Part shown: in pieces, positions 1 to 44,737 of the stretch | Layout of the letters: each line of letters opens with the position of its first letter | Numbering within the stretch: position 1 is the first letter of the stretch | Virus record (IMG/VR): IMGVR_UViG_3300027782_000141 | Span: 1-44,737 of that record | Origin: a virus | Reading direction: 5' to 3' (one strand) | DNA length: 44,737 bases | Translations under genes and position numbers: made by a program | The notes under the pieces: generated by a model | Told to the model about the DNA's origin: nothing | The model's input: only the letters and a program-made list of their open reading frames with translations | Databases searched by the model: none

Positions 1-1211
1 TTTAGCTTTTCTGGGGTATAGATAGCTGATTCCATGTATTTTACAACTCTTTCAAATTTAGCGTACTCTAAGTCGTTGAATTTGCTTCGGTTTTTATCGT
101 CTAGATTGGCTAGAATGAAGTCTAGATGTCTTTGCATGTAAGGCATAAACTCATCTTTAGGCAGAATATTCATATCGTACTGTAGCGGCTCTTTTAAGTA
201 TGGAGTATCAAAACGTATGCGTTGCCATTTGTTCTGCTCAACTCCATTGTACTTAACACGCCATTCTAGAATCTTTTCCAACAAACTTTGAAAATTAGTC
301 ACCGTGAGAATATTAAACGTGATCATAAAAGTAATGGGCAAAGATGTTTTAGTTAGATAGGTATCTAGATTACGTTCCCACACAGTTAAATCCAATCCTG
401 TTCGAATATACTCTGCAGGTGCTCCCCATGTATCTATGCTGGTAAAAATTTTAAAGTCCTTGATCTTACCACCATTAACTAGATTGTTTACTTTCTCAAC
501 TAGACGATCGATTAATATAGGTTTGACTCCAAAATTTGTATTGATATTAAGTTCTAAATTAGGCAACGGATTGTTTTCTAAATCTTCCAATAAACGCCAG
601 GTGCTAGATTGCAGCAATGGCTCGCCGCCCGTGATACGTAAAATTGTTAACGTCTTACGAACTTCAGGCCACCAACGCCACCATGCTTCCACATAGGGAT
701 TGGTTTCTTCTTCGTAGATCTTAAACCAATCAATGTCATTACGGTGATTCTTAACCATATCGTAAGGACCGTGATCCTTGATTTCTTTATAATAACTACT
801 CGAATGTTTGGGATGACAGTATCCACATTTAAAATTACACTCATTGCCGAATGAAATTTCTATGTACTGCGGATTTATATTTTGATCCCAGTCACCGTCT
901 TTAATTTGTTGAAATCTTTTATCAGTATAAATTGTGCTATTACGTTCTTTACGATCGCTGACATAATCATCGCCCATGGTTTCAATATTCCAGCAATAAT
1001 TACATCCGCTGGGTTTTCCGCCGTTGAGCATTTCAAGACGTTCCATTTTCTTTTGAGTTGTGTTATGTAACGCACTGGCATCTATAATGATTTCATCTAA
1101 CGGTATTGTGTGTGGCGCTGGATGATAACAACTATGTGTTTCGCCGGTGCCTAAATAAATCGTGGTATGGTGCCACTTGGCCATACAGAACGTAGGCGAA
1201 ATTTCATTCAT
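1..1211 (-). CDS. Radical SAM protein with N-terminal cysteine (twitch-like) region, 3' end cut by window edge
   Basis: An open frame of 403 codons without a stop runs from the ATG at 1211 off the left edge. It has the radical SAM cluster motif CNFKCGYC (CX3CX2C, Cys125, 129, 132) after ISFGNE, followed by ITGGEPLL near residues 193-200, the usual SAM-binding GGE motif. Before the core there are four more cysteines (Cys9, Cys28 and a CNYC pair at 70 and 73), an arrangement expected of an auxiliary iron-sulfur cluster as in twitch/SPASM-type enzymes, here on the N-terminal side. Such enzymes generate a deoxyadenosyl radical, often to modify peptides or sugars; the substrate cannot be read from sequence. 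The gene starts 16 bases after the preceding glycosyltransferase-like gene and is probably cotranscribed with it. No strong Shine-Dalgarno sequence precedes the ATG. Family assignment is firm, the role is inference. Confidence 0.88.
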   Translation of the reverse strand, partial: MNEISPTFCMAKWHHTTIYLGTGETHSCYHPAPHTIPLDEIIIDASALHNTTQKKMERLEMLNGGKPSGCNYCWNIETMGDDYVSDRKERNSTIYTDKRFQQIKDGDWDQNINPQYIEISFGNECNFKCGYCHPKHSSSYYKEIKDHGPYDMVKNHRNDIDWFKIYEEETNPYVEAWWRWWPEVRKTLTILRITGGEPLLQSSTWRLLEDLENNPLPNLELNINTNFGVKPILIDRLVEKVNNLVNGGKIKDFKIFTSIDTWGAPAEYIRTGLDLTVWERNLDTYLTKTSLPITFMITFNILTVTNFQSLLEKILEWRVKYNGVEQNKWQRIRFDTPYLKEPLQYDMNILPKDEFMPYMQRHLDFILANLDDKNRSKFNDLEYAKFERVVKYMESAIYTPEKL

Positions 1212-1227
1212 TATAGGAATAAATTTT

Positions 1228-2271
1228 TTAATTCTTGCTATATCGTCCATCGAATTGTTCCTTGAGCCATTCAAAGTCATTGATCTTTTTAAGAGCTTCT
1301 AAATTTGTTTTGTGTGTGATACCGTATTCTCGTCCACTGATTGCACCATCGATTGCGTAACTATCTGTGGATTCTTCACACCACACTCGTAATCTTTCTT
1401 TGGTTTCTTCCTCTTGCTGACGATCGATAACTCGACTGGCCAGTTTACAACATTCTCTAAACGAGCTTTTCCATGTGTTAAAAGGATCTGTGTTAAATCC
1501 GTTTATATTCGAAACATCGGGCATCGGTCTAAACCATTTGCTGATACTTGTGGTCATGTCTGGCTTGCTTAGATCCATGTCTATGGTCATTTGTCTCGGT
1601 AACAACTTAACACCACCGTTACCGTATTCTAATCCATTAACAGGATTACGACTTTTCCATACATGCACTGTAGATTTAGCATTAAAATCATAATAGGGAA
1701 TTTGATAATTAAATTCAAAATCTGATTCTATGATTGCATCAGCATCTACTACATAAAACATATCTGTTTGACACAGTTTTGCTGCTTCGATATGAGCTTG
1801 ATGAATTCCTTTCACTCCGTTAACCCTATGGATTCTATGGGCTGGATAATTTAACCTACGATAATTTTCTTCTGCGAATGATTCGTGATAAGAAATAAAA
1901 GCAATATCAAACGGACGAGACACACTTGCAATAATATCTATTTCTTTTTTCTTTGTGAAAAATCGATAATCCCATTCACGTTGCAAGACCCGTGCCGCTT
2001 TGGGAAAAATACAAACGCCATCAAAATAGTTGCCGTTTTTAAACACATGAATGTATTCTTCGTCCCACTTGAGAACACGATAGTCAAAGTTAAAATCTGT
2101 GACTGACAAATAGTCCCATACTACCCAAAAGAATTTAGTAAACGACTTAGATTTTACTTCTTCAAAAGATTTTACATTTTCTAGTTTTTGTGCATTAGGA
2201 AATCGATGCTTAAACGTTGCCCAAACATCCTCATCAATTGTGCCCTTGCCTACTAGGAAAATATCATACAT
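1228..2271 (-). CDS. GT-A-type glycosyltransferase-like protein with extra N-terminal domain (paralogue of the next gene upstream)
   Basis: A 347-residue protein. Residues about 120-230 resemble a GT-A nucleotide-sugar transferase core: DIAFISYHE, then a VDADA stretch with a DXD-like metal motif at 176-178, then NGLEYGNGG at about 212-220. The same landmarks in the same order occur in the adjacent 303-residue protein, so the two arose by duplication. The first ~110 residues, rich in Trp, Phe and Tyr, have no counterpart in the paralogue and may form a separate domain. It overlaps the upstream gene by 8 bases, which suggests translational coupling. The likely activity is transfer of a sugar from a nucleotide donor; the acceptor is unknown. 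No signal peptide or membrane segment is visible, so it should be cytoplasmic. Confidence 0.7.
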   Translation of the reverse strand: MYDIFLVGKGTIDEDVWATFKHRFPNAQKLENVKSFEEVKSKSFTKFFWVVWDYLSVTDFNFDYRVLKWDEEYIHVFKNGNYFDGVCIFPKAARVLQREWDYRFFTKKKEIDIIASVSRPFDIAFISYHESFAEENYRRLNYPAHRIHRVNGVKGIHQAHIEAAKLCQTDMFYVVDADAIIESDFEFNYQIPYYDFNAKSTVHVWKSRNPVNGLEYGNGGVKLLPRQMTIDMDLSKPDMTTSISKWFRPMPDVSNINGFNTDPFNTWKSSFRECCKLASRVIDRQQEEETKERLRVWCEESTDSYAIDGAISGREYGITHKTNLEALKKINDFEWLKEQFDGRYSKN

Positions 2272-3175
2272 CCGCAGGCATCCGATAATAGGTTAACCCC
2301 AGATTGATAGTTTCGTCATAGAGCTCTAGGGTATATCTGCTTTGTTCTGCATCAAGGAACGGCCAATCAAGTCCTAAATTAAGTTTAATTTTATATCCAA
2401 GAGATATTATTTCTTCTATTAGACCAGTGCCCCCTACTTCCTCGAACGGCCGACCATACTGATTCCATATACCACCGAGAATTTCAAAGTCTCTAACTTC
2501 TACGTAATTCCATTCAGTGCAATTTGCTAACCATGTGCCCAATCTTGCACCATAGACTGCATAAAGACCGTTTTCTTCGTGTGCGCCGACTGTGGACCAC
2601 ATGCGCAGTCTGTGAATGTTGTGCCACCAAATACGTTGTTTGATTTCTTGGGGCGGAACCTTGACTCCGTCAAGTAGGGTCATTTTCACACCTTCACGGA
2701 ATCCTGCTCGCCATGCTTGAAAGGGCGATCCTGTAATAATACTTTCGCTGTAAACTCGAGGAAAATTTTTATAGCCTTCTTCCCAACAAAAATCCACTTG
2801 ACCTCGATCGCTGTCTGAGTTTTCATGTGTACGCATATTAAGTACAAACTCTTTGTTCCAAATTTTTAATCCGCCATTGCCGTAGCGCAAACCATTGATG
2901 GTGTTACGCCCACACCATCCATAGACCTGTATTTTAGGATCAGTCATATCTAATTCTAGATTAAAGAAGGCAGGGTCTACAATGTTATCGGCATCAACGG
3001 TAATGAACCAATCAGTTTCACTTAGTTCTGCTGCGGCCTTGTGTGCATGATCGCTGCCTTTGACTCCATGAACACGTTTTGCCCAAGGCACTTTATTACA
3101 TAAGTCTGCATAATGCAGATCTGCATTTGGCTCATCATAACTTAGAAAGATAACATCAAATTCTACTGTTTTCAT
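2264..3175 (-). CDS. GT-A-type glycosyltransferase-like protein
   Basis: A 303-residue protein beginning with FDVIFLSYDE, typical of the first beta strand of a GT-A fold. A VDADN segment places a DXD-like motif at residues 61-63, preceded by HGVKGSDHAHKAA, and NGLRYGNGG follows at about 94-102. These elements match the downstream 347-residue protein in order and spacing (HRVNGVKG, VDADA, NGLEYGNGG). The C-terminal half is rich in Trp and Tyr and may form the acceptor site. The start codon overlaps the stop of the upstream gene as ATGA, a sign of coupled translation. The family is inferred from motifs; I cannot name the donor or acceptor. Confidence 0.7.
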   Translation of the reverse strand: MKTVEFDVIFLSYDEPNADLHYADLCNKVPWAKRVHGVKGSDHAHKAAAELSETDWFITVDADNIVDPAFFNLELDMTDPKIQVYGWCGRNTINGLRYGNGGLKIWNKEFVLNMRTHENSDSDRGQVDFCWEEGYKNFPRVYSESIITGSPFQAWRAGFREGVKMTLLDGVKVPPQEIKQRIWWHNIHRLRMWSTVGAHEENGLYAVYGARLGTWLANCTEWNYVEVRDFEILGGIWNQYGRPFEEVGGTGLIEEIISLGYKIKLNLGLDWPFLDAEQSRYTLELYDETINLGLTYYRMPADV

Positions 3176-3789
3176 TTATATTCTATAACGTAATTTTTAA
3201 ACAATCGTCTGGTGTACACACTAAAGTTGTCGTAGGATACATTGTTAACGGTAACCGTTTTACCCACTAGATCATTTATTTTAACAGAAAACATCTTATA
3301 GATCAAGTTAGGATCATTATATTCTGTGATTAAAAAATCCATAACTGTGCTGCCGTCCCAAACAAAATTTCTCTGTTTATTTGCATCTTTGTATTTTTTG
3401 GTTCCGCCAAACTCGCTCGACAGCTGTACTTTTAATTTTTGATTATTGGCTGTATAGGTAAGATATATGTCAGGTTTAGAAATATCAGTGTATTGTATCA
3501 ACGGTATTCTATGCAAAACATCATCTAATTTATTTAGAGTTTTAATCTCGGCTATTTCTAAATTACCCGAATGAATATCTATCTGGCAATGATGTATCTG
3601 TATCTCTGCTGTGATGATTGCTAGTGCTGTTTCAGTATCTATCTCGATCACATGTTCTTCATTTTGAAAAGCATAGTCGGGGCCTACACTATTCACAGCA
3701 CCCGTTAGCTGATCATACACAGCTACATATTTCACCGGTGATGGTGTATACTCAGCCAACCATTTATCAAAATCTTCTACAGTTTCCAT
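3172..3789 (-). CDS. Hypothetical protein in the glycosyltransferase cassette
   Basis: A 205-residue acidic protein that I do not recognise. It has no signal peptide, membrane segment or obvious catalytic motif. The N-terminal part has a beta-rich stretch (VKYVAVYDQLTGAV) and the C-terminal half has charged, aromatic beta strands, which would fit a small structural or binding domain. A clear Shine-Dalgarno (AGAGGAAA) sits a few bases before the ATG and supports this start. It overlaps the upstream glycosyltransferase-like gene by 13 bases and the downstream one by 4, so it is translated within the same operon. Its place between two pairs of transferases suggests a part in the same process, but this is position only. 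Confidence 0.6.
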   Translation of the reverse strand: METVEDFDKWLAEYTPSPVKYVAVYDQLTGAVNSVGPDYAFQNEEHVIEIDTETALAIITAEIQIHHCQIDIHSGNLEIAEIKTLNKLDDVLHRIPLIQYTDISKPDIYLTYTANNQKLKVQLSSEFGGTKKYKDANKQRNFVWDGSTVMDFLITEYNDPNLIYKMFSVKINDLVGKTVTVNNVSYDNFSVYTRRLFKNYVIEYK

Positions 3790-4616
3790 GCAATTTCCTC
3801 TAGATTGTTTATCATTTCCTTGTTTATTTTATCTTTTTCCACATAATGGATTATATCATACTGTTGATAATTTCCTATTTTTAGTTGACCTTTTTTATTG
3901 AGATAGAATCCCACATGATCACTCCACGTATCTGCAGGCCATGGCCACTTCTGCAGCATAGGTTTCATATGTACTATTCTAGGAAAGTCTAATGCATACG
4001 CTATCTCATCAGTAATGCCTAGTATATCTGCAGACAATGCAAATGCTTCGTCAGTGCCTAGGACCTTTGGTTTATGCTGATGCAGGAACGTATTTGAAAA
4101 TTCTATAGGATTCTTAATTATGCTTCTTCCTAGATCAAAAAATTCTTTGGCCATTTGAGAGTCTTTGTTAAAAAAAGTCCACATAGAATATAAATCTGGA
4201 AGATTATTTTTGTCAAAGGCTTTTCTATAACTGCGGTCACTGACTGTGTCACCCCTATAAGTAAACACTTGGTTAGCCACATATAATTCGCTGTTATCGA
4301 TAAAATAGTCAATCCAATGACTGTGATCTTGTACAAATAACATGTCAGCATCTAGGCACACTGTATGATCAAATGGTGTTAGCTGATCCATCCAACTACG
4401 GCCATCCCAAAATGTTTCTTGGCTCCATTCTATTACATGATCAAATACCCATGGGCTGGTAAGTTTTTCTATTTTAGTTTTGTCATCTATAACAATAGCC
4501 ACACGATCATACCCCTGTTGTTGTGTGTTTTTTATACTCAATGCCAACCCATAGGCCAACTGTAGATAATCAACAGAATCGTGTTCTGCCACTACTATTA
4601 GATATCCGAAATTCAT
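3777..4616 (-). CDS. GT8-like glycosyltransferase
   Basis: A 279-residue protein with features of GT-A, GT8-like transferases. It opens with GYLIVVAEHDSVDYLQLAYGLALSIK, here read as a first strand followed by a helix; CLDADMLFV carries a DXD motif at residues 89-91; GTDEAFALSADILG resembles the DE-containing segment of GT8 proteins; IVHMKP follows and may provide the C-terminal histidine ligand. The start is well supported: GGAG lies five bases upstream inside the end of the preceding gene, and the ATGA overlap couples the two. It resembles the next upstream protein in layout, so the two form a second, divergent pair in the cassette. The acceptor is unknown; virion fibre or host-surface glycan are both possible. 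Confidence 0.72.
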   Translation of the reverse strand: MNFGYLIVVAEHDSVDYLQLAYGLALSIKNTQQQGYDRVAIVIDDKTKIEKLTSPWVFDHVIEWSQETFWDGRSWMDQLTPFDHTVCLDADMLFVQDHSHWIDYFIDNSELYVANQVFTYRGDTVSDRSYRKAFDKNNLPDLYSMWTFFNKDSQMAKEFFDLGRSIIKNPIEFSNTFLHQHKPKVLGTDEAFALSADILGITDEIAYALDFPRIVHMKPMLQKWPWPADTWSDHVGFYLNKKGQLKIGNYQQYDIIHYVEKDKINKEMINNLEEIAWKL

Positions 4617-5473
4617 ATTAACTCCAATAATGCCTGCTTGTGTCTAATCACACTTTGTTTGTTCATTATATGTACATCTATGTCGGAGATAGCAGCAGCA
4701 CAGTATGAGTTGGTAAATTTATAATCTACAAGAAATGTCAAGGTGTTGCCGTTGACACCATGTAGTATATCTTTGTCCAACGCCGACAACACCGGAGGCA
4801 AGGATCCTATATCAGTCTGTCGATAGCCATCTAATATGTGTTTGGCTATGCTGAAGGCAATATCATTTCTAAATTGACGAGGATCAAATCTAAACACATC
4901 AGCAAACTGAGAGTAATTTTCTTTGATATAATTTACTGTGTCAAAAAACAATTTAGCATTGGAATTTTTTGAGAACATCACTGTTGTGGCCCAATACATT
5001 TTAACACCAGTATCACTTACATGCCGATCTAGATATCCGGTGCGTGAGTCATTGTAGATATCATTGATAGCGTCTCCTAGCATGACATCTATATCAATGT
5101 CCCAATATTCGCCGAGACTGTTTGATAACACAAAAAAATCACTGTCTATCAATAGTGTTCTATCATAGGGGGTTAGATCACATGCTGTGTTTCTGTTGGT
5201 GTTTATAAAAGGAACCATTTGTCCAGTTTGCCCATCATTGAGATGCCGTTGATTAGCTGTGGCTGGCCTGTCGACTGTGATAATGTGTTCAAAAATATCA
5301 GTAGCATGATTAAAAATATTAGATTCCTTCATCCACTCAACGGTAGAGATATCGGTGATCAACGAAACAGGCACCTGTAAATTCTTTTTGGCCAGGCCGC
5401 CAGATATTATTGCCATTAACGCATAGTCAACTGTGCGATTGTTGTGTGCGTAAATTAATATTCCTCGAGTCAT
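4613..5473 (-). CDS. GT8-like glycosyltransferase
   Basis: A 286-residue protein whose first half looks like a GT-A fold: RGILIYAHNNRTVDYALMA at the start, then TLLIDSDFFV with a DSD metal motif at residues 110-112. The pattern of first strand, helix, and YDRTLLIDSDFF parallels FDHTVCLDADMLF in the downstream gene, so the two are probably distant paralogues. A later segment, RQFRNDIAFSIAKHIL, would correspond to the GTDEAFALSA segment of its partner. Translation is coupled at both ends by ATGA overlaps (5470-5473 and 4613-4616). A glycosyl transfer role is inferred; no substrate can be given. Confidence 0.68.
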   Translation of the reverse strand: MTRGILIYAHNNRTVDYALMAIISGGLAKKNLQVPVSLITDISTVEWMKESNIFNHATDIFEHIITVDRPATANQRHLNDGQTGQMVPFINTNRNTACDLTPYDRTLLIDSDFFVLSNSLGEYWDIDIDVMLGDAINDIYNDSRTGYLDRHVSDTGVKMYWATTVMFSKNSNAKLFFDTVNYIKENYSQFADVFRFDPRQFRNDIAFSIAKHILDGYRQTDIGSLPPVLSALDKDILHGVNGNTLTFLVDYKFTNSYCAAAISDIDVHIMNKQSVIRHKQALLELI

Positions 5474-5820
5474 TGTGATATTAATTTTTCTACAGATCTA
5501 CTTTTTTTAATCTTTTGATATTGATCAAAATATTCATTAGTGACTTCAAAATATCTTTGAAAAAGTTCTTCGCGAAATGCTTCAAGATCGTCTACTAGTA
5601 TAGGATTTTCGTTGACATCTAACAGTACTACTCCAGATGTTCTGCCTTTGGCACATAACATGTCTACAAAAGTCAATAAATTCCTATCAATACGAAATAA
5701 CCCACCGTTGAATCCATAGGTCAGTTTGGCTGTTATACGTTCTTTAAGAACTTTTTTTTGAATAGAAAAAGTCTGTTGGTAATTGGAAAAATCCAAAGCT
5801 GCTTTGAGCTGTTGGTCCAT
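5470..5820 (-). CDS. Hypothetical protein, first gene of the glycosyltransferase operon
   Basis: A 116-residue protein without recognised domain. It begins with a predicted helix (MDQQLKAALDFSNYQQTFSIQKKVLKERI), followed by a beta-rich middle (KLTYGFNGGLFRIDRNLLTF) and a charged helical C-terminus. The start is well supported by AAGGAG five bases before the ATG, and a perfect late promoter TATAAATA lies about 30 bases upstream. It overlaps the first GT8-like gene by 4 bases. Its position directly after a late promoter means it should be made late together with the sugar-modifying enzymes. Function unknown. Confidence 0.65.
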   Translation of the reverse strand: MDQQLKAALDFSNYQQTFSIQKKVLKERITAKLTYGFNGGLFRIDRNLLTFVDMLCAKGRTSGVVLLDVNENPILVDDLEAFREELFQRYFEVTNEYFDQYQKIKKSRSVEKLISQ

Positions 5821-5832
5821 GAGTTCTCCTTG

Positions 5833-5850
5833 ATAAACTGCGTAGTTTAT
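5833..5850 (-). other. Stem-loop in the 5' leader of the glycosyltransferase operon
   Basis: ATAAACT (5833-5839) and AGTTTAT (5844-5850) pair perfectly over seven bases with a four-base loop. On the minus strand it begins within the late promoter element and ends just before the Shine-Dalgarno of the 116-residue gene, so it would lie at or near the very 5' end of the late transcript. It is not followed by a U run, which argues against an intrinsic terminator. Confidence 0.5.
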
Positions 5851-5855
5851 TTATA
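5848..5855 (-). promoter_or_regulatory. T4-type late promoter TATAAATA
   Basis: The minus strand reads TATAAATA, an exact match to the T4 late promoter element recognised through the gp55 sigma factor. It sits in the 62-base gap between the stop of the 332-residue structural gene and the start of the 116-residue gene, 28 bases before that ATG. A gp55-like gene is present in this window. Confidence 0.8.
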
Positions 5856-5882
5856 GATGAACTAGTACCTGAGAAAAATTAA

Positions 5883-6881
5883 TTAACTGCCAGTTACTGA
5901 GCCTACAGTAATCAGTGGCGCGGTCACTGTGAATAATTGACTTGCAGGCACCATAATACCCGTGGCATACAGTGAAGAAGCGTTTACAGTTAGTGTACCA
6001 TCTACCACGTCATCAGGGGGGAAATCGGCTGTGGTGGCTGTTTGAGGTCCGGGTTCTATGAAAACAATTCCAGGATCGACATACCCATCCGTGAATAATA
6101 CTCGAATTTCTAATTGAGCTGCGGTTCCTGCACTGTTGTTGGCTTGGTCGGCACACCTAGCTTGTAGTTGATAATTATTAGAACCATAAGGACTTGACGC
6201 TGTGGCTGTGTAGTAGGTTTGAAATGTACTAGTGGTTCTATACCAATTCAACCCGTCGCCAGGAAATGTACCGGTGCCGGGATTCGCACCGCCAAACTGT
6301 TGTGTACCTGCAGCACTTAATAAAGAAGTCCATGATGTATTCTGATTAGATGTTGCGCCACCGGATCTAGATGCACTGATTCTAATTTGTCCGCCACTGT
6401 TGAAAAAATATCTAGCTGCATCAGAATTTGCCCAATAAACTTGTATAGTGCATTGACATTGAGTACTCCACGAAGTTGTTCTACTTGCTGACAAAACACC
6501 TGTGGCTGCAGACTCACCGGCTGCCACGGTGAATCTGTTAGTGGTAATTGTGTCTGCCCATACATCATACTGGCGTTGTGGAACATCCAGTGAACCGGTA
6601 TCTGGTGTAAAATTTGAAGTGTAGCGTATTGTTCCGCCTTCAGATACCACAGCTGTGGTTGGATTCGATCCGAAGATATGTTTATAGGCATTAATAATAT
6701 CATATCTGAGATTGGCCCATTCGTTAATAGTGACTTTACTATCCACCGACACTGCGGTTGATTGAATACGTGACTGCTGTCCCCATCCTATATTTACAGA
6801 ACCATTTCCTAAAACCGCAACTAGTTTATCTCTAATAGAGTTATAATCTGCTGTGACAATTTTATCGTTAACTGCTGGCAT
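5883..6881 (-). CDS. Virion structural protein, tandem paralogue A
   Basis: A 332-residue protein rich in Ser, Thr, Gly and Asn, as in beta-rich phage tail or fibre proteins. It shares an N-terminal region (TADYNSIRDKLVAVLGNGS... GWGQ), a central YFFNSGGQIRIS motif and a C-terminal VVDGTLTV segment with the next protein upstream, so the two are tandem duplicates. The N-terminal region resembles a short adaptor, the rest a display domain. It lies downstream of the fibre paralogues and is probably cotranscribed with the fourth of them. I infer a role in the tail or fibre complex; no enzymatic motif is visible. AAGGA precedes the start. Confidence 0.65.
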   Translation of the reverse strand: MPAVNDKIVTADYNSIRDKLVAVLGNGSVNIGWGQQSRIQSTAVSVDSKVTINEWANLRYDIINAYKHIFGSNPTTAVVSEGGTIRYTSNFTPDTGSLDVPQRQYDVWADTITTNRFTVAAGESAATGVLSASRTTSWSTQCQCTIQVYWANSDAARYFFNSGGQIRISASRSGGATSNQNTSWTSLLSAAGTQQFGGANPGTGTFPGDGLNWYRTTSTFQTYYTATASSPYGSNNYQLQARCADQANNSAGTAAQLEIRVLFTDGYVDPGIVFIEPGPQTATTADFPPDDVVDGTLTVNASSLYATGIMVPASQLFTVTAPLITVGSVTGS

Positions 6882-6897
6882 GAGATTATTTAAGTCC

Positions 6898-7806
6898 TTA
6901 ACTAGCTGTTATGCCGGAAAGTGAATATGATGGACTTGTTATAGAAAAAGTACCAGAAGGTTGTAATTGGCCGGAAGCTTTGAGTTCAGACACTGCTATA
7001 GTTAACGTGCCGTCGACTACATCTCCCGGTGGATGGCTGACTGTGAAAGGCACGTCCGGATCAGTATAACTATCCAACAGTGTCACCCGTATTTCTAATT
7101 GAGTAGCTGTGCCTGTGGAGTTATCCGCTACATTGGTCCTGGCTTCAAGTCTATAACTGTTGGCAGAATAAGAACTACTTAAGAAATTCTGATAATAAGT
7201 CTGATAAGAATTTGTTAATGTGTAATAATTAACTGAAGGATCAGTGTCAGCTCCAAAACTCTGTGTGCCAACTGCATTCAAAAAGTTAACCCAGGCTGTA
7301 ACCTGTGGTGTAGATACCGCACCTACTAATGATGTTACAAATCTTATTTTGCCGCCGCTGTTAAAAAAATATCTGCCTTGATTAGAGTCAGCAAATGTCA
7401 CTGTCAGTGTTGCCTGTGCCTGTATGCCCCAGGGGGTACTATAAGTTTGGCTGGTTTTGGCAGAGGTGACGGACTGGCTTCCTGCTATAAGGAATCGTTT
7501 TACAATCGCATCTTCTAATAATATATCATAATTAGTGTTTGGAGAACTAGGCCCAAACCCTATGGGATCACCCACATTGACATTTACCACTGCAGGTATA
7601 TTGCCATCCTGGTGAACTTTGATATTAATAATATCAAATTTGATTAGATCCCACTGAGCTTTTGTTATGTTATTACCAGTGAATACATCTGCAGATAATA
7701 CTGTTTGCCCGTAACCCCTAGTACCGGAACCTGTGCCTAACAGTGACTGGGCTTTATCCTGTATGGTTACATACTGCGATGCAAGGATATTTGTTCCTGT
7801 GGTCAT
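6898..7806 (-). CDS. Virion structural protein, tandem paralogue B
   Basis: A 302-residue paralogue of the neighbouring 332-residue protein. Shared landmarks are the adaptor-like N-terminus (YVTIQDKAQSLLGTGSG... GYGQ), the motif YFFNSGGKIRFV, QTYYQNFLSSSY opposite QTYYTATASSPY, and the C-terminal VVDGTLTIAVSEL. Composition is low in Cys and rich in Ser, Thr and Asn, as in extracellular phage fibres. The ATG overlaps the stop of the upstream fibre gene by one base (TAATG), so the two are translationally linked. Having two diverged copies side by side suggests two positions in the virion or diversification of a host-contacting protein. Confidence 0.65.
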   Translation of the reverse strand: MTTGTNILASQYVTIQDKAQSLLGTGSGTRGYGQTVLSADVFTGNNITKAQWDLIKFDIINIKVHQDGNIPAVVNVNVGDPIGFGPSSPNTNYDILLEDAIVKRFLIAGSQSVTSAKTSQTYSTPWGIQAQATLTVTFADSNQGRYFFNSGGKIRFVTSLVGAVSTPQVTAWVNFLNAVGTQSFGADTDPSVNYYTLTNSYQTYYQNFLSSSYSANSYRLEARTNVADNSTGTATQLEIRVTLLDSYTDPDVPFTVSHPPGDVVDGTLTIAVSELKASGQLQPSGTFSITSPSYSLSGITAS

Positions 7807-9608
7807 TACAACACCAATGCTTCTATTACTGTAATGCTATCTGATCCAGTTGATTCTAGTGCCACTGCAAACACATTAGCATAATTGCCATGTGCTGCAA
7901 TCGCTGCACCTCTAGGACCAGCTACCAAACGATCTCCTTTTTTAACTGCACCATATACCTTACACGGTACACGACCTTTTAGAGCAATATAAGTACCGCC
8001 TTGTAATTCACTGTTCATCATATAAGCTGGATTAGCAGATACCACACCAATAGCACGAGTGTTAACATCTGCGGCAGTGACTTCTTTTTCACCGCCTATC
8101 ATTACCACTGTGCCAACTTCATATTCCTGATCAGCAAGATATTTTTCTGCTAGGTCAGCGTATCTTGCTGCTGTGGCTGTGCCATTAAAAATGTTAGCTG
8201 TGATATTACCGCTGACATCTCTAGCTGCTATGCTGTAAGCAGTGGCAGTGAGTCTAGCAGTTCTATACTGTGTGCTGGCTGTGCTGTCTGACCATGTAGG
8301 GTCAACTATGGCGTTGGTACGATCGATAAAAGTTCTATCTACTTTATCAGCTATGCCAACAAATTGATTGGCCAATATATTACCGCTGGAATTTCGTATG
8401 GTCACTGTGGCCACTGCAGATCCAGGGACTGTGGCGCTGGAAGCTAATCCGTTTAGGGTGCCGGCATCTGCAGCAGTTGCGGCTGATCCTGTGATTGATC
8501 CTGTTAATGTTCCTACAATGTTAGCACCAGCATAGCCTATTTGTTTTGTAGCTGCATTAATCAATATATCGTTGTCGTTGGCTAAAACATTGCCTTTGTG
8601 ACTGCCAGTGGTATTTCCTGTAACTGCTCCTACTACTGCTCCCCTAAAGGTTGTAGCATAAACATCACTCCACTGCAGAATCGAAGACCCTAAAGTGTAT
8701 GCATTTCCAACTCCGGGAACTAGACCTGTGGATCTTATAACAGCGATATCTCTTTCGTCTGTGGTTTCAGCTACTGTGATTCTAAATGTTATGTCATTGC
8801 CTAAACGATTTTCTACAACAACGTCGGTACCTCCTTCAACTCTAATTCTAAGGTCGTTACCGTCACCTACTTGGAATCCTGGATCTTTAAAACTAACTTC
8901 CGAAATAAATGAGCTTTCGCCAGTTTTAATATATTGATCAGCTGTGAACCCACCTAGTTTAGTAGCGTTGCTGGCCGTGCCCCAAAAGGTAAAATCATCT
9001 GTAGAAACACCGGTCTGCGATTTAGCCAGGGTAATACCTTTCTTTATCACTGTGAAATCGTCAATGGTGTTTTTACTGCTATCGAGTGTAAAGGCTGTTT
9101 TACTGACTACTGCTATGGTTTTACTATCTGATATCACTTTCAATATAGTGTGCGGACCTTCTGCAGTGCTTATGGTACCATAGACCACTGCTGGGCTGAT
9201 AATCGATGTACCTAGGTCAGGACTGGCAATTGGGCCAATCAACGTGAATTCTGTACCTGTATAGGTGTATAGCTGCTTGGCTCCTGTGTCCCACCAAAAA
9301 TCTCCAGCAACTAGCCCGCTGGGAGCTGATGCGCTGGCTTCCGCGCCGCCTGCTACTTTGAATCTAGATCCATCATAGAATTTAAGTTTCTTAGCAGAAG
9401 TGTCAAACCAAATTTGACCTGTGACTGATTTAGGAGGCGCTGTGGTATTGGCAAAATTTTCCAATAAATGCACAAAATTCTCATTCTGTACTTCACCGTA
9501 ACCTGCGTAATTCTTACCAACTAGCCGTAGATCAGTAGTGGTGTCGATGGTGCCGTCAGCCACTGACGTTAAAAATACACCGTTAAATTTGTTGACTTCA
9601 TATGCCAT
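7806..9608 (-). CDS. Tail-fibre-like protein (family member 1) with C-terminal G2-like domain
   Basis: A 600-residue member of a four-protein fibre family in this window. The shared N-terminal module runs MAYEVNKFNG, then VGKNYAGYGE, NENFVHLLENFAN and GQIWFDTS, followed by a second W-D-T element (GDFWWDTGAKQLYTYTG). The middle is repetitive and beta-rich. The last ~120 residues (YADLAEKYLADQEYEVGTVV ... IGVVS ... GRVPCKV) resemble the intramolecular C-terminal domains found on phage fibres and appendages (Peptidase_G2-like); whether it cleaves itself is not visible. I chose the ATG at 9608 because it aligns with the first Met of the three paralogues and has AGGGG eight bases upstream; a longer in-frame version from 9701 overlaps the preceding gene and adds 31 residues not shared by the family. 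Confidence 0.75.
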   Translation of the reverse strand: MAYEVNKFNGVFLTSVADGTIDTTTDLRLVGKNYAGYGEVQNENFVHLLENFANTTAPPKSVTGQIWFDTSAKKLKFYDGSRFKVAGGAEASASAPSGLVAGDFWWDTGAKQLYTYTGTEFTLIGPIASPDLGTSIISPAVVYGTISTAEGPHTILKVISDSKTIAVVSKTAFTLDSSKNTIDDFTVIKKGITLAKSQTGVSTDDFTFWGTASNATKLGGFTADQYIKTGESSFISEVSFKDPGFQVGDGNDLRIRVEGGTDVVVENRLGNDITFRITVAETTDERDIAVIRSTGLVPGVGNAYTLGSSILQWSDVYATTFRGAVVGAVTGNTTGSHKGNVLANDNDILINAATKQIGYAGANIVGTLTGSITGSAATAADAGTLNGLASSATVPGSAVATVTIRNSSGNILANQFVGIADKVDRTFIDRTNAIVDPTWSDSTASTQYRTARLTATAYSIAARDVSGNITANIFNGTATAARYADLAEKYLADQEYEVGTVVMIGGEKEVTAADVNTRAIGVVSANPAYMMNSELQGGTYIALKGRVPCKVYGAVKKGDRLVAGPRGAAIAAHGNYANVFAVALESTGSDSITVIEALVL

Positions 9609-9630
9609 GCTATTAGCCCCTAGTATCTTG

Positions 9631-9638
9631 TATTTATT
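9631..9638 (-). promoter_or_regulatory. Late promoter, AATAAATA variant
   Basis: The minus strand reads AATAAATA, one base off the T4 late consensus at the least conserved first position. It lies in the 34-base gap between the fibre-assembly-like gene and the fourth fibre gene, 22 bases before the ATG at 9608. Its position also supports that start: a start at 9701 would put the promoter inside the coding region. Confidence 0.62.
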
Positions 9639-9642
9639 GCTG

Positions 9643-9999
9643 TTATTGTATACGAGCTGCTGCGGCCTGTCGCTGCTGCTCAAGTTGTAGATATTCTGCA
9701 TCTGATAAACTTGTAGGTATATTCAGTGCTTTCTGTCTGATATGTCGTAAAACTTTCCAATCTGTGCTGTTTAAAAATTCACGTTCTTGTCCGTTGGCTA
9801 TATCTGTAGCTCGTTGTGCTGTGACGCTGGATGCTACCGCAGCAACAGATTTGCTAGCAAGATCAAAGTAATGTGTCTGTGCTGCTATTTGGGCAGCTTG
9901 TGCGTCTGTGATTTCTACCACTGCGACAGAACTTGGTACATTAGGTTGATAACTTAATATACTTACTACTAGATTATTTTCTATACAAACATAATGCAT
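9643..9999 (-). CDS. Probable tail-fibre assembly (chaperone-like) protein
   Basis: A 118-residue protein with a short N-terminal beta part (MHYVCIENNLVVSIL), an Ala-rich helix, and a C-terminal region FLNSTDWKVLRHIRQKAL ... SLSDAEYLQLEQQRQAA. The combination of an LxSTDW-like segment and a terminal RQAA helix is typical of small tail-fibre assembly proteins of many phages, which act during fibre folding and attachment. It lies directly after a fibre gene (2 bases from the stop), the usual place for such factors. I use the ATG at 9999 and not an in-frame TTG at 10011: GGAG lies six bases before the ATG and would be inside the coding region otherwise. Assignment is moderate, based on pattern and position. 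Confidence 0.55.
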   Translation of the reverse strand: MHYVCIENNLVVSILSYQPNVPSSVAVVEITDAQAAQIAAQTHYFDLASKSVAAVASSVTAQRATDIANGQEREFLNSTDWKVLRHIRQKALNIPTSLSDAEYLQLEQQRQAAAARIQ

Positions 10000-10001
10000 G
10001 A

Positions 10002-12284
10002 TTAACTCCAAATGGCCAAATAGTTTGCTGCTGGGGTACTTCGTTGTTCTGTGTTCTGCACATACACTCTGATCCGATCACCGAGATAGGAATATGTACA
10101 TCTAATCGAATCATTACCGTCAACTCCGCCTGCATAATGAACCACATGTATTGATGGTATAAATGCTACAATATTTGCCATGCTTTTTCCTGATGGAGGA
10201 AACACATCAAAGAAGTTGGCGCCATCGTTGAATGATCCAACTTGATTGGTAAATCCTGATGTGCTGTATTGTGCTCCACTAACAATAGTATACTGAGGTA
10301 ATCTGCTGTCTACATATGTTTTAGTGGCGGCGTGATTTGCATCCACCGGAGCGCCGACTAATGTTAGATACCCAGTCATAGTGCTGCCTGCCAATGCTAC
10401 TTTTGTTGGATCTGTTGCGCTGATTGTTATATTAGCTGTACCATCGAATGCAACACCGTTGATTGTTCTTGCAGTTTGTAATTGTGTTGCGGTAGAAGCA
10501 TTACCTGTAACTGCGCCGGCGACATTACCGCTTAAATTAGCCGTAATAGTTCCAGCTGCAAAATTACCGCTGGCATCACGTGCCACTACTTTACTAGCAG
10601 TGTTGACTGAGGTAGCATCCACTGATATGGTCACTGGCACTGATGAATTAAACTGATCCACACTACCACTAGTAGTGGTATTAATCATGTTGATATAACT
10701 GCCCTTGTTTAACTGTTCAAGTGTTAATGGTTCCCATGCAGGGCCACCGGGTCTGGCTCTCAACACATAGTTGTCTGCGCCTAGTCCCAAAAAGCCTGTG
10801 ACTCCTATGGCCTGCTGAACTGCAATAGCACCCAGTCCGCCACCGACGAGATTAGTAGCATTAGTTGAAAGTGTAGCAGTGTCTGCATTTCCAAAAAAGT
10901 TATTGGCATACACACCGTTAAATTTGTATCCTGTAATACCGAGATTGGTGGTGTTGTCTCCTATCACCGCTGGAGCACTAGGACCACCAAGACTCAACGA
11001 TGTTGCTGAATTTACAAAATTTATGTCTGGGCCTGACATACCCATATCAAAATTCAAACGTCCAGTAGCAGATCTTATTGTAGGAACACTAGAATCCACA
11101 AATACTCTCAGTTGATTTCCGCTGCCCAAAAATATTCCACTGTCGCTGACGCTTAATGAGCTCAGTGTACCTACCTGTGTCAGTGAACTCAAAGTAACTG
11201 ATCCGTTTAGGATATTTCCAGTCAACGTCCCAGCATCGGCTGTGACTGTTATATTATTTGTGCCGTCGAAGCCCACTCCGTTTATGGTTCGAGTGGTGGC
11301 TAATCTTGTGGCAGATCCTGCATTACCTGTTAATTGTGCTCCAATAAATTGATTGGCCTGCACTGTGTTGAACACGCTGGTTCCACTAGAAGCAGTAACA
11401 TTGCCGGTTAAATCACCTATGAATGTGGCTGTTATAGTACCTGCAGAAAATCCGCCTTCTGAATTTCGTGCCACTACCTTGCCTATGGTGTTGGCAGAAG
11501 TTGCATCCACACTCCATGTTCTTTCCACACTGCCGTTGAAATCTGCACCTACAATATAGGTACCTTTTTTCAATAGATTAGCAGTGTTAGCGGTCACTGT
11601 GATGTTAGATGTGGCGTTAAATGGCACACCGTTGATTAATCTAGCAGTTTCTAGTTGTGTTGCACTAGCGGCATTGCCTGTGATACTGCCATTTATCTTG
11701 GCTGTGGCGGATAGATTTATTCCTATCTGCAAAGTATTATCAAACCCAGTGACCGAATTATTAGGATTTATAACAAATGCCGCTGCGGTACAGATTGCAA
11801 ATACAGTACCATTGGTTTCTAGGAAAATCACAGGACGAGGATTGCCTGATGAGTCGTCTAAGGATCCAGCTCTAGCTCTGGTGGATCCAAATCCCTCCAC
11901 AGCCTCGGGTCCTATAAATCTCCACTCTGAGCCAGTGTATGTGTACAGTTGGTTGATGGGAGTTTTTAACCAAAGTGCTCCAGCATTAGTATTAGGTGGT
12001 GCTGCTGAACTCACGGTAGCCGAACCAATAGGATTCCACTGTGCACCATCATAGGCATATGCTGTGTCGTCAGTGGTGTTAAACCATATCTGTCCTACCA
12101 ACGGCCTTGAAGGGGGAGCTGTGTTGGCAAAATTTTCTAATAGAAAAACAAAATTTTCATTTTGTGTTTCACCATAGCCTACATAATTTCTACCTACCAA
12201 ACCTAGACTGGTGGTGGTATCTAGGGTACCATCATCAAGTACCACTAATTGCTGTCCGCTGAACTTGTTAATTACATAGGCCAT
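10002..12284 (-). CDS. Tail-fibre-like protein (family member 2) with internal repeats
   Basis: A 760-residue fibre protein. The N-terminal module (MAYVINKFSG ... VGRNYVGYGE ... NENFVFLLENFAN ... GQIWFNTT ... GALWLKTP) is shared with the three neighbouring fibre genes. The shaft has at least three copies of an INGV-F-T-NIT unit (near residues 205-233, 322-347 and 599-620) alternating with KVVAR-GG/GN-F-AGTITA units. A DANHAATKTYVDS motif near residue 650, common before fibre tips, leads into a 100-residue C-terminal domain ending NYLAIWS, which is a candidate receptor-binding tip. AGGAG lies eight bases before the ATG. Expected to be extracellular, part of the virion adsorption apparatus. Repeats make it prone to recombination. 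Confidence 0.75.
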   Translation of the reverse strand: MAYVINKFSGQQLVVLDDGTLDTTTSLGLVGRNYVGYGETQNENFVFLLENFANTAPPSRPLVGQIWFNTTDDTAYAYDGAQWNPIGSATVSSAAPPNTNAGALWLKTPINQLYTYTGSEWRFIGPEAVEGFGSTRARAGSLDDSSGNPRPVIFLETNGTVFAICTAAAFVINPNNSVTGFDNTLQIGINLSATAKINGSITGNAASATQLETARLINGVPFNATSNITVTANTANLLKKGTYIVGADFNGSVERTWSVDATSANTIGKVVARNSEGGFSAGTITATFIGDLTGNVTASSGTSVFNTVQANQFIGAQLTGNAGSATRLATTRTINGVGFDGTNNITVTADAGTLTGNILNGSVTLSSLTQVGTLSSLSVSDSGIFLGSGNQLRVFVDSSVPTIRSATGRLNFDMGMSGPDINFVNSATSLSLGGPSAPAVIGDNTTNLGITGYKFNGVYANNFFGNADTATLSTNATNLVGGGLGAIAVQQAIGVTGFLGLGADNYVLRARPGGPAWEPLTLEQLNKGSYINMINTTTSGSVDQFNSSVPVTISVDATSVNTASKVVARDASGNFAAGTITANLSGNVAGAVTGNASTATQLQTARTINGVAFDGTANITISATDPTKVALAGSTMTGYLTLVGAPVDANHAATKTYVDSRLPQYTIVSGAQYSTSGFTNQVGSFNDGANFFDVFPPSGKSMANIVAFIPSIHVVHYAGGVDGNDSIRCTYSYLGDRIRVYVQNTEQRSTPAANYLAIWS
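10006..10009 (-). promoter_or_regulatory. Ribosome binding site deciding the start at 9999
   Basis: GGAG on the minus strand ends six bases before the ATG at 9999. The sequence GGAGTTAATC-ATG closely matches GGAGTTAAT-ATG before the 279-residue transferase gene. It shows that the ATG, not the TTG at 10011, is the start. Confidence 0.7.
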
Positions 12285-12303
12285 TTATGCCGCTCCTGAT
12301 TCA

Positions 12304-14118
12304 TTATGGTGGAAGTACTGTATCTGATTGCCAGGTCCATACACTCCCTACTATTTGAAATAATTTGATAATTCTTGTTACTGACACACTGGCCGCTGAG
12401 ATAGTAGCGGTTGGAAAACTTATGTTTGTAATAGCAAGACTAGTACTGCCGCTTAGATTAGTTAAGAACGATGCAGTCGATAGTGCTGGAGGCAGCGCAT
12501 TTATATCCAAAGACTGTGCGTTGTTATTAATCAAACTGCATAGTATTCTTGCGTATGTTCCTGCACGATACTCGCTCACAGGAGCAAGATTATTTAAAAT
12601 ATTTGCAATTATATAAGTGTTTGATTTTCCATCAGATATATCAATACTAAAAATCAAAGGTCTTGATTCGATTCTGTTATCTGTATATTCTTTAGTTGCA
12701 GCATCTTGAGCAGACGTAGGATCGGCCATGCCCGTGATTCTCGGGGATCCTATCAATGCTACGTTACCTGTACCATCTGGTTCTATTTCAACATCGAAGT
12801 TAGATGATACTGTAGAAATTCTGTTATTTTGTAATCTCATACGTGTAACAGCTGGTGCACCTGGACCAACGTTTACTACGTTTTGTGTACCAAACGAGCT
12901 GACTCCAGGAATACTGGTAATGGCTGAACCTAGACTGTTTCCATCAATAACTTTTGTGCCGCCTATGTACAGAGCTTTGCCAGAAGCTAGATTCAGTGTT
13001 TCTGATATATCTAACCAATTACTGCTGTTACTATAGGCTATGGTTTTATCAGTGGTGCCTTTGATCGTAATTCCTGCTCCATCAGCTGTGCCGTTTGTAG
13101 GAGCTGATACGTTGGCGATGATAATATTTTTATCTTCAACTGTAAAAATAGAAGTATTAAGGGTGGTGGTAGTTCCTTCGACTGTGAGATTTCCACCAAC
13201 TACCAAATCACCTCCCAAATTCACTGTACTGGCAGCTATCGTTGGATATAATCCAATGGTCCGAGCACTGGCGTTTACTACCACTGCATTTTCTTGTGTG
13301 TCTAATCTGTTAACACTCAATGTGATATTTTTGTTAGTTGAGGAATTTGCTAAAAATAAATCTCCGTTGTTAACAAACAGAAGGCCCTGACCTGCTGATC
13401 CAATTATAATTCCGTCGTCGATGGTAATTTGCAATTGTCCGTTGATAGCATTAGGGGTGTCAGTACGAACATATGTAGTAGCAGGGGCTCCGCCGAGACT
13501 ATCACTGTTGATACAGGTAGCACGTATTTTAAAATTGGCCAATGTTCCTGCATTAAATCCAGGCTGGATGCTTCCTGTATAACCAATAATAGCTATCTTC
13601 GGTGTAAAACTATCTTTAGCAAATATACCTAATAATATGCCATTGTTATATAAGCTGGTAATAACTCTGGTTTGATTAAGAGTATCTAATATAGTATCTA
13701 CTCTAAGTCCGCTTAGACTCTGAGAGCTGCTGTAAGCAGGTGCTAGTAATATTGCTGAAGTGCCATCAAAGAAAAATAATTGTTCTCCCACATCGTCATA
13801 CCAAAGATCACCAATGGCTAACGTGGAAGGTTGTGTACTAGATATGGTTGCAGAACTAACTGGAACAAAACTAACACCGTTGTATACTTTCAATTTTGAT
13901 TCGCTGGAGTCGAACCATATCTGTCCTTTAATTGGGTGTGTTGGTTGATTAGAGTCTGCAAAATTTTCTAAAATTTTAATTAAGTTTTCATTGAATATTT
14001 CACCAAACCCACTGTAGTTTTTTCCAATTAGGGTAATGTCTGTTGATCGATCATCAATTTGACCATCCGCAACAGTAGCTACTATGGTTCCGTCTGTTTT
14101 ATTAATCTGATATGCCAT
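12304..14118 (-). CDS. Tail-fibre-like protein (family member 3)
   Basis: A 604-residue fibre protein with the family N-terminus (MAYQINKTDG ... IGKNYSGFGE ... NENLIKILENFAD ... GQIWFDSS ... GDLWYDD). The middle contains beta-helix-like sequence (VNLGGDLVVGGNLTVEGTTT), and a DPTSAQDAATKEYTDN motif near residue 470 precedes the tip, in the same place as the related motif of the 760-residue protein. The C-terminal ~120 residues are unlike those of the other members, so each paralogue probably carries its own tip. It follows the collar-domain fibre gene by 13 bases and precedes the next fibre by 19, so all three belong to one operon. Confidence 0.75.
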   Translation of the reverse strand: MAYQINKTDGTIVATVADGQIDDRSTDITLIGKNYSGFGEIFNENLIKILENFADSNQPTHPIKGQIWFDSSESKLKVYNGVSFVPVSSATISSTQPSTLAIGDLWYDDVGEQLFFFDGTSAILLAPAYSSSQSLSGLRVDTILDTLNQTRVITSLYNNGILLGIFAKDSFTPKIAIIGYTGSIQPGFNAGTLANFKIRATCINSDSLGGAPATTYVRTDTPNAINGQLQITIDDGIIIGSAGQGLLFVNNGDLFLANSSTNKNITLSVNRLDTQENAVVVNASARTIGLYPTIAASTVNLGGDLVVGGNLTVEGTTTTLNTSIFTVEDKNIIIANVSAPTNGTADGAGITIKGTTDKTIAYSNSSNWLDISETLNLASGKALYIGGTKVIDGNSLGSAITSIPGVSSFGTQNVVNVGPGAPAVTRMRLQNNRISTVSSNFDVEIEPDGTGNVALIGSPRITGMADPTSAQDAATKEYTDNRIESRPLIFSIDISDGKSNTYIIANILNNLAPVSEYRAGTYARILCSLINNNAQSLDINALPPALSTASFLTNLSGSTSLAITNISFPTATISAASVSVTRIIKLFQIVGSVWTWQSDTVLPP

Positions 14119-14131
14119 ATTATTTTACCTG

Positions 14132-16249
14132 TTAGAATGCCGCTGGTCCGGATCTGATTATATAGTTCAATGCTAAAAAGGGATTCATTAACCCCACTGC
14201 TGTGCCAAGAGTAACACCTGATGGTTTTTTAACATTGCCGCTGTCCTTGAGATACTGCGCTTGACCAGGCGCTGTAGGTCCTAGTCCGGATGTGGCTAAA
14301 GGATCTAGGGTAGTTGTTACTGCCACGGCAGAATAATCCTGCGTGGCTGTTGATAAAGAATGGCTGTGTTCTGGTAGATTTGCCAATGTCAATGCCACTG
14401 AACTAAGACCGGCCGATCCACCAAGTATTGTGGCCTGCACGTCTGGTACACGACCTACTGTGCCGCCGCCTGCATCTACATAAGGACCCAATGACGTAGG
14501 AACTGTTCCTGCGTTGTCCATGTTATCTTTACCTAGAGCAAATCTACCTCTAAGATCGGGTAATCTAAAAGTTCCAACACCTAGCAACGGAGCAGCTCCG
14601 TTAAAGGTAACTCCAACGATATCAAATAGATCTGAAAATTTTGATCGTTCTACTTCCGACCCATCGCACAATAAATAACCGTCTGGGGGTGTTGCTCCAG
14701 CATAGGGTAATATGGCGCCGATTGGCACAGCTAAATCTCCCATGAACACTTCTCTAGTCTGTTTCAATAATCCCGAACTGGCCAAAGTACTTTCACTGGG
14801 TCTATATGTTAATACAAAATCTCCTTTTTTACCTCGGTTAGGACTTGGTTCACTCTTACCTGCAATTATGTTAGCAGTCAGCGTTGCATTAAAAATTTTA
14901 GTTGCACTACCCACCTGTCCGTCAAAAGGCACAGCCGGGGATATCACATCGCCGGCTAGTTGAAAACTAGTTACTGTACTAAGAGAAGTAGCAGTGTTAG
15001 CATTACCACTGATGTTACCTTCTAAAACACCTTGTATAGTATCTGCTATAAGTGTTTTAGCACGTATATTATTAAATCTTTTTAAGGCAGTTCCTAAATC
15101 ATAGGTATTAGTAAGTTTTGGTTGTATGTTATTGGTCTGTAAGATTCCGGTTACATCTATACCGTCTCCTACAATTAAATTTTTAGTAATAGCTGCGCCG
15201 CCGAGGGTTTGTATACTACCATTATTTAAATTGGTGCTGGCTGTGATATTTGTGGAAACTATGGTGCCCGTGGTTTTAAAATTACCAATAATATCTAGAG
15301 CTTCTAAAGGATTTTCTTGATTGATTCCTATTCTATTATCAATCACTCGAAGTATCGTTGCAGGAATTCCGTTTCTGTTGGTCTGCAAATCGATCGAACT
15401 TCCTGCTGCAGAATTATATATACTGTTTGATGATTCTGTCGACGTTAATCTAAATGTTTCGTCAACACCAATAGAAATACCATTATTATTTTTTATTTTT
15501 ATTTCATAATCAGTGGTATTAACAGTGTCCTTTCTAAGAAAATTTCCTGCAGCCACTTCTACTCCGCCAACTGATAATGCTTGAGCATTCTTAGCTGTAC
15601 CATTAAGTATAGGTAAAAATCCTCCTACAAAATTAGCAATTTCACTAGAGGTAGCAGGAGCACTGATGTTTATTCCTGATCTAATAGTGTTAAATCCAGT
15701 GATAATGGTCTTAGGAGTAAAACTATCTTTGCTAAAAACAATCACAGGAATATCAGCAATATAAAACACTAGTATGAATCTATCTACGTTATCAGAATCA
15801 GATATTTTTTCTATGACTGGGCCATATCTAAGACCGCCCACCGAGCTTTCGACCGGTCCAACTAAAATCCATCGTGTGCCTGTAAAAATACGCAATTGTT
15901 GATTAGTAGTGTCTACCCATAATTCACCAACTTTACTGTCTTCGACCGCCGGAGCACTAACACCTTTTTGTATTCCCGATGCTGCTTTCCATGCTGTATT
16001 GTCCCAGATTTTTAGAGTCTGTTGTCCGCTGGTGCTGTCATACCATAACTGACCTTCTATGGGATTTACAGGTTGTGTGGTAGATGCAAAATTTTCTAGC
16101 AGCCCTAAAAAGTTTTCTGCTATGATCTGTCCGTAACCAGTGACATTTCTACCAGGAAATTTAAGACTGGTGTCTGTGCTAGAAGTATTGTCAAATACTG
16201 TAATTGGGCTTTTGTTTTCTTTATCTGTGAAATTGACTATATATGGCAT
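14132..16249 (-). CDS. Tail-fibre-like protein (family member 4) with phage tail-collar domain
   Basis: A 705-residue fibre protein with a diverged form of the family N-terminus (MPYIVNFTDK ... PGRNVTGYGQ ... AENFLGLLENFAS ... GQLWYDS ... GELWVDTT). Residues about 506-578 are a classic tail-collar domain: PIGAILPYAGATPPDGYLLCDGS, then FRLPDLRGRFALGKD. This domain is found in T4 short tail fibre gp12 and many other fibres. A His-containing segment (LANLPEHSHSLS) follows, as in collar proteins where histidines can bind metal along the fibre axis. The C-terminus ends in NPFLALNYIIRSGPAAF, also usual for collar fibres. GAGGT lies six bases upstream. It is the best candidate for the functional counterpart of the T4 short tail fibre. 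Confidence 0.85.
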   Translation of the reverse strand: MPYIVNFTDKENKSPITVFDNTSSTDTSLKFPGRNVTGYGQIIAENFLGLLENFASTTQPVNPIEGQLWYDSTSGQQTLKIWDNTAWKAASGIQKGVSAPAVEDSKVGELWVDTTNQQLRIFTGTRWILVGPVESSVGGLRYGPVIEKISDSDNVDRFILVFYIADIPVIVFSKDSFTPKTIITGFNTIRSGINISAPATSSEIANFVGGFLPILNGTAKNAQALSVGGVEVAAGNFLRKDTVNTTDYEIKIKNNNGISIGVDETFRLTSTESSNSIYNSAAGSSIDLQTNRNGIPATILRVIDNRIGINQENPLEALDIIGNFKTTGTIVSTNITASTNLNNGSIQTLGGAAITKNLIVGDGIDVTGILQTNNIQPKLTNTYDLGTALKRFNNIRAKTLIADTIQGVLEGNISGNANTATSLSTVTSFQLAGDVISPAVPFDGQVGSATKIFNATLTANIIAGKSEPSPNRGKKGDFVLTYRPSESTLASSGLLKQTREVFMGDLAVPIGAILPYAGATPPDGYLLCDGSEVERSKFSDLFDIVGVTFNGAAPLLGVGTFRLPDLRGRFALGKDNMDNAGTVPTSLGPYVDAGGGTVGRVPDVQATILGGSAGLSSVALTLANLPEHSHSLSTATQDYSAVAVTTTLDPLATSGLGPTAPGQAQYLKDSGNVKKPSGVTLGTAVGLMNPFLALNYIIRSGPAAF

Positions 16250-16251
16250 GA

Positions 16252-16902
16252 TTAGACCTCAGCAAATCCTGTTAAACTCTGCACACGGATGGTGTAGTCG
16301 ATTTGCAGTAATCTGTTTAAACTTTTCTGTACTGGATGAAATATAACATGCGTCAATAACTTCCCATCAGTTGTGTCTGGCCCAAGGCTTTTCAATCCCA
16401 ATTCGTCAAACACAAATTCACCATTCATATCCACACTGTTATCAAAAGCTTCTTGATCCAAGGGTTCACCGTAATCTAACAAACAACTGATCAGAATATC
16501 GCTGTAGGTGGCACCACTGATATGCCGAATCTCCATTTTGTTTCTAACAGGATCTTGATTTTCAATGGCATTTTGATCCACTACTTTTTGATATGTCTGA
16601 TTATATAAACTGGAATTTACCCCAACTGTGTTGGGTGTGAGATAAGTGATAAGTCCTGTGGGATCTACTGTGGTTCCGCCTGTGCCAAAAATCATTTGAT
16701 ACACTGTTCCATATCCTTGATTACTTAGACTATTAACCATGGCCACACTCATATTTTCATAGTGGATGGCATTACGCTTGTCCACAAAAACTTCTTTGGT
16801 TTCGGGATCATGAATTTTTATATGTCCCTCAAAATGAAATCCGCCTGTTTCGTTGGGGCGAGATTGGGGAGTATTTGCTTGCTGATCTTGGTTATTTGGC
16901 AT
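16252..16902 (-). CDS. Virion structural protein, unknown
   Basis: A 216-residue protein that I recognise only as the type of small structural protein found next to fibre genes in marine T4-like phages. It has an unstructured Gln/Asn-rich N-terminus, then GGFHFEGHIKIHDPETKEVF, which may be a beta domain, and a middle segment (YQMIFGTGGTTVDPTGLITYL). No catalytic motif, membrane segment or signal peptide is visible. It is the first gene after a late promoter and ends 2 bases before the collar fibre gene, so it heads the fibre operon and may connect fibres to the baseplate. That role is inference from position. Confidence 0.6.
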   Translation of the reverse strand: MPNNQDQQANTPQSRPNETGGFHFEGHIKIHDPETKEVFVDKRNAIHYENMSVAMVNSLSNQGYGTVYQMIFGTGGTTVDPTGLITYLTPNTVGVNSSLYNQTYQKVVDQNAIENQDPVRNKMEIRHISGATYSDILISCLLDYGEPLDQEAFDNSVDMNGEFVFDELGLKSLGPDTTDGKLLTHVIFHPVQKSLNRLLQIDYTIRVQSLTGFAEV

Positions 16903-16928
16903 TTTTGATCTCTTTTTGTTCCATCATG

Positions 16929-16936
16929 TATTTATT
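16929..16936 (-). promoter_or_regulatory. Late promoter AATAAATA overlapping a stop codon
   Basis: The minus strand reads AATAAATA 26 bases before the ATG of the 216-residue gene. Its internal TAA is the stop codon of the giant upstream gene (reading CCT-GAA-TAA). The late element is therefore built into the end of the preceding coding sequence. Confidence 0.62.
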
Positions 16937-19900
16937 CAGGTATAGAAGTGGTCTTTGCCACAATGAATCTAGCTATGGCTGTGTCAGCGTCTATCAAACT
17001 GGCGCCGTCTGCAGCTGTGGTTGTGCCTCTATTATACCAAGTTCTTCCTTGTCTCCTTAATACCGTAACCCGAGTACCTGCTGGCAGGGCTGCGGTAAGT
17101 CGTATTTGCGCAGTTGCACCGTCTACACTGAAATCCGCTTCTTGAGTAATATCTGCTGCAGGACTCGCGGCACCATTGGCTTCTACATAAACAGACTGTG
17201 GATCTTTTTTCAATCTGCGGCCAGCTGCAAATACTTCTATTTCATCGCAAGGGCCATAGGCCTCTGGAATAGTATCTCTGTACCAAGTGCCGCTTCTTGT
17301 TCCTTTTAAAGGAGTAAAATCTAAAGGTCCAATTAACAATGTACTGCCATCGCTGGTAAAATCAGTTCTTTGCTGAACTTCGTTATAGGGTATCACTTCA
17401 CTGTATCCTACATCAACCACCGATGTACCTTGAGCATATGTATCTGCAATAGATGTTCCTTGTGCGCCTCTGCGCAATTGACTTAGAATGTTTCCAGACT
17501 TTGCCATATATTCGATACGTTCTCCATTAATAAACACAATACCCGGTAAGTTTCTGTTGGTCACGGGTTGGGTCAATTCTGTAGCATCATTAACTTCTAT
17601 GCTGGTGTCATAGTAATTCAATGCTCTAGCTAACTTGCATTCAGCTTTTGAAAATCTGTTGTAGTGATAAACATTCAACATGTCTTTGTGTATTTCATAG
17701 GCTGACGGTAATTTGAATATACTATTACTGAAATTTACAATTTTTATGTTGTCGGTGAGCTCGGTGTCAACAGTGAGATAAACCACTGCCCTAGGCAAAC
17801 TTACATAGTAATCTTTGTCTTGTCTCAAACGAATACCATTCTTATAGACCCAAACATAACTTAGAGAAATTGGCGGTCTAGACAATTGATACTGCACTTT
17901 GCCTCCGGTGCTTTCATCTTGAATAATATCTAACGTAGGATATTCTCCAAACCAAGTGACGTTGACTGCTGGATAGGTTGAATCAGAAATAGTAGAATCA
18001 CCCGGGAATCCAAAATCAAATCCAGAATCGATAATAATGTTATTGCCTTGTACAGTATATTCTGCTCTGAGATTATTTTGAATTTTGATATTATCGCCAA
18101 TTGATAATTTTCCTGGAGCGATAGTTAGCACTTTGGCAGGTCCATCTAATGTATAATCTACAATAAATGTTGCCGGTTGATCATTTATTAGAACTAAGAG
18201 ATTCGCTGGTAATATGCTACCGCCGGGTTCGATCGGATCTATGCCTAGAGCAAATACATTATTAGTGCCGTCATAGACAGCGTATTCAGTGTCAGGCCCT
18301 TTTAATAATTGACCATTAGCTTCCACTAATACAGAGCCAATCGCTGCTCCGCGAGTTAGTTCACTGAAACCATCAAGGTCAAAATTCCTTGTGCTGCCTT
18401 CATAATAAAAAGTTTGTGTATTGACCTGTATTAAGGCAATGCCCGAACTGTCAACGTCGGCTGCTGATTCTAAACATACAATCTTAACTATATCGCCTAC
18501 CTGTGGGATGGTTCCAAACTCTACTAAAGTTTTTCCCACTGCATCAATTACATCTGTGCTGTTACGGAATTCAACATCAACTTGACTACCGTTGACACTG
18601 ACAAACACATTACTGGTACTATCGTAATTGGCATTAGTTAAAAATAATCCGGTGGCTCCATCTGCAATATAGCTTTGATAATCTAAGATACCAAGGCCGC
18701 CGATTCCTATACTGAGTATTTCTATTAGTTTATCAACCATTGGTGCTGCAACAAAATTCACAGTGTTAGTTTGAGAGTCGATGGTATAATCTGTGTCTAA
18801 GATTCTCGGTGTGTTATCTACATACACAAACACTGACTGATTTTCTAACACTGGTTGACCTATAGGAAATTGTTTGTCAATTCCGTTGGAAATTATTACA
18901 TTAGATTGTAATGGTGCTGCTCCAGATACTGTATTGTTGTATACTTTGATTGAAATACTTTCGATGACTTGGCCTGGAACATTTTCTTCAGGTGCTGCCA
19001 CCATGGTAGGATCTATAAATTTACCACCTACGATTGATATTTCTTCTGAGGTAGTGCCTGTGGCTGTGATGTAGGCACCGCTGATCGATGACAGCGAGCC
19101 TCCACTTAGATTAGTATCTAAAATATTATTATCCGTTATGGTTACGGATCCGTCGCTTTCTATAGGACGGAAAATCAATATATCACCGTCTATGGTATTT
19201 AGGTATGGTCCTATCTCTACAATTGCATTTACTCCGTCTCCGATAAATGTTGGCATTTCTGCTGTTGGATTTATTCCTGTACTGGAATCTTGTGCAGAAG
19301 AATAATTCTCATCGTCAACACGCACAGTAATACTGGTATCTTTGCGTTTGATATAAATGTTAATTTTTTGACCCAATGTTGGAACATATGGTAATGTAAT
19401 TGTTCCTGTGCTGCCATCACAGATATGATAATAATCTGAGCTGGTTTCTACCGAATCCCAATTGTCTGTGAACCAAGGTAGTGCATCCCAACCTCCAGTT
19501 ACATCAAAGGTGGTGCCTTGTATCTTGACTCCACCAAAATCAATACCAGTCATTAGTTGATTAAGTTCTTTGCCTATCATACCTTCACTAGGAGTATATG
19601 ATCGATTAATTCTATTCACTGCATCCAATAACAGGATATTTTTGTCATAGATCACACTGATTTCATCATCCTTGGGTGGAGCAACATTAAACACCAATTT
19701 TCCTCGTAGTAAAGAATAACTACCATTGGCTTGGTAATATAGATTTATCACGTATTCACTGGCTAACACTACCTGTGTTTTTTTAGTCGCTGCTGATTTT
19801 CGAGTTATTTTGATTTTACTTTTGTCATTAGTCGGTGCGTAATTCAACAAGAACACAGCACTGTTTCCAGTAGCAATAAATGTCTGCGTCTGTGAAAACG

Positions 19901-22900
19901 TATTGTAAATACCGCTGGTAGAAATTCTATCAAATTTTACCGATACATCAAATGTTCGAACTTGAGGATTTCCTATTATAGCCACAGCCTTAGATTGAGC
20001 AGAAGTCGAAGGATTTCCACCTACCAATGTCACTGCAGGAGCTGAGGTGTATCCCGATCCTTGAGTTAGTACCTGTATACTCGAAACTTTACCATTAGAA
20101 ATATATGCCTTGGCTGTGGCTCCGGTTCCGTTGCCTGTAATTAATACCTTAGGAGGAGTGGTATAGCCCGTACCCGGTTGATATACTTCTATTGAAGTCA
20201 CAGCATATGCATTATTATCTGCCCACCATTTCCACGGATATTGAGATATTTCTGCAGAAGATGTAGTAACAGGATTTGCACGGCCATCAAAGATCGAATA
20301 TGCTGGTGGCAAATCAAAATCAGCCACTGCTGAAGAGTATGATTCGGGTTGGTCATATCGACTGATATACTCTCGTACTGTGGTTCTAAATGGCTTGACT
20401 TCGTTAATATAATCTTGATAGCTTGATAAATTATCGTTTTTGTAATTTGGTGGGCTTGCTAATGGTCCAATGTTATGAGTGGCATTTAGAAAACTAGTTT
20501 TAAATACCCAATCTACATACTGCTGTTCGCTGAGTACATGTCGTACTGATGCAAAGAATAATTTATTCCATTCCACAGCATAGTCACCTATGAATATATT
20601 TTGTTTAATTGCTGCAAAAATATTTCTCAGTTCTCGAGAATTTTCAATGTCATATGTGGTAGTGTCAAAGGCCTGGGTGTTATCAAATCCTACTCCAAGT
20701 GTACCAGTATCGTATGATGACGAACTTAATTGTATAGTTCCGTTCTGTCTTCCGATCAATATATATCTATCTAAAAATGATTCGCCGATATCTGAGAGTT
20801 TTTCAAACACTGCCCAACCGCCAGCAGCGTATTCTTTGACCCGTATAACATCGCCGACATCAACTTGACCATCCACTACATCGTAAATATTATTAAATTC
20901 TTTAATTATTCGAACGTTAGAGTCGTAGCCTGGACGTGTCCAATCTACTTTACTCCAATACTTGGTGGTGTCAAACGACTGTGATTGACTGCGGAAATAT
21001 ACTTTACGTGAATCGTCCCAGGAATATATGCTCCAGAAATTATTTAAAGTAGCATCGTTGTTTACTAACACAGAAAAATATCTAACTTGAACGCTGATAG
21101 TACTATATTTTTTACCACGATTAGTTACTATCACAGCTATTATTCTACCCTGACCATCTATGTGGCACACTGCGGTGGCATTGATTCCGTCGCCAGATAT
21201 AGTAATCGGAGGACCAATATAAATTCCACTTTGCTCTTGATCAAATAATTCTTTAGGTTTGTAACCATATCCCGGATCTACAATATCTATGGTGTCTAAT
21301 TCACCATTTATGAGATTGCCTTGTAATATCGCACGTTTAGTATTAATTGTTCCTACTGTCTGCAGATCAATTTCAGTGTCTACTGCCACATCGTAGAGAT
21401 TTAAGGCAGAACTAGGAACAATGTCTACGCTGTTAAGATTGGTAAAATCTATGGTTTCTGCAAATGTTTCTTTTTGTAAAATATTATTGATATATTCTAT
21501 AACAATCTTAAGTGCTAGAATTCTATCAACAAACATAGATTGTCGAGGTCTATATGCGATTCCGTATTTTAGTTTAGCTGGCAAAAATATATCCGGAATC
21601 CTATTACCAGCGATGTCTGAACCCACAAGACTGTCAAGCCATTTGTTTTCTAATTTAGCAGAAGGCAAACTATCAGCTACACCTTCTGTAAGCAATTGAT
21701 ATTCGTTGTGTACAGGAATCTGAGATTCTAAATTTTTTCTAATTTGTAGATTTATCAAAGCAGTATCAGACTGTATAACCGATTTAAAATTATAACTTAA
21801 GAATTTGTCTGATTGTAAAAATGCCATAAATGCAATACCGGTTCCGGTGGGATTCGTAATCAAATCAGCTACTTCTGCTGCTGATCTTGTGCGATCTGGC
21901 ATATTAGACGGTGTCACAGCCTTGCTTCGAACCCAGTAATAATATCGTGTTTCTGAAACTTGTCCAGTAGTAGCACTAAAGAAAAATTTCACACTATACA
22001 CATCATCGTTGGGATACAACGGCTGACCACTGATACCTTGAGTTAACCCTTCATTGGTATCTGCTAGAGCTGCCCATTCGCTAGGCAACAGCACAGTTTC
22101 TATCCACTCATAGACATCGATGCTGGCGCCTTGAACCAGTTGATTCCAGTTTCCTATTCTATATGCAGAATCTTTCTGTTCTGCATATTGAAATTTGGCT
22201 GTACCTGTATTCCACCATAATTTTCCTACATTTTTCTCCAGCCAATTAATGGTAGGATCCACTACCACTGCTGTTGTGCCTACGGAGTAAACTGCAGGAT
22301 CATAAGGAGTTTTATATTTTATTTCTTGTTCAGCTATGTTTAGTACTTTTCCTCTCGCAGCATCAATATAATCTACGTCTTGTATTTTTACATTTTTGAC
22401 ATTATCATAGAGTTCAATTTTTTTGATCTTTCTCAGATCAATCAATGGCTGCTGATTAGTTAATGTGGTCCAGCTTGCGTCTGTGGTGTTTGCTGTGAAT
22501 AGACGTACTATACCTTGATAGGTATTAGTAACTGTATTTTTATAGTAAGGAGATCCCACTAATAGTTTTGTGCCGATACAGTCTATGCTGTGACCAAATG
22601 ATTCGTCTGCTTGCAGATCACTGTCTAATTTTTCTGTGAGGAAGAATATCTGATCTTTTTTATCGAATACATAAACTCCACCAGTAAATCCTTGTTCTAC
22701 ATAGAATCTTGTTCTGCTGTTATCAAATGTGGTGCCTTCTAACAGATCAAAGTTTATAGGAAATGGAGTTTTTGTGTTTCTAGCGCCTACAGCTATTTTT
22801 GCACTGTCTGGGCTCACTGATACAGCAAAACCAAAATATTCATTGGTGTAGATTTCATAACTCTGCAAACGCTGTTTGACACGGAATTCAGTAGCTGGTT

Positions 22901-25900
22901 GATCTAATTCTAAAACATATACCGCACCTTGATCTTGATAGTTCACATCTGCTCTAGGACAGGCAACGGCTAACGTTGTGCCGTTGGCATCCATATCCAT
23001 GCTGAAACCAAATTGGTCACCTGTGCTGATAACTAATCCGGAATCTATATCAGTAAATGACGACAACGATCCTGCATTTATCATCTGAGTTAGTTCGTAA
23101 GAATCATACGAGGTTTTCTTATAAACAAACACCTTACCGCTGGGGGTTGAAGTGCTGTCCCCTACCTGTTGCCAACTTGAGCTACCGGACGGGTCTTCAT
23201 TATAACTACGATACGTGCTATCTGGACCTAGGCCTACATCACCTAATTGGTAATACTGGTATGCCTCACTTGGTGAGCCGCGATGTCTAACTGTTTCACC
23301 TTCGACGTATTCTACATCAGCTCGCCATAGTCCTCTATAATTTGCAAAGTAAGCTCCATCGCTGTTAGGTGCGCCTATGACTAAAATGCTACCATCTTTA
23401 CTCATAGTCATGGAGAAGCCAAATTGATCTCCCTGCTTGACCAGTTCTGCTTTTTGCGTATCTGTTAACAGCCCAGTGGTGGTGAACTCTAGAGTAGAGC
23501 CATCATCTTCAACAGAAATATTTGTGGGCAAAGAACAGTGTGTGGAAATGTCACTGACTTTTAACCAGTTCTGTGAATCTAGTGTAAGTGTGCTACCATC
23601 TGATGTTGACCCGTCTAGACTCTGCCATAGATTACCACGAACCTGTTCACCAATAGGATCTTGAGATGCTTGCCATACTATTTCACCTTGCTTGTACGAA
23701 TCAAGGAGATTATAGATGCCCTTGTACAAGGGGTTTTCCATATGTGTCCATTCAGTTCCGGTGTACTTGATAAGATACACTCGACCTGTGTTATTATAAG
23801 AACCTATAGCAGATACTGCTAGATAATATTCATTTCCGTTCACACCAATGGTAATTTCTGATCCAAATTTTTCGTTATCCGTAGGCCGAGGGCTTACAAA
23901 TGCTGTGGTATTGATATATCTTCCGCTGACAAATTCGTACACAGCAACCATGCCTTGTTGATAATATCCTGTATTACGTGCTGATGTTTCAGCAGGAACA
24001 ACTGTGGTGTGTGGAACCCAATCATCAGAATTTATGGCTATCTGGGTGCTGCCATCACCTAGACCTACAAAGTTTCCATTGGCGTTTAGTGCTCTATACA
24101 GTCTGCCGCCATAAAGCACAATGTCATCTTGTTCATAAGCCACTTCGGTCTGCCAGTCGCCCATGTATCGATTGATCACACCACTGGCTGTGGGAGCTCC
24201 AATAACCAGATATTTTCCGTCTGGACTCACTGCCATTTTTTCGCCAAACGAGCCCACAGCTATATCGAAGAATCCGATAGGAGGTGCTATGATCTGTTTT
24301 AATGAAAGCCCTGTATCTGTTTCTACATAGACATTTACAAATCCCGAACCTGGTATGCTGCTGATCACATGTTTGTTGATGTTATCATAAACAACTTTAG
24401 ATCCTGCAAGCAACGGTGTCGAAGTACCAAAATCTGCTATGGTTTTTGCTGTATATAATTTATTTTTCTGAACAACTTCCCACTGATCATCACCGTTATT
24501 ATCTACAAATACTGTTGAGTTATTTTTTAACAGTGCGGCCGGATGTTGATCAACAGCTGCATACTCTGCGAATCTTGCTGTGGTTAACAATTGTATATTA
24601 ACAGTGGTGCTAGAATCTAATTCAGGATCGTTGATGTCTGCACTGACCTCAACTGTTATAGTGGTGTTGGTTACTGCGATAACTTTAAAGAATCCGCTGA
24701 GATTGACTATTTCACGGAACCCAACATAATCATCAACTATAACCGAATGTGGTCTGTTCAATGTTAGTGTAACTGTGGTATCATCTACACGCACTGCGTC
24801 AGTGACATACAACAGCGGAGATTCATTTACTCTTAAAACTTGCCACGAGTCTTGATAAAATGTTACCCAGATGTGATCGTTTTCGTTAACTGTGGTTATG
24901 TCCAACGTAGTCAATTGATCTAATCTAGCTATCACATGTTGGTATTGCCCCGAACTAACATAACAAGCAGTGAATTCAGGTTCTAGGTCTAGAGTGGTAG
25001 GCAAAATATCTACAGTATACGGAATTGAAGCAATTGTAAAATCGTTGGCTGTAAGTCTATAATATTGATCTAAGGCGTTAGGAGTTTCGCTGCTGGTAAC
25101 TAAATGCAGCTGAGGATTCAACTTGAATCTATTCTTTTCTAGTTGTATTTCAGTTTCTGAAAATTGATCAACACCTCCGACCTGACCCAACCTAAAGGCC
25201 CACTCCTCATTGAGTACCACACTATCGGATCCTGATCTACTGAGCTTATTGAAAATTTTAGTCACGCTGTTCGCGGTGCCTTTTTCTCTGATAAATCCCT
25301 GATACAACTGATATTGACTCACAGAATCTTCTGCAAGATTTTGCAGATAATCTCGTTGTTGATATCCTATCACATGTCTGGCTAGATCTCGTTGACTTTG
25401 ATCTAGTCCCTGTGAAGAAGTTTCAAAATAATCGCTGAACTGTTTAATCTTATAATCAAAATTTGACACTAACTGTTTAACTGGTTTTGAATCTAGTTTC
25501 GACCAGTTAGCATCATTAAATGTTTCTGTGCCTAGTTGATTTACAAGGCTAGTCCAATTATAAGATTTATAGGATACAATGTCTCCTAGTTTGTAATCCT
25601 TGAAAGGCTGCCATGTCTGTATATCAACATTATCAAATACAAATCCGGGACTGGTGTAGTCACCGTCCCAATCCACTGTACGGAAGGCCTGCATTTTAAT
25701 ACGACCTTGTCGATATCCAGTAGACTTGTCGTAGATGATGTCGTTGAATACCGTGCGATCATCAAACACAGTGACATGCTCTTTGATCACATAGTGTAAT
25801 CTAGCATAGTAGATTCCATCAGTAGTATTGGTAGTTTCTATAGTTAGATTTTGAAAACTTCTATTAACATTTATAAATCGTGGAGCCAGTGCTGTTCCAT

Positions 25901-28900
25901 CTCCTTTGAGAATTTGATAATCATAGAACCCATCTAGTAGATTATCAGGAGTGCCCACAGGAATCGAAATCTCTAATTTTTGTGCAGAGGGGCTTAGAGC
26001 AATAATGGCTCCGGATTCCCAATTGTGTTTGGTCCAGAACATAAATTCTTTGGCAGCACTGAGCCAATCTTGGCTAGTAGCATTTTGAGGATCATAATTA
26101 TCAAATATAATTCCCTGAGTTTTCAGATAGCTTTCATATCCTAGTAAGAGATCTACTACTTCTTGTATGCTGGTCAGCAATGTGCCATAGCTGATCTGTC
26201 TCACAGAGATGGTGTTAAATACCCGTCTACGCTGTGCTTCGATAGCACCTATCTTAGGAATATCGCTGAGTTTCTGCCATTGGCTACGATCAAAATCTCC
26301 GCTGCTACGATGGGTTTTTAACGCACGATAAAAATTACTTTGATATCGAACTAAAGTACCGTTGTTGTAATTTTTATCTTCTATCCAATCTGTGAATGCT
26401 TCGCTAACTCCGCCTACAGAGATTATTGGATCTTTACTGCTGGCCTGAGCCTGGTGATAATTGAAGTAGGGATGGATATCATCGTAGCCCGCAACTATCC
26501 ACCCGCCGGAAGTTTTTTCTAATCTTACTCCACTATATGCCACTGTGGTCACAGGACTGCTGACATTGAATATAATATCATAGTTTTCTGCAGGCACAAA
26601 TATACTTGAAGTAGTAGCCGAGGGATTTTTAGAATCTAATAGAAATTTCTGTTGTTGTTGATCTACAAATCCACTCATTCTAAAACTAAGAGCTACATCT
26701 AATTTTTCTATTTTAGTTTGTAAACTGTCTTTATCTAGTCCTTGAGATTTTGTGTAGCTGATCAAGTATTTCACTAATCCCACGGCTGTGGAATCTGCGA
26801 CATGAGGAGCAATATCAGAAATTGTTACAAAAAGACCTGTGGCGGAATTTACATATTGATCTAATTTGTTTTTTGTAATTCTTGATCTATCAAAATTATC
26901 AGGAATATACTCGAATGGTTTCATCAAGCACATGGCAGTGATTACAGCATAGGGCCATTCTGAACTAGATCTCCATGCGTATTCTACCGGACTCACATCT
27001 CCTAATACAAATGGTCCACGATTATTAATCAATGAAAAATTCTGTGCTAGATTAGAATCCAAGGGACTCAGTAGTTTTCCGTCTCCATCGACGGGAATAT
27101 GTGTGGATAGGCCTGGACGTTTATATCTGTCATGTCTACCTGCTCGAGATCCCTGGCGAATAATACCATTTTCGAGATCTTCCCAAAGAACTAGGTTATT
27201 GCTGGTATAGGGAGCAGCACCGTATTCTTCTTGCCACCAATCAGGTCGTTGGCTGAATCCCAACATTTCCCAAGGACATCTATGTGGTCGATCTGTATCA
27301 TAAAAATGTTGGTATACCCCTCTCCACCAGCCGGGAATATTCTTGGTCTTGGTAGGATCGGTCATGTTACTGTAGGTATAGGTGAATGAATTTTCACTGT
27401 CAAAATATTCATTCAAGGTATAATTAATATTGGTGTTTTGAATCCATTTAAGAAAATCTTGCACCACTATGCTGTCTAGCTGAGATTTAGAATATTCGCC
27501 TATGCCATAATATCCCGATAATATCTGGTCTATGTCAAAAATCGCTGGGTCATATTCCTCCTTGATATTATTGTAAATCCTAAACTCAAGTTCAAGTAAT
27601 AGGTCATCTCTAAAATCATTATAAGCCGAGGTAATACTACCATCGTGGCCTTGTATAACATATCGTGGCTCTTGGTATGTGTCGTCGAGAAATTTAGCTG
27701 GGGTATATTTCTTATACAACCCCATAGATGTAGGTGTAGGCGGAATATGGTTAGTAGAAGTGCTGAGATATTCTCGAATCTCAATCGTGTCACCCAATTG
27801 CAGTGTAATTAATAATCTGACAAAACTAAATGTAGAGCTAAACTCATAGTCAATACCATTTAATAACTGCGTTCCGTTCTTATACACATACACAGCTCGG
27901 CTGCTGGGTGTATTGAGATCGAATTTTTCTGATAAAGAAAATGTAGTGATTCCGGTATCTTCTACCACAACCTGCAATGCGGTATAGGCTCCTACTCCTA
28001 TCATGTCTGAGTCAGCAAAAGCATTTTGTGCTGTCTTCACAGCAGTAAGACTGTTTATTATATCGTCAACAAAATCAACCACGTTGTTATTATAATCAAT
28101 CTCTGTGGCTCTCTGTAAGAAATTATTTTTAAAATCAGTGTACTCTTTTTTAGCGTATTGAATCGCTTTGATTATATTATGAGTTTTGTCACAGAGTGTT
28201 GTTATCGCCAACGGCGTAATACCACTGTGTTTCAAAAATCTCTTGGCTGACAGTCTGTAATTTTCAATATCTCTTAGATTACTGACTCCGGGTAATTTTC
28301 CTGTAAATTCGTCATTCCATTCCACGGCGCTGGCTATATGATCAACCGCTTGTCCTAGAGTAAATGATTCAATAGGTGTGTTAAAGGGATTTTTTTCTAG
28401 TCCCACAGGCATTTCATAATAACCTTGGTCTGGTTCTAAATCTGTAATAATTTTTATCACAATAACATCGTTTTCAACAAATTGTTGACCAAACACAAAT
28501 GTACCTAATTTTCTAGTCCAAGTACCGAGATATTTTATACCATTGACATAAAAATTTATTTCTGGCTCAGAAATTAAACTTTCCCACTGCACTGTGTTAA
28601 AAGTTAATGTATCTGTGGCTCTCACTAGAACTAAATTATCTATGATAGGTTGCACATATTTGGTGTTGAGTTTTTCCCATCCGTTGGCATATCCAGCAGC
28701 ACCTAGTTTATAAAACCCTGTGGATATTTTTTTATTTGTTGGCTTGTTATCGATATTATACCGAAACGCTTCTGTATCCCAGTTCCAATTAAATTCTATG
28801 TCACCTATGTTGTCTATATTGAGATAACTTAGTTGGAACCCCAGTTCTTTGTCTATTCTACCATTGCCTGGTTTATAACTGAATATTTTTGAACCACGAA

Positions 28901-30758
28901 ACTCTGTATCTGCATAGGTCTCAGAATTTCCGAAACTGATTTCATCAGCATCATATACATCAAATAGCGGTGCTTGATTTACAGCTGTTTTAGGCTGGCT
29001 AGAGACCCAATCTGTGCCTGTGTAATGAAACATTTGACCTTTGTTTATCGTACCTCGTCTCACAGTCACACATTGTCCAAGTATTGATTCTGAATCTTCA
29101 CTGTCTCTAAGATGTATCTGTTCACTATTATTGTGAGTGATAAATTCAACTGTATAAATTTTATTATTGGCTAATTTATCGTTGTCAGCAACTACTAGAA
29201 TTCTTGCACCCTCAAATAAAAATTCTCCGTCAATGTTATAGCCTCTAGAACCTTCGATAGTTGAAAACACATCAGTGGTTGATGTATCAATGTAATCAAC
29301 AGTCTGCTTGGCTATTGATCCGTGATTGTATAATTGCAGGCCAGCTTTAAATTCGATAATAGGACGCTTGGCTCTGGCTGTTTCGTTCGCTGGAAAATCT
29401 TGGCCTCGTAGTCTGTAGGCTTTTTCTAACACAGTTCTGTGGAACCAACGATTGTATCTACTCCAGGGATTATTATCTGCACTGTCTCTGGCTATAGTTA
29501 TATAATCTTTAAACGCAGCATATTCTGTTGCATCATCAAAAGGTTGTGTATCAAATCCTTCGTTATCAAACAATACTTCAGGCACATCTGCGCTAAGAAT
29601 AGGCACCACTAGATCACCGAACCTAGTTAGAGTTATAGCTGTACCAACTCCTTCTACCAACCATGTGTCTTTGGCATATTTGGCCGGTGTTACATTTCCT
29701 GAGAATTCTACAATCATGCCGTTGCTGAATTCAATGCCGTTACCACTGTTATAAGTAGTTTTACCGATGATTTCTATATCAACATTAATAAAAGTATTTT
29801 CTTCAATGTCTGCAATAATGAATCTACCAAATGCATCCGGAGTTACCTTGCTTTGGTAATACAGTGTATCTGGAGCATCATAAGGCACCACAAAGGTCAG
29901 GATACCATTTTCGATACCATTGTTCACGATTCCTTTGTTATAATCTAATGCAGAACCTTCAGCAGCCGGTTCTATATATTGCCAATCTTCGCTGTCTAAT
30001 GTGATTGAACTAGTATCGAGGCTGGTAACATCTCGAACAGCTCTCCATAATTTTGAATCGTATACCACAAGACTGTTCTGTGCATAACTTCTGCTGGGCT
30101 GAAATAACAGGGATCCTGTGTCAAAATTAGTACGTATAGAAAACCCTTCACCAGGTGTATTCACTCTAAATTTGTAAGTCTGGCCTCGATATAGAGTCAA
30201 AGTAGGATTATTAGTATACGCATCTGGAGTGAACACAAATGAATTTTTAGTTGTACCCAATACTACCTTATAGGTACTGTTGATACCAGCACTCTGGCCT
30301 GTGACATTAATACTACGTGGACCCAACGGCTCCCAATAATATTCTCTATAGTTTATAAACTTGTCCCAGTCTATGGGAGGATTCCAGGTATAGTGGGTTT
30401 GGCTGGTTATCTTGTCATCTCTTTCTATAGAGTTTCCAAAAAATTTCAGTTGATTTTTTACATCAAGATAATCATAGAAATTTTCTATCTTGTCGTGATT
30501 TTTAAATATTACACCAGGCTCTAGTTGATAACGACTGCGCAGAGTAGCATCAGTGTCGACATATACATCTTTGCCGTTATAGGTTTTATCATATCTACGA
30601 CCAATGTAACCCACAACTTTATCTAACACCCCCGGCTGTATTAGCGGATCAACGACCGCAGATAAAAATTTATCATTGGCAGGAGTTTGAAAAATTATTG
30701 GTAGCAGTTCTACTGATCTGCGTATAGGTAGTTGACTATTAGGAAATTTATCGGCCAT
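16932..30758 (-). CDS. Giant virion structural protein (4608 residues), baseplate/fibre-associated
   Basis: One uninterrupted frame of 13.8 kb. The N-terminus (MADKFPNSQLPIRRSVELLP, then SIERDDKITSQ and NYREYYWEPLGP) is of a type I associate with very large structural proteins of marine T4-like phages. Visible parts, in order: a Trp-rich segment near residues 1140-1290; six FG-GAP-type propeller units at about 2168-2740; at least six aromatic modules with a W..Y..G..V.Y...Y.A pattern at about 218, 1454, 1714, 2199, 2343 and 2478; Gly-rich GYGYKP and GTGYTTPP repeats near 3160 and 3520-3590; and many beta-strand units toward the C-terminus. No enzyme motif is clear. The gene starts one base after gp6 ends, where T4 carries gp7, so it is probably attached to the baseplate. 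Role inferred: host-surface recognition or a large baseplate appendage. Confidence 0.85.
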   Translation of the reverse strand: MADKFPNSQLPIRRSVELLPIIFQTPANDKFLSAVVDPLIQPGVLDKVVGYIGRRYDKTYNGKDVYVDTDATLRSRYQLEPGVIFKNHDKIENFYDYLDVKNQLKFFGNSIERDDKITSQTHYTWNPPIDWDKFINYREYYWEPLGPRSINVTGQSAGINSTYKVVLGTTKNSFVFTPDAYTNNPTLTLYRGQTYKFRVNTPGEGFSIRTNFDTGSLLFQPSRSYAQNSLVVYDSKLWRAVRDVTSLDTSSITLDSEDWQYIEPAAEGSALDYNKGIVNNGIENGILTFVVPYDAPDTLYYQSKVTPDAFGRFIIADIEENTFINVDIEIIGKTTYNSGNGIEFSNGMIVEFSGNVTPAKYAKDTWLVEGVGTAITLTRFGDLVVPILSADVPEVLFDNEGFDTQPFDDATEYAAFKDYITIARDSADNNPWSRYNRWFHRTVLEKAYRLRGQDFPANETARAKRPIIEFKAGLQLYNHGSIAKQTVDYIDTSTTDVFSTIEGSRGYNIDGEFLFEGARILVVADNDKLANNKIYTVEFITHNNSEQIHLRDSEDSESILGQCVTVRRGTINKGQMFHYTGTDWVSSQPKTAVNQAPLFDVYDADEISFGNSETYADTEFRGSKIFSYKPGNGRIDKELGFQLSYLNIDNIGDIEFNWNWDTEAFRYNIDNKPTNKKISTGFYKLGAAGYANGWEKLNTKYVQPIIDNLVLVRATDTLTFNTVQWESLISEPEINFYVNGIKYLGTWTRKLGTFVFGQQFVENDVIVIKIITDLEPDQGYYEMPVGLEKNPFNTPIESFTLGQAVDHIASAVEWNDEFTGKLPGVSNLRDIENYRLSAKRFLKHSGITPLAITTLCDKTHNIIKAIQYAKKEYTDFKNNFLQRATEIDYNNNVVDFVDDIINSLTAVKTAQNAFADSDMIGVGAYTALQVVVEDTGITTFSLSEKFDLNTPSSRAVYVYKNGTQLLNGIDYEFSSTFSFVRLLITLQLGDTIEIREYLSTSTNHIPPTPTSMGLYKKYTPAKFLDDTYQEPRYVIQGHDGSITSAYNDFRDDLLLELEFRIYNNIKEEYDPAIFDIDQILSGYYGIGEYSKSQLDSIVVQDFLKWIQNTNINYTLNEYFDSENSFTYTYSNMTDPTKTKNIPGWWRGVYQHFYDTDRPHRCPWEMLGFSQRPDWWQEEYGAAPYTSNNLVLWEDLENGIIRQGSRAGRHDRYKRPGLSTHIPVDGDGKLLSPLDSNLAQNFSLINNRGPFVLGDVSPVEYAWRSSSEWPYAVITAMCLMKPFEYIPDNFDRSRITKNKLDQYVNSATGLFVTISDIAPHVADSTAVGLVKYLISYTKSQGLDKDSLQTKIEKLDVALSFRMSGFVDQQQQKFLLDSKNPSATTSSIFVPAENYDIIFNVSSPVTTVAYSGVRLEKTSGGWIVAGYDDIHPYFNYHQAQASSKDPIISVGGVSEAFTDWIEDKNYNNGTLVRYQSNFYRALKTHRSSGDFDRSQWQKLSDIPKIGAIEAQRRRVFNTISVRQISYGTLLTSIQEVVDLLLGYESYLKTQGIIFDNYDPQNATSQDWLSAAKEFMFWTKHNWESGAIIALSPSAQKLEISIPVGTPDNLLDGFYDYQILKGDGTALAPRFINVNRSFQNLTIETTNTTDGIYYARLHYVIKEHVTVFDDRTVFNDIIYDKSTGYRQGRIKMQAFRTVDWDGDYTSPGFVFDNVDIQTWQPFKDYKLGDIVSYKSYNWTSLVNQLGTETFNDANWSKLDSKPVKQLVSNFDYKIKQFSDYFETSSQGLDQSQRDLARHVIGYQQRDYLQNLAEDSVSQYQLYQGFIREKGTANSVTKIFNKLSRSGSDSVVLNEEWAFRLGQVGGVDQFSETEIQLEKNRFKLNPQLHLVTSSETPNALDQYYRLTANDFTIASIPYTVDILPTTLDLEPEFTACYVSSGQYQHVIARLDQLTTLDITTVNENDHIWVTFYQDSWQVLRVNESPLLYVTDAVRVDDTTVTLTLNRPHSVIVDDYVGFREIVNLSGFFKVIAVTNTTITVEVSADINDPELDSSTTVNIQLLTTARFAEYAAVDQHPAALLKNNSTVFVDNNGDDQWEVVQKNKLYTAKTIADFGTSTPLLAGSKVVYDNINKHVISSIPGSGFVNVYVETDTGLSLKQIIAPPIGFFDIAVGSFGEKMAVSPDGKYLVIGAPTASGVINRYMGDWQTEVAYEQDDIVLYGGRLYRALNANGNFVGLGDGSTQIAINSDDWVPHTTVVPAETSARNTGYYQQGMVAVYEFVSGRYINTTAFVSPRPTDNEKFGSEITIGVNGNEYYLAVSAIGSYNNTGRVYLIKYTGTEWTHMENPLYKGIYNLLDSYKQGEIVWQASQDPIGEQVRGNLWQSLDGSTSDGSTLTLDSQNWLKVSDISTHCSLPTNISVEDDGSTLEFTTTGLLTDTQKAELVKQGDQFGFSMTMSKDGSILVIGAPNSDGAYFANYRGLWRADVEYVEGETVRHRGSPSEAYQYYQLGDVGLGPDSTYRSYNEDPSGSSSWQQVGDSTSTPSGKVFVYKKTSYDSYELTQMINAGSLSSFTDIDSGLVISTGDQFGFSMDMDANGTTLAVACPRADVNYQDQGAVYVLELDQPATEFRVKQRLQSYEIYTNEYFGFAVSVSPDSAKIAVGARNTKTPFPINFDLLEGTTFDNSRTRFYVEQGFTGGVYVFDKKDQIFFLTEKLDSDLQADESFGHSIDCIGTKLLVGSPYYKNTVTNTYQGIVRLFTANTTDASWTTLTNQQPLIDLRKIKKIELYDNVKNVKIQDVDYIDAARGKVLNIAEQEIKYKTPYDPAVYSVGTTAVVVDPTINWLEKNVGKLWWNTGTAKFQYAEQKDSAYRIGNWNQLVQGASIDVYEWIETVLLPSEWAALADTNEGLTQGISGQPLYPNDDVYSVKFFFSATTGQVSETRYYYWVRSKAVTPSNMPDRTRSAAEVADLITNPTGTGIAFMAFLQSDKFLSYNFKSVIQSDTALINLQIRKNLESQIPVHNEYQLLTEGVADSLPSAKLENKWLDSLVGSDIAGNRIPDIFLPAKLKYGIAYRPRQSMFVDRILALKIVIEYINNILQKETFAETIDFTNLNSVDIVPSSALNLYDVAVDTEIDLQTVGTINTKRAILQGNLINGELDTIDIVDPGYGYKPKELFDQEQSGIYIGPPITISGDGINATAVCHIDGQGRIIAVIVTNRGKKYSTISVQVRYFSVLVNNDATLNNFWSIYSWDDSRKVYFRSQSQSFDTTKYWSKVDWTRPGYDSNVRIIKEFNNIYDVVDGQVDVGDVIRVKEYAAGGWAVFEKLSDIGESFLDRYILIGRQNGTIQLSSSSYDTGTLGVGFDNTQAFDTTTYDIENSRELRNIFAAIKQNIFIGDYAVEWNKLFFASVRHVLSEQQYVDWVFKTSFLNATHNIGPLASPPNYKNDNLSSYQDYINEVKPFRTTVREYISRYDQPESYSSAVADFDLPPAYSIFDGRANPVTTSSAEISQYPWKWWADNNAYAVTSIEVYQPGTGYTTPPKVLITGNGTGATAKAYISNGKVSSIQVLTQGSGYTSAPAVTLVGGNPSTSAQSKAVAIIGNPQVRTFDVSVKFDRISTSGIYNTFSQTQTFIATGNSAVFLLNYAPTNDKSKIKITRKSAATKKTQVVLASEYVINLYYQANGSYSLLRGKLVFNVAPPKDDEISVIYDKNILLLDAVNRINRSYTPSEGMIGKELNQLMTGIDFGGVKIQGTTFDVTGGWDALPWFTDNWDSVETSSDYYHICDGSTGTITLPYVPTLGQKINIYIKRKDTSITVRVDDENYSSAQDSSTGINPTAEMPTFIGDGVNAIVEIGPYLNTIDGDILIFRPIESDGSVTITDNNILDTNLSGGSLSSISGAYITATGTTSEEISIVGGKFIDPTMVAAPEENVPGQVIESISIKVYNNTVSGAAPLQSNVIISNGIDKQFPIGQPVLENQSVFVYVDNTPRILDTDYTIDSQTNTVNFVAAPMVDKLIEILSIGIGGLGILDYQSYIADGATGLFLTNANYDSTSNVFVSVNGSQVDVEFRNSTDVIDAVGKTLVEFGTIPQVGDIVKIVCLESAADVDSSGIALIQVNTQTFYYEGSTRNFDLDGFSELTRGAAIGSVLVEANGQLLKGPDTEYAVYDGTNNVFALGIDPIEPGGSILPANLLVLINDQPATFIVDYTLDGPAKVLTIAPGKLSIGDNIKIQNNLRAEYTVQGNNIIIDSGFDFGFPGDSTISDSTYPAVNVTWFGEYPTLDIIQDESTGGKVQYQLSRPPISLSYVWVYKNGIRLRQDKDYYVSLPRAVVYLTVDTELTDNIKIVNFSNSIFKLPSAYEIHKDMLNVYHYNRFSKAECKLARALNYYDTSIEVNDATELTQPVTNRNLPGIVFINGERIEYMAKSGNILSQLRRGAQGTSIADTYAQGTSVVDVGYSEVIPYNEVQQRTDFTSDGSTLLIGPLDFTPLKGTRSGTWYRDTIPEAYGPCDEIEVFAAGRRLKKDPQSVYVEANGAASPAADITQEADFSVDGATAQIRLTAALPAGTRVTVLRRQGRTWYNRGTTTAADGASLIDADTAIARFIVAKTTSIPE
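22540..24255 (-). other. FG-GAP-type beta-propeller region inside the giant protein
   Basis: Six units share the pattern FG-(6-10 residues)-G-(2-4)-LAVGAP: FGEKMAVSPDGKYLVIGAP, FGSEITIGVNGNEYYLAVSA, FGFSMTMSKDGSILVIGAP, FGFSMDMDANGTTLAVACP, FGFAVSVSPDSAKIAVGAR and FGHSIDCIGTKLLVGSP. DXDXNG/SPDG loops resemble the Ca-binding sites of integrin-alpha-type propellers. Three of the aromatic carbohydrate-binding-like modules are inserted between blades. Such propellers usually bind proteins or glycans at cell surfaces. Confidence 0.72.
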
Positions 30759-30759
30759 A

Positions 30760-33700
30760 TTAATAAGTTGTTGATACTATAGAATTGGTACTAGCACCTA
30801 TCTCGGATGCGGTAATAGCGGAAACGATTTCTACGTCATCCACTGTGGCTGCACTGATTAGTATTTCATCAGATCTACTTTGTATTTCAAAAAGACTGCC
30901 GAACGCTTGATTAGACTGTTTAGGTACAATCACAATGTTAGCAAGATCCGGAGACACAGTATTCAATATATATGTGGTCAATTCTCCCATATAAAATCTA
31001 TCACCGAAGTCCCAGTTATTGATATCAAAGAAGTCATTGATAGCAGTGATTACTCTAACTTTGAGATCGTTGTCGTTGATCGAACGATTTTGATTTTTTA
31101 CAATCTTAAACACTGCCTGCAGTTTAGCATCAGCTTTGGTGCCAAACAGTACTTTATATTTCACAGGATGATATATGATATCGTCGCTAATGCTTTTTAT
31201 CGATGTCAGTGCTGTGCCAAAGTTGGTTCTCAATGAATCGCTGGTCGGAGCTACTGGTTCTATATCAGTGCCCCCGGCAAGATATAACCTATAGCTTTCA
31301 TCATAGCTTCTTATCAATAGATATATGTCAATAATATTGCTGGTCGACGGATCTATTCTTCTGTCTACGCTGGCATTATGGATGTATTGAAATTTTAAAT
31401 TTCTTCGACCAACTGCTGCCGAATATTCATTAACTATGTCCAAGGTGTTGGTAGTGCGATTCACTCTCTTGACTACGTTTTCATCTATGTCGTAGAAATA
31501 AATCAACTGTTGATCAGGATAGGTCACCGTATCAGTGAAGTCTATACCTGCTTCTTTTTGTCTTATTAGTATCAGATCAGAAGAATTATCCAGCAAAGTT
31601 TTTATTTTAGTTCCGTAATTGTCATTAGACGATTGAAAGAACAAGAAATTCAAATCTTGGTCTGGGCCTACAATATTTTCAAATGAATCTGGATTATCTA
31701 TGACTCCGTCATCATTTGAATCTCTAAAACTTAATTTTATCTCATTAGTGCTTTCGTAGCCGTCATCAAATTTTATGGTATCACTAACTTCAAACGGCAC
31801 ATCTTGCTTCAGTTGCGTAATAAAATCTTTTGACGAATTGATTCCCAGCACCGTTACCTGATCTTTGACCACAGCGCCTACTTGATCATTGTACTGTTTT
31901 TCATTGCTGTCAAAATAAAATCTATTCTGCTGGATACTGCCGAAAATATACGACTGTTTTCTCACTCTTACAATGTAACTGTCGGGTTGTTTAACAAATG
32001 CCAAAATCCAAGAACTATCTACATTGGTATTGGTGGTGTCTCCGGCTTTGCCTAGAGTAAAATCATTAACTAGATTTAAATTACTGGTTGTAATTAGTTT
32101 CCATTGAGATTCAGTGACTTCATATCTCAGTCCAAAATTCTGATTATCAAACACCTGATTAACAATTTCAGTTTCTAGTGCATTAGGAAGGTCGCTGACA
32201 AATCTAGGAACTATGCGCTGGGCTATGGCTCCTGTAGGAACTAAATCGCCAAGTGTTATAGGACCTAGACCTTTAACATAAGTGCCGTCTCCTGTGATCT
32301 TAACAATTTTTGTCCATATATATTCTGTTTGATCAGCATCGTTGACATTTATTACAACTAGTTTTCCTTTTTTAAATCTGTATCCGGCAGGAGGAATAAA
32401 TTTCACAGCTGCATTTGATAACACATATTTTAAATTGCTGGTAGAATATGAACCAACTTTGAGCTGAGAATTATCTACCACATTTTTAAAATAACCTGTG
32501 CTGGTAGATGTAGTTATGGATTGCCACACAGTGTTAATGTCTGTAAACAGTATTTTATCAAACTTTGTGAAATAAAAATTATAAACTTCATCATCTGTGA
32601 ATACTGGTTCTACACTGCGTCTAATAAAATTAATAATATCTATTCTGCTGGTAAATTTAAATGACAGCCCGGATTCGTCTTCTTGTTTATAGATATATCC
32701 GTCATTACCGAACACATTGATGCTGCTGTATTTTCCTGTGGCATCTATAACATCAAAATTTCTGCTGATGCCACTGGATGTTCTATTCACTGCTTTAATT
32801 TTTACAATATTTTGTGATCCCAGCAATGGTGCAAGATTATAGTCTTCTGCAGTGATCATTCTATTTTGAGTATAGTACACTGCTGGAGCATTAGCACGAA
32901 TATTATCTATATCTTCGGAAGCTGCTGAATTAGCCACAGTGCTCTGCAGAGCCAGGCCTATGGTTAGTGTGTGCTCGACATTGTTTTTATTTTTATAAAG
33001 CACAGAAATATTAATGCCCCTTAACTCATTAGGGTATATGGTGTAAGAAAGTCCATTGCTGGTTCTGTAAAATACTCTGAAAGACCCTTGAGGCAGATTT
33101 CCGTAGATTCCGTCTGCAAACACAAGATCTATGTTGTCATTTTCTTTGGTGTTGATAGCATAGATGTTGCGTATGTCTTGTGTAACACTGTTGTAGGCAA
33201 TGTTGTTGCCTACCAAAGATGATACTTTGGTCCATTCTTCAAGCTGTGCGCCTTGAGAGTTTAAGGAGAACAACCACACATCATCATTGTTAATATTGCC
33301 TGCATCCACAGCGATTTTTTCATTGGTAGTAGGAACTTCCACAGTGAAATCTGCTAGTTCTAGTGTGCCTTGTTTGAACTGCACAAAGAATCCTGTGTTA
33401 GCACTGCCTGGTCCAGATCCGTCGTTTCTATAAACAAATCCCATTTGGTTGCCGGGCACAGGCGGCTCTTCATAGATATTTTCGCTGTTTTTAAATGCTG
33501 TGCTGACTATTTCAAAACTCACGCTTCTGCTGGCTACTGTCTTGGTAAATGAAAACAGAGGTACATCTGTACTGAATGTTCGGAATCTATACTGTTCTGT
33601 AGGAATGCCTTGAATAATAGCAGATCCTTGACTGCGACCAAATTCTGTGTTGTCTGCCATAGCAGAATTTAACACAGTTAAAAACTGTTCTAGCCAGTTA

Positions 33701-34149
33701 GTGTTGGTAGGATCGTTCCAGGTTATTAACTGTTGTGCTAGATTTTTTCCATTACTGTCTATAATAGAATCAGTGGTGGTGATAGTTGTGAACTTCAATA
33801 GGCCGCTGGCTGCTACCGTACGTTTAGCATTATAACTAAGCATGCGAGCTATACGCAGTACACTTTCTTTGGTCTCGGCTAGTTCAATAAAATTTTCACG
33901 ACTGGCAAGATCTATACGAAACGCTAGGCTCTGACCTAGAAATGCTACTGCATCTATCAAGGCCATGTATTCTGAGGATTCAATATAATCATTGAAATCT
34001 TCTGGATAATTTTCACGTAGATAGGTAATGATAACCCTGCGCAGATTTTCAAAGTCGTAGCTGCGGAAATCAGCGTTTTTGAATGTCTGATAAATCCTGG
34101 TCCAATCTTGATTTAGAATCAGGTTGTTTTGTCTGCTGGTTGTGGTCAT
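30760..34149 (-). CDS. gp6: Baseplate wedge protein, gp6-like, enlarged
   Basis: A 1129-residue homologue of T4 gp6, which forms the continuous ring linking the six baseplate wedges. The N-terminal gp6 signature is present at about residues 57-110: SSEYMALIDAVAFLGQSLAF, then ENFIELAETKESVLRIARML. The C-terminus also fits (FDINNWDFGDRFYMGELTTY near 1039-1060, then NIVIVPKQSN). T4 gp6 has about 660 residues, so some 450 extra residues are inserted, mainly in the middle and probably as exposed domains. It follows gp25 by 29 bases and ends one base before the giant gene. gp6, gp25 and gp53 together build the wedge core, and all three are in this operon. Confidence 0.92.
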   Translation of the reverse strand: MTTTSRQNNLILNQDWTRIYQTFKNADFRSYDFENLRRVIITYLRENYPEDFNDYIESSEYMALIDAVAFLGQSLAFRIDLASRENFIELAETKESVLRIARMLSYNAKRTVAASGLLKFTTITTTDSIIDSNGKNLAQQLITWNDPTNTNWLEQFLTVLNSAMADNTEFGRSQGSAIIQGIPTEQYRFRTFSTDVPLFSFTKTVASRSVSFEIVSTAFKNSENIYEEPPVPGNQMGFVYRNDGSGPGSANTGFFVQFKQGTLELADFTVEVPTTNEKIAVDAGNINNDDVWLFSLNSQGAQLEEWTKVSSLVGNNIAYNSVTQDIRNIYAINTKENDNIDLVFADGIYGNLPQGSFRVFYRTSNGLSYTIYPNELRGINISVLYKNKNNVEHTLTIGLALQSTVANSAASEDIDNIRANAPAVYYTQNRMITAEDYNLAPLLGSQNIVKIKAVNRTSSGISRNFDVIDATGKYSSINVFGNDGYIYKQEDESGLSFKFTSRIDIINFIRRSVEPVFTDDEVYNFYFTKFDKILFTDINTVWQSITTSTSTGYFKNVVDNSQLKVGSYSTSNLKYVLSNAAVKFIPPAGYRFKKGKLVVINVNDADQTEYIWTKIVKITGDGTYVKGLGPITLGDLVPTGAIAQRIVPRFVSDLPNALETEIVNQVFDNQNFGLRYEVTESQWKLITTSNLNLVNDFTLGKAGDTTNTNVDSSWILAFVKQPDSYIVRVRKQSYIFGSIQQNRFYFDSNEKQYNDQVGAVVKDQVTVLGINSSKDFITQLKQDVPFEVSDTIKFDDGYESTNEIKLSFRDSNDDGVIDNPDSFENIVGPDQDLNFLFFQSSNDNYGTKIKTLLDNSSDLILIRQKEAGIDFTDTVTYPDQQLIYFYDIDENVVKRVNRTTNTLDIVNEYSAAVGRRNLKFQYIHNASVDRRIDPSTSNIIDIYLLIRSYDESYRLYLAGGTDIEPVAPTSDSLRTNFGTALTSIKSISDDIIYHPVKYKVLFGTKADAKLQAVFKIVKNQNRSINDNDLKVRVITAINDFFDINNWDFGDRFYMGELTTYILNTVSPDLANIVIVPKQSNQAFGSLFEIQSRSDEILISAATVDDVEIVSAITASEIGASTNSIVSTTY

Positions 34150-34178
34150 ACCAATATTTACCCTTAAAAATAAACTGC

Positions 34179-34616
34179 TTAGTTAATTATAGAATTGTTC
34201 TTGTCAAAATTCATGGTCATACGTTCTGTAATGTTGAACGGAATATACACCAAATCTGCTTGGATACGCATGCCTTGATCCGTGCTGTCGATTTGAATTT
34301 CAGTCACTGTGAATCTCGGATCATAGTTTATGATAGCTTCTACATCTTTGGCAATTATTTCTTTGACATCTGGAGTAAATGGTTCAAATATCATGTCCCA
34401 GATTACTGTGCCGAATTCGGGGTTTTCTAACTTTTCACCTTTGCGAATGTAAAAGTGATTGATCAAATCCTGCTTGACAAGATTAATGTCATAGAGTTTG
34501 AAATTCTTGTTGGCTTCTTTAGAACTGAATCCTTTGTAGGTAAACTGTCCTTGATTCTGTGTGACAGTAGCAGACCGTTCAGCTGCTGTTTTTTGATTGT
34601 ATAGTCTTGTGGCCAT
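34179..34616 (-). CDS. gp25: Baseplate wedge protein gp25
   Basis: A 145-residue protein of normal gp25 length. It carries the gp25/GPW domain over about residues 40-135: LVKQDLINHFYIRKGEKLEN, then PEFGTVIWDMIFEPFTPDVK, then the RFTVTEIQI strand. Gp25 forms the sheath initiator of the baseplate, connecting gp6 and gp53 to the first sheath ring. It follows the gp5-like spike gene by 2 bases and precedes gp6, the conserved order in marine T4-like phages. AGGAA precedes the start. Confidence 0.93.
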   Translation of the reverse strand: MATRLYNQKTAAERSATVTQNQGQFTYKGFSSKEANKNFKLYDINLVKQDLINHFYIRKGEKLENPEFGTVIWDMIFEPFTPDVKEIIAKDVEAIINYDPRFTVTEIQIDSTDQGMRIQADLVYIPFNITERMTMNFDKNNSIIN

Positions 34617-34618
34617 GA

Positions 34619-36214
34619 TTAAGTATTCCTATCTGTTTTATCTGGTGTTAGTAAGTCTGGAGCTCGATGTTCATGCAGAGCCCAAGGTTCATGCATGGGA
34701 ATTCGTTTCATGAAGCTTTTTACTATGCCTGCTTGATATCGTTTGTCCCAGCCTGCAGTTGTGCTAGTAGCTAGATTGTCTCTGAGATCGTAGGGTTTTA
34801 CAAAATCCGCCGCCACCGCAGTTTCAGCATTATTGGGTCCGTTAAGATTAATCTTGGTTCCGTTAATCTTAACTTCTGAACCAGATCCGACGCTGAGATC
34901 GCCTGTAGCAGAAATTTTAAGTTCAGTATCCGTGGCAATATCCAGATCGTTGTTGGCCGAAATTTTTGCTTTAGACCCGACTAGGATATCAAGATTATTT
35001 CCCACGGTGAGCTTGGAATCATTGTTGATTAAAAATTCCATGTCTGTTGCAATCTCAGCATGCCATTTGCCAGTTTCTGTTCTGAAATTCATATTGCGAC
35101 CACATTCAAAGTTGATGTCTCTATCAGCTCGAACGTTTAAATCGTTTTCTGTATGAATACTGATGCTGTCTTCGGCATAGATATCTATTTTTCCATTGCT
35201 GGTCAACTCTATCCATGCAGTACCACGAGCATTAGCAATATAGATCAAATCTTCTGAATTGTGCATCAATATCTGGTGGCCAGTTCTAGTTCTTACTCTA
35301 AAGTATTCACTGGCAGGAATAGTAGCACTTCCGGTATTGCCTTTTTTCTGATTAGCAGGATCTAATAGGTCGATATATTTTACCGGACCTTCTGCAGCAG
35401 ATTTTTCTCTATGATATCTGTCATTGCCGTCGTCCATGACTAACTGTGTGCCGCCTAGTCTACTCACAGGCACAGTGGCCACGCTGTCAGACTTTCCTAT
35501 CTGTTGTTTTTTAGCACTTTCTCTTCGATCAAGAGGGCCAGGAGTGCTGATACCAAACACCATACTAGGAGCTTCACGTCTCGGCGAGCTTGTGTTAAAT
35601 CCTCTTACATCATCTTCGAGTAGTCCTTGTTCAAGAAATCTGTCTGCTATGGGGTGAACCACTCTAGGGTATTTTTCTGGATCAATTTCTTGTGTCTCAC
35701 CATTGATACGTTTGTTAACTTCAGCCACAGGCAAAGGCAGTTTAGTATTACCATATCTTTTTTTATCTTCAGCATCTAGACTGTTCACTGTGCTAGCGGC
35801 GATAGCAGGCACCATATGGTTTATATTCACACCAGGCACACAGGCAAACCAATAGCCAGCTGCTGGATCTCCGTTGACAAATAATACCAGTACGTTGACG
35901 CCAACGTCTGGTGGAACAAACCACATGCCGTATGATTTTTGTGTGTCGTTGAAACCGTCGATGGTAGATTTAGTACCGTCATTTTTGCCCATGAATTCGA
36001 ATGGAGTATATCCAAAAAATGGCGAGGCATATTTTACGATAAAAGTTTGACTGTCATCACCTGCAGTATTGGCTTGATCTTTTAAAAGACTAACTTCTAT
36101 AGATCCCATGAATGATGGATCAAGGTGGCTGATCACCTTAGCCACATATATGCCTGTGGTTAATCCACCGCTTCTGTCTCCATCATCAACTGACGGTCTT
36201 GATAATTCTGCCAT
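34619..36214 (-). CDS. gp5: Baseplate hub/tail spike, gp5-like, without lysozyme domain
   Basis: A 531-residue puncturing-spike protein. Residues about 20-135 form the gp5/VgrG OB-fold domain: GIYVAKVISHLDPSFMGSIE, then SYGMWFVPPDVGVNVLVLFV and NGDPAAGYWFACVPG. From about residue 300 comes VgrG-like sequence (RTRTGHQILMHNSED, then GTAWIELTSNGKIDIYAEDS), continuing into a beta-helix of short repeats (INFECGRNMNFRT, LDILVGSKAKIS, LDIATDTELKIS, LSVGSGSEVKI) to about 460. T4 gp5 has a T4-lysozyme-like domain between these parts; here that interval (about 140-300) is polar, low in aromatic residues and shows no lysozyme signature. It shares a one-base overlap with the 803-residue structural gene. 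Confidence 0.9.
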   Translation of the reverse strand: MAELSRPSVDDGDRSGGLTTGIYVAKVISHLDPSFMGSIEVSLLKDQANTAGDDSQTFIVKYASPFFGYTPFEFMGKNDGTKSTIDGFNDTQKSYGMWFVPPDVGVNVLVLFVNGDPAAGYWFACVPGVNINHMVPAIAASTVNSLDAEDKKRYGNTKLPLPVAEVNKRINGETQEIDPEKYPRVVHPIADRFLEQGLLEDDVRGFNTSSPRREAPSMVFGISTPGPLDRRESAKKQQIGKSDSVATVPVSRLGGTQLVMDDGNDRYHREKSAAEGPVKYIDLLDPANQKKGNTGSATIPASEYFRVRTRTGHQILMHNSEDLIYIANARGTAWIELTSNGKIDIYAEDSISIHTENDLNVRADRDINFECGRNMNFRTETGKWHAEIATDMEFLINNDSKLTVGNNLDILVGSKAKISANNDLDIATDTELKISATGDLSVGSGSEVKINGTKINLNGPNNAETAVAADFVKPYDLRDNLATSTTAGWDKRYQAGIVKSFMKRIPMHEPWALHEHRAPDLLTPDKTDRNT

Positions 36215-38625
36215 TAATTTTGTCCTAGATCTCTATAATATCTAAATCCTGCCACTCGTCGTGTTTGATTAGATGTTGTGGTAGTTTTAGCAGTTGTAGA
36301 ACCATTATTATTTGCGCCTGTATTGACAGCAGAGTTTGTCGTGCTGTTATCAATAGGTGACGTTCTAGGAGGTTCTTTGGCACCGATTTCGGTTGCTGGT
36401 ACATCCGCTTTGTCTACCACAGATGCCTTGTCTCCCGTAATAGTTTCGTTTACTTCTGGTCCCTGTGGCCCTGGCATTCTGATACATTTTAATTTTTGTT
36501 TCCAATTGCCATCATTGAATGAGTTTTCACAACTAGCTATACGATATATACCGCCGAACGGACTTTCCTTACCTGCAATTGAAAAATCATAAAGGCCAGT
36601 TAATGTATTGACATCCGCCGGAGTTCTCAGAGAAATATAGATATAAACATTTCCGCTTTCATAATTCATAGTGCCGTCATCTGTTATCTGGGCTGTAGGC
36701 GAATCTGCTGTGGTGAAATAATTACTCATGCCAGAATCTATCAACCAATAAGGATCGCCAAGGATTTCAAGATTTATAGTTACCATATCTGCACTACTGC
36801 CACTGATAAACGCTTGTTGAAAATTTTCAGCAACATTTTGCTCTACAGTTTTTTCATCAGCACCGCCTTTGTATCCCTTGAGTAATCTAGGATCTCTTCT
36901 TGGTCTAGCTCGACCTGTTTGTGCCGACTGCACTTCAACCGCTTGGCCTTTGCCTGTTTTAGTAGATGAAGGCAATTTCTCTGCAGGTTTCGCATTCTGA
37001 TTACCGGTTTGTGCAGCATCTGCCTCTGGCTTAGGATTAGCTCCTGCATAAAATAAATTATTAATTTCAATATTAAACCCAATAATGTCAACATTCTGAC
37101 CTGTGTAAATGTATTGATATTCCTTAACTACACTTTTCATTAGTTCAGCATATCCTATTGGTGCCGATGTTGCATTGGCAAATATACTCTGGTGTACCAA
37201 GTAGGGCACTACTCTATAAGTTATTTTCTTAGCATAGTCTCCAGTCAGAGAATCAAATTTCAATAACTCAATTTGCACATCCAACTTAAACCATTTGATG
37301 TAGCCTTGTGGAGTAAGATTAGCTGGTTCTAGAGCAGCTGTGGCATACTCCGAACTAAGAATAACCTGATTTATAATTGCGGTCAATGATTGACTCTGTC
37401 CGAACTGAAAAGCACGAAGTTTAGGATCAATGGTCATACCGTCTCTGATCATCACACCTGTTTTTTCATCGTACTGATCGCCAGCACGTCTAAACAAAGG
37501 TTTACCTCCTGAATTCTGATCAAAACCCAAGCTGGCCGATGCTATACTATTTTGATCTAATAGTTGAGGATCAGTTTTAGGTACAGAAGCCTGTACAGCA
37601 ATTTTTTTAATTTCAGCAGCTGGATCTACTGTGGCTTTTTTTATTGCTTCTTGGTTACCTGCTGAACTTTTCCAGTCACTTGACAATATAGGAAACTGTA
37701 TCACATACTCGTCTTTTTCTTTTATTTCGCCATCGGCTTTAAGTTTTTCCTCATTCTTGTTGAGAAAGGCCATTAGACTATTAGGACCGCCTGATAAAAT
37801 ATCAAACACATGTCCCTTACCGCTGGCTGATATTTTAACGTCACTGTAAGTAGTGTTTATGGCATCAGAAAATCCCTGATGGTTATAAGGTATAGCTTCT
37901 ACTTTGTAAACACTGCCGCCTTCATTTACTGTGAACTTTGTCGACGACAATTTCATTACAAAAAATTTAGGTTTAATATTCGATACAACTCTACCAAGTT
38001 CGTCAAATCCCTGAATTTCCATTTTTAACACAAACGGTGCATTATCTAGATAACTGAGATATCCTGCTTTGACTGCTGCATTTTGCATGCTCTGCAACAA
38101 CAGTCCCATTGAGTGCGGTTCAATAATATCAAAACTAAATTTTACAGCATTACTATTTCCTGTGGCTTCGTTGGCTCCTATTACCGTTTGCATGACAAAG
38201 TTATTGATATAGTATTCGGGACTTCCAAAAAATGTTGCTACTCTATCACCGTCGGATCTTCCTGCAGATGAAAAAACTAAATTTTTTAATGCTCCGGGTG
38301 TATTTCTATACAATTTAGGATCATTGAACTGTTCAGGAGTTAGGCAAGCGAGAGACCACAACATGTTTGAGTTAGCAAATATCTCCATAGGGTTTTTTAC
38401 CACCGACGGAAGATTTTTCTTAGCAGATGCAGCTGTGGTGTTTGATTTTTCTTTCTGAGTTGAAAATCCGCCTTTCAGTGGATTAGATGGTCTAGTAGGA
38501 TCTAGATTCGTTATATTTTCTGCTAGACCTACGGGAATAGTAGAGTTTGTAAACCCCGGAATGACTACGCTGCCGTCTGGTTTAAAAAATAACTCTTTTC
38601 CGTCGGGGATAAATCTTGCTACCAT
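36214..38625 (-). CDS. Large virion structural protein, probable baseplate hub component
   Basis: An 803-residue protein between gp53 and gp5. It contains a segment FSFDIIEPHSMGLLLQSMQNAAVKAGY and FVLKMEIQGFDELGR, followed by a beta-rich part, a Gly/Pro/Ala/Lys-rich linker near residues 500-600 (GKGQAVEVQSAQTGRARPRR), and a last domain with GGIYRIASCENSF and a Ser/Thr/Asn-rich tail. I know such proteins as structural proteins at this position in marine T4-like phages. Given its place next to the spike, it may do the work of the hub protein gp27, but I see no direct sequence proof. GGGAG lies five bases before the ATG, and it starts right after the gp53 stop. Confidence 0.65.
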   Translation of the reverse strand: MVARFIPDGKELFFKPDGSVVIPGFTNSTIPVGLAENITNLDPTRPSNPLKGGFSTQKEKSNTTAASAKKNLPSVVKNPMEIFANSNMLWSLACLTPEQFNDPKLYRNTPGALKNLVFSSAGRSDGDRVATFFGSPEYYINNFVMQTVIGANEATGNSNAVKFSFDIIEPHSMGLLLQSMQNAAVKAGYLSYLDNAPFVLKMEIQGFDELGRVVSNIKPKFFVMKLSSTKFTVNEGGSVYKVEAIPYNHQGFSDAINTTYSDVKISASGKGHVFDILSGGPNSLMAFLNKNEEKLKADGEIKEKDEYVIQFPILSSDWKSSAGNQEAIKKATVDPAAEIKKIAVQASVPKTDPQLLDQNSIASASLGFDQNSGGKPLFRRAGDQYDEKTGVMIRDGMTIDPKLRAFQFGQSQSLTAIINQVILSSEYATAALEPANLTPQGYIKWFKLDVQIELLKFDSLTGDYAKKITYRVVPYLVHQSIFANATSAPIGYAELMKSVVKEYQYIYTGQNVDIIGFNIEINNLFYAGANPKPEADAAQTGNQNAKPAEKLPSSTKTGKGQAVEVQSAQTGRARPRRDPRLLKGYKGGADEKTVEQNVAENFQQAFISGSSADMVTINLEILGDPYWLIDSGMSNYFTTADSPTAQITDDGTMNYESGNVYIYISLRTPADVNTLTGLYDFSIAGKESPFGGIYRIASCENSFNDGNWKQKLKCIRMPGPQGPEVNETITGDKASVVDKADVPATEIGAKEPPRTSPIDNSTTNSAVNTGANNNGSTTAKTTTTSNQTRRVAGFRYYRDLGQN

Positions 38626-38925
38626 TTATACTCCCAAAAACTTTTCTAGATTGCTTTTTTTAGGAAGATAGATAACAGTGCCTGGTTCGAAATCATATAT
38701 AGGATCTTTGAGTACACTCATATTTCGCTGAACAAACACCCACCATAGTTTAGCACTGCCATATACATCGTAGGCTAGAAGATCCGGTCTATGTCTATAC
38801 TGATTTTCTATCACATACCTAAAATCGTCTTGCTCAGACGGAACCGGTCTAATCTCTAATAAATCAAGATAAAAATTATTTTGTCTAGTATCTGACCAAG
38901 GACTAGTTTTAGCGTATTTGGCCAT
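38626..38925 (-). CDS. gp53: Baseplate wedge protein gp53, short form
   Basis: A 99-residue gp53-like protein. The N-terminal half carries the conserved YRHRPDLLAYDVYGSAKLWW segment, where the protein packs against its wedge partners. The C-terminal half (VFVQRNMSVLKDPIYDFEPG, then TVIYLP) is LysM-like. In T4, gp53 has 196 residues and stitches neighbouring wedges around the hub; this version has about half of that and is typical of marine phages. It overlaps gp48-like upstream by one base and abuts the 803-residue gene downstream, so it is part of the baseplate operon. Confidence 0.88.
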   Translation of the reverse strand: MAKYAKTSPWSDTRQNNFYLDLLEIRPVPSEQDDFRYVIENQYRHRPDLLAYDVYGSAKLWWVFVQRNMSVLKDPIYDFEPGTVIYLPKKSNLEKFLGV

Positions 38926-40190
38926 TAGATATATCCCACCGCGCCATCTGCAGACATCTTACCTCTAGCGTAGTCTTGTAGGCTGAATTTTCTCAGTCCC
39001 TGTCTGCTGTAAACAGGTGCTACTTGAACAGTAATAGTGCTAAGAATCGGTACCCAGGTATACTTACCATTATTAAAAGGATCACATTGAATATAATTAA
39101 CATCGTCTTTGAAATCCACCGAGAATGATTTTATTATCACTGGTACTTTATCAAACACATGACTGCCGTAGCCTGTGAGATTACAGATTATAGGAGGATT
39201 ACCTGCAAGGTCTCCTTGTCCAAAAAACATTTTAGTTGCAGTCTTAAAAAATGTTGTGGCAGCAATCCAGTACGCAGCTTCTGATGCAGTTTCGCAGCTG
39301 AATTCACCGCTGATAGTGATATCATCAACCACACTGTTTTTGTAGCTGTACTGTGCATAGTTGGCATGTGTGATAGGAATATTATTGTATTCTGCTTTGG
39401 TGCTGACTGTGATGTTGGGCATGTATGGCCAAACTACTCCGCCAGTGCCTTTTAAGACTTCGAATAACGGACTATTAAAAATGTTCCATTCACAAGTGAT
39501 ACGCACACGCCAATCATCTTTAGCACCAGCATTTAACTGTATAGCTTGTCCTTGTGGCACAAATGCCTGTGCTCCCTTTGGAATGTTTATTCCACGCTTA
39601 AGGCTAAGTATGTTGTTGAGCATGCCTGCTGCTCCGCTGATACTGCCGGCGGCTTTCATTAATCCGCCTGCAAGATTACCGCCAGTGAGTTTATTAAGTG
39701 TTCCGGAGATATCTGCTGCTATGTTACTAGTTGAGCCTGCTACCGATCTTAACTTATCAACGGCTCCGCCGACTGCACTGTTTAGAGTGATATTACCACC
39801 CATGGCACTATTACCGAAGTTTTTTGCGTTTCCAGCTAATTGGCTCAGTCCGGAACTGAATCCTGCTGACAAATCAGATACCTTAGCATCAAGTTTTAGT
39901 TTTTCAATTCCTGATGATGCCTGTTGCAGTGCTGCTTGTCCTTCATTAGTGGCTTGGCTTATGCCTTCTGAGACACCAGCTACTAATTGTGAAAAAGGTG
40001 CCACAGGATTACTGCCCGGTCCAGATGACGGAGTAGTAGATCCTCCAAATCCAAATGCTGCTGTTAACCGTTCATTCAATGCACGATTACCTGCTACTTG
40101 GTCAGCTGTGATGCCATTAGGATCACCGCTGGCAGCATTTATTCTAGCAGCTTCTTCTTGGGGAGTTTGCGGATAAGACTTACGTGCCAT
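38925..40190 (-). CDS. gp48: Baseplate tail-tube cap, gp48-like
   Basis: A 421-residue protein. The N-terminal half is low-complexity and rich in Ala, Gly, Ser and Asn. From about residue 225 a conserved domain begins: DDWRVRITCEW, then LKGTGGVVWPYMPNITVSTK, ending with FSLQDYARGKMSADGAVGYI. The GGVV-PYMP-I motif is typical of the gp48/gp54 tube-cap family, which closes the baseplate hub and starts tail-tube polymerisation. T4 gp48 has 364 residues. It is the first gene after the leftward late promoter in the divergent gap and overlaps gp53 by one base. gp54 is the alternative, since the two families are related. Confidence 0.75.
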   Translation of the reverse strand: MARKSYPQTPQEEAARINAASGDPNGITADQVAGNRALNERLTAAFGFGGSTTPSSGPGSNPVAPFSQLVAGVSEGISQATNEGQAALQQASSGIEKLKLDAKVSDLSAGFSSGLSQLAGNAKNFGNSAMGGNITLNSAVGGAVDKLRSVAGSTSNIAADISGTLNKLTGGNLAGGLMKAAGSISGAAGMLNNILSLKRGINIPKGAQAFVPQGQAIQLNAGAKDDWRVRITCEWNIFNSPLFEVLKGTGGVVWPYMPNITVSTKAEYNNIPITHANYAQYSYKNSVVDDITISGEFSCETASEAAYWIAATTFFKTATKMFFGQGDLAGNPPIICNLTGYGSHVFDKVPVIIKSFSVDFKDDVNYIQCDPFNNGKYTWVPILSTITVQVAPVYSRQGLRKFSLQDYARGKMSADGAVGYI

Positions 40191-40218
40191 TTTGAGCAGA
40201 TTTCCTTGTCATATAGAC

Positions 40219-40226
40219 TATTTATT
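40219..40226 (-). promoter_or_regulatory. Late promoter AATAAATA for the baseplate operon
   Basis: The minus strand reads AATAAATA 28 bases before the ATG of the gp48-like gene, one base off the T4 late consensus at its first position. It is the natural late promoter of the leftward structural operon and lies back to back with the rightward promoter of the late sigma factor gene. Confidence 0.7.
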
Positions 40227-40238
40227 ATGATAAAAATG

Positions 40239-40247
40239 TGCTATTAT
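40239..40247 (+). promoter_or_regulatory. Extended -10 promoter for gene 55
   Basis: TG-C-TATTAT is an extended -10 element read by the bacterial housekeeping sigma factor; no good -35 hexamer lies at the usual distance, which extended -10 promoters tolerate. Transcription would start near 40254, ahead of the GGAGA ribosome binding site at 40260-40264 and the TTG start at 40272. Confidence 0.45.
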
Positions 40248-40259
40248 ATAACTAACCGT

Positions 40260-40264
40260 GGAGA
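40260..40264 (+). promoter_or_regulatory. Ribosome binding site for the TTG start of gene 55
   Basis: GGAGA ends seven bases before TTG at 40272. The next in-frame ATG is more than 60 codons further on, inside the conserved protein, so this site decides for the TTG start. Confidence 0.65.
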
Positions 40265-40271
40265 ATTCTAA

Positions 40272-41117
40272 TTGACAATCGTACCTAAAATCAAGTATCT
40301 AACCAACAAAGATTTATTAAGAGAAATACACCTAAGCAAAAATACCTACTGTAGTTTTACAGATCCCGCATATGGAGACTATGATTTAATTGTTACAACG
40401 CTAGATAAGCTGAATATACGCACTATCGCAGAAGCCAAAAGAAATAGAGCATCTAAAATGGCAAAGGCTGCACACGAAGCTGCTGTGGCCGCAGCTGGTA
40501 AAAAAATGCCTGCTAAAGAATTTGAAGTAGATTATCGCAAAGTGCAGAAACAAGATTTAATATTTCGTGTGATGACTTTTACACACATACCGCTGGCGCC
40601 AGGACGTAAAAAAACTCTAAAGAATACTGCTGATAGTCATGACAAGGTAAATTTTCCACCGTTTCAACATTGGAAATATGACGACAACGGCAACTTGATC
40701 TGTGTGGGAAAAAGTCATTGGAAGGGTGATTTAGATCGCGGAGAGTTCTCCAAGGATCACGGACAAATGACCAACGATCTAGCTCGTATGTTTATCAAGC
40801 TGTGTGAGAGATATGCCACTAGAGGCAACGTTAGAGGTTATACCTACAACGATGAAATGAAAGGGCAGGCCATACTTCAACTTACACAGATTGGTCTACA
40901 ATTTGACGAATCAAAAAGTGATAATCCGTTTGCTTATTATACCGCTGCTGTCACAAATTCATTCGTTAGAATTATCAATCTAGAAAAACGCAATCAAAAT
41001 ATTCGAGACGATATTTTAGAAATGAACGGCATGAATCCTTCGTGGACTCGACAGAATAGTTCTACCAGCGGTAAGAACGCTCCGGGCACAGTCACTATCA
41101 CAGATAGTTTAGATTGA
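40272..41117 (+). CDS. gp55: Late-transcription sigma factor gp55
   Basis: A 281-residue gp55-like sigma factor, longer than T4 gp55 (185 residues). The start IVPKIKYLTNKDLLREIHLS is a typical gp55 N-terminus, and the core has ARMFIKLCERYATRGNVRGY and AILQLTQIGLQFDESKSDNP, followed by FAYYTAAVTNSFVRIINLEK, which match sigma region 2. Gp55 binds host RNA polymerase and directs it to NATAAATA late promoters, four of which I see in this window. The middle part (residues about 60-100), rich in Ala and Lys, is an added stretch. Translation appears to start at TTG with GGAGA seven bases upstream. It begins the rightward operon, divergent from the baseplate genes. Confidence 0.92.
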   Translation: MTIVPKIKYLTNKDLLREIHLSKNTYCSFTDPAYGDYDLIVTTLDKLNIRTIAEAKRNRASKMAKAAHEAAVAAAGKKMPAKEFEVDYRKVQKQDLIFRVMTFTHIPLAPGRKKTLKNTADSHDKVNFPPFQHWKYDDNGNLICVGKSHWKGDLDRGEFSKDHGQMTNDLARMFIKLCERYATRGNVRGYTYNDEMKGQAILQLTQIGLQFDESKSDNPFAYYTAAVTNSFVRIINLEKRNQNIRDDILEMNGMNPSWTRQNSSTSGKNAPGTVTITDSLD

Positions 41118-41119
41118 GT

Positions 41120-41148
41120 TTGACCTTACATTTACATTCTGTTATAAT
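41120..41148 (+). promoter_or_regulatory. Near-consensus sigma-70-type promoter before gene 47
   Basis: TTGACC (41120-41125) and TATAAT (41143-41148) are separated by exactly 17 bases in the 37-base gap after gene 55. The expected transcription start, six to seven bases after the -10 box, falls at about 41155, which is the A of the gene 47 ATG. Confidence 0.75.
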
Positions 41149-41154
41149 TAATCT

Positions 41155-42165
41155 ATGAATCTTTTTAAGAAAGTTGCATGCTTCACTGACATACACTTTG
41201 GATTAAAATCCGGAAGTCGTACACATAATCAAGACTGTGAAAATTTTGTGTCTTGGTTCTGTGACACAGCTCAAGCACAGGGCTGCGAAACAGCCATATT
41301 CCTCGGAGACTGGCATCATAATCGTAGCACTACTGATGTCAGTACCATGAATTATACTGTTAGTAACTTAGAAAAACTAAGTCAATCCTTTGAAAAAGTC
41401 TATTTTATTCTAGGCAATCACGATCTATTCTACAAAGATAAACGTGAAATTAACTCAGTGGAGTTCATGAGACTATTTCCTAACATCGTGCCTATACGTG
41501 AACTGTATACCGAAGGCGATGTCACTATCATGCCTTGGCTAATAGGAGATGAATGGACCACGGTAAAACAACTGAAAAGCAGATATATTTTTGGACATCT
41601 TGAGCTGCCGCATTTTTATATGAATGCCATGGTACAGATGCCCGATCACGGCCAATTACAAACCGGACACTTTCAGAATCAAGAATTAGTGTTTACTGGG
41701 CATTTTCACAAGCGGCAACAAAAAGGTAACGTGGTCTATATAGGCAATGCTTTTCCGCATAACTATGCAGATGCAGGCGATGATGATCGTGGCATGATGA
41801 TTATGGATTGGGGTGGCAAACCTGAATATCATTCTTGGCCCGAACAGCCTATATATAGAACTTATAAACTGAGCCAGATCATAGACCGGCCAGACGAGCT
41901 GCTGCGTGAAAAGATGCATTGTCGTGTAACCATCGACTTGCCTATCACCTTTGAGGAAGCAAACTTTATCAAAGAACAGTTTATGCCGCAGTATAATCTG
42001 CGTGAGCTGATGCTGATTCCAGAAAAAGTAGAAGTAGAAAGCGCAGTAAATCCTATCGATATCACATTTGAATCAGTAGATACTATTGTGATGAATCAGA
42101 TCAATAATATAGACAGCGACACCTATGACAAAAAACTATTGTTGGACATCTACAACGACTTATGA
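41155..42165 (+). CDS. gp47: Recombination endonuclease subunit gp47 (Mre11-type)
   Basis: A 336-residue metallophosphoesterase of the Mre11/SbcD family, close to the length of T4 gp47. All metal-binding motifs are visible: TDIHFG (Asp12, His14), GDWHHNR (Asp52), GNHD (Asn88, His89, Asp90), a lone His148 in FGHLELPH, and TGHFH (His183, His185). With gp46 it forms the nuclease that resects DNA ends for recombination-dependent replication. The ATG has no Shine-Dalgarno sequence but lies at the predicted start point of a strong promoter. The gene overlaps gp46 by 4 bases (ATGA), so the two are made together. Confidence 0.95.
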   Translation: MNLFKKVACFTDIHFGLKSGSRTHNQDCENFVSWFCDTAQAQGCETAIFLGDWHHNRSTTDVSTMNYTVSNLEKLSQSFEKVYFILGNHDLFYKDKREINSVEFMRLFPNIVPIRELYTEGDVTIMPWLIGDEWTTVKQLKSRYIFGHLELPHFYMNAMVQMPDHGQLQTGHFQNQELVFTGHFHKRQQKGNVVYIGNAFPHNYADAGDDDRGMMIMDWGGKPEYHSWPEQPIYRTYKLSQIIDRPDELLREKMHCRVTIDLPITFEEANFIKEQFMPQYNLRELMLIPEKVEVESAVNPIDITFESVDTIVMNQINNIDSDTYDKKLLLDIYNDL

Positions 42166-43940
42166 TTAAAATCAATAATCTCACAGTGCGCAATTTTATG
42201 AGCGTGGGAAATCAGACCCAGGCCATAGACTTTGACCGCGGACAGCTTACTCTGGTACTAGGTGAGAACCTAGATCTAGGCGGTGACGACTCCGGTGCTA
42301 GAAACGGCACAGGTAAGACCACCATAATCAACGGATTGAGTTATGCTATCTACGGGCAGGCACTGACCAATATCAAACGCGATAACCTTATCAACAAAAT
42401 CAACAGCAAGGGAATGTTGGTCACCGTAACTTTTGAAAAAGATGGTGTTAAGTATCATATCGAAAGAGGACGCAAGCCTAACCTATTGAGATTCAGCATC
42501 AATGATCAGGAGCAGGAGCTCAGTGACCTTGACGAAAGCCAAGGCGACAGCCGAGAAACACAAAAGGCCATCGAAGAAGTGTTTGGCATGAAACACGAAA
42601 TGTTCAAACATCTTATTGCCTTGAACACTTATACAGAACCATTCTTATCTATGAAGGCGGCAGATCAACGTGCTATTATTGAACAGCTGTTGGGCATTAC
42701 CATACTGTCAGAAAAAGCAGAAGCTCTCAAAGAATCAATTAAGATCAGCAAAGATAATATCAATACAGAAAACACAAGAATTGAAACTGTTAAAGCCAGC
42801 AACGAAAGAATACAACAAAGCATAGAGTCGTTGATACGCAAACAGCGTATGTGGGAAGAACAAAAAGAAACTTCGCTAACTAACCTGGCAAAGGCTATTG
42901 AAAAACTCATGGATATCGACATTGATCAAGAGATCGAGGCTCATCGAGCATTAGATATCTATAATACCAAACGCAAAGCCATTAACGAATTGAATAATTG
43001 GATCAATCGTTGTAAACTAGATGAAGCACGTGAAATCAAGGACATGGATCGACTCAAGGTCGAAATTGCTAGTTTAGAAAATCATACCTGCCATAGTTGT
43101 GGACAGGGATTTCACGATGACAAACAGGTAGCACTGTTAGAAAAGAAACGCAAAGATCTACAAGAAGCAGCACTACAGGCATTAGCGACTAATTCGCAGT
43201 ACATCCAACATACCGATGCTCTTGCTGAACTAGGTGAATTAGGTGTGTGCCCTACAGTGATCTATGATAATCTTGAACAAGCACTGAATCATAAAAATAC
43301 CCTAGGCGGGCTAGAGCGTGATATTACTATCAAGAACGCCGAAGAGAATCCTTACGATGATCAAATCACAGAACTCAAAGAAACAGCAGTACAAGAAATA
43401 GACTGGAACGGTCTCAACGAGTTGGTGCGTGTGAAAGATCACCAGGAGTTCTTGTACAAGTTATTGACCAATAAAGATAGTTTTGTTCGCAAACGAATAA
43501 TTGATCAGAATCTTGCGTTCTTGAATCAACGATTGACCTACTATTTGGACAAGATTGGTCTACCACACACTGTGGAATTCCAGAATGACTTAACTGTGAT
43601 TATCACACAGCTAGGACAGGATCTAGATTTTGATAATTTAAGCCGGGGTGAACGCAATCGTCTGATTTTATCGTTATCGTGGGCGTTCCGTGATGTATGG
43701 GAAAACCTATATACCAGTATCAATCTGTTGTTCATTGACGAACTTGTGGATTCGGGTATGGATGCTAGTGGTGTTGAATCTAGTATTGCTGTGTTGAAGC
43801 GCATGACTCGTGAACGTGATAAGAATGTGTTCTTGATTTCACATAGAGATGACTTGACTAGCCGTGTTAATCACGTGCTAAAGGTTATCAAAGAAAATGG
43901 ATTTACTAGTTATAGCAATGATATAGAGATTGTGGCATGA
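42162..43940 (+). CDS. gp46: Recombination endonuclease subunit gp46 (Rad50/SbcC-type ATPase)
   Basis: A 592-residue SMC-like ATPase. Walker A is RNGTGKTT at residues 47-54, preceded by the LVLGENLDLGGDDSG insertion that I associate with phage gp46. A long coiled coil (about 180-400) is split by the zinc hook CHSC (Cys310, Cys313). The ABC signature LSRGERNRL lies near 492-500 and Walker B LLFIDEL near 523-529, with VFLISHRDD as the H-loop (His near 561). It partners gp47 in resecting double-strand ends and thus loading recombination proteins. The coiled coil is short, as usual for phage versions. Start and stop overlap both neighbours as ATGA. Confidence 0.96.
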   Translation: MIKINNLTVRNFMSVGNQTQAIDFDRGQLTLVLGENLDLGGDDSGARNGTGKTTIINGLSYAIYGQALTNIKRDNLINKINSKGMLVTVTFEKDGVKYHIERGRKPNLLRFSINDQEQELSDLDESQGDSRETQKAIEEVFGMKHEMFKHLIALNTYTEPFLSMKAADQRAIIEQLLGITILSEKAEALKESIKISKDNINTENTRIETVKASNERIQQSIESLIRKQRMWEEQKETSLTNLAKAIEKLMDIDIDQEIEAHRALDIYNTKRKAINELNNWINRCKLDEAREIKDMDRLKVEIASLENHTCHSCGQGFHDDKQVALLEKKRKDLQEAALQALATNSQYIQHTDALAELGELGVCPTVIYDNLEQALNHKNTLGGLERDITIKNAEENPYDDQITELKETAVQEIDWNGLNELVRVKDHQEFLYKLLTNKDSFVRKRIIDQNLAFLNQRLTYYLDKIGLPHTVEFQNDLTVIITQLGQDLDFDNLSRGERNRLILSLSWAFRDVWENLYTSINLLFIDELVDSGMDASGVESSIAVLKRMTRERDKNVFLISHRDDLTSRVNHVLKVIKENGFTSYSNDIEIVA

Positions 43941-44155
43941 GTTCGGACGCACACGATCGCATGATTCATGCCTTTCAAGAATACTTTAAATGGCGAGATC
44001 GATTTTATCATAAAAAATCTAATGAAGCAGGCATCAAGGCACGATATTGGCTATCAGAAATACGCACAGAGGCATCAACAATAAGAGTAGAAATACAAGA
44101 TAAACGAAAGGCACAACGAGAATCCAGAAAAGGCATGAGAGGCAAGAAGCTTTAA
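43937..44155 (+). CDS. Small hypothetical basic protein
   Basis: A 72-residue protein that is largely helical and very basic at its C-terminus (QDKRKAQRESRKGMRGKKL). The first part has an amphipathic helix with aromatic residues (AFQEYFKWRDRFYHKKSN), and ARYWLSEIRTEAS follows. I recognise no domain. The basic tail would suit nucleic-acid binding. It overlaps gp46 by 4 bases and precedes the SegE-like gene by 11, so it sits in the recombination operon. A role next to gp46/47 is inference from position. Confidence 0.6.
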   Translation: MSSDAHDRMIHAFQEYFKWRDRFYHKKSNEAGIKARYWLSEIRTEASTIRVEIQDKRKAQRESRKGMRGKKL

Positions 44156-44166
44156 CTAATTAAAGA

Positions 44167-44601
44167 GTGCAATGGACGTTTCAAAATCAACCCGTAGACG
44201 AAATACCTGAAGGCTATATTGGCTTTGTTTATATAATCACGAATAAAAAAACCGGACAGAAGTACATAGGCAAGAAACTAGCACAATTCAAACGTACTAA
44301 ACCCCCACTCAAAGGCAAAAAACTCAAAAGAAGAAGCACAGTAGAAAGCGATTGGCGAGAATACTGGGGTTCATCTGATAGGTTAAACGCAGACGTTCAA
44401 TCATTAGGTCCGGAAAACTTCACAAGAGAAATACTTTACCTTTGCAAATCCAAGGCAGAACTATCATATTTAGAAGCACGAGAGCAATTTGAACGCAGAG
44501 TTTTAGAGTCTGATGACTATTATAATGGTATTATAAATGTCAGAGTCGGCGGATCAAACATACTTAGACAGCGTCTTTTAGAACAATCTCAGGCAAAATA
44601 A
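44167..44601 (+). CDS. SegE-like GIY-YIG nuclease
   Basis: A 144-residue protein with a GIY-YIG type core: GFVYIITNKKTGQKYIGKK at residues 19-37 (the two beta strands with the F-V-Y and Y-I-G triplets), WREYWGSS at 63-70, YLEAREQFE with the likely catalytic Glu103, and YYNGIINVRVG with Asn120. This is the family containing the SegE-like phage proteins. Some members act as homing endonucleases, others have no known role. No DNA-binding domain follows the catalytic part, so it might be a stand-alone nuclease. Translation starts at GTG; an ATG five bases further lies in another frame. It ends the recombination gene cluster in this window. Confidence 0.75.
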   Translation: MQWTFQNQPVDEIPEGYIGFVYIITNKKTGQKYIGKKLAQFKRTKPPLKGKKLKRRSTVESDWREYWGSSDRLNADVQSLGPENFTREILYLCKSKAELSYLEAREQFERRVLESDDYYNGIINVRVGGSNILRQRLLEQSQAK

Positions 44602-44737
44602 AGCGGTTTTTTGGCTAGCGCAGGCCCAATTTCGTGCGCTCTAAACCTGGTCTACGTGTACACAGGGATGGAAAACCTTGCCGCAAAGGTGCTTAACCAC
44701 TACCCGAAAGGATGACGATCGCTACTAAGACCTGCGA
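44602..44737 (+). other. Gene-free end of the window, possible structured RNA
   Basis: No convincing coding frame is present on either strand: in-frame continuation after the SegE-like stop reads only 37 codons without its own start signal, and the minus strand is closed by stops within about 15 codons of the edge. Complementary segments are visible: AGCGCA (44617-44622) with TGCGCT (44635-44640), ACCTT with AAGGT separated by GCCGCA, and CGCAGG near 44619 with CCTGCG near 44731. I cannot assign it to a known RNA family, and the region continues beyond the window. Confidence 0.3.

What the first reader, a model, noticed from the sequence alone, without database searches (positions are those of the whole stretch)
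16932..30758. A single 13.8-kb gene for a 4608-residue virion protein
This is far larger than any T4 baseplate or fibre protein and takes nearly a third of the window. It starts one base after gp6, at the place of gp7 in T4. An intact frame of this length implies strong selection. It mixes a conserved N-terminus, a Trp-rich region, a propeller, glycan-binding-like modules and Gly-rich repeats, which suggests one polypeptide serving as a long multi-domain appendage.
Basis: partly seen in the sequence, partly recalled or inferred. Interest (0 to 1): 0.75.

Follow-up and report, generated by a model that had tools for sequence, protein, structure and literature searches.

The report
Giant modular jumbo-phage baseplate protein
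The 13.8-kb gene is real and encodes one 4,608-residue protein, but it is an average-sized member of a known, poorly understood family of giant virion proteins of jumbo phages, probably an outer baseplate part that carries interchangeable sugar-binding-type modules.

Summary
The frame is real and intact: minus strand, 30758-16932, 4608 aa, one base after gp6. It matches PHROG 10938, 'virion structural protein'. Orthologues lie in RaK2, GAP32, phAPEC6/121Q, PA5oct, Atu_ph07, SCTP-2 and XacN1. An IMG/VR scan confirmed 545 relatives; 102 distinct complete copies are 2608-6436 aa long, so 4608 is typical. The gene directly follows gp6 in 167 of 169 loci with room upstream. dN/dS is 0.04-0.21 over the whole length. 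Orthologues were found by mass spectrometry in phAPEC6 and CBB virions. Anatomy: a length-conserved core (about 290-1960, 2785-3130, 3240-3500) and two variable bays (1961-2784, 3501-end); here with six CBM5/12-like modules and FG-GAP repeats. Similarity to T4 gp7 itself is not detectable. A P2 gpI/Tri2 profile picks residues 1761-1926 as best of 56 windows (E 8e-4, weak), and a 595-kb phage has a clear gpI-type 617-aa protein in the same slot. Best reading: a hugely expanded peripheral wedge protein (BW3/gp7 position). Membership is inconclusive.

The parts
16932..30758 (-). Giant gene, 4608 aa, PHROG 10938 family
30189..30758 (-). Conserved N-terminal block, residues 1-190 (LPxxFQT...GYIGRR)
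   Evidence: recognised in 86 phage records
27879..29891 (-). Core, residues 290-960
24879..27878 (-). Core, residues 961-1960, length CV 0.09 across the family; AF2 pLDDT 84, pTM 0.67
27159..27341 (-). Trp-rich, best conserved block, residues 1140-1200 (PWEMLGF)
25119..25478 (-). gpI/Tri2-like stretch, residues 1761-1880, with the KGT motif at 1826-1828
   Evidence: best of 56 windows, E 8e-4, prob 24%; weak
29973..30122 (-). CBM5/12-like module a, residues 213-262
   Evidence: leave-one-out E 6e-8
26268..26396 (-). CBM5/12-like module b, residues 1455-1497
   Evidence: E 5e-6
25503..25637 (-). CBM5/12-like module c, residues 1708-1752
   Evidence: E 1e-4
24018..24167 (-). CBM5/12-like module d, residues 2198-2247
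   Evidence: E 1.5e-8
23559..23741 (-). CBM5/12-like module e, residues 2340-2400 (weaker)
   Evidence: E 0.002
23166..23351 (-). CBM5/12-like module f, residues 2470-2531 (weakest)
   Evidence: E 0.02
22407..24878 (-). Variable bay 1, residues 1961-2784, with FG-GAP repeats
   Evidence: PF14312 E 1e-19; 110-1845 aa in the family, 45% of length variance
21369..22406 (-). Core, residues 2785-3130, length CV 0.08
20259..21041 (-). Core, residues 3240-3500
16935..20258 (-). Variable C-terminal bay, residues 3501-4608; weak T7 fibre N-terminal-type match about 3958-4015
   Evidence: below Pfam cut-off
30760..34149 (-). gp6-type baseplate wedge gene, directly upstream
   Evidence: adjacency in 167/169 loci
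16252..16902 (-). 216-aa conserved downstream gene, phrog_11259
   Evidence: within 2 kb downstream in 143/171 family loci

Best explanation
It is the giant peripheral baseplate-wedge protein of a RaK2/Atu_ph07-like jumbo phage, made as one polypeptide and built into the virion. A conserved core of roughly 2,300 residues is proposed to dock on the gp6 dimer in the place of T4 gp7 / P2 gpI / Tri2 (BW3). Two length-variable bays plus small inserts carry lineage-specific modules (here FG-GAP repeats and CBM5/12-like modules) that project outward, to bind surface glycans or to hold other tail proteins. Shown: intact gene, family, slot, selection, core/bay anatomy; for orthologues, presence in virions. 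Inferred: location in the wedge, BW3 homology, and what the modules bind.
For: PHROG 10938 match. Syntenic orthologues of 3313-4449 aa after gp6, and gp6 adjacency in 167/169 loci. MS: phAPEC6 gp245, 381.9 kDa, 17 peptides, 7.6% coverage, next to gp244 baseplate wedge (PMC7247149); CBB_236, 21 peptides, 7.72%, next to CBB_237 baseplate wedge (PMC5259590; orthology by position); PA5oct record note ESI-MS/MS. dN/dS 0.04-0.21 in all segments. Core lengths near constant while bays vary 110-1845 aa and up to 1881 aa. gpI/Tri2 profile: best of 56 windows is 1761-1926, E 8e-4, aligned on KGT. The same test gives E 0.13 at the right place of T4 gp7, and the accepted gp6 family finds T4 gp6 at only about 0.001. 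The 595-kb phage LR756511 has a 617-aa gpI-type protein in the same slot (prob 95.5%, E 1.4e-8). BW3 carries receptor-binding proteins in other phages (PMC10811340).
Against: No profile similarity to T4 gp7. PF09684 does not hit the window or the orthologous records, though it misses T4 gp7 too. Fold searches gave no confident baseplate match: best 7b5h_AE prob 0.96, 9f4a_LS 0.95, 8fqc_Q1 0.66, all E 0.24-0.30, chains not identified; none for 2780-3545. pLDDT around the gpI-like stretch is only about 50-75. The gpI signal covers about 30 columns and the windows overlap. RaK2, GAP32, Atu_ph07, SCTP-2 and XacN1 copies lack detectable CBM modules, so glycan binding by CBMs cannot be the family's general role.
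Confidence: 0.55

Rival explanations
1. It is an outer baseplate or whisker/fibre-network protein that merely took the gp7 position; a different protein is the true third wedge subunit.
For: No gp7 profile similarity; fibre-like modules and variable bays; hair-like whiskers on CBB and phAPEC6 tails whose proteins are not assigned.
Against: Near-invariant coupling to gp6; gpI-like KGT stretch in the core; gpI-type protein in the same slot of another huge phage.
Confidence: 0.25
2. It is a polyprotein cut into separate virion proteins after translation.
For: Very large, with sharply alternating conserved and variable segments; MS coverage in orthologues is only about 8% and peptide positions are not given.
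Against: No conserved frame break or split gene among 102 copies; no protease gene identified in the window; I did not search for cleavage motifs.
Confidence: 0.12
3. The CBM5/12 and FG-GAP modules are structural spacers or docking sites for other tail proteins and do not bind host glycans (compatible with the wedge placement).
For: Three of the six CBM-like modules sit inside the core rather than in a bay; several family members lack CBM modules.
Against: Foldseek matches to chitin-binding domains at prob 1.0 over about 45 residues (E 0.06-0.3); CBM5/12 modules bind polysaccharide in known proteins (general knowledge).
Confidence: 0.4
4. The frame is an assembly fusion of several genes.
For: Unusual length only.
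Against: Full-length copies at 65-86% identity on independent contigs and in complete isolate genomes.
Confidence: 0.01

Closest known systems
PHROG 10938 giant virion proteins (RaK2 ORF070, GAP32_230, phAPEC6 gp245, PA5oct gp355, Atu_ph07 gp180)
   Same: Same family by profile (score about 1045 bits), same place after gp6, same core blocks, giant size
   Different: Only 25-31% overall identity; the window has a longer bay 1 with FG-GAP repeats and six CBM-like modules that RaK2 and XacN1 lack
T4 gp7 / P2 gpI / pyocin Tri2 PA0619 / Milano BW3
   Same: Gene position after gp6; weak gpI-like KGT stretch; the proposed role as peripheral wedge subunit that carries receptor-binding parts
   Different: Over four times longer than T4 gp7 and 26 times P2 gpI; no detectable sequence similarity to T4 gp7
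617-aa protein of the 595-kb phage LR756511.1 (P0007)
   Same: Follows a gp6-like gene; has a clear gpI-type domain
   Different: Compact; similarity to the giant seen only at the KGT stretch (E 0.0075)

Membership tests
PHROG 10938 giant virion protein | Profile match over the core | tested here: met
   E 0
PHROG 10938 giant virion protein | Gene directly after gp6 | tested here: met
PHROG 10938 giant virion protein | Present in the virion | not testable with these tools
   Only orthologues have MS data
BW3 (T4 gp7 / P2 gpI / Tri2) | Position next to the gp6-type gene | tested here: met
BW3 (T4 gp7 / P2 gpI / Tri2) | Similarity to T4 gp7 | tested here: not met
   prob below 1%; but gpI and gp7, which are structural homologues, also fail to find each other clearly
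BW3 (T4 gp7 / P2 gpI / Tri2) | gpI/Tri2 domain with KGT motif | tested here: inconclusive
   E 8e-4, prob 24%, best of 56 windows
BW3 (T4 gp7 / P2 gpI / Tri2) | Core-bundle helices and trifurcation fold with gp6 | tested here: inconclusive
   AF2 of 961-1960 and Foldseek: weak baseplate matches only
BW3 (T4 gp7 / P2 gpI / Tri2) | (gp6)2-BW3 stoichiometry | not testable with these tools
   Needs a complex structure
CBM family 5/12 modules | Sequence profile and chitin-binding-domain fold | tested here: met
   sugar binding itself not tested
FG-GAP (integrin-type) propeller | FG-GAP repeats over the Pfam cut-off | tested here: met
   E 1e-19; blade count and propeller closure not modelled

The most novel reading that the evidence does not exclude
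In RaK2/Atu_ph07-like jumbo phages the small peripheral wedge subunit (about 180 aa in P2, 1032 aa in T4) has grown into a single polypeptide of 2,600-6,400 residues that combines the wedge scaffold with built-in, swappable adhesin modules and takes over jobs done by several separate baseplate or fibre proteins in T4.
Probability: 0.35. Interest if true: 0.65.

Novelty: new member of a known kind. Interest (0 to 1): 0.42.

Why it matters
The family is in the virion, occurs in hundreds of environmental jumbo-phage contigs, is very large, and has no assigned role in the papers I read. A testable place (third subunit of the gp6 wedge) and a core-plus-bay layout turn 'virion structural protein' into a concrete question, with isolates (phAPEC6, RaK2, PA5oct) at hand. 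If right, exchange of bay modules would be a route by which these phages change surface recognition.

Tried and rejected
T4 gp7 homology by HH profile comparison: nothing. phmmer of the giant against PDB chains: only integrin alpha-E at E 0.5. Pfam and PHROG scans of the gpI-like stretch: no Tail_P2_I match. PF09684 over whole jumbo records: none, and T4 missed as well, so uninformative. Foldseek of 2780-3545 against the PDB: nothing; of 961-1960 against BFVD: the top matches with names are family-type proteins annotated as uncharacterised, structural or 'YHYH domain'. My recollection that cyanophages carry the N-terminal block was not supported: no cyanophage among the listed matches. A P2 gpI scan of IMG/VR returned only near-identical copies. 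Fusion or artefact rejected by intact relatives. Breaks in L021, L022 and L025 lie at different places, two simple frameshifts and one short duplication, so no programmed split. The whisker idea could not be tested.

Full report
Observation. The ORF runs from ATG at 30758 to 16932, 4608 aa without a stop. Chance alone would give such a frame with probability about 10^-124. It starts one base after a gp6-type wedge gene. The order 421-aa structural gene, gp53-like, 803-aa, gp5-like, gp25-like, gp6-like, giant resembles the T4 baseplate order.

Family. PHROG 10938 'virion structural protein' matches over the core. A tblastn search of isolate phages found 84 records, those listed nearly all from phages with genomes above 280 kb; XacN1 and RAS14 were added with the N-terminal block. 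Orthologues: PA5oct 3857 aa, Atu_ph07 4449, SCTP-2 3807 (there the gp6 match lies elsewhere in the genome), RaK2 3326, GAP32 3341, XacN1 3313. Among all loci fetched, 102 distinct complete ORFs span 2608-6436 aa, so 4608 is ordinary here. Of 169 loci with room upstream, 167 have gp6 directly before the giant, mostly within 20 bases.

Virion. phAPEC6 gp245 (381.88 kDa, 17 unique peptides, 7.6%) next to gp244 'baseplate wedge' (PMC7247149), and CBB_236 (21 peptides, 7.72%) next to CBB_237 'baseplate wedge' (PMC5259590), are the positional orthologues. The PA5oct record notes ESI-MS/MS. For the window's own phage no proteomics exists.

Selection and integrity. Against seven relatives at 65-86% identity (two pairs of them near-identical), dN/dS is 0.04-0.21 in every segment where dS could be computed (dS is above 1 in most segments, so the ratios are approximate). 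Three of the 102 'complete' ORFs that I examined end early. The causes differ (two frameshifts, one short duplication) and lie at different places, so there is no sign of a programmed or conserved split.

Anatomy. Residues 1-190, 290-1960, 2785-3130 and 3240-3500 are occupied in nearly all members. Lengths of 961-1960 and 2785-3130 vary little (CV 0.09 and 0.08). The bay 1961-2784 varies from 110 to 1845 aa and the C-terminal part up to 1881 aa; together they account for about 79% of the length variance. In the window, bay 1 holds FG-GAP repeats (E 1e-19) and three CBM5/12-like modules; three more lie at 213-262, 1455-1497 and 1708-1752. In leave-one-out tests four modules are found at about E 1e-4 or better, the other two at 0.002 and 0.02. 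73 of 105 family members have at least one such module, but RaK2, GAP32, Atu_ph07, SCTP-2 and XacN1 have none detected. Pfam finds CBM_5_12 in 6 and FG-GAP_2 in 3 of 10 diverse members.

Structure models. AF2 of 961-1960 (131 sequences): pLDDT 84.1, pTM 0.67. AF2 of 2780-3545 (88 sequences): pLDDT 83.7, pTM 0.53. Foldseek against the PDB for the first gives chitin-binding domains at prob 1.0 over about 45 residues (E 0.06 upward) and three contractile-system baseplate chains at weak E-values. The second gives nothing.

Is it gp7? A direct profile comparison with T4 gp7 fails. A gpI/Tri2 profile of 59 sequences (collected) plus the 617-aa LR756511 segment was slid over 56 overlapping windows of the giant. 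The best is 1761-1926 (E 8e-4, prob 24%), aligned on giant IREKGTANSVTKIF...NEEWAF; the next independent window scores 0.02. The same profile finds T4 gp7 only at E 0.13, at its own KG motif. The accepted gp6 family finds T4 gp6 at about 0.001. So the signal is as strong as can be expected at this distance, but weak in itself. In LR756511.1 the gene after the gp6-like gene encodes a 617-aa protein with a clear gpI domain, which shows what fills this slot in another huge phage. In other phages this protein (BW3: T4 gp7, A511 gp104, PA0619, P2 gpI) is where receptor-binding proteins attach (PMC10811340). XacN1, for which no tail fibres were seen and no fibre homologues found (PMC5852040), still has a 3313-aa copy.

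Conclusion. A known giant family, a typical member. The most likely role is an expanded peripheral wedge subunit with interchangeable surface modules (0.55). Virion membership is close to certain from orthologues; wedge placement is inferred; what the modules bind is open.

Noticed in passing
window 7806-16249 (minus): Four neighbouring tail-fibre/collar-type genes (7806-9701, 10002-12284, 12304-14118, 14132-16249) share a similar N-terminal block (GKNYxGYGE...ENFxxLLENFA...GQIWF), apparently tandem paralogues with different C-termini.
   Followed up: no
window 5883-7806 (minus): Two adjacent ORFs (332 and 302 aa) look like paralogues of each other.
   Followed up: no
window 3-5473 (minus): A radical-SAM-like gene and several glycosyltransferase-like genes follow the tail genes (read by eye); Atu_ph07 has annotated radical SAM genes downstream of its giant too, which suggests modification of virion proteins or glycans.
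   Followed up: no
L303, L144, L168, L120, L139: Family members of 6190-6436 aa, larger than the window protein; in the two examined (L303, L144) the extra length is mostly in bay 1, in residues 290-960, or at the C-terminus.
   Followed up: partly
L393:17929-21353: In the 595-kb phage LR756511.1 a gp6-like gene is followed by a 617-aa gpI-type protein, a possible compact counterpart of the giant.
   Followed up: partly
L021, L022, L025: Frameshift-like breaks or a short duplication inside the giant gene in three contigs, each at a different place; sequencing or assembly error, or mutation.
   Followed up: partly
window 44167-44601 (plus): ORF that reads like a GIY-YIG-type endonuclease next to the gp47/gp46-like genes.
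   Followed up: no
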